Shown: piece after piece, positions 1-32,140 of the stretch
Layout of the letters: every line of letters begins with the position of its first letter
Numbering within the stretch: position 1 is the first letter of the stretch
Source: Bacteroidales bacterium
GTDB lineage: Bacteria; Bacteroidota; Bacteroidia; Bacteroidales; UBA932
Direction of reading: 5' to 3'
DNA: 32,140 nt
Assembly: GCA_017428245.1 (NCBI GenBank)
Contig: JAFRRF010000026.1
Coordinates: forward strand, 1 to 32,140
Made by a program: the position numbers and the translations under genes
The notes under the pieces: generated by a model
The model's input: the letters and a program-made list of their open reading frames with translations, nothing else
What the model was told of the DNA's origin: nothing
Databases searched by the model: none

Positions 1-1
1 G

Positions 2-1513
2 TACCAGGAGCAGGTGATGCTGCTTTCGCAGAAGCTGGCCGGCTTTACCAAAGGCCAGGCCGACAAGCTCCGCAAGGCGATGGGCAAGAAGAAGATCAAG
101 GACATGGAGGAACTCTATGTCAAGTTCATGGAAGGCGGCCGCGCCCACGGGCACGACGACGCCCTGCTCAACAAGATCTGGCAGGACTGGCGGGCCTTCG
201 CCGAATACGCCTTCAACAAGTCGCACGCCACCTGCTACGCCTGGGTCAGCTACCAGACCGCCTATCTGAAGGCCCACTATCCGGCCGAGTTCTTTGCGGC
301 CAACCTGAGCTGCAATCTCGACAATATGGACGAGATCACCAAGATCATGGACGACTGCCGGCGCTGGCAGATCCAGGTGCTCGGTCCCGACGTCAATGAG
401 AGTTCCACGGAATTCACGGTCAACAAAGCCGGCAACGTCCGCTTCGGCATGGGCGGCATCAAGGGTGTGGGCGCCGGCGTGATCGACGCCGTCATCGCCG
501 AACGTCACCGGGGCGGCCCGTTCCAGGGCATCTTCGACTTTGTGGAACGCATGCCCCTGGGCCTGATCAACCGCAAGGTCATGGAATGCATGGTCTATGC
601 GGGGGCCTTCGACGGATTCACGGAAATCACCCGTCCGCAATTCTTCTATGAGACCGGCAGCGGCAAGGATGACGTCTATCTCGATGTCCTGCTGCGCTAT
701 GCCCAGCGGTTCCAGAACGACACGATTTCGGCTTCGATGAGCCTCTTCGCAATGGATGACCTCAAGCCCGCCCGCCCGGCCATCCCGCCGTTGCAGCCCG
801 AGTACAATGAGATGGAATTCCTCAAGAAAGAGAAGGAATGTGTCGGAATGTATCTCTCGCGCCATCCGCTCGACCGCTTCAAGTTCGAGATCGAGCAGTT
901 CGCTACGGTCAACATCGCCCGGCTCGACGAAATCGACCGGACGATGCAGACCGACAAGGATGTGCAGAACAAGGAGTTTTATGTCGCAGGCCTGGTGTCG
1001 GAGTGCGATATCCGTTATACCAAGAGCGGCAATAAGCCCTGGTGCCGTTTCACGCTGGAGGACTTCTCAGGCAGCCACAGTTTTTCGCTCTTCAGTAAGG
1101 ATTACGAGACCTTCATGAAATATATGCAGGTCAATACGGCCCTGCTCGTCAAGTGTGTCGTCCGACAGCGTTTCCGCAAGAAAGACGACGATGGTACGGG
1201 AGACAACTTTGAGCTCCGGATACTGAAGATGGCCTTGCTGTCCAATACGAAGGACGATTTCATCAAGGAGTTCCACGTCGAGATTCCGCTCGAATCCGCC
1301 ACGCCCGAACTCCGGAAGGAATTGCTCAAGGAATTCCGCCAGCACAAGGGCAAGGCCCGGCTATATATGGACCTGACTTTCACGCACGACGGCGTCGAGG
1401 AGCAGCTTGAACTTTTCTCCAAGAAGTTCTCCGTCGCGCCCGGCTATGAACTCATCGCTTTCCTCAACAAGAAAAACCTCCGCCACCGGATGGTGACGAA
1501 GGTTGAAATGTAG
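2..1513 (+). CDS. dnaE: DNA polymerase III alpha subunit, C-terminal part (5' end outside window)
   Basis: This is the replicative polymerase catalytic subunit, truncated by the window edge. The reading frame is open from base 2, so the GTG/ATG codons at 14-19 are internal and not a start. The first residues (YQEQVM, then a KAMGKKK stretch) are the hallmark C-terminal polymerase/fingers segment of bacterial DnaE. A helix-hairpin-helix-like region follows (about residues 145-205 of the visible part). An OB-fold lies at about residues 325-400, beginning near FYVAGLVSECDIRYTKSG, and a small C-terminal domain closes the protein. About 503 residues are visible, somewhat under half of a usual 1,150-1,250-residue DnaE. 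The catalytic PHP and palm domains lie upstream of the window. The gene ends with TAG and is followed by a GC-rich hairpin. Family assignment is very secure. Confidence 0.97.
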   Translation, partial: YQEQVMLLSQKLAGFTKGQADKLRKAMGKKKIKDMEELYVKFMEGGRAHGHDDALLNKIWQDWRAFAEYAFNKSHATCYAWVSYQTAYLKAHYPAEFFAANLSCNLDNMDEITKIMDDCRRWQIQVLGPDVNESSTEFTVNKAGNVRFGMGGIKGVGAGVIDAVIAERHRGGPFQGIFDFVERMPLGLINRKVMECMVYAGAFDGFTEITRPQFFYETGSGKDDVYLDVLLRYAQRFQNDTISASMSLFAMDDLKPARPAIPPLQPEYNEMEFLKKEKECVGMYLSRHPLDRFKFEIEQFATVNIARLDEIDRTMQTDKDVQNKEFYVAGLVSECDIRYTKSGNKPWCRFTLEDFSGSHSFSLFSKDYETFMKYMQVNTALLVKCVVRQRFRKKDDDGTGDNFELRILKMALLSNTKDDFIKEFHVEIPLESATPELRKELLKEFRQHKGKARLYMDLTFTHDGVEEQLELFSKKFSVAPGYELIAFLNKKNLRHRMVTKVEM

Positions 1514-1534
1514 ACCCCCGGTCAGGCCGGGGGT
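1514..1534 (+). terminator. GC-rich hairpin directly after dnaE, possible terminator
   Basis: An 8-bp perfect stem (ACCCCCGG paired with CCGGGGGT) with a 5-base loop starts one base after the dnaE stop codon. The 3' flank (GACGTTCC) is not T-rich, so it lacks the classic intrinsic-terminator tail. It may work as an RNA 3'-end stabiliser or a Rho-assisted stop, or be a dispersed intergenic hairpin repeat. Confidence 0.45.
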
Positions 1535-1548
1535 GACGTTCCTGAGGC

Positions 1549-1578
1549 TTACATCATGCCGCCCATTCCCTCATTGTG
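1549..1578 (-). pseudogene. Stray copy of the groEL 3' end
   Basis: Read on the minus strand, these bases encode H-N-E-G-M-G-G-M-M-stop, the typical GroEL tail. Eighteen bases (1549-1566) are identical to the end of the intact groEL at 2296-2313. Upstream on the minus strand an in-frame stop (TAA, plus-strand bases 1579-1581) precedes the fragment, so no more groEL is preserved. I read it as a leftover of a duplication or rearrangement at the groEL terminus. A chance match is less likely given the exact 18-base identity ending at the stop codon. Confidence 0.45.
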
Positions 1579-1626
1579 TTACCAGGATGTGGCCGATGGA
1601 TGTTTTAAGGGATGGCTACACTAGTC

Positions 1627-1833
1627 TCATCCTTTATCTTTTATTTCTTTAGTAATAAAAACGAAAACAATACTTGCAGTTAACAAAAAAGAGATAATGA
1701 TGCACCATTTGTAGTTTACGGGGTCGTTTGGATTAAAAAGGGTTTGCCGAAAAGCTTCCATTACAAATATGACCAAAAAAGCAAAAATGGCCCTAATCCA
1801 AAAACTCAATTTTTTATAGCTGATTCGATTCAT
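1627..1833 (-). CDS. Small hypothetical membrane protein (68 aa)
   Basis: I do not recognise this gene. It encodes a 68-residue basic protein with two predicted transmembrane helices, about residues 11-28 (FWIRAIFAFLVIFVMEAF) and 43-60 (WCIIISFLLTASIVFVFI), joined by a short polar loop containing NPNDPVN. The ATG at 1833 is preferred because AGGAAAAG sits just upstream as a ribosome-binding site. The frame stays open up to a TTG at 1902, which would give 91 residues, but that extension looks non-membrane and less convincing. The gene is strikingly AT-rich compared with its neighbours and lies beside an IS30 remnant, which suggests recent acquisition. A Bacteroidetes-type promoter lies about 120 bp upstream (1956-1986), supporting expression. 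Function unknown; no toxin-antitoxin or phage partner is visible. Confidence 0.6.
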   Translation of the reverse strand: MNRISYKKLSFWIRAIFAFLVIFVMEAFRQTLFNPNDPVNYKWCIIISFLLTASIVFVFITKEIKDKG

Positions 1834-1955
1834 TCTTTTCCTATTGATACATTTCAATAATATCCTGAAGACACGTGCCTGCCGATCCGATTCCGGCTCC
1901 AAGAAAAACAGCCTCTAGAGTAAGAGGACCTAAAAGACAACAATGCCTTGAGAGT

Positions 1956-1986
1956 CAAAGTTAATAAAGTTTTTCATTATTCCAAA
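1956..1986 (-). promoter_or_regulatory. Bacteroidetes-type promoter, minus strand
   Basis: On the minus strand TTTG (plus bases 1983-1986) is followed after exactly 19 bases by TAACTTTG (plus bases 1956-1963). This fits the Bacteroidetes -33/-7 consensus TTTG-N19-21-TAnnTTTG without mismatch. Transcription would start near 1949 and run into the small membrane protein gene at 1833, with a leader of about 115 bases. The -33 box lies just beyond the end of the IS30 remnant, so the promoter may have come with the element. Confidence 0.6.
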
Positions 1987-2016
1987 GGCGCCCTGTAACC
2001 GAGAGACTTACGGAGC

Positions 2017-2176
2017 CTATGGTTTCTGCTTACTGAAGTCCGCCCCGTTCGGGATGTACTGGCGTATCAGCCCGTTTATGTTCTCGTTTGCTCCCCACTC
2101 CCAGAAGTGAGGCTTCAAAGAGTTGTACTTCGGAATAGAATCCGGCAGGTTTGCCTGCGAGCTGAGTTTCACTTCG
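2017..2176 (-). pseudogene. IS30-family transposase, C-terminal remnant
   Basis: Translating the minus strand in the frame ending at TAG (plus 2017-2019) gives a C-terminus containing WEWGANENINGLIRQYIPNG, then ADFSKQKP. This matches the IS30-family signature around the last catalytic glutamate of the DDE triad (typically W-x-R-G-x-NEN-x-NGL-x-RQY-x-P-K-G). Only about 50 codons remain: the N-terminal DNA-binding region and the first two catalytic aspartates are absent. The frame dissolves into a poly-A tract at 2179-2188 that belongs to the groEL terminator region. The substitutions (WEWG for WERG, IPNG for FPKG) also point to decay. It is non-functional. I could not identify terminal inverted repeats with confidence. 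Confidence 0.75.
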
Positions 2177-2178
2177 GC

Positions 2179-2206
2179 AAAAAAAAAACGGCGTTTTTCT
2201 TAGCCG
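2179..2206 (-). terminator. Hairpin with long T-tract downstream of groEL (minus strand)
   Basis: On the minus strand CGGC-N10-GCCG (plus 2189-2206) is followed by ten consecutive T residues (plus 2179-2188). An alternative pairing of AAAAAC with GTTTTT around GCC is also possible. Either looks like a second intrinsic terminator for the groES-groEL transcript, behind the stronger stem at 2225-2259. Confidence 0.5.
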
Positions 2207-2224
2207 AAAATGTCCAAAAACGAA

Positions 2225-2259
2225 TCCGGCCAAGAAATCGCAGGGAAATCTTGGCCGGA
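2225..2259 (-). terminator. Terminator hairpin of the groES-groEL operon
   Basis: A perfect 11-bp inverted repeat, TCCGGCCAAGA and TCTTGGCCGGA, with a 13-base loop lies about 35 bases after the groEL stop. On the minus strand it is followed by TTCGTTTTT. Position, stem strength and T-rich tail make it a likely intrinsic terminator. Confidence 0.65.
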
Positions 2260-2294
2260 AAGGGTGTCCGGATAAACCGGGTATGACAGATCGA

Positions 2295-4210
<1,916 letters not shown>

Positions 4211-4239
4211 AGTTGTGTATTTTTTTGTTGTTTATTGTT

Positions 4240-4247
4240 TAATTTTG
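4240..4247 (+). promoter_or_regulatory. -7 box of a Bacteroidetes-type promoter for the 4288 gene
   Basis: TAATTTTG fits the -7 consensus TAnnTTTG in the divergent 77-bp gap between groES and the lipoprotein gene. A matching -33 TTTG at the right distance is not clear (only TTGTG near 4213-4217). Transcription would start near 4254, about 34 bases before the ATG. Confidence 0.4.
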
Positions 4248-4287
4248 CACTGCTGGACTAGGCAAATTGAGTGCCAACAGCCGATAT

Positions 4288-5115
4288 ATGACAAAATGTC
4301 ACCTGCTTCTCCTGGGAAGTTTTCTCCTGATGCTGGCCGCCTGCAAAGGCGGCACGACGGGGCCGTCGCTGTCAGAATACGGCGCCCGCTCCCAGGCCAC
4401 GCGGAGCATCCGCTTCGAACAATATGTCGTCGATTTGTGGAACACCGCACCGGAAACCGCACGGCAGCGGCAGGACAGTCTGCTCACCGCAGCGGAAGGC
4501 GACAGTGCGCAGTGGCGGCAACTCATTGACCTGGAAGACCGTTTCCTCTTCGATCCAAACAGCCCCTACCGCAACGAAGAACTCTATCTGCCCGTGGCGG
4601 AGCATCTTCTGACGGCGCCCTATGCCACCGAAGAGCAGCGGAGCAGGGCCGGATGGATGCTGCCGAAACTCCGCCTCAACCGCCCGGGAACCCAGGCCGC
4701 TGATTTTGAATTCCTCACGCCGCAAGGCCGGCGGACCAGCCTGTATGCCATTATGGATGCCCGCAAGCCGCAGCTTACGGTTCTCTTTTTCAGCAATCCC
4801 GGCTGCAACAACTGCAAGGAGGTCACCGAAGCCTTTTCGCATAGCCTGTATATGCAGTCCCTGATTGAAAATGGAAGTCTGTTGGTAGTCAATATCTATC
4901 CCGACGAGGATGTACAGGCCTGGCTCGACTACCTTCCCCAGTATCCGAAAGAATGGGTGTGCGGCCACGACCCCGACAACGTCATCCGGAGCGACACCCG
5001 TTACTGGTTGCGAGCCATCCCGTCGATCTATCTGCTGGACGGACAAAAACGGGTCATTCTCAAGGATGCCCCGCCCGAAACAGTCCTGACGACACTCAGA
5101 TATAACCCAGAATAA
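4288..5115 (+). CDS. Exported lipoprotein with thioredoxin-like (TlpA/DUF5106-like) domain
   Basis: This is probably a periplasm- or envelope-facing thiol-disulfide protein. The ATG at 4288 is chosen because it starts a textbook lipoprotein signal peptide, MTKCHLLLLGSFLLMLAAC, with lipobox LAAC and Cys19 as the lipidated residue. An upstream in-frame TTG at 4267 would spoil it. Residues about 30-130 form a helical domain resembling the DUF5106 region of Bacteroidetes TlpA-like proteins. Residues about 135-275 form the thioredoxin fold, with a CNNC redox motif at 173-176 following strand LTVLFFSNPG and a cis-Pro-type AIPSIYLLDG segment near residue 245. It is divergent from groES, and 20 bp separate it from the next gene, so the two are probably co-transcribed. 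The substrate is unknown; the DUF5106 label is from memory of the family layout. Confidence 0.75.
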   Translation: MTKCHLLLLGSFLLMLAACKGGTTGPSLSEYGARSQATRSIRFEQYVVDLWNTAPETARQRQDSLLTAAEGDSAQWRQLIDLEDRFLFDPNSPYRNEELYLPVAEHLLTAPYATEEQRSRAGWMLPKLRLNRPGTQAADFEFLTPQGRRTSLYAIMDARKPQLTVLFFSNPGCNNCKEVTEAFSHSLYMQSLIENGSLLVVNIYPDEDVQAWLDYLPQYPKEWVCGHDPDNVIRSDTRYWLRAIPSIYLLDGQKRVILKDAPPETVLTTLRYNPE

Positions 5116-5135
5116 CACCTATCCCGAACATCCTT

Positions 5136-6527
5136 ATGAAGAAGACTTTGCTTTTTATCCTGTTGCTGAGTTGTTTTCCCGCATTCGGCCAGCAGGCGTT
5201 TGACAACAACCTGGTCAGACCTACCGACGAACTCGGACAGATTTATCTCGACATGCCGTTGCTGACGCTGCCCGCGCAGGCGGACGCCTACAGGACCACC
5301 GGCGGGTTTTTCCGTTCCTACCTGAATCCCGGCATGGAGAACAGCCTGGCTTATTCCACGGACCTGTATACGGCAGCGCATTTCGGCTTGAAAAAGGCCA
5401 TCCTTTTCAAGAACAGCCAGTTCCTGACGACCTTCCTGCAGCGTATGGCCATCAGCGTCTTCGACGTGGTCTATATGCAACAGCCGCTGGGCGGTTCCTG
5501 GCTGCATGAGGAATACCACCGCGCCGTAATGACGAAATACGGCGTGAACAGCTACAACGAAGTGCTGGATCCGCATTTCTGGGCCAGTTCCATCGCCGTC
5601 AGCCACGAGAAGGACGAGGATCTGGCGATGATCTGCAACCAACACCGTCCCGATTTCGTGCGCCTGATGAGCGCGGGACACGAAGCGATTGTCGACCTGA
5701 ACCGCACCCTGCAGGCCAACGGGTTCTTCTACCACCAGAACCTCGACAACGAGGTGCTGTACTGGATGCATTCCATGCAGAACCTGATCTATGTGATGTC
5801 CTGCGCCAACGGCGGCGGCGACGCCGGCATGCAGGAGCGCAATGCCATCGAAAAAACCATCGAATCGCGCGATTTCACCGGCATGGACATGAATGCCTGG
5901 ATCTACGAACTGTGCTATCCCGACCGGCCGTATGAGGCGCGCGGCCTCCATCCGAGCGGCGTCGGCATCAACCGCTATATCCTGTCCGACATGATTCCCG
6001 AAGAAGGAAAACAGTATCTGCGCAAGCAGGCGGGCCTGGAAATCTTCAACTTCGTCTCCCCGATGATGGTGGGCTTCACCCGCTTCCGCCTGGCGCAGAC
6101 CGATGCCGGCGCATACTACGGCAACTTCGCTTTCCGGCACTATCTCACCGCATTCGGCAGCGACGTCTCGCTGGACCTGTACCTGCAGGCGCCGAAATAC
6201 AATGTGTACTCCACGGTGCATACCTATCACAACTTCGACCACCATTTCGGCGGCCTGGAAGTGGGCCTCGTCGATTATCCCCTGCTGGACAACCGCATGC
6301 AGGTCGGCGGTACGGTGATGGGCTGGGTCCAGCCGAAGGAAATGGCATTCAAGACAGCATCTGGCTCCGTCGGCGGACTGGTCAAGACCCGGCTGAATTA
6401 TCACAGCCGCGTCGTAGATCCGTATGCCGAACTGGGCTGGAAGAGCAAAGGCTGGGTCGCCGGCAACGTCAATCTCGACAGCGGGTTCTTCCTGCGGGCG
6501 GGTCTCCGCTGGCAGATCGGACGATAA
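5136..6527 (+). CDS. Exported, probable outer-membrane protein with HExxH motif
   Basis: I do not recognise a named family. The 463-residue protein has a signal peptide (MKKTLLFILLLSCFPAFGQ, cleavage near 19). A globular region of about 30-310 follows. From about residue 310 to the end, alternating strands and turns finish in FFLRAGLRWQIGR, which suits a beta-barrel or outer-membrane anchoring. The globular part holds SWLHEEYHRA with HEEYH at 124-128, an HExxH pattern typical of zinc metallopeptidases. GHEAIVDLNR at about 181-190 could supply a further glutamate ligand. It follows the thioredoxin-fold lipoprotein by 20 bp and ends 13 bp from the convergent ispE. A peptidase role is inference from the motif alone; a structural porin-like protein is the alternative. 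Confidence 0.6.
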   Translation: MKKTLLFILLLSCFPAFGQQAFDNNLVRPTDELGQIYLDMPLLTLPAQADAYRTTGGFFRSYLNPGMENSLAYSTDLYTAAHFGLKKAILFKNSQFLTTFLQRMAISVFDVVYMQQPLGGSWLHEEYHRAVMTKYGVNSYNEVLDPHFWASSIAVSHEKDEDLAMICNQHRPDFVRLMSAGHEAIVDLNRTLQANGFFYHQNLDNEVLYWMHSMQNLIYVMSCANGGGDAGMQERNAIEKTIESRDFTGMDMNAWIYELCYPDRPYEARGLHPSGVGINRYILSDMIPEEGKQYLRKQAGLEIFNFVSPMMVGFTRFRLAQTDAGAYYGNFAFRHYLTAFGSDVSLDLYLQAPKYNVYSTVHTYHNFDHHFGGLEVGLVDYPLLDNRMQVGGTVMGWVQPKEMAFKTASGSVGGLVKTRLNYHSRVVDPYAELGWKSKGWVAGNVNLDSGFFLRAGLRWQIGR

Positions 6528-6540
6528 CGAAAGTGGGAAA

Positions 6541-7281
6541 TCAATAAATGGCAAACAGCGCCGAGCCGCTGCCCGTCATCGCCGCATACAGGGCCCCTTC
6601 GTCATATAGCCGCTGCCGGGCGGCGGCCAGGCTCGGATGCCGTGCGAAGACCGATTCCTCGAAGTCGTTGACCAAAAGACCTTTCCACTCCGATACCGGT
6701 CGTTTCACGATGAATTCGATGGAATGGAGCGGCTCGTGCGGCGTGACGCCTGCATAGGCCTCCCGCGTGGAAACAAATACGTCCTGCGGGTAAATCTGCA
6801 GCCGATGCCCTGCCAGCGAAAAATCGATGGGCGTAAGGATTTCCCCCCTGCCCCGTGCCAGCATCGGCCGGTTGTAAACGAAGAAAGCACAATCGCTGCC
6901 CAGGCTGGCGGCCAGACCGACCAGGTCATCCTGCGGAAGATTCAGGCCGAACAGGGCGTTGAGACCTGTCAGCGTGAAGGCGGCGTCTGCGGAACCGCCG
7001 CCCAGGCCCGCCCCCATCGGAATCTTTTTATAAAGATGAATCGCCACGGGCGGGATTCCGAAACGGTCGTGCAGCAGCCGCCAGGCCTTTTCACAGAGAT
7101 TCTCGCCTTCGATCCTGGCATTGTACAGATGCATTTCGAACGCGTCGGAATGGACGATTTCGAGCACGTCGCACAAATCCGGCACAGGAAAAAAGAGGGT
7201 CTCAATGTCGTGATACCCGTCGGAACGTCTCCGTACGACATTGAGGCCCAGGTTAATCTTCGCATTTGGAAACAACAGCAT
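6541..7281 (-). CDS. ispE: 4-diphosphocytidyl-2-C-methyl-D-erythritol kinase
   Basis: IspE phosphorylates CDP-methylerythritol with ATP in the cytoplasmic MEP pathway of isoprenoid synthesis. The N-terminus FPNAKINLGLNVVRRRSDGYH is the IspE signature with catalytic Lys8. The GHMP-kinase ATP loop PMGAGLGGGSADA is at residues 88-100. The catalytic Asp is at 130 in SLGSDCAFF, and the C-terminal glycine-rich MTGSGSALFAIY closes the protein. At 246 residues it is somewhat shorter than the usual 270-290, mostly at the C-terminus, where it ends directly after the MTGSGSALF motif. It is transcribed convergently with the 5136 gene and divergently from the 7461 operon. The ribosome-binding site is weak. 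Confidence 0.95.
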   Translation of the reverse strand: MLLFPNAKINLGLNVVRRRSDGYHDIETLFFPVPDLCDVLEIVHSDAFEMHLYNARIEGENLCEKAWRLLHDRFGIPPVAIHLYKKIPMGAGLGGGSADAAFTLTGLNALFGLNLPQDDLVGLAASLGSDCAFFVYNRPMLARGRGEILTPIDFSLAGHRLQIYPQDVFVSTREAYAGVTPHEPLHSIEFIVKRPVSEWKGLLVNDFEESVFARHPSLAAARQRLYDEGALYAAMTGSGSALFAIY

Positions 7282-7328
7282 CGGATCTGCAGATAAAACC
7301 TGTTACGAAGTTACGCCAAAACGGGAGT

Positions 7329-7345
7329 GCCCCGACGGGCTTTTT
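7329..7345 (+). other. Small hairpin followed by T-run between ispE and the 7461 operon
   Basis: GCCC-CGAC-GGGC is followed by TTTTT, and a further T-run comes a few bases later (CGGCTTTTTTT). It looks terminator-like on the plus strand, yet no plus-strand gene lies upstream within this gap. On the minus strand it would fall in the ispE leader. Role unclear. Confidence 0.3.
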
Positions 7346-7377
7346 CGGCTTTTTTTCAACAAATCCATAAACAATAG

Positions 7378-7388
7378 CGCAAATTGCG
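7378..7388. promoter_or_regulatory. Palindrome CGCAA-A-TTGCG, possible operator
   Basis: A perfect 5-bp inverted repeat around a single central A lies about 45 bp upstream of the -7 box of the 7461 promoter. Size and position suit a regulator-binding half-site pair, but no binding protein is implied by the sequence. Confidence 0.25.
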
Positions 7389-7405
7389 TAGTGCAACACT
7401 CAAAT

Positions 7406-7430
7406 CGTGTGCTAAGCACGCGCGTTTTTT
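7406..7430 (+). other. Hairpin with T6 tail overlapping the 7461 promoter
   Basis: CGTGTGC-TAA-GCACGCG forms a 7-bp stem (one G-T pair) with a 3-base loop, followed by CGTTTTTT. Structurally it resembles an intrinsic terminator on the plus strand. It lies on the -33 region and directly before the -7 box, so it may instead be an operator, or insulate the operon from read-through. Confidence 0.4.
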
Positions 7431-7440
7431 CATACCTTTG
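7408..7440 (+). promoter_or_regulatory. Promoter of the duplicated-module operon
   Basis: TACCTTTG (7433-7440) matches the -7 consensus TAnnTTTG. Twenty-one bases upstream TGTG (7408-7411) matches the -33 TTTG at three of four positions. Transcription would start near 7447, only about 14 bases before the ATG. GGAGG at 7446-7450 lies close to that predicted start. Confidence 0.55.
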
Positions 7441-7460
7441 TAAACGGAGGAAATCCGGTC

Positions 7461-9170
7461 ATGATCCGTTCGCAAAGACTTATCGACCTGTCCGTTTCGC
7501 TGCTGCTGCTGGTGGCCGCCACAGTCTATTTCTCGGTATGGTATGCCTTCCATACCGTGAACCTGGAGCAACTGCAGCTGTTTGAAGGTACGTGGGCCTA
7601 TTTCGCGGAAACGGTATCCGTCCCGGGCGGCTTTTCCGATTACCTCGGCCGGTTCCTGACCCAGTTCTTCTACCACGCCTGGCCCGGCGCACTCATCCTC
7701 GCCGGCCTCCTGGTCCTGATCCGCACCCTTCTGCGTCGGGTCTGCACGCGGAAAGATGCCGTCATCGGTGCGGCCACCTTCCTCCCTTCCATCCTTCTGA
7801 TGATGGTGATGTGTCTCCGTTTCCCCACGGTCAGCCTGCTGACCGCATTCTGCCTCACGCTCGTCGCCGTCCTCGCCGTCAAGAGAATCCGATCGACCAA
7901 AATCCGCCGCATCTGCACCTTCCTCCTGATTCCGGTCCTGTATCTGCTGCTGGGCAGCCTCGTGGTCCTGTTTGCCGCCATCGTCGCCATCCAGGAGCAC
8001 AACTGGCGCTTCAGCGTCGTGGCCCTGCTGCTGGCGATTGCCTGCCCGCTGGTTGCGAGCCTGGTCTTCCCCTACCCGCTGGGAAGGCTATTCTACGGGC
8101 TGAGTTACTATAAGGTCCACGTCCGGATGCCCGTGTGGCCGTGGGTAGCGGCCGTAGCGGCCGCCGCCGTCGTGGCCTTGGCGGAAAGCCGGCTCCTGGC
8201 CGAAAACGACCGGGCCTGGCGGGCCGCTTACGCCGCCGTCTTTATCCTTGCCATCCCGGCCGTCCTGCTCTGCAGCAGCCGGAACGACGAGCAGAGCCTC
8301 CGCTACAACAGCCTCGCCGGCAAGCGGGCCTGGAACCGCATCGTCACCGAAGCCACCCGGCGGGCCCCGAAGACCTATGGGGAAACCGCCTGCCTCAACC
8401 TCGCCCTCTGCAAGACGGGGCACCTGGGCGGCCATATGTTCGAATTCCAGCAGGACGGCCCCGAGACGCTCCTGCCCAACGAAAACACGCCCCACCACGA
8501 CGGCCTCTCCACCGCGGAGATCTTCTATCAGCTGGGGATGGTAAACAATGCCAGGCGCTACTGCTTCGAGGCCCTCAACGCCATCCCGGACTACCAGAAA
8601 AGCGCACCGGTCTTCAAACTGCTGGCGGAAATCAGCCTGGTCAACGAAAACTTCGAAATGGCCCGGAAATATCTGACCACGCTCAGCCACACCCTGTTCT
8701 ACCGGAGATGGGCGAACGAGCGGATCGCCCTGCTGAAGGACCCCGCCGGTCCCTTCGTTCTCAACGAATACACCGAAAAACGCTACGAGCGCTACAAAGG
8801 CGAAGACTACATCTTCGATTACAACCAGGCCGACGCTTCGATCAAGCAGCTGCTGGTCGAGCACCCGGGCAACCTCACGGCGCTGAATTACCTGCTTGCC
8901 TGGTACCTTCTCCACAAATTCACGGGCGACTTCGTCGCGGCCTGTCCGTTCGAAGCGTTTACTTCGGCCGTCCCCAAAGCCTGGCAGGAAGGGTTCGTGC
9001 TCGACTGGAACCGGTCCGGCTATCCCGCCGACGATCTCCCGGAGTTCATCACGCCTTCTCTCGCCGCGCGTTTCGAAGCCTTCACCCGAGACTTCAACGC
9101 CAACGTCCCCCTCGCGGCCATGCAGGAACGGTATGGGGACACATACTGGTTTTATTATTTCTTCAAGTAG
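7461..9170 (+). CDS. Polytopic membrane protein with C-terminal helical-repeat domain (DUF6057-like), copy 1
   Basis: This is a 569-residue membrane protein of a Bacteroidetes family that I tentatively equate with DUF6057; no biochemical role is known to me. About eight hydrophobic helices fill residues 10-280 (for example near 10-30, 75-93, 100-140, 155-180, 188-210, 222-243, 255-272). Conserved aromatic motifs lie between them, such as GRFLTQFFYHAWPG. Residues about 285-569 are soluble and alpha-helical with TPR-like spacing (for example AEIFYQLGMVNNARRYCFEA and KLLAEISLVNENFEMARKYL), ending in a striking DTYWFYYFFK. It is the first gene of a five-gene operon, with the CxxCH propeller gene starting 3 bp after its stop. 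The 10624 gene is its tandem paralogue. The membrane-plus-helical layout suggests a scaffold or channel-like partner for the propeller protein, but this is inference. Confidence 0.7.
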   Translation: MIRSQRLIDLSVSLLLLVAATVYFSVWYAFHTVNLEQLQLFEGTWAYFAETVSVPGGFSDYLGRFLTQFFYHAWPGALILAGLLVLIRTLLRRVCTRKDAVIGAATFLPSILLMMVMCLRFPTVSLLTAFCLTLVAVLAVKRIRSTKIRRICTFLLIPVLYLLLGSLVVLFAAIVAIQEHNWRFSVVALLLAIACPLVASLVFPYPLGRLFYGLSYYKVHVRMPVWPWVAAVAAAAVVALAESRLLAENDRAWRAAYAAVFILAIPAVLLCSSRNDEQSLRYNSLAGKRAWNRIVTEATRRAPKTYGETACLNLALCKTGHLGGHMFEFQQDGPETLLPNENTPHHDGLSTAEIFYQLGMVNNARRYCFEALNAIPDYQKSAPVFKLLAEISLVNENFEMARKYLTTLSHTLFYRRWANERIALLKDPAGPFVLNEYTEKRYERYKGEDYIFDYNQADASIKQLLVEHPGNLTALNYLLAWYLLHKFTGDFVAACPFEAFTSAVPKAWQEGFVLDWNRSGYPADDLPEFITPSLAARFEAFTRDFNANVPLAAMQERYGDTYWFYYFFK

Positions 9171-9173
9171 GTT

Positions 9174-10643
9174 ATGCGCGCACGAATTCCCCTGTTGATG
9201 CTGGTTTTGCTCACGGCCCTTTCCTGCGGTCGCGGCCTGCACGATCCCGTGTTCTCCGGGCGGGAGCCCCGCATCTTCCCGGACTATCGGGACGTGACGA
9301 TTCCCGCCACCATTGCGCCGCTCAACTTCTCGATGGACCAGGCCGAGCGCCTCGACGTGACGCTCACGGGCGACGACGGCACTATCCTGCACGTCCACGG
9401 TTCGATGGCGCGTTTCCCCCGGAAGGCCTGGCGGAAACTGTTGCAGGCTAACGTGGGCGGGGCCATCCAGGTCGACGCATACGGATTCACCGAAGGGCAG
9501 TGGATGCAGCACAGGCCGTTCCACTTCTATGTCAGCGAGGATGCCATCGACTACGGACTGGCCTACCGGCTCATCCTCCCTTCCTATGAGGGAATGGGAA
9601 AACTCGGCATCTACGAACGGGACCTGTCGTCCTACCGGCAGAAGGAACTTATCAGCACCGAAGAGGTCAACGGCTGCCTCAACTGCCATTCCTTCAACCA
9701 GTGCGACCCCAAGGACCTGAACCTGCACGTGCGCGGCTCCTATGGCGGCACCCTGATCCAGCAGCAGGCGCAACTGAAGGCGTTCGACACCAAGACCGAC
9801 TCCACGATCTCGAGTTGCGTCTACCCGTACTGGCACCCGTCCGGCAACTACATCGCCTACTCCAACAACACCACCCGGCAGGGGTTCTACCAGCGGGCGG
9901 AGAATGTCCTGGAAGTTTTCGACTACGCGTCCGACATCGTGGTCTACGACATCCGGAACAACCGGCTCCTGTCGTGCCCCCTGCTGAAAAGCGAAAGCGC
10001 CTGGGAAACCTTCCCTGCCTTCTCCCCGGACGGCAAGTCGCTCTATTTCTGCAGCGCCGCGCCCAAGGCCATTCCCCAGCAGATGAATGAAATCCGCTAC
10101 AATCTCTGCCGCATCGCCTTCGATCCGGAAAGCGGCCGTTTCGGCGACCGGGTCGACACGCTGGTCCTGGCCGCCCCGGCCGGCTTCAGCGTCTCTTTCC
10201 CGCGTCCGTCGTTTGACGGGAAATACCTGATGTACACCGTCTCGTCGTTCGGCAATTTCACGATCTGGCACCGGGATTCGGATTTGTGCCTGCTCGACCT
10301 GACGACCGGCGCTTCGTGGAACCTGGCGAGCGCGAACAGCCCCGACGCCGCCGACAGCTACCACAACTGGAGCAGCAACAGCCGCTGGTTCGTGTTCGGC
10401 AGCCGCCGCGACGACGGCACCCACACCCGCGCCTACATCTGCCATATCGATGCGGACGGCGTGCCGGGCAAACCCTTCCTGCTGCCCCAGCGGAAGCCAC
10501 GTGAATACTACGACAATATGCTGCGGAGTTTCAACATCCCCGAATTCGTGACGGAACCCGTGCCCCTGAACAGCCACAAGGCCTGGCGGCTGCTCAGGCG
10601 GGGCAAGAAAGAACAGTTCAATTATGGAACGGATATCCCTTAA
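9174..10643 (+). CDS. Exported PD40/TolB-like beta-propeller protein with CxxCH motif, copy 1
   Basis: The protein has 489 residues. The N-terminus MRARIPLLMLVLLTALSC is an export signal and probably a lipoprotein one (Cys18, lipobox less than ideal). Residues about 25-160 form a domain with FPDYRDVTIPATIAPLNF and YVSEDAIDYGLAYRLI. GCLNCHSF follows, a CxxCH c-type haem-attachment motif with Cys168, Cys171 and His172. The rest is a beta-propeller with PD40/TolB-type blades, such as YPYWHPSGNYIAYS, FPAFSPDGKSLYFCS and NSRWFVFGSRRDDG. It starts 3 bp after the membrane-protein gene, and its 3' end overlaps the next membrane-protein gene by 20 bp. The motif sits at the same residue number in the paralogue at 12333, which argues for function. 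Actual haem binding is unproven. Confidence 0.75.
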   Translation: MRARIPLLMLVLLTALSCGRGLHDPVFSGREPRIFPDYRDVTIPATIAPLNFSMDQAERLDVTLTGDDGTILHVHGSMARFPRKAWRKLLQANVGGAIQVDAYGFTEGQWMQHRPFHFYVSEDAIDYGLAYRLILPSYEGMGKLGIYERDLSSYRQKELISTEEVNGCLNCHSFNQCDPKDLNLHVRGSYGGTLIQQQAQLKAFDTKTDSTISSCVYPYWHPSGNYIAYSNNTTRQGFYQRAENVLEVFDYASDIVVYDIRNNRLLSCPLLKSESAWETFPAFSPDGKSLYFCSAAPKAIPQQMNEIRYNLCRIAFDPESGRFGDRVDTLVLAAPAGFSVSFPRPSFDGKYLMYTVSSFGNFTIWHRDSDLCLLDLTTGASWNLASANSPDAADSYHNWSSNSRWFVFGSRRDDGTHTRAYICHIDADGVPGKPFLLPQRKPREYYDNMLRSFNIPEFVTEPVPLNSHKAWRLLRRGKKEQFNYGTDIP

Positions 10644-12336
10644 ACAGACGTTGTTTCCGGGCTTGTTCGCCCTGGCCGTCTTCCTCTTCTTCTGGCTGGC
10701 CTACCCCTACCACGTCTACAGCCAGGAGCAGTTCCAGCTATTCCAGTTCTCCTGGCGGTATTGGGCCGAAACCCTGGCGGTTCCCGGCGGGCTGGCCGAC
10801 TGGTGTGGCCGGTTCCTGACGCAGTTCTTCTATTATTCGGCGGCGGGCAGCCTCATCCTCGCGCTGTTGCTCGCGGCAATCCAGGCCGTGACGGCGGCCC
10901 TGGCGAAAAGTCCGTCACCGCTCGGATATGCCCTGACCTTCGTCCCGTCCATCCTGCTGCTGATCTACTGCTGCGATGCCGACGCCATGCCCTGCACACT
11001 GGTGGCGGTCCTGCTGTCGCTGCTCTGCGCCCTGGCGGTCCTCCGCATCCGCCCCGCCCTTCTGCGAAACGGCATCGCCGTCGTCGCGACCGCCCTGCTC
11101 TATTTCCTGCTGGGTCCGCTTTCGGTGCTGTTCATCATCGCTTATCTCGTCCACGAGCGGAAGTGGCTGCCAGGCCTTCTGATGGCGGCCGTCTTCGCCG
11201 GATGCATCGTCTGCTTCCACAAGACGATGGGCTATCCTTACTACCGGCTCCTGTACGGCATCAACTACTACCGCTTCCACCATCATATGCCGGCCTGGCC
11301 GTGGATCGCTGCGGCGGCCGAAGCGCTGGTGCTGGTCTTTGCGCCGATCTTCAAGCGGCAGTGCAAGGCCTGGGAAGGAACCGCGGCCTTCGGCGCGGTG
11401 ATGGTCCTCGGTGCCCTGGGCGTCTTCCTTGCCTATGACGGCGAGATGGAGACCTATCTCAAATACGACTTCCTGACGCGAAGGTTCCAGTGGAACGCCA
11501 TCCTCGCGGAAGCCCGGAAAGACAATCCCCAGAAGCCGTTCGAGATGGCCAGCGTGAACCTGGCGCTCGTCAAGACGGGCAACGCCCACCGGCTGTTCGA
11601 CTTCTACCAGAACGGCCCGGACGGCCTGCTCCCGAAATACACCAACGACTACATCCACCCGCTGATTCCTTCCGAAGCCTATTTCCAGCTCGGCATGATC
11701 AATTCCTCCCAGCGCTATACTTTCGAAGCGCAGGAACTGATCCCGGACTTCCAGAAGAGCGTCCGGGCTTACAAGCGGCTGGCGGAGACCAACCTGATCA
11801 ACGGGAACCACAAGGTGGCCGAAAAATATCTGAAAGCCTTGGAAAAGACACTCTTCTACCGGGGCTGGGCGCGAGCCAAAATGGCGCTGTGCGGCAACGA
11901 TGCGGCCATCGACGCGGATCCGGGCTACGGATACCTCCGCAGCGTCCGGCTCCACGACCACGACTTCCTCTTCAACCGGCAGGCCATGGAGACCATGCTG
12001 GGTTATCTGGTCCAGGAGAATCCCGCCAACCATATGGCGCTGGAATACCTGCTCTCCTGGACACTCCTCGACAAGAACCTGAAAGGCTTTGTGCGCTTCT
12101 GCCCCTTCGAGGGATTCCCGGGCGGCGTGCCGCGCTGCTATCAGGAGGCATTTCTGCTGGACTTCGCCGACACGGCACACAGCCTGGACAACGTACCCGA
12201 TTTCATCGAACCGGCCGTGATCAATGCGTTCAATCTCTTCATGCGGGAACACGGCAGCGGGGCGCCGGCCGAAACCCTCGCCAAGCAGTTCGGCCACACC
12301 TATTGGTACTACTATTTCTATCGATTGGGCGTATGA
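10624..12336 (+). CDS. Polytopic membrane protein with C-terminal helical-repeat domain (DUF6057-like), copy 2
   Basis: This 570-residue paralogue of the 7461 product has nearly the same length and collinear motifs (QFFYYSAAGSLILA near residue 75, HMPAWPWIAAAAE near 225, and C-terminal HTYWYYYFYRLGV). About eight membrane helices occupy residues 10-275. A helical, TPR-like soluble domain occupies 285-570 (for example SEAYFQLGMINSSQRYTFEA). The ATG at 10624 lies inside the 3' end of the preceding propeller gene (20-bp overlap), so translation is probably coupled. Its own stop overlaps the next start as ATGA. The protein copies have clearly diverged, so the duplication is not recent. Function unknown, as for copy 1. 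Confidence 0.7.
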   Translation: MERISLKQTLFPGLFALAVFLFFWLAYPYHVYSQEQFQLFQFSWRYWAETLAVPGGLADWCGRFLTQFFYYSAAGSLILALLLAAIQAVTAALAKSPSPLGYALTFVPSILLLIYCCDADAMPCTLVAVLLSLLCALAVLRIRPALLRNGIAVVATALLYFLLGPLSVLFIIAYLVHERKWLPGLLMAAVFAGCIVCFHKTMGYPYYRLLYGINYYRFHHHMPAWPWIAAAAEALVLVFAPIFKRQCKAWEGTAAFGAVMVLGALGVFLAYDGEMETYLKYDFLTRRFQWNAILAEARKDNPQKPFEMASVNLALVKTGNAHRLFDFYQNGPDGLLPKYTNDYIHPLIPSEAYFQLGMINSSQRYTFEAQELIPDFQKSVRAYKRLAETNLINGNHKVAEKYLKALEKTLFYRGWARAKMALCGNDAAIDADPGYGYLRSVRLHDHDFLFNRQAMETMLGYLVQENPANHMALEYLLSWTLLDKNLKGFVRFCPFEGFPGGVPRCYQEAFLLDFADTAHSLDNVPDFIEPAVINAFNLFMREHGSGAPAETLAKQFGHTYWYYYFYRLGV

Positions 12337-13805
12337 AAAAGAGTCTCCTTCTCTCCTTGCCGCTGCTGCTCGCCGTCCTGGCGTGCACCGGCCATCCCGA
12401 CCGCTTCGCGCCGGCCGGCCGGCAGCCGGACATCTATCCCGATTACATCGGTGTAACCGTCCCCGCCACCATCGCGCCCCTCGACTTTGACATCGACGGC
12501 GCAGAGAAGGTGATTGCCGTCGCGGAAGGGCTGGACGGCCAGACCGTCAAGGCTTCCGGCAAAAGCGCCAATTTCCCCGTCAAGGCCTGGCACAAGCTGC
12601 TGGCCGCATCCCGGGGCGGGACGGTCAAGGTCACGGCGTGCGGAAAGTTCGACGGGAAATGGACGCGGTTCGAGCCGTTCGAGATCTATGTCAGCGAAGA
12701 CGCCATCGACTACGGCATCGCCTACCGGCTCATCGCCCCGGGCTACCAGTCCTTCTCCCACATCGGCATCTACGAAAGGGACCTGTCGTCGTTCGACGAG
12801 GTCTGTCTGATCGGCGGCAAGAACTTCGACGGCTGTGTGAACTGCCATTCCTTCAACCGTACCCGGCCGGAGTTTTTCAGCCTCCACGTACGCGGCGAAA
12901 GAGGGGCGACCTTCATTATGAAGGACGGCAAGACCGTCGCCTACGATATGAAGACCGACTCCACGCTGGCCGCCTGCGTCTATCCCAGCTGGCATCCCGA
13001 CGGACGGTTCATCGCCTACTCCACCAATGTCAACCGGCAGGGTTTCTACCAGCGCCACGACAAGGTACTCGAGGTGTACGACCTCAAGTCGGACCTGCAG
13101 GTGTACGACACCGAGAAAAACGTGCTGATCACCTCGCCGGAGGTGAAGGTGGACGGCGTGAACGAGAACATGCCGGCCTTCTCGGCCGACGGCCGCGCCA
13201 TCTATTTCGCTTCCTGCACGGAGCAAGAAATCCCCCGCAACGTGACGGAAGTCCGCTACAATCTCTGCCGCGTGGATTTCAACCCCGAAACCGGCGACAT
13301 CGGTCACAAGGTGGACACGCTGGTCTTCGCCGAAGCGATGGGCAAGAGCGTTTCCTTCCCGAAACCTTCCTATGACGGTCGGTGGATTATGTATCAGCTG
13401 GCGGACTACGGCTGCTTCGGGGCCTGGCACCACGAGTCGGACCTGTGGCTCCTCGACCTCCGGACCGGAGAAACCCGGCCGCTCGACGGGGTGAACAGCG
13501 ACGATGCCGAGAGCGCCCACAGCTGGAGTTCCAACTCCCGCTGGTTCGTCTTCGGCAGCCGGCGCGACGACGGGCTCTATACCCGGGCCTACATCTGTCA
13601 CATCGATGAAAACGGCGTGTGCGCAAAACCGTTCATGCTGCCCCAGAAGAGCCCGCGCGACTTCTACGACAGCAGCGTCCGGTCGTACAATGTGCCGGAA
13701 TTCGTCGCAGGCCCGGTCGATTTCAACGGCATTGACGCCGTACGCCTGTATAACAGCGATAAGCGGACTAAAGTGGGTTTCCGATGGTCAGACTCCTCTT
13801 TATAA
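12333..13805 (+). CDS. Exported PD40/TolB-like beta-propeller lipoprotein with CxxCH motif, copy 2
   Basis: This 490-residue paralogue of the 9174 product starts at the ATG at 12333, which overlaps the preceding stop as ATGA. The open frame extends much further upstream, but only through the membrane-protein gene. MKKSLLLSLPLLLAVLAC is a clear lipoprotein signal (lipobox VLAC, Cys18). It shares PDYIGVTVPATIAPLDF, YVSEDAIDYGIAYRLI and IYERDLSSF with copy 1, then GCVNCHSF with Cys168, Cys171 and His172. PD40-like blades follow (YPSWHPDGRFIAYST, MPAFSADGRAIYFAS, NSRWFVFGSRRDDGLYTRAY). The 3' end overlaps the XylR-type regulator by 22 bp. I infer a surface or periplasmic protein that binds a ligand or carries out redox chemistry, paired with the membrane protein encoded just before it. 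Confidence 0.78.
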   Translation: MKKSLLLSLPLLLAVLACTGHPDRFAPAGRQPDIYPDYIGVTVPATIAPLDFDIDGAEKVIAVAEGLDGQTVKASGKSANFPVKAWHKLLAASRGGTVKVTACGKFDGKWTRFEPFEIYVSEDAIDYGIAYRLIAPGYQSFSHIGIYERDLSSFDEVCLIGGKNFDGCVNCHSFNRTRPEFFSLHVRGERGATFIMKDGKTVAYDMKTDSTLAACVYPSWHPDGRFIAYSTNVNRQGFYQRHDKVLEVYDLKSDLQVYDTEKNVLITSPEVKVDGVNENMPAFSADGRAIYFASCTEQEIPRNVTEVRYNLCRVDFNPETGDIGHKVDTLVFAEAMGKSVSFPKPSYDGRWIMYQLADYGCFGAWHHESDLWLLDLRTGETRPLDGVNSDDAESAHSWSSNSRWFVFGSRRDDGLYTRAYICHIDENGVCAKPFMLPQKSPRDFYDSSVRSYNVPEFVAGPVDFNGIDAVRLYNSDKRTKVGFRWSDSSL

Positions 13806-14944
13806 CTGACTTTACAGAATCTTTCGCCTACGCCCTGCTGCGCGGCATCATCCGCTACTCCAACGAGACCGGACAATGGGTGGTGTGCCGGATGCCGCCG
13901 GCTTACAAACGGAGTCTGGGCCTGGCCGGCGTCATCAAGTGGGCGAAGAAATGGGGCGCCGACGTGGTGATCGGACAGTTTGAGAAATCCGACCCCGTGG
14001 AGCTGTTCCGGCGCAACGGCATCGTGGCCTTCGCCCAGGACTACAAAGCCAAGTTCGACAACATTCCGAACATCACGGGCGATTATATCAAGACCGGCCG
14101 GATGGCGGCCGACCTCTATCTGCACAAAGGTTTCCGTAATTTCGCCTTTTTCGGCTACCAGGACGTCTGCTGGTCCGACGAGCGCTGCGCCGGCTTCCGC
14201 CAGCGGATCGAGGAAGCCGGGTTCGGCGACCATTTCTATGTTTACGACAAACAAGTCATCGACAACCTCTGGTACTATGAGGCGGAGGATCTCAAGAAAT
14301 GGCTGCTTTCGCTCCCCAAGCCCGTGGCCGTGATGGCCTGCGACGACAACCAGGGAAACGCGCTGATCGAGGCCTGCAACTCGGCCGGGGTGAAGATTCC
14401 GTCCGAACTTTCGCTCATCGGCGTGGACAATGACGAAGTCATCTGCACGCTCTCCAACCCCACACTCTCCAGCATCATGGTCGATATCGAGCAGGGCGGC
14501 TATGAGACCGCCCAGATGGCGGTCCGAATGATCCAGGACCCTTCCTTCCAAGGAAGCGACATCACCCTCCAGCCCAAACGCATCGTCCACCGGGTGTCCA
14601 CCTCCGCCTATGCCACCACCGACAAGGACGTGCTGACCGCACTACAGTTCATCCGGCAGAACCTCCACAAGAAAATCACGGTCAGCGACGTGCTGGAGCA
14701 GGTTCCGCTCTCGCGCAGACTGCTGGAAGTCCGCTTCAAGAAAGTGCTCGGGGAATCCATCTACCAGTATATCTCCAAGCAGCGGATCGGCCGCTTCTCG
14801 GAACTGCTCCTTGAGACCAACGACGCCATCCAGGAAATCGCCTATACGATGGGCGAAGATGACGCCAAAAGTATCTGCCGAAGGTTCAAGGAGTTAAAAG
14901 GCTGTACCCCATCGGAGTGGCGCAGTCAAAAAAACGCAAATTGA
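13784..14944 (+). CDS. XylR-type transcriptional regulator (periplasmic-binding-like sensor plus AraC HTH)
   Basis: This 386-residue sugar-responsive regulator resembles the XylR group. Residues about 1-270 form a LacI-like periplasmic-binding-protein sensor, without the LacI DNA-binding head (MVRLLFITDF start; MACDDNQGNALIEACNSAGV; ELSLIGVDNDEVIC). Residues about 285-383 form an AraC-type double helix-turn-helix (KITVSDVLEQVPLSRRLLEVRFKKVLG and the second helix pair ending TPSEWR). The start at 13784 lies inside the preceding propeller gene (22-bp overlap), making it the last gene of the 7461 operon. Directly downstream lies the promoter region of the ROK-led PUL, so it most likely controls that locus and possibly its own operon. 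The inducer is unknown; an amino sugar is my guess from the targets. Confidence 0.88.
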   Translation: MVRLLFITDFTESFAYALLRGIIRYSNETGQWVVCRMPPAYKRSLGLAGVIKWAKKWGADVVIGQFEKSDPVELFRRNGIVAFAQDYKAKFDNIPNITGDYIKTGRMAADLYLHKGFRNFAFFGYQDVCWSDERCAGFRQRIEEAGFGDHFYVYDKQVIDNLWYYEAEDLKKWLLSLPKPVAVMACDDNQGNALIEACNSAGVKIPSELSLIGVDNDEVICTLSNPTLSSIMVDIEQGGYETAQMAVRMIQDPSFQGSDITLQPKRIVHRVSTSAYATTDKDVLTALQFIRQNLHKKITVSDVLEQVPLSRRLLEVRFKKVLGESIYQYISKQRIGRFSELLLETNDAIQEIAYTMGEDDAKSICRRFKELKGCTPSEWRSQKNAN

Positions 14945-14956
14945 GTATTTAAATAC
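14945..14956. promoter_or_regulatory. Perfect 12-bp palindrome, possible operator
   Basis: GTATTTAAATAC follows the XylR-type gene's stop codon immediately and lies about 34 bp upstream of the -7 box of the PUL promoter. It is a candidate binding site for the regulator encoded next to it. As an AT-rich palindrome it could also arise by chance. Confidence 0.35.
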
Positions 14957-14962
14957 GCAAAT

Positions 14963-14984
14963 TACACATTCTTCTCCCTGTGTA
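14963..14984. promoter_or_regulatory. Inverted repeat TACACA-N10-TGTGTA, possible operator
   Basis: Six perfectly paired bases per arm with a 10-base spacer (one helical turn plus arms) overlap the -33 region of the PUL promoter. That is where an AraC-type activator would be expected to contact DNA. Confidence 0.35.
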
Positions 14985-14989
14985 TTCAG

Positions 14990-14997
14990 TAATTTTG
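14990..14997 (+). promoter_or_regulatory. -7 box of the PUL promoter
   Basis: TAATTTTG fits TAnnTTTG, 36 bases upstream of the ROK kinase ATG. No good -33 TTTG is present at the expected 19-21-base distance, which is typical of a promoter needing an activator. Confidence 0.45.
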
Positions 14998-15032
14998 TAT
15001 TGCTGATACTGTAACCCTTTTGACTGAAAACT

Positions 15033-15863
15033 ATGAGATTAGGTATCGACATCGGCGGTACGAACATCGTATTTGGCCTGTTCGGTGAAGACGGCCAGCT
15101 CGTCCGCTCCGCCTCCGTCCGCTCTTTTGCCAGGGATGCCTCCCTGGAGAGCACCCTTCAGTCGCTGCAGGACCGGATCGGGGAATTCCTCACGCCGGAG
15201 GTCACCTCCATCGGCATCGGCGTTCCCTCCGCCCTCGACCGCGAAACGGGTGTCGTCTACAACGCCGTCAACATCCCGTCCTGGCAGAACGTGCCGCTCA
15301 AACAGATCCTGGAAGCCCGCTTCCACGTTCCCGTCCGGCTGAACAATGACGCCAACTGCTTCGCGCTCGGCGCCTACCGGCATTTCGCGGAAGAAAAACC
15401 GCAGTCGTTCGTGGGCGTGACCCTGGGAACGGGCGTCGGCCTGGGCATCGTCATCGACGGCGAACTCTACAACGGCCACAACACCGGAGCCGGCGAAATC
15501 GGCTGCATCCGGTATCTGGACGCCGACCTGGAAACGTACTGCAGTTCTCCCTTTTTCACCCGGAAAGGCACCACTTGCAAGCAGGTGGCGGAAGCCGCGG
15601 CGCAGGGCGATCCGCAGGCGCTGGCGCTGTTCCAGGAAGTCGGCGGCCATATCGGCAACCTGGTTGCCACCATCCTCTACGCCTACGATCCCGAAATGCT
15701 CGTGCTGGGCGGCGGGATTTCCCGGGCGTTCCCCTATTTCAAGGACAGCATGAAAGCCTGCCTCGAAAAGGTCTTCATCTATCCCGAAACATTGAAAAGA
15801 CTCAAAATCAGACAAATCGACAACGACGAAATCGCGCTAATCGGAGCAGCATATTTACAATGA
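15033..15863 (+). CDS. ROK-family sugar kinase lacking the zinc-binding motif
   Basis: This is probably a cytoplasmic sugar or amino-sugar kinase, 276 residues long. The N-terminal phosphate loop is MRLGIDIGGTNIVFGLF, the catalytic aspartate is Asp106 in LNNDANC, and a second ATP-binding motif TLGTGVGLGIVIDG spans about 130-143. ROK enzymes usually continue with GAGEIGH and a CxCGxxGCxE zinc cluster. Here the stretch reads GAGEIGCIRYLDADLETYCS: the zinc-ligand histidine is Cys158 and the cysteine cluster is missing. Similar zinc-less ROK proteins occur in Bacteroidetes, so the gene need not be inactive. It is the first gene of the PUL, and its stop overlaps the GH2 start as ATGA. Substrate inferred from neighbours: glucosamine or N-acetylglucosamine. 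Confidence 0.85.
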   Translation: MRLGIDIGGTNIVFGLFGEDGQLVRSASVRSFARDASLESTLQSLQDRIGEFLTPEVTSIGIGVPSALDRETGVVYNAVNIPSWQNVPLKQILEARFHVPVRLNNDANCFALGAYRHFAEEKPQSFVGVTLGTGVGLGIVIDGELYNGHNTGAGEIGCIRYLDADLETYCSSPFFTRKGTTCKQVAEAAAQGDPQALALFQEVGGHIGNLVATILYAYDPEMLVLGGGISRAFPYFKDSMKACLEKVFIYPETLKRLKIRQIDNDEIALIGAAYLQ

Positions 15864-18382
15864 AAGTTTTTAGGTTAATGTTGTTTTGGGCCGCCGCCGT
15901 ATTGGCGACGGCGAACTGCGGCTCCCCCAGTGTCCAGCCGGGCGACAAGACCGCCTTTGCCGACGGCTGGACACTGCAATGTGCGGAGGGAGGACAAACG
16001 TACAGCGCCACAGTCCCTTCGACCGTGGCCGGCGTCCTTTATGCCAACTGCGTCATCACCGACGAAGACTTCCTGGACGACAATTACCGGAAGATCGACA
16101 AAACCCCGTTCGACAAGCCCTGGACCTACACGAAACAGTTCTCCGGGAAGGGAATGGCCGGGAAGCACGTCTTCCTCCAGTTCGACGGCATCGGTTATTC
16201 CGCCGACATCTGCCTGAACGGCACGAAACTCCGGGCGAAAGACACCACCTTCGGCGTCTTCAACCGCTACACACTCGATGTGACCGACTGCATCAAGCGG
16301 TCCAACAAACTCGAAGTCACGCTGGAACGGGCCCGGAAGGGCGATCTCAACGTGGGCTACGTAGACTGGAATCCCCGTCCGGTCGACGAAAGCATGGGCC
16401 TCTGGCGCGACGTGACCCTTTCTGTCACCGGCGACGTCCGGATGAGCGACGGCTTCGTCCGCCCGCAGGTGCGGGAGGATCTCTCCGCCGCCGACCTGAC
16501 CGTCAGCGCCGTGCTCACCAACCTGACGGACAAGGAGACCGAAGCTCTGTTTAAAGGCAGCTTTGAAAACGGAACCTTCGAAGTTCCCGTCCGGCTCGCA
16601 CCGAAGGAAAGCCGGGAAATCGTCGTGACCCCCGCCGAAGCGCCGGTGCTACACGTCGACAAACCGCGCCTCTGGTGGTGCTCCGGGCTTGGCTCCCCTG
16701 AACTGTACCATATGGATCTCCAGGTCGATTGCAGCGGCCTTTCCGATAAGGATGCCATCACCTTCGGCATCCGGAGCATCGACGCCTACCTCGACGAATA
16801 CGGTCACCGTCAGTTCGTCCTCAACGGCCACAAGGTCCTGATCAAGGGTGCCGGCTGGACCGACGACATCTTCATGCGCGACACCCACGAAAACATCGAG
16901 CGGCAGGTCTGCCTGGTGAAGGACATGAACCTCAATACCATCCGCTTCGAGAACATCTGGGGCAAAGACCGTTACGTGTACGATATGTGCGACAAATACG
17001 GCATCCTGGCCCTGGTGGGCTGGAGCTGCCAGTGGGAATGGGAAGACTATTGCGGTCTCCCCGAAACCGACGGCTTCGGCTGCATCGCCACGCCGGAAAC
17101 CATGGACCTGGCCTATTCGTATTTCGTCAACCAGGTCAAATGGCTGCGCAACAACGTGTCGGTCATCGGCTGGATGACCGGCAGCGACCGGCTCCCCCAT
17201 CCGGACCTGGAACCGCGTTATCTGGAAGCTTACGCCCGGCTCGACTACCGGCCGTACATCGGCTCGGCCAAGAGCCTGGTGAGTGAACTGTCAGGCCCGT
17301 CGGGCACGAAGATGGAAGGCCCGTACGAGTATATCGGACCCGACTACTGGTATCTCGACACCCGCTGCGGAGGCGCCTTCGGCTTCAACACCGAAACGGG
17401 CATCGGCGCCAATCTTCCCCAGATCGAGTCGCTCCGCAAGATGGTCTCCGAAGACAAGCTCTGGCCGCCGGAGGCTGCCATCGGCCGCCACGCCACCGCG
17501 TCCGGCTCGGCGATGAACAACACGAAGTATCTCGAGGCGACCATCGCGGGCCTCTACGGCGAAGCCGGCGACCTGGAAGACTTTGTCCGGAAAGGACACG
17601 CCGTGGATTATGACGGAACCCGGGCCATGTTCGAAGCTTTCCGCGCCAATCTTCCCCGGACCACCGGCATCGTCCAGTGGATGCTCAACTCCGCCTGGCC
17701 GTCGATCTATTGGCAGCTCTACGGCCACGACCTGGTGCCGACGGCCGGCTACTACGGCACGAAGAAAGCCTGCGAACCCGTGCAGCTCATCTATAATATA
17801 AAGGATGCCTGCGTCTATGCCGTCAACGAAACGGGCAAGCCCGTGGCCGTCAAGGCTTCTTTCCAGCTGCTCGATGCGAACTCCAAACCCGTGGCCGCCG
17901 ACAGCAGGACGGTCACCGTCTTCGACCGGGAACCGCTGAAGGTCTTCGATCTGACCAGATTCAAAAACAGGGAGACATTCCTCGCCCTCAAACTCGACGA
18001 TGCGGACGGTAATCCGGTGACCGACAATTTCTATTGCCTGCCGGCCCGATGGAATAACTACGACTGGGCGAAAGCCAACTGGTACCTGACACCTATCGTG
18101 AAATATGCAGATATGCGTTTCGTCTCGCAACTGCCCGCCGCCAGCGTCCGCTTCGATGCCGTTGCCGACAAGGACGGCTACCGGGTGACCGTCACCAACG
18201 ACAGCGACGTGGTCGCTTACCAGAACATCCTCACGCTCAAGGACGCCGCGGGCAACCTGGTTGTCCCGGCCTTCTGGAGCGACAACTTCTTCTCCCTGCT
18301 GCCCCACGAGACCAAAGAAGTGACCTGCCGGACCGAAGGCGGTGCGACGGGAACCGTCGGACTCACCCACTGGAATCAATGA
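15860..18382 (+). CDS. GH2 glycosidase, exo-beta-D-glucosaminidase-like (CsxA type)
   Basis: This 840-residue exported glycosidase uses the ATG at 15860, overlapping the ROK stop as ATGA. MKVFRLMLFWAAAVLATANC is a signal peptide and possibly a lipoprotein one (Cys20, with an unusual Asn before it). It has the GH2 layout: sugar-binding domain (about 30-200), Ig-like domain (200-310), TIM barrel (310-640) and C-terminal beta domains. The exo-beta-glucosaminidase branch is marked by WMTGSDRLPHPD, with Asp443 where most GH2 enzymes have Asn-Glu, and by FNTETGIGANLPQIE with nucleophile Glu512. CsxA of Amycolatopsis uses Asp469 and Glu541 in the same way. It would release non-reducing-end glucosamine from beta-linked chains. 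The related endo-beta-mannosidase branch is the main alternative. Confidence 0.82.
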   Translation: MKVFRLMLFWAAAVLATANCGSPSVQPGDKTAFADGWTLQCAEGGQTYSATVPSTVAGVLYANCVITDEDFLDDNYRKIDKTPFDKPWTYTKQFSGKGMAGKHVFLQFDGIGYSADICLNGTKLRAKDTTFGVFNRYTLDVTDCIKRSNKLEVTLERARKGDLNVGYVDWNPRPVDESMGLWRDVTLSVTGDVRMSDGFVRPQVREDLSAADLTVSAVLTNLTDKETEALFKGSFENGTFEVPVRLAPKESREIVVTPAEAPVLHVDKPRLWWCSGLGSPELYHMDLQVDCSGLSDKDAITFGIRSIDAYLDEYGHRQFVLNGHKVLIKGAGWTDDIFMRDTHENIERQVCLVKDMNLNTIRFENIWGKDRYVYDMCDKYGILALVGWSCQWEWEDYCGLPETDGFGCIATPETMDLAYSYFVNQVKWLRNNVSVIGWMTGSDRLPHPDLEPRYLEAYARLDYRPYIGSAKSLVSELSGPSGTKMEGPYEYIGPDYWYLDTRCGGAFGFNTETGIGANLPQIESLRKMVSEDKLWPPEAAIGRHATASGSAMNNTKYLEATIAGLYGEAGDLEDFVRKGHAVDYDGTRAMFEAFRANLPRTTGIVQWMLNSAWPSIYWQLYGHDLVPTAGYYGTKKACEPVQLIYNIKDACVYAVNETGKPVAVKASFQLLDANSKPVAADSRTVTVFDREPLKVFDLTRFKNRETFLALKLDDADGNPVTDNFYCLPARWNNYDWAKANWYLTPIVKYADMRFVSQLPAASVRFDAVADKDGYRVTVTNDSDVVAYQNILTLKDAAGNLVVPAFWSDNFFSLLPHETKEVTCRTEGGATGTVGLTHWNQ

Positions 18383-19695
18383 CACGCCCGATGAAACGCA
18401 CCCTCTTTCTCCTTGCCTGCCTGCTGACCGTCGTCCCGAGTTTTGCCCAGGACGACGCCCGTGCGTTACTGCGGGAGAATCCGGAGCGGCTGGCCAACAT
18501 CCATCACAGCTACGAACCGCCCCAGACGATCGTCGACACGCCGGCGCCCGAAGGCTACGCGCCTTTCTATCTGAGCCATTACGGCCGGCACGGCAGCCGC
18601 TATCATACTTCGATGCGGTCTGTCACCCGGGTTTCCAGCATCCTCGACACACTCGGCCTGCTGGGATGCCTGACCGACGAAGGGAAGGCGCTCCGCGACG
18701 AACTCGATGACCTCGCCCGTTTCCACGAAGGGCAGGACGGCTGCCTGACAACGCGGGGCGGGCTGGAACACCAGGGCATCGCCGACCGCCTGTACCAACG
18801 GGTTCCCACCCTGTTCGGGCAGAAGGAGCGGCACCGCGTGATCGCCGTATCCAGCCCGAGCCAACGCTGCATCCAGAGCCTGGCCAATTTCACGCTGATC
18901 CTGTCCGGCCATGCGCCGGAACTCGACTATACGGTGTATGCCGGCGCCCGGTTCCTGCCCTTCCTGGCGCCCGGCTCCTCCATTCCGCTCAACCCGTCGC
19001 ATTTCACGATCATGGACTCGGTCCTCGTGGCGCGGCTCAATCCGGAGCGGATCATGAATGCCTGGTTCACCGATCCCTGGTTCGCGGCGCAGCATCTGGG
19101 CCGCTACAAGGTGCGTCAGTTCATCTATGACATCTTCTATGCGGGCCAGATCTGCCAGTGCCTGAAGCTGGACTATGACGTGCCGGACATCTACCGGCAC
19201 TTCAACGAAGAAGAACTTTTCACCCTGTGGTATGTCGACGACATCGCCAACTACAACTACTTTGCAAATACGATTGAAAACCTGAACCGCTACGACGAGA
19301 CCGGACAGGCCGTCCTGGTCGACATCGTGGAAAAGGCCGACGCGGCAATGGCGGGCAACGACGTGGCCGCCGACCTGCGTTTCGGCCACGACTCCGGGCT
19401 GATGTCCCTGTGGGCCTTCCTGCGTGTGGCCGGCAACGAAACGTCCGGCCATATGGCGGAAGGGCCCGCCCTGGGCTGGTACTGCTTCCGGGAGATGACC
19501 ATGGGCTCCAACCTGCAGCTGCTTTTCTACAAGAACGCCGCGGACGACGTGATCGTCAAGATCCTCCGGGACGAGAAAGAAATCGTCCTGCCGTCGCTGA
19601 AACCCTGGAAGGGCCCTTATTATAAATGGAAAGACCTGCGCGCCCATTTCGGGAAGCTGCTGGCCATCGACTATACCCACAAACCGAATTCATAA
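18379..19695 (+). CDS. Exported histidine acid phosphatase (branch 2, phytase/MINPP-like)
   Basis: This 438-residue exported phosphomonoesterase starts with ATG overlapping the GH2 stop (ATGA). A start at the next Met, 18391, gives a neater signal peptide MKRTLFLLACLLTVVPSFAQ. The catalytic RHGxR motif is present as SHYGRHGSRYH, with nucleophile His71. The proton-donor motif is FGHDSGL, with His337 and Asp338 (HD type, as in AppA, whereas MINPP enzymes often have HAE). A cysteine-containing SSPSQRCIQSLANF segment near residue 155 supplies the second conserved arginine. It lies between a glucosaminidase and SusC, so it may remove phosphate from a glycan or sugar phosphate before uptake. Phytate (inositol phosphate) is the usual substrate of the family, and an independent phosphate-scavenging role is possible. 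Confidence 0.85.
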   Translation: MTRPMKRTLFLLACLLTVVPSFAQDDARALLRENPERLANIHHSYEPPQTIVDTPAPEGYAPFYLSHYGRHGSRYHTSMRSVTRVSSILDTLGLLGCLTDEGKALRDELDDLARFHEGQDGCLTTRGGLEHQGIADRLYQRVPTLFGQKERHRVIAVSSPSQRCIQSLANFTLILSGHAPELDYTVYAGARFLPFLAPGSSIPLNPSHFTIMDSVLVARLNPERIMNAWFTDPWFAAQHLGRYKVRQFIYDIFYAGQICQCLKLDYDVPDIYRHFNEEELFTLWYVDDIANYNYFANTIENLNRYDETGQAVLVDIVEKADAAMAGNDVAADLRFGHDSGLMSLWAFLRVAGNETSGHMAEGPALGWYCFREMTMGSNLQLLFYKNAADDVIVKILRDEKEIVLPSLKPWKGPYYKWKDLRAHFGKLLAIDYTHKPNS

Positions 19696-19728
19696 CCAAC
19701 ATCAATACAACCTACAAACAAACCTGTT

Positions 19729-22700
19729 ATGAACTTTAAAAAATTCATTCTCATCCTGACCTGCCTGATCACGGCGTCTGCCGCCTTTGCGCAGAACATC
19801 CGTGTGACCGGACAGGTGAAAGATGCGCAGTCGGGTGAACCCGTCCCCTTTGTGACGGTCATCCAGCAAGGGACCGGCAATGCGGTGTCCGCCGACGCCG
19901 AAGGCCGGTACGCCATCAACGTCCCTGCCAACGCGTCCCTCCGCTTCTCTTCGGTCGGCTATGACGAAGTCATTGTCGAAGTCGCCGGAAGAAACGTCGT
20001 GGACGTCGTCATGAACAGCGACAACGTCCTGGAAGAGGCCGTGGTTTCCGCCCTCGGCATCACCCGTGCGGCGAAGTCCCTGACGTATGCCGAACAGGTG
20101 GTTTCCTCCGACGAAATCGCCGGCAACCGCGCAGCCAACATGATCACCTCCCTGGCCGGTAAGGCCTCCGGTGTTACGGTCACCCAGTCGGCGGCCGGTA
20201 TGGGCGGTTCGGCGAAGATCTCCATCCGTGGTTTCCGCTCGGTCAACAGCGGCAACGAACCGCTCTACATCATCAACGGTGTGCCGATGAGCAGCTCCGC
20301 CGACGTCAGCGGTGACACCTACGGCTCGAGCGGTATGGCTTCCTTCGACAACGGTGACGGCATCGGCAACCTCAACCCCGACGATATCGAGAGCATCACC
20401 ATCCTGAAGGGTGCTTCCGCTTCCGCCCTGTACGGTACCCAGGCCGCCAACGGCGTCATCCTGATCACCACCAAGAAGGGCGTCGCCGGCCAGACCCGCG
20501 TGACCTTCAACAGCACGACCAATTTCGAGAACGCCGCCTATCGGCACGAACTCCAGAACGCCTATGGACACGATGCTTCCTGGAAGAGCTGGGGCTCGAA
20601 GGTCTCCAACGGCGTGCTTGCGGCCGACAATTTCTTCGAGACGGCACACACGCTCACCAACAGCCTCTCCGTCCAGAGCGGCAACGAGCGGAACCAGACG
20701 TACCTCTCCTACGGTAACACTACGGCCAACAGTATCCTGGGCAAAAACAGCAAACTGAGCCGCCACAACGTCACGTTCCGCAACACCACCAAGTTCGCCG
20801 AGAATCTGACGCTCGACGCTTCGGTCCAGTTCATCCGCCAGTACACCAAGAACCGTCCGACCACCGGCGGTCTGTATCACAACCCGGTGATGAGTGTGTA
20901 CCACTTCCCGGTCGACCTCAACTTCAACGAGTACAAAGAGAAGTTCGAGATCTACGACATGGACCGCAACCTGATGGTGCAGAACTGGTACAAACCGATC
21001 ACCGCCAACGACGACGAGAACCCGTACTGGATCACCAACCGCATCATCAGCGAGCAGTGGCGCGACCGCGCGATGGGTTCGCTCTCCCTCCGCTGGGACA
21101 TCAGCCCGAAGGTCTACCTCCAGGCCCGCGCCAGTGCGGACTACTCGGCAAGACGCGAGTCCTACAAGGCCTATGCGACCACGACGCCCAGTGTCGTCCT
21201 CTCTGAGAACGGCCAGTACATCACGGGCAAACGCACCAGTTTGACTGCCTACGCCGACTTCCTGGCCGGCTATAAGGACAACTGGGGCGACTTCGGCTTC
21301 AACGCCACGATCGGTACGAGCATCAGCTACGACGAAAGCACCAATACCACCATCAACTCGCGTTATGGCGGCGGCGAGCTCAAGCTTGCCAACATCTTTA
21401 CCGTCAACAATATGACGGTTCGCGGTACCGATGAAAGCTGGTATCGGGGCGAGCTGATCGGCGTCTTCGCCACGGCGACCCTCTCCTTCCGCGACTGGAT
21501 CTTCCTCGATGTGACCGGCCGTAACGACTGGTCTTCGACGCTCGCTTTCTCCGAGAGCTTCAAGACCGGTTTCTTCTATCCTTCCGCCGGTCTGTCCATC
21601 CTCCTGAACGAGGCCCTCAACATGCCTTCCTGGGTGGATCTGTTCAAGGTTCGCGCTTCCTACGCCGTCGTGGGTAACGACCTGCCCAGCCGCGTCACCA
21701 ACCCGCTCGGCTCCGTCGCCTACTCCGGCTCCGTCTCCTCCAACACCACGGCGCCGTTCGGCACGTTGAAACCCGAGTTGTCGGCTTCCTTTGAAACCGG
21801 CTTCGACCTCCGCCTGTTCAACAACCGCCTGTCGTTCGATGTCGAGTACTACAAGACCAACACGCGCAACCAGCTCTTCTCGCTGAACGCTCCTGCCGGA
21901 TCCGGTTATTCCACCTACTATGTGAACTCCGGTAACATCCAGAACCAGGGTATCGAGGCTACGATCGGCTTCGTCCCGGTGGAGACCCGCAACTTCGTCT
22001 GGAAAAGCAACATCAACATCGGCATGAACCGCAACAAGGTCATCGCGCTGAACGATGAAATCCAGACCTTCGTGATCTGCGACGCCACCAACCACGGCTA
22101 CGCCCTCAAGCTGACCGAAGGCGGTTCTTACGGCGATCTCTTCGTCCGTCGTTTCGCCCGTGACGACAGCGGCAACCTGCTGCTCGACGAGAGCGGCCTG
22201 CCTTACAAGGAAAGCGGTGAATTCACCTATATCGGCAACACGGAACCCCGGTTGACCGCCGGCTGGAACAACAACTTCCAGATCGGTGGCTTCAATGTCA
22301 ACTTCCTGATCGACGGCCGCTTCGGCGGTGTCGCCCTCGACGCCACCCAGGCCGACATCGATGGTTGGGGCACTTCCGCCTACACCGCGAAATGCCGCGA
22401 ACAGGGCTATGTGGAGTATGAAGGACACAAGTTCAACGACGTAGAAGCCTTCTTCGCCCGTGTCGGCGGATTCGAAGGTATCAACGAATTCTATGTGTAC
22501 GACGCCACGAACATCCGTCTCCGCGAAGCTTCCATCGGCTACTCGCTGCCGAAGAGAATCCTCGGCAAATTCTGCCAGGATCTGAGCATCTCCCTCGTCG
22601 GCAGGAACCTCGCGTTCTTCTACAAGAAGATTCCGTATGACCCCGATTCCCTCCTCGATACGGACGGCCACTTCGAAGGCTTCAGCTTCTACGGCATGCC

Positions 22701-22743
22701 GACCACCCGGTCGCTCGGTTTCAATATCAAGGTTACATTTTAA
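19729..22743 (+). CDS. SusC/RagA-family TonB-dependent outer-membrane transporter
   Basis: This 1,004-residue outer-membrane importer forms a lidded pore with its SusD partner and takes up oligosaccharides using TonB energy. MNFKKFILILTCLITASAAFAQ is the signal peptide. Residues about 25-95 form the carboxypeptidase-regulatory-like domain (VTGQVKDAQSGEPVPFVTV). The TonB-box region is around EEAVVSALGITRAAKSL, the ALGI-type variant. The plug spans about 115-235 (SIRGFRSVNSGNEPLYIING; SITILKGASASALYGTQAAN). The 22-strand barrel ends with SLGFNIKVTF. It follows the phosphatase by 33 bp and precedes SusD by 16 bp. Its codon use and GC match its neighbours. The transported substrate is inferred from the PUL. 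Confidence 0.97.
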   Translation: MNFKKFILILTCLITASAAFAQNIRVTGQVKDAQSGEPVPFVTVIQQGTGNAVSADAEGRYAINVPANASLRFSSVGYDEVIVEVAGRNVVDVVMNSDNVLEEAVVSALGITRAAKSLTYAEQVVSSDEIAGNRAANMITSLAGKASGVTVTQSAAGMGGSAKISIRGFRSVNSGNEPLYIINGVPMSSSADVSGDTYGSSGMASFDNGDGIGNLNPDDIESITILKGASASALYGTQAANGVILITTKKGVAGQTRVTFNSTTNFENAAYRHELQNAYGHDASWKSWGSKVSNGVLAADNFFETAHTLTNSLSVQSGNERNQTYLSYGNTTANSILGKNSKLSRHNVTFRNTTKFAENLTLDASVQFIRQYTKNRPTTGGLYHNPVMSVYHFPVDLNFNEYKEKFEIYDMDRNLMVQNWYKPITANDDENPYWITNRIISEQWRDRAMGSLSLRWDISPKVYLQARASADYSARRESYKAYATTTPSVVLSENGQYITGKRTSLTAYADFLAGYKDNWGDFGFNATIGTSISYDESTNTTINSRYGGGELKLANIFTVNNMTVRGTDESWYRGELIGVFATATLSFRDWIFLDVTGRNDWSSTLAFSESFKTGFFYPSAGLSILLNEALNMPSWVDLFKVRASYAVVGNDLPSRVTNPLGSVAYSGSVSSNTTAPFGTLKPELSASFETGFDLRLFNNRLSFDVEYYKTNTRNQLFSLNAPAGSGYSTYYVNSGNIQNQGIEATIGFVPVETRNFVWKSNINIGMNRNKVIALNDEIQTFVICDATNHGYALKLTEGGSYGDLFVRRFARDDSGNLLLDESGLPYKESGEFTYIGNTEPRLTAGWNNNFQIGGFNVNFLIDGRFGGVALDATQADIDGWGTSAYTAKCREQGYVEYEGHKFNDVEAFFARVGGFEGINEFYVYDATNIRLREASIGYSLPKRILGKFCQDLSISLVGRNLAFFYKKIPYDPDSLLDTDGHFEGFSFYGMPTTRSLGFNIKVTF

Positions 22744-22759
22744 TTAGAGGGCTACTACT

Positions 22760-24358
22760 ATGAAATCGATATTCAAAACTTTCTTCGTAGCACTGGCTAT
22801 CACCGTCGTGTTCGCTTCCTGTGAGAAATGGGAAGACTACAATACGAACCCCTTCGGCGTGACCGACGAGATGCTGGCGGCCGACTACAACAACATCGGC
22901 GCCTATTATCCGCAGATCATGCAGTCCGTGTACTACAACTACAACAACAGCAACTGGGAATTCCAGCTGGTGCAGAACCTGACTGCAGACCTGTGGGCCG
23001 GATACTTCTCCAACGTATCCGCCTTCCTGTCCAACGCCAATACGGGCAACCTGTTCATGGTTGACGGCTGGGTCGGCTTCGAGTGGGATGTCACCTACAA
23101 ACGGGTGATGTCTCCGATCTTCAACTCCATCAAGCCGCTGGCCGACAACGACCAGTACCGCCACTTCTATGCGCCCGCCCTCATCATGCAGGTCATGGCC
23201 ATGAGCCGTCTGACGGACTGCTACGGACCGTGCATCTACAGCAAGTACGGACAGAGCGCCACCGGCGGCAACTTCGAGAGCATGCAGGATTCCTACAACG
23301 CCTTCTTTGCCGACCTCGACATCGCCGTGGGCGCCTTGGAAAACTTCATCAACACCACCGGCTCGACGACGTCCAACAACTTCAAGCGTTTCGACGACTG
23401 GTGCAACGGTGACTTCTCGAAGTGGATCCGTTTCGCCAACACGCTCCGTCTGCGTCTGGCCATGCACATCGTGAAAGTCGATCCCGCCAAGGCCAAGAGC
23501 GAAGCCCAGAAAGCCATCGGCAATTCCTATGGCTTCCTGAGCGGCAAGAACGATGTGGTGACGATGCACGCCGCCAGCTGGCAGCACCCGCTCTACACCC
23601 TGTCGACCGCCTGGAACGACTGCTATATGGGTGCCGTCATCGAATCGTTCCTGACCGGCTATTCCGATCCTCGTGAAGGCAAGTACTTCATCGAGACGTC
23701 CAACGCCGCCTTCAAGGCCGCCGGCCGTAACTTCGCCAGTATCCGTATGGGTAACGACGCTCCCGGCAAGGGAGCCGAGATTCCGTACTCCCTCCTGTCT
23801 ACCCAGAAGACCGACGCCGCCATCATCATGGTTCCGGCTGAAGCGCAGTTCCTCCTCGCAGAGGCTGCCCTCCGCGGTTGGGTGAGCGGCTCCGCCAAGT
23901 CGTACTATGAAGCCGGCGTGAAAGAGTCGTTCAACCAGTACGGTGTCGGCGGTGTCGACGACTACCTGGCCAGCAATGCCATGCCGGCCGACTATGTCAA
24001 CCCGCTCGAACCGAGCTGGAACATCTCGGCAGCCAACTTCCTGTCGCCGAAGTGGGACGAAGGCGCTTCCAACGAAGTCAAGCTCGAGCGCATCATCGAC
24101 CAGAAATACCTCGCCATCTATCCGGACGGTTACGAGGCCTGGACCGATCTTCGCCGCACGGGTTATCCGCGCCAGTATCCTGTCATCGTCAATGCGAGCA
24201 GCGACCTGAAGAACGACGAAATCGTCCGCCGGTGCACCTACCCGCAGAGCGCCATCAGCAGCGACGCGGCCGGTTACCAGCAGGCTCTCGGTTTCCTCGG
24301 TGGTCCTGACAAGGCTTCCACCCGCCTGTGGTGGGATGTGAACAAGGGCAACTTCTGA
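22760..24358 (+). CDS. SusD/RagB-family nutrient-binding outer-membrane lipoprotein
   Basis: This 532-residue surface lipoprotein forms the lid of the SusC pore and binds the glycan. MKSIFKTFFVALAITVVFASC gives a clear lipobox with Cys21, followed by EKWEDYNTNPFG. That acidic stretch suits surface export, and NTNP is the start typical of the SusD-like_2 group. TPR-like helices include DNDQYRHFYAPALIMQVMAM and the segment around AEAQFLLAEAALRGW. The C-terminus has the family's QKYLAIYPDGYEAWTDLRRTGYP motif. It is paired with an ALGI-type SusC, as is usual for this subgroup. A strong terminator follows directly. Confidence 0.96.
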   Translation: MKSIFKTFFVALAITVVFASCEKWEDYNTNPFGVTDEMLAADYNNIGAYYPQIMQSVYYNYNNSNWEFQLVQNLTADLWAGYFSNVSAFLSNANTGNLFMVDGWVGFEWDVTYKRVMSPIFNSIKPLADNDQYRHFYAPALIMQVMAMSRLTDCYGPCIYSKYGQSATGGNFESMQDSYNAFFADLDIAVGALENFINTTGSTTSNNFKRFDDWCNGDFSKWIRFANTLRLRLAMHIVKVDPAKAKSEAQKAIGNSYGFLSGKNDVVTMHAASWQHPLYTLSTAWNDCYMGAVIESFLTGYSDPREGKYFIETSNAAFKAAGRNFASIRMGNDAPGKGAEIPYSLLSTQKTDAAIIMVPAEAQFLLAEAALRGWVSGSAKSYYEAGVKESFNQYGVGGVDDYLASNAMPADYVNPLEPSWNISAANFLSPKWDEGASNEVKLERIIDQKYLAIYPDGYEAWTDLRRTGYPRQYPVIVNASSDLKNDEIVRRCTYPQSAISSDAAGYQQALGFLGGPDKASTRLWWDVNKGNF

Positions 24359-24375
24359 TAGTCCCGGATTTTTAT

Positions 24376-24383
24376 TAACTTTG
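24376..24383 (+). promoter_or_regulatory. -7-like box between SusD and the GH9 gene
   Basis: TAACTTTG fits TAnnTTTG and its last base is the first base of the terminator stem. The predicted start (about 24390) would fall inside the hairpin, so transcripts begun here would lack half the stem and escape termination. No convincing -33 TTTG is present. Confidence 0.3.
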
Positions 24384-24411
24384 GGAGGCTGGCTCGTCCA
24401 GCCTCCCCTTT
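24383..24411 (+). terminator. Intrinsic terminator after SusD
   Basis: A perfect 10-bp stem GGGAGGCTGG / CCAGCCTCCC with a 5-base loop (CTCGT) is followed by CTTTT. It is the strongest terminator in the window and lies in the 67-bp gap between SusD and GH9. It would lower expression of the downstream enzymes relative to SusCD. Confidence 0.85.
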
Positions 24412-24425
24412 TATCCTAAACCGTC

Positions 24426-26861
24426 ATGTACCGAAAAGTCCTCCTCCTGGCCGCTTGTATCCTATGCGGAACGGCCGCCTTCGCCCAGGTCGTTGAAAAT
24501 TTCCGCAAAGATATCATCGAATCGGGTTACGTCCACAAGCCCCTGCGGCTCCACGAAGACAAGGCCGTCGAAACGGCCGGTCTGCAGAAAGAAGTGCTCC
24601 ATTCGGAACTCCTGTGCGGCATGGAAAGCCTGGACGGCTGGACCCATGACGGCATCGGCACGATTTCGCTCACCACGGACCGTGCCGTGGAAGGCACGCA
24701 TAGCCTGCGGCTCGAAGCTCCGTCGATGCCGGAGAAGATGCTCGGCTGGGGTCTCGGCCGCGGCACCTGCCTGGCGGCCTTCGACCTGAAGGGCGCCGAC
24801 TGGCGCCCCTACAACCGGCTGCGCTTCAGCATCTACCCCGAATGCGAAGGCGCCCGGACGGTCTATCTGAACCTCTATCTCGAAAACGACGGCGAAGTCA
24901 AGGTTCCCGACCGCTTCGGGCGGGAAGGGTACCACGAGATCAACCTCAAGAACAACCAGTGGAACGACTGCTACCTCGAGTTCACGGGGCTGGAGCGCGA
25001 CAAAGTGTCGTATCTTAAGTTCGCCATCGAGATCTTCGGCCGGGAGCTGACCATGGGCGACACCCTGCGCTTCGACGTGGACAACGTCCGGCTTGAGACC
25101 ATCGCGGATCCCGAACCTGTCAAGGGCTGGAAACCCGCCGACAACCGCATCATCTTCTCCACCACCGGTTATACGACCCAGATGGAGAAGACAGCCCTCG
25201 TCACGGTCAAGGACGCCCGGAAGTTCAAGATCATCAACGACAAAACCGGCCGGACCGCCCTGCGCGGCAAGGTCAAGACCGTCGAAACGGCGCTCGGGGA
25301 ATACCGGATCATCGATTTCTCCAAACTCCGGAAACCCGGCCGCTATGTCATCAAGGTCGGCAACGTGACCACCTGGCCCTTCTACATCGACGACAACGTC
25401 TGGGACGACAGCGCCTGGCGGCTGGTCAACTTTATGTTTGTGGAACGCTGCGGCTATCCCGTACCCGGCCACCACGGCGAATGCCACGCCGACCTGCACG
25501 CTACCTACAAGGGGCAGGTCTATCCGCTCAACGGCGGCTGGCACGATGCGGGCGACATGTCCCAGCAGACCGTCCAGAGCGCTGAAATCTCCTATGCCTT
25601 CTTCCAGGCGGCGCAGCGCGCCCTTGAAAAAGGCAACACGGATCTCTACAACCGACTGATGGAAGAAGGGCTTTGGGGAATGGACTATGTGCTCCGCTCC
25701 CGCCTGGGCGACGGCTACCGTGCGATGTCCTGGGGCACGAACCTCTGGACCGACGGCATCCTGGATACGGAAGACGACGCCGGACGACGCGAGATCCGCG
25801 TCCACAACGGTGCGCTCGAAAACTTCCTTTTCGCCGGCATCGAAGCCTACACCTCGCAGATCCTTCCGGACGATCCGGAAATGGCCGGCAACCTCCTCAA
25901 GGTAGCCCGCGAAGACTACGATTACGCCCTGGCCCGTTTCAACGAACTGGGCTTTGCGGAGCTTTCGGAAATGAACCGGGCCGGCGGCCATACGCGGATG
26001 ACATCCGAAAGCCAGTACCACGCCAATATGTCGTGGGCCGCCAGCATGCTCTACAAGGCCACCGGCGAGAAACGCTACGCCGACGAAGCGGCCCGCTTCA
26101 TCGAATACACGCTGCAGTGCCAGCGCACCGAACCGGTGGGCGGCGGCCTCAGTGGCTTCTTCTACCGCGACCTGGACAAGAAATCGACCGTCCACTATAA
26201 CCACCAGTCGCGCAGCTACGCCTATATGGAAGCGCTCGAAGCGCTGATTGCCACCCAGCCGGAACATCCCGACAAGGCGCGCTGGATGGAAGCCGTCCGT
26301 CTCTACGGCAACTATATGAAAGACCTGATGACCTACATCGAGCCCTACGGCATGATGCCCAGCGGCGTGTATCACAAGGACGAGGTGAAGGACAGCGCCA
26401 ATTTCTACGCCTGGCAGGTCGGCATCCGCAGCGGCGCCGACGCCGACTACGCGGAGATGATGCGCAACGGCGTTCAGCTCGACGAGGAACACTATCTGCG
26501 CAAATTCCCGGTCTGGTTCAGCTTCAAGGGCAACACGGCCTGCAGCCTCTCCGACGGCAAGGCCGCTGCCATCTGCGCCCGGTTGCTCAACGACAAGACG
26601 CTCAAGCAGATTGCCGAAAAGCAGCTGGAATGGGTCGTGGGTTACAACCCGTTCGGCCAGTCGCTCATCTACGGGGAAGGCAGCAACTGGTGCCAGCTCT
26701 ACAATGCGCTCCCGGGCGAAACCGTGGGCGAAATCCCCGTGGGCATGCAATCCTACTTCAACGAAGACCAGCCCTACTGGCCCCAGTTCAACACCGCCAC
26801 CTACAAGGAGGTCTGGGGCGGAACGGCCGTCAAGTGGCTGATGCTCATCGCCGAGTTCTGA
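24426..26861 (+). CDS. GH9 family glycoside hydrolase with N-terminal carbohydrate-binding-like and Ig-like domains
   Basis: This 811-residue exported inverting glycosidase has signal peptide MYRKVLLLAACILCGTAAFA. Residues about 55-225 form a beta-sandwich resembling a carbohydrate-binding domain. Residues about 235-320 form the Ig-like CelD_N domain that precedes many GH9 barrels (IIFSTTGYTTQMEKTALVTV; GRYVIKVGNVTTWPFYI). The (alpha/alpha)6 catalytic domain carries GGWHDAGDMSQ with the water-activating Asp374 and Asp377. It also carries WVVGYNPFGQSLIYGEG near 735-750 and probable general acid Glu795 in TYKEVWGG. GH9 contains endoglucanases, cellobiohydrolases and, in Vibrionaceae, exo-beta-glucosaminidases. 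The neighbouring GH2 makes a glucosamine-containing substrate attractive, but this is inference. Confidence 0.88.
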   Translation: MYRKVLLLAACILCGTAAFAQVVENFRKDIIESGYVHKPLRLHEDKAVETAGLQKEVLHSELLCGMESLDGWTHDGIGTISLTTDRAVEGTHSLRLEAPSMPEKMLGWGLGRGTCLAAFDLKGADWRPYNRLRFSIYPECEGARTVYLNLYLENDGEVKVPDRFGREGYHEINLKNNQWNDCYLEFTGLERDKVSYLKFAIEIFGRELTMGDTLRFDVDNVRLETIADPEPVKGWKPADNRIIFSTTGYTTQMEKTALVTVKDARKFKIINDKTGRTALRGKVKTVETALGEYRIIDFSKLRKPGRYVIKVGNVTTWPFYIDDNVWDDSAWRLVNFMFVERCGYPVPGHHGECHADLHATYKGQVYPLNGGWHDAGDMSQQTVQSAEISYAFFQAAQRALEKGNTDLYNRLMEEGLWGMDYVLRSRLGDGYRAMSWGTNLWTDGILDTEDDAGRREIRVHNGALENFLFAGIEAYTSQILPDDPEMAGNLLKVAREDYDYALARFNELGFAELSEMNRAGGHTRMTSESQYHANMSWAASMLYKATGEKRYADEAARFIEYTLQCQRTEPVGGGLSGFFYRDLDKKSTVHYNHQSRSYAYMEALEALIATQPEHPDKARWMEAVRLYGNYMKDLMTYIEPYGMMPSGVYHKDEVKDSANFYAWQVGIRSGADADYAEMMRNGVQLDEEHYLRKFPVWFSFKGNTACSLSDGKAAAICARLLNDKTLKQIAEKQLEWVVGYNPFGQSLIYGEGSNWCQLYNALPGETVGEIPVGMQSYFNEDQPYWPQFNTATYKEVWGGTAVKWLMLIAEF

Positions 26862-26865
26862 CGCT

Positions 26866-28092
26866 ATGGCCAACGGAAACACCCAGGGCCGCAATCTGGC
26901 CATCGATATGCTCCGGGCGCTGACGATGACGCTGATGATCTTCGTCAACGACTTCTGGAAAGTCCACGACGTGCCGCAATGGATGGAACACGCCAAACAC
27001 GGCATCGATTTCATGGGGCTGTCGGACTTCGTCTATCCGGCCTTCCTGTTCTGCGTGGGAATGTCGGTCCCCTACGCGATTGAAAACCGGTACCGCAAAG
27101 GCTACAGCGGGGAATCCACCATGGGACACATCCTGCTCCGGGTTCTCTCCCTGCTCATCATGGGCGCCTTCCTGGGCAATTCGGAAGCACGGCTTGCACC
27201 CGATTTCACCCTGTACCGCATCGGAACCTACTGGCTGGCCGCCGTAGCTTCGTTCTTCCTGATTTGGAACGCCTATCCGAAGAATCCTTCCCGCCGGCAG
27301 TCCATCCTTTTCACGTGCCTGAAAATCATCGGCGGTCTCTGCCTGCTTTTCCTGGCCATAACCTACCGCAAGCCCGACGGCCGCGTCTTCGACACTTCGT
27401 TCAGCATTCTGGGCGGCATCGCCTGGACCTATCTCGTGGCGGCGGTCATCTATTACTTCTGCCGCGACAACCTGCGCAAGCTTGTGCCCGTCTGGCTGGC
27501 CGTGCTGGCCGTCTGCATCCTGACCCAGCGGATGCGTCCGGAGATGGGAGGCGTGGCCATTCTCAACTTCCCGCGCCCCAATTTCCTGGAAGGAATGCTC
27601 CGCGTCCTGCATATCGGCAACGGCGGGGCCGTGTTCCTGGCGCTCAGCGGCTTGCTGGTCTCGGTCGTGACGGAGAAGATCGCCGGTCTGCCGCAGGGCA
27701 AACGGATCCTGATCGGACTGGGCACCGCACTGGCCGCCTTCCTGCTCGGTGTCTTTACGCGCCGGTTCTGGATTGCCGCCAAGCTGGGCCTCACGCTCCC
27801 CTGCTGCCTGTTTGTCTCGGCCATCGCCATCGCCGTCTATACGCTGCTCCGCTTCCTCAACAGCAAGGGCCTGAGCGGCTGGTTCGCCGTCATCCGGCCG
27901 GCCGGCACGGCGACGCTGAGCACCTATATGATTCCTTACGTCTTCTACGGCTTTGCCGACATCACGGGCATCGTGCTGCCCGACTGGCTGACCCACAGTC
28001 CGATGAACCTGGTCAATTGTTTCTGCTTTGCCCTGATCTGCATCGCCATCGTCGGAATCCTCCAAAAACTGCATATTAATCTGAAAGTATAA
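26866..28092 (+). CDS. DUF5009 / heparan-alpha-glucosaminide N-acetyltransferase-like membrane protein
   Basis: This 408-residue inner-membrane protein has about ten hydrophobic helices. The first segment RNLAIDMLRALTMTLMIFVN followed by DFWKVHDVPQWMEHA, and then the region DFMGLSDFVYPAFLFCVGMS, are diagnostic of the DUF5009/COG4299 family. That family is related to lysosomal HGSNAT and bacterial NagX. HGSNAT uses cytoplasmic acetyl-CoA to acetylate a terminal glucosamine on the far side of the membrane. A similar enzyme here would turn glucosamine freed in the periplasm into N-acetylglucosamine. It starts 4 bp after the GH9 stop and ends 1 bp before the phosphoesterase start, so it belongs to the same transcript. 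Activity is inferred from family and context. Confidence 0.82.
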   Translation: MANGNTQGRNLAIDMLRALTMTLMIFVNDFWKVHDVPQWMEHAKHGIDFMGLSDFVYPAFLFCVGMSVPYAIENRYRKGYSGESTMGHILLRVLSLLIMGAFLGNSEARLAPDFTLYRIGTYWLAAVASFFLIWNAYPKNPSRRQSILFTCLKIIGGLCLLFLAITYRKPDGRVFDTSFSILGGIAWTYLVAAVIYYFCRDNLRKLVPVWLAVLAVCILTQRMRPEMGGVAILNFPRPNFLEGMLRVLHIGNGGAVFLALSGLLVSVVTEKIAGLPQGKRILIGLGTALAAFLLGVFTRRFWIAAKLGLTLPCCLFVSAIAIAVYTLLRFLNSKGLSGWFAVIRPAGTATLSTYMIPYVFYGFADITGIVLPDWLTHSPMNLVNCFCFALICIAIVGILQKLHINLKV

Positions 28093-28093
28093 C

Positions 28094-30544
28094 ATGAAGT
28101 CTCCGCTTTCTTTCCTCTACAGCCTTGCCTTTGCCGCCCTGGCGGCCATCGTCCTGACGGGCAGCACGCCGCCGCCTGCCATTACCGACATTCCCGTTTC
28201 CGACAAGATTTTCAGCATCTCCACCGGACCGGGGGCCGACGCTTCGGTCTCCATCGGCATCAGTTGGGCCTGTGACACGACTTTCAAACACAACTGTGTC
28301 CGGGTGACGGAAGCCTCCGATACCGGCTGGGCCGGGGCCCGCGATGTCGAGCCGTCGCAGCACGAGCGTTTCACGGCCTTCCAGGGCTTTTCCTCCAAGA
28401 AGGCCGACGGCAGCGATTTCGTGGAAGACGCCGTCTTCACCAAACTCGGCGCAACCCTGACGAATCTCAAGCCCGACACGGACTACAAGTATGTCATCGT
28501 GGAAAAGAAAGGGGACACGGCCATCGCGCGCAGTACCGAACACCGCTTCCGGACGGCCGGGGCGACGCACTGGTCGGCCTGCATCATCTCCGACTTCCAC
28601 AGCTACCCGCCGATTCCCACCCGGCTCGAGGCCGCCATGGGCATGATCGACACCATGCAGCGCTTCGATCCGTCGATCGACTGGGTCTTCAGTCCCGGTG
28701 ACGTGGTGGCCTGGGGCGGCAGCTATTCGTTCTGGCGCCGGATGTTCGAGGAAGACAACTTCAACGAATTCATCTGGGCCCGCGTCAACGGCAATCACGA
28801 CAACTGGACCCGGAATTCGATGGTTTCCCACGACTTCCCTGCGGAAAATCCCTTTTTCCTCGGCACCTCCTATTATCCGCAGAACGGCTACGAGGGCCAG
28901 ATGGGCGTCTGCTACCGCTTCCGCTACGGGAACACGCTCTTCCTGATGCTCAATACCGAGCGGATGAACAACGGACCGGAATTCGAGGCTGCGGAGAAGT
29001 GGCTGCGCAGTTCGGTGGCCTTCGAGCGGGGCGGCGCCAACCCGCCGACCTTCGTCGTAGTCTGCATGCATTATGAATGGTTCTCCGGCACCAACGGCCG
29101 GAGCGTCCAGTATGCCCGCTGGCACCGGATCTTCGACGAACTGGGCATCGACCTGGCCGTCGCCGGCAACAACCACGTCTACGTGCGCTCCCGCGCCCTC
29201 TACGACGACAAGGTTACCGACGGTTCTTACGGCACGGTCTATATCCAGACCATGTCTTCCGACAATGACCGCGGCCGCAAATTCGACGATGTCGACATGC
29301 AGAACGCCGACAAGATCGCCTGCCGCTGGACGGAAGGATCGTATTCCGTGAGCGCCATCCATATGGACGTGACGCCCGAACGGATCGCCCTCACGCTGAT
29401 GGACCGCCACGGCAACCGGATCGACAGCACGAAGGTGCCGGCCAAACCGCGCTCCGAAGCCCAGGACTACCCCGTGACCTGCGGCCCCTGGGTGACGGAT
29501 ATGAGCGAGGATGCCTTCACCGTCCTGTGGACGACCGCCATGCCCTGCCAGGGTTGGGTGGAACTGGCCAACGGCCGCCGGGTCTATGAAGAGTATGCCG
29601 GAAGAAAGCTCTTCGGCACGCTCCACACCGTCCGCGTCAAGGGCCTTTCGCGCGGGGCGGACTACCGGTACCGGATCGGCAACCGGGTGGTCGACCCGAT
29701 CAACCCGCGGAGGCCGGCTTATGGCCGGGACATCTATTCCGGCGATTACACGGTCACGACCTTCGACCCCAACCGGAAGACCTGCCACTTCACCGTGATG
29801 AACGACGTCCATATGCGGCTCGACCATTACGAGGCCCTGCTCGATGACATCGACCTCGACAGCAATGATTTCCTGCTCCTCAACGGCGACATCATCTCGG
29901 CAGGCAACTGGACGGTCGACAGCCTGGTCAAATACGAAGTGAGTCCGCTGGGACCTTACGGCGCCAACCTGCCCGTCTTCTTCGCCCGCGGCAATCACGA
30001 AGGCCGCGGCAGCGGCGTCGCGCTGGTGGAAAAAATCTTCCCGAAGGCGGAATCCGCTCCGTACTACTACACCTTCCGCGAAGGCCCCGTGGCCTTCATC
30101 GTCCTGGATGCCGGCGAGACCGGCGTGGCCAACTCCCTCGCCCTGACCGGCGACCGAATCTACGAAGACTATCTGCGGGAGCAGATGGCCTGGGCCGAGA
30201 AAGCCATGCAGGAACCCGCATTCCGCAAGGCGCCCGTCAAGATCTGCATCCTGCACGCCCCGATGATCGATCCGGGCATCCCCGACGACTTTGTGCCGCA
30301 TACCTGGATGAACCACAACTTCGTTCCCCTGCTCAACAAGGCGGGTATCGACCTGATGATCGGCGCGGACCTGCACCAGTACTTCTATCACCCGGCCGGA
30401 ACGATGAACAATGCGTTCCCGATCCTGGTCAACGACAGCGAGTCGCGGCTCGACGTCCGGGTCGAGCGCGGCCACATCTATGTCACCATTTATGACGAGG
30501 CCGGAGGCGTCGTCGTCCCGACCCGCGATATTCCCGTAAAATAA
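28094..30544 (+). CDS. Exported protein with two fused metallophosphoesterase domains
   Basis: This is an 816-residue exported protein with an N-terminal hydrophobic signal (about 1-22). Two units follow, each a fibronectin-like, purple-acid-phosphatase-type N-domain plus a calcineurin-like metallophosphoesterase. Unit 1 has metal-binding motifs ISDFHSY (Asp167, His169), SPGDVVAWGG, NGNHDNW, VCMHYEW and AGNNHVYVRS. Unit 2, beginning near residue 455, has MNDVHMR (Asp571, His573), LNGDII, ARGNHEGRG, ILHAPM and GADLHQYF. All five blocks are recognisable in both halves, so both may be active. The final GHxH block is altered in both (GNNH and ADLH). It follows the acetyltransferase by 1 bp. The likely role is removal of phosphate or cleavage of phosphodiesters on glycans outside the cytoplasm. 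Confidence 0.85.
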   Translation: MKSPLSFLYSLAFAALAAIVLTGSTPPPAITDIPVSDKIFSISTGPGADASVSIGISWACDTTFKHNCVRVTEASDTGWAGARDVEPSQHERFTAFQGFSSKKADGSDFVEDAVFTKLGATLTNLKPDTDYKYVIVEKKGDTAIARSTEHRFRTAGATHWSACIISDFHSYPPIPTRLEAAMGMIDTMQRFDPSIDWVFSPGDVVAWGGSYSFWRRMFEEDNFNEFIWARVNGNHDNWTRNSMVSHDFPAENPFFLGTSYYPQNGYEGQMGVCYRFRYGNTLFLMLNTERMNNGPEFEAAEKWLRSSVAFERGGANPPTFVVVCMHYEWFSGTNGRSVQYARWHRIFDELGIDLAVAGNNHVYVRSRALYDDKVTDGSYGTVYIQTMSSDNDRGRKFDDVDMQNADKIACRWTEGSYSVSAIHMDVTPERIALTLMDRHGNRIDSTKVPAKPRSEAQDYPVTCGPWVTDMSEDAFTVLWTTAMPCQGWVELANGRRVYEEYAGRKLFGTLHTVRVKGLSRGADYRYRIGNRVVDPINPRRPAYGRDIYSGDYTVTTFDPNRKTCHFTVMNDVHMRLDHYEALLDDIDLDSNDFLLLNGDIISAGNWTVDSLVKYEVSPLGPYGANLPVFFARGNHEGRGSGVALVEKIFPKAESAPYYYTFREGPVAFIVLDAGETGVANSLALTGDRIYEDYLREQMAWAEKAMQEPAFRKAPVKICILHAPMIDPGIPDDFVPHTWMNHNFVPLLNKAGIDLMIGADLHQYFYHPAGTMNNAFPILVNDSESRLDVRVERGHIYVTIYDEAGGVVVPTRDIPVK

Positions 30545-30550
30545 AACCCT

Positions 30551-31963
30551 ATGAAACGAAGCGTATTCCTGTTCCTGGCCCTGGCCGCCCTGCTGAGCGT
30601 CTCCGCCTGCGGGGAAAAGAAAGCCGAACCGGCCTACCCGCTCTTCTGGACCTGGCTCGACCTGCGTCCGAACACCGATTTCGAAGCCGTCTGCCAGAAA
30701 CTGAATGATGTGGGCATCGACGGCATCCTGCTCAACGCCCCGACGCCCGACGACTATCGCCGCATCATGCCCACCGCCCACGCCCACGGCATCACGGTCT
30801 ATGCCTGGATCTGGACCATGAACCTCGAACACGACCGGGGCAAGATCCTCCAGGAACACCCCGAATGGTTGAGCGTCAACCGGCTGGGCCGCAGCCTGGC
30901 CGACACGACGGCCTATGTGGACTACTACAAGTTCCTGTGCCCGGCCTTACCCGAAGTGCGCGAATTCCTCAACGAGAAGATCCGCGCCTACTGCGAGGTC
31001 GACGGACTCGACGGCATCGCCATCGACTACCACCGCTTCGTCGACGTCGTGCTCCCGACCACCCTGTGGCCCCGCTACGGAATCATCCAGGACCGGGAGT
31101 ATCCCGAATGGGACTTCGGGTACCATCCGGAGATGATCCGGCTGTTCAAGGAAAAATACGGCTATGATCCGCGGGAGCAGGAGGATCCGTCCCAGGATGT
31201 CCAGTGGCGGCAGTTCCGCTGCGACCAGATCACGGAAGTGGCCAACATGATGGCCGAGACGGTCCATTCCTACGGCAAGGTGATGGGCGCCTCCCCCTTC
31301 CCGACCCCGAAGATGGCTTCGCGCATGGTGCGCCAGGACTGGGGAAAATGGGATCTCGACGTCGTCTTCCCGATGGTCTACCACAATTTCTATACGCTGG
31401 ATCCTTCGTTCGCCTTCGACTGCACGGCGGAGAATTACTACGACAAGAATCCTGATACCCAGCTCTACTGCGGCATTATGTACAGTGACGACATCACCGC
31501 TTGCATGGACGAAGCGTTCCGGGCCGGCGCCCAGGGCATCTCGATCTTCACGGTCGACGGCATCCGTACGCCGGAACAGACAGCCCGGTTCAAAGCCTAT
31601 ACCGACAGCGTCCGCGCTGTCGTGGCGGCGAACGGCGGGCGGCTTCCGAAGGTCAAGGCGCCCGGTCGCGCCGACACCGATCCGTTCCACCATCCCGGCG
31701 TCATGGCGCAGATCGAGAAGCGGATGCAATACCTGATCGCCGGCTTCGACTGGAACCAGCGGCGCCGGAGGGGCGATCCTCCGGTCCAGGTCCCCGAATT
31801 CGCTCCGCTGTCGCTCGGCGACTACACGTTTGTGGGCAGCCGCGACATCACCCGGAACTACGAAGTCACCGACCAGGCCAGCGGTACGACCTTCCTGGTT
31901 ACCTTCTATCTCTACGGCGATGTCATCTCCGGATGGGATGTCGTCAAGAAATTGCCCGAATAA
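30551..31963 (+). CDS. TIM-barrel lipoprotein, GHL10/DUF187-like glycosidase candidate
   Basis: This 470-residue lipoprotein (MKRSVFLFLALAALLSVSAC, lipobox VSAC, Cys20) resembles the GHL10/DUF187 group of putative glycosidases related to GH10/GH13-like barrels. An N-terminal barrel start, YPLFWTWLDLRPNTDFEAV, is followed by GITVYAWIWTMN (strand with WxW) and then VDGLDGIAIDYHRF. There the acidic DYHRF motif corresponds to the family's D(x)xxRY strand. LDVVFPMVYHNFYTLD and GAQGISIFTVDGI complete later strands. It starts 6 bp after the phosphoesterase and is the last gene of the PUL. No enzyme activity can be assigned from sequence; candidate acids are the Asp in AIDYHRF and nearby glutamates. 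Confidence 0.65.
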   Translation: MKRSVFLFLALAALLSVSACGEKKAEPAYPLFWTWLDLRPNTDFEAVCQKLNDVGIDGILLNAPTPDDYRRIMPTAHAHGITVYAWIWTMNLEHDRGKILQEHPEWLSVNRLGRSLADTTAYVDYYKFLCPALPEVREFLNEKIRAYCEVDGLDGIAIDYHRFVDVVLPTTLWPRYGIIQDREYPEWDFGYHPEMIRLFKEKYGYDPREQEDPSQDVQWRQFRCDQITEVANMMAETVHSYGKVMGASPFPTPKMASRMVRQDWGKWDLDVVFPMVYHNFYTLDPSFAFDCTAENYYDKNPDTQLYCGIMYSDDITACMDEAFRAGAQGISIFTVDGIRTPEQTARFKAYTDSVRAVVAANGGRLPKVKAPGRADTDPFHHPGVMAQIEKRMQYLIAGFDWNQRRRRGDPPVQVPEFAPLSLGDYTFVGSRDITRNYEVTDQASGTTFLVTFYLYGDVISGWDVVKKLPE

Positions 31964-31966
31964 TCG

Positions 31967-31974
31967 TATCTTTG
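31967..31974 (+). promoter_or_regulatory. -7 box upstream of the last gene
   Basis: TATCTTTG fits TAnnTTTG, 16 bases before the ATG at 31991. A start near 31981 would leave a leader of about ten bases. The -33 region has no clear TTTG. Confidence 0.4.
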
Positions 31975-31989
31975 GGAAAAATTTCCCAA
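31972..31989. promoter_or_regulatory. 18-bp near-palindrome between promoter and start codon
   Basis: TTGGGAAA-AA-TTTCCCAA has 8 paired bases per arm. It covers the end of the -7 box, the predicted transcription start and the position of a ribosome-binding site. It could be an operator or, if transcribed whole, a hairpin masking the start codon. Confidence 0.4.
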
Positions 31990-31990
31990 G

Positions 31991-32140
31991 ATGTCCCGAA
32001 CAGATATCGCTCAGATAGGCAAACAAGCCACGCTCGACCGTCTCTTTGACGGCAGCGGTTTCACCAATGAACACCCCCTTCCGGCCGCCGGCCGCGGAGC
32101 GGGGTGTTCCGCACATAAACTGATGCTCGAAGGCTGTGAC
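31991..32140 (+). CDS. Start of a gene resembling thiamine-monophosphate kinase (partial)
   Basis: Fifty codons are visible from ATG to the window edge, with no stop. The protein begins MSRTDIAQIGKQATLDRLFD and continues to KLMLEGCD. Its pattern of a short N-terminal helix (DIAQIGKQATLDRL) and a strand ending LMLEGCD about 40 residues later resembles Bacteroidetes ThiL, where a LLLEGVHFDLTY-type motif is usual. The usual GDDAA phosphate-binding segment is not recognisable here; GRGAGCSAHKL occupies that place. The assignment is tentative; any AIR-synthase/ThiL-like ATP-binding protein would fit. Confidence 0.4.
   Translation, partial: MSRTDIAQIGKQATLDRLFDGSGFTNEHPLPAAGRGAGCSAHKLMLEGCD

Follow-up and report, generated by a model that had tools for sequence, protein, structure and literature searches.

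Two uncharacterised envelope proteins of Bacteroidota, a DUF6057 membrane protein and a CxNCH propeller lipoprotein, are almost always encoded as a pair. The strict pairing makes two proteins of unknown role one testable system. A literature search whose scope left out most subscription journals and bioRxiv preprints found no paper on DUF6057 or PF19529, nor did searching for the propeller bring up any account of the two together. The window analysed here, a stretch of 32,140 nucleotides from a Bacteroidales bacterium, carries two head-to-tail copies of the two-gene module, 7461/9174 (module a) and 10624/12333 (module b), near genes for nutrient uptake, among the following features:

7461..9170, + strand: module a DUF6057 membrane protein, 569 aa (PF19529 E 6.8e-128), with predicted GT-C-like helices followed by a C-terminal TPR domain
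9174..10643, + strand: module a CxNCH PD40 propeller lipoprotein, 489 aa (PD40 E 3e-11; motif CLNCH)
10624..12336, + strand: module b DUF6057 membrane protein, 570 aa (PF19529 E 2e-157; model pLDDT 94.7)
12333..13805, + strand: module b CxNCH PD40 propeller lipoprotein, 490 aa (PD40 E 1.2e-12)
13784..14944, + strand: regulator with a periplasmic-binding-protein-like sensor domain (PF13377 E 4.2e-32) and an AraC DNA-binding domain (PF12833 E 3.9e-16)
19729..22743, + strand: SusC-like porin (PF07715 E 7.5e-19)
22760..24358, + strand: SusD-like lipoprotein (PF12741 E 1.4e-156)

The tandem two-gene module had been described in a sequence-only reading, whose reading-frame positions, lengths, strands, gap and overlaps all hold. 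From 5' to 3', the genes are spaced by a 3-bp gap (7461/9174), a 20-bp overlap (9174/10624) and a 4-bp ATGA overlap (10624/12333). Both membrane proteins match PF19529 over nearly their full length, with 428.5 and 526 bits against a Pfam gathering cut-off of 29.8. The regulator is followed by a ROK kinase, a GH2 enzyme, a histidine phosphatase, SusC, SusD and a GH9 enzyme, and past GH9 by an acyltransferase-like membrane protein, a phosphoesterase and a glycosyl-hydrolase-like protein.

Pairing was followed from the propeller side in named Bacteroidota loci, collected by a scan with the propeller alignment and represented by the best 80 of 203 relatives. With the propeller as bait, this set favours close relatives and pairs seen from that side; many of the loci are from rumen Prevotella or Prevotellaceae. 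DUF6057 lies directly upstream of 115 of the 125 propeller ORFs, and four more propellers are at contig edges. Among the remainder, DUF6057 is upstream beyond the limits of the script (L140, L141), downstream (L157, L179), in inverted orientation to its propeller (L125) or missing (L135); only two interior propellers in these best 80 of 203 loci have no adjacent DUF6057.

DUF6057 exceeds the cut-off in 16 of 149 genomes of the order, at 42 places after merging of fragments, and a propeller lies within 1 kb on the same strand at 37 of them. This survey used 44 propeller rows with E ≤ 1.1e-24 and excluded weaker rows, which for the most part covered short parts of longer proteins; nearest-gap assignment gave the copy b membrane gene of the window and of contig C29 to propeller a, the propellers b being really adjacent. 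The five places without a propeller are a contig end (G306), a 275-aa fragment (G399:C79) and G325:C97, G350:C88 and G402:C7, whose genomes each hold, besides the unlinked DUF6057, one unlinked propeller (a broken one in G325). Partnerless propellers occur at a contig end (G431), in two distant relatives (G358:C12 and G366:C35) and as a 252-aa fragment ORF in G425, a genome with no DUF6057 match. Gene order is reversed with the pair intact in G406 (two places) and in G415 (one place). Across 296 genomes of the phylum, the same three have DUF6057 above the cut-off and a propeller (E 1e-12), and two more have distant propeller relatives at E 1e-12, with up to five candidates scored per genome. 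The expected strict pairing is thus seen from both sides, and the families are not mostly apart; it has to be qualified for the unlinked one-plus-one copies in three genomes and for the G425 fragment without DUF6057. Pairing is near-obligate.

Multiple copies are common in the window's family, where 20 of 119 genomes exceed the DUF6057 cut-off and seven besides its own carry a same-strand pair of copies separated by about 3 kb. One such set belongs to a genus-mate (G474) that is 98% complete with 1% contamination, so the multiple copies are no bin artefact; eight stretches matching DUF6057 occur in a genus-mate genome. The window's own assembly holds eight DUF6057 genes and eight propellers in adjacent pairs (nine DUF6057 matches, of which two fall in a single reading frame).

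The modules of a tandem set are ancient paralogues that have stayed next to each other. Copies a and b share 38% identity in DUF6057 and 51% in the propeller, and in both trees each of the 61 modules from multi-module loci has its nearest relative at a different locus and in no case next door. The earlier term "duplicated" is therefore right for two copies of one module, and the duplication is ancient. A second copy of the window region, at 77-86% nucleotide identity and with two pairs, is present on contig C29 and includes what we take to be groEL and a dnaE-like gene. Because the region occurs twice, the bin probably mixes two relatives, which allows window and C29 to be compared as orthologues. 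Their Ka/Ks values are 0.133 and 0.136 for DUF6057 and 0.106 and 0.082 for the propellers, with 0.028 for groEL. The suggestion that selection has kept both copies proved correct, selection being purifying (Ka/Ks 0.08-0.14); Ks > 1 between a and b, together with the low Ka/Ks, shows that the duplication is old and that both copies are maintained.

The genomic setting was surveyed at those module loci and control regions that exceed 9 kb (67 of 80 and 35 of 40, respectively), the controls being drawn from ten module-positive genomes. SusD is found near 36/67 module loci vs 4/35 controls, SusC near 24/67 vs 5/35, DUF4369 proteins near 20/67 vs 0/35, and the lipoproteins c4 and c5 near 18/67 and 11/67 vs 0/35 each, all with profiles built from module loci, a bias in favour of these loci. 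A Rid-domain protein is not enriched (6/67 vs 1/35). The order SusD, c4, module, DUF4369, module recurs in six loci (L142, L144, L149, L152, L155 and L163). The window fits this Sus-type setting with its SusC and SusD genes at 19729-24358.

The model of the module b membrane protein predicts about eight membrane helices and a TPR domain; a positively charged loop at 176-183 leaves the helix count unsettled. The predicted helices weakly resemble the GT-C glycosyltransferase fold. Loop charges favour an N-inside, TPR-outside topology, with one ambiguous loop. Five of 115 non-edge DUF6057 ORFs keep only one N-terminal hydrophobic segment, in one case with a lipobox-like motif, and all five keep the propeller. 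Together, the truncated copies and the loop charges suggest that the TPR domain lies outside the cytoplasm.

The partner protein combines PD40 repeats with a predicted TolB-like propeller (second structure model, pLDDT 93.8; fold as given by VIA alone). Its lipid-attachment cysteine (C18) is aligned in all 123 propellers of the alignment; a lipobox-like motif is recognised by a simple pattern in 89 of 121, the cysteine being aligned in all. The lipid cysteine and the predicted membrane helices bear out the envelope location claimed for the pair. Acidic residues after the lipid cysteine are described as a Bacteroidetes surface-export signal (PMC5080379). At least two acids are present in 11 of 123 propellers and in neither window copy, so by this criterion the 123 propellers have no such signal as a group. 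Among recognised lipoboxes, at least two acids follow the cysteine in SusD (19/24), c4 (10/14) and c5 (9/9), and DUF4369 proteins are also low (3/15); the simple pattern recognised lipoboxes in 24/37 SusD, 14/15 c4, 9/9 c5 and 15/19 DUF4369 proteins, and a few picks may be wrong. We infer that the propeller faces the periplasm. Given the scarce acids and the probably external TPR domain, the two probably share this compartment.

CxNCH is also retained by distant relatives of the propeller in other Bacteroidota. Four reach 702-753 aa (L111, L207, L208 and L210), with TPR repeats after the propeller in L111, L207 and L208; L110 (582 aa) has no TPR in Pfam. These fusions argue that a TPR array and this propeller work together.

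We tentatively propose that the pair forms a two-protein periplasmic machine. DUF6057 would reside in the inner membrane through its GT-C-like helical domain and hold its TPR domain in the periplasm, where its own lipoprotein propeller would dock. The membrane domain may work like the TMTC1-4/TMEM260 protein O-mannosyltransferases, taking a sugar off a lipid carrier and attaching it to a client chosen by the TPR-propeller unit. This client could be a Sus-type envelope protein encoded nearby or the propeller as such. The parts of this proposal differ in strength. Docking of the propeller on the TPR arm is rather likely, and a GT-C fold is slightly more likely than not. Catalysis by DUF6057 is doubtful. 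Against the proposal as a whole, the window's copy a has no second-loop acid, and copies without the membrane domain persist. It is quite unlikely that DUF6057 is a full bacterial counterpart of TMTC/TMEM260, with its dedicated propeller as acceptor or specificity subunit and tandem pairs decorating the envelope proteins of individual Sus-type systems.

The loop acids bear on both the enzymatic proposal and its main rival. In 57 selected full-length rows (alignment A3; A4 has 71, and both are selections from all ORFs), the first-loop acid is present in 50, the second in 51 and both in 46. With slightly wider loop windows, 127 sequences divide into 94 with both acids, 14 with the first only, eight with the second only, one with neither and ten, some of them truncated at contig ends, that have no membrane part. 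Copy b keeps both (E35; D118/D120), and copy a keeps the first (NLEQLQ). The idea that each tandem locus has one complete and one degenerate copy was rejected, since 27 of 33 multi-module loci have at least two copies with both acids. The main rival holds that the pair is a non-enzymatic assembly factor, with a worn-out GT-C-like anchor and a TPR-propeller unit that serves Sus-type outer-membrane complexes as a periplasmic chaperone or a docking platform. It would account for the persistence of TPR-only copies with their propeller, the variable acids, the slightly more conserved TPR half (mean entropy 2.51 vs 2.70 for the membrane half) and the SusD enrichment. However, both acids survive in most full-length copies, and SusD was not detected in the stretch examined at 31/67 loci. 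We regard this rival as somewhat unlikely.

The two proteins could also be linked without interacting, as members of one pathway. Partner trees were compared for 97 pairs (95 of the 115 adjacent pairs from the best 80 of 203 loci plus the window's two). Patristic distances correlate with r = 0.866, whereas 200 full partner shuffles gave a maximum r of 0.099 and 500 within-locus swaps (28 loci, 61 modules) a maximum of 0.657, none reaching the observed value. Matching trees, a test set in advance by the sequence-only reading, were thus recovered, and each DUF6057 tracks its own propeller, not the neighbouring one. The partners evolve as fixed pairs. Specific contact would produce this pattern, but so would pure linkage; tight linkage alone could give matched trees, which counts against the proposal. 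Orphan copies, including L135 and the G425 fragment, also fit mere linkage. However, propeller-TPR fusions exist, G350, G402 and G325 keep one unlinked copy of each partner and not one alone, and pairing survives reversed order in G406, G415, L157 and L179. Linkage without contact is improbable.

A redox module, in which CxNCH binds heme c and the pair passes electrons to a periplasmic partner, is likewise improbable. The CxxCH motif of c-type cytochromes is present in 121 of 121 full-length propellers (best 80 of 203 loci), with N at the third place in 118. The cytochrome-c assembly family PF01578 is found in 17/17 module-positive genomes searched for it and 15/16 in the order survey, and ResB (PF05140) in 15/17. 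However, PF01578 is common anyway (104/133 module-free genomes of the order), and the single module-positive genome that lacks it, G306, has a completeness of 61%. The model, computed on the protein chain alone, places CxNCH in a beta strand (168-175) and not in a helix. Position 185 varies (H 100, Y 13, Q 10; n=123), no strictly conserved second ligand was found near CxNCH in the 123 propellers, and the membrane protein matches no cytochrome or electron-transfer family in Pfam. Heme c was dropped from main reading to rival on account of the strand position and the lack of a fixed second ligand, and its binding is not favoured. Two other ligand ideas were rejected. A three-His metal site (H221, H366, H396) should show joint loss in one clade, but the three residues are lost in separate sequences, and all 123 keep at least one of them; a His-to-Met swap relative to the fused relatives was dropped because H185 aligns with D in a wider alignment. 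A trans-envelope sensor, whose propeller would bind a periplasmic ligand and signal through DUF6057 to the locus regulator, is equally improbable. In its favour, the regulator gene overlaps the 3' end of the module b propeller gene, and this linkage is kept in C29 (L017) and L116. Against it, the linkage is noted so far at these three places, the regulator has its own ligand domain, and DUF6057 has no signalling domain.

No GT-C family in Pfam matches DUF6057 at E up to 1, and Foldseek gave no PDB match at E ≤ 0.001, the 50 matches listed being mostly TPR or other helical-repeat proteins. Strict GT-C membership is not claimed, given the missing sequence-family match. Of six weak DUF6057 matches opened in other genomes, three are presumably FtsW-like and one presumably GT-C mannosyltransferase-like (L033); with three FtsW-like proteins among them, such matches do not discriminate. 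The model also aligned over 244-260 residues with a chain that we take to be an STT3-type oligosaccharyltransferase subunit, at a Z below the level trusted for helical bundles; DUF6057 has fewer helices and no sequence match to it.

The propeller resembles TolB of the Tol-Pal system in fold. However, the window propellers score 21 and 22.9 bits against 343.15 for the TIGR02800 equivalog and, unlike TolB, are lipoproteins with CxNCH and a DUF6057 partner. A further alignment, with the N-terminal propeller of hydrazine synthase, covers residues 51-434 of 5c2v chain A, taken here as the alpha subunit. The heme alpha-I motif of that enzyme (His587) belongs to its middle domain and so is not part of the aligned region (PMC12758564; PMC12607021). 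Kinship was dropped, as the propeller fold alone is shared.

The PF19529 entry describes DUF6057 as a family of unknown function, to which the propeller partner, the TPR domain and a possible GT-C-like fold are newly added here. The closest parallel is with TMTC1-4 and TMEM260 (GT105, GT117), which are described as combining a GT-C core, acidic in its first loop, with luminal TPRs that may serve to recruit clients (PMC11292533). DUF6057 would share a GT-C-like core with TPR repeats on the outer side, and most copies have an acid in the first outer loop. It differs in its variable acids, its own propeller partner, its bacterial Sus-type loci and the lack of a profile match to TMEM260-like proteins (probability 0.3%, with small comparison sets of 30, 30, 15 and 4 sequences in hhalign). 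Should the membrane part prove to be an active GT-C enzyme, rumen and gut Bacteroidota would have, within their nutrient loci, a protein pair for glycosylation in the periplasm. If so, TPR-guided client choice, as proposed for human TMTC (PMC11292533), could be studied in a tractable bacterial pair.

Contig C29 of the genome bin from which the window comes carries a second copy of window positions 1-19756, at 77-86% nucleotide identity. Among the genes in this second copy are what we take to be groEL and one resembling dnaE, so the bin is probably a mixture of two relatives, either strains or species.

Each module consists of a DUF6057 membrane protein gene and its adjoining CxNCH-PD40 propeller gene. 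In L116, the locus of the closest named relative, a lipoprotein-like gene (L116:4682-6298, 538 aa) separates modules a and b, whereas at the same junction in the window the genes overlap directly, with no intervening gene. In L125, another locus with relatives of the module, the propeller gene (L125:7908-9377) is oriented opposite to its own membrane partner, from which a repetitive ORF (10516-10890) separates it; this orientation possibly results from a DNA inversion. Two further neighbors are as follows:

Window 5136-6527: 463-aa protein with a signal-peptide-like start, upstream of the modules
L135:2939-4081 and L018:2705-3871: protein of 380-388 aa with a C-terminal Rid domain (PF01042), near some modules

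The 463-aa protein has no above-cut-off Pfam match. The Rid-domain protein is not significantly enriched near modules, and its L135 representative weakly resembles chorismatases (TIGR04444, score below cut-off).

Distant propeller relatives in other Bacteroidota (L111, L207, L208, L210, and L110) belong to a wider CxNCH-PD40 family. At least three members of this family bear C-terminal TPR repeats, and Pfam and NCBIfam scans of the members scanned returned only generic propeller and TPR matches.

TMEM260-like GT-C proteins (PF11028; L284-L313) occur in all 41 Bacteroidota genomes searched and in one of 14 control genomes, itself a Bacteroides. This distribution provides a lead for protein glycosylation in Bacteroidota.
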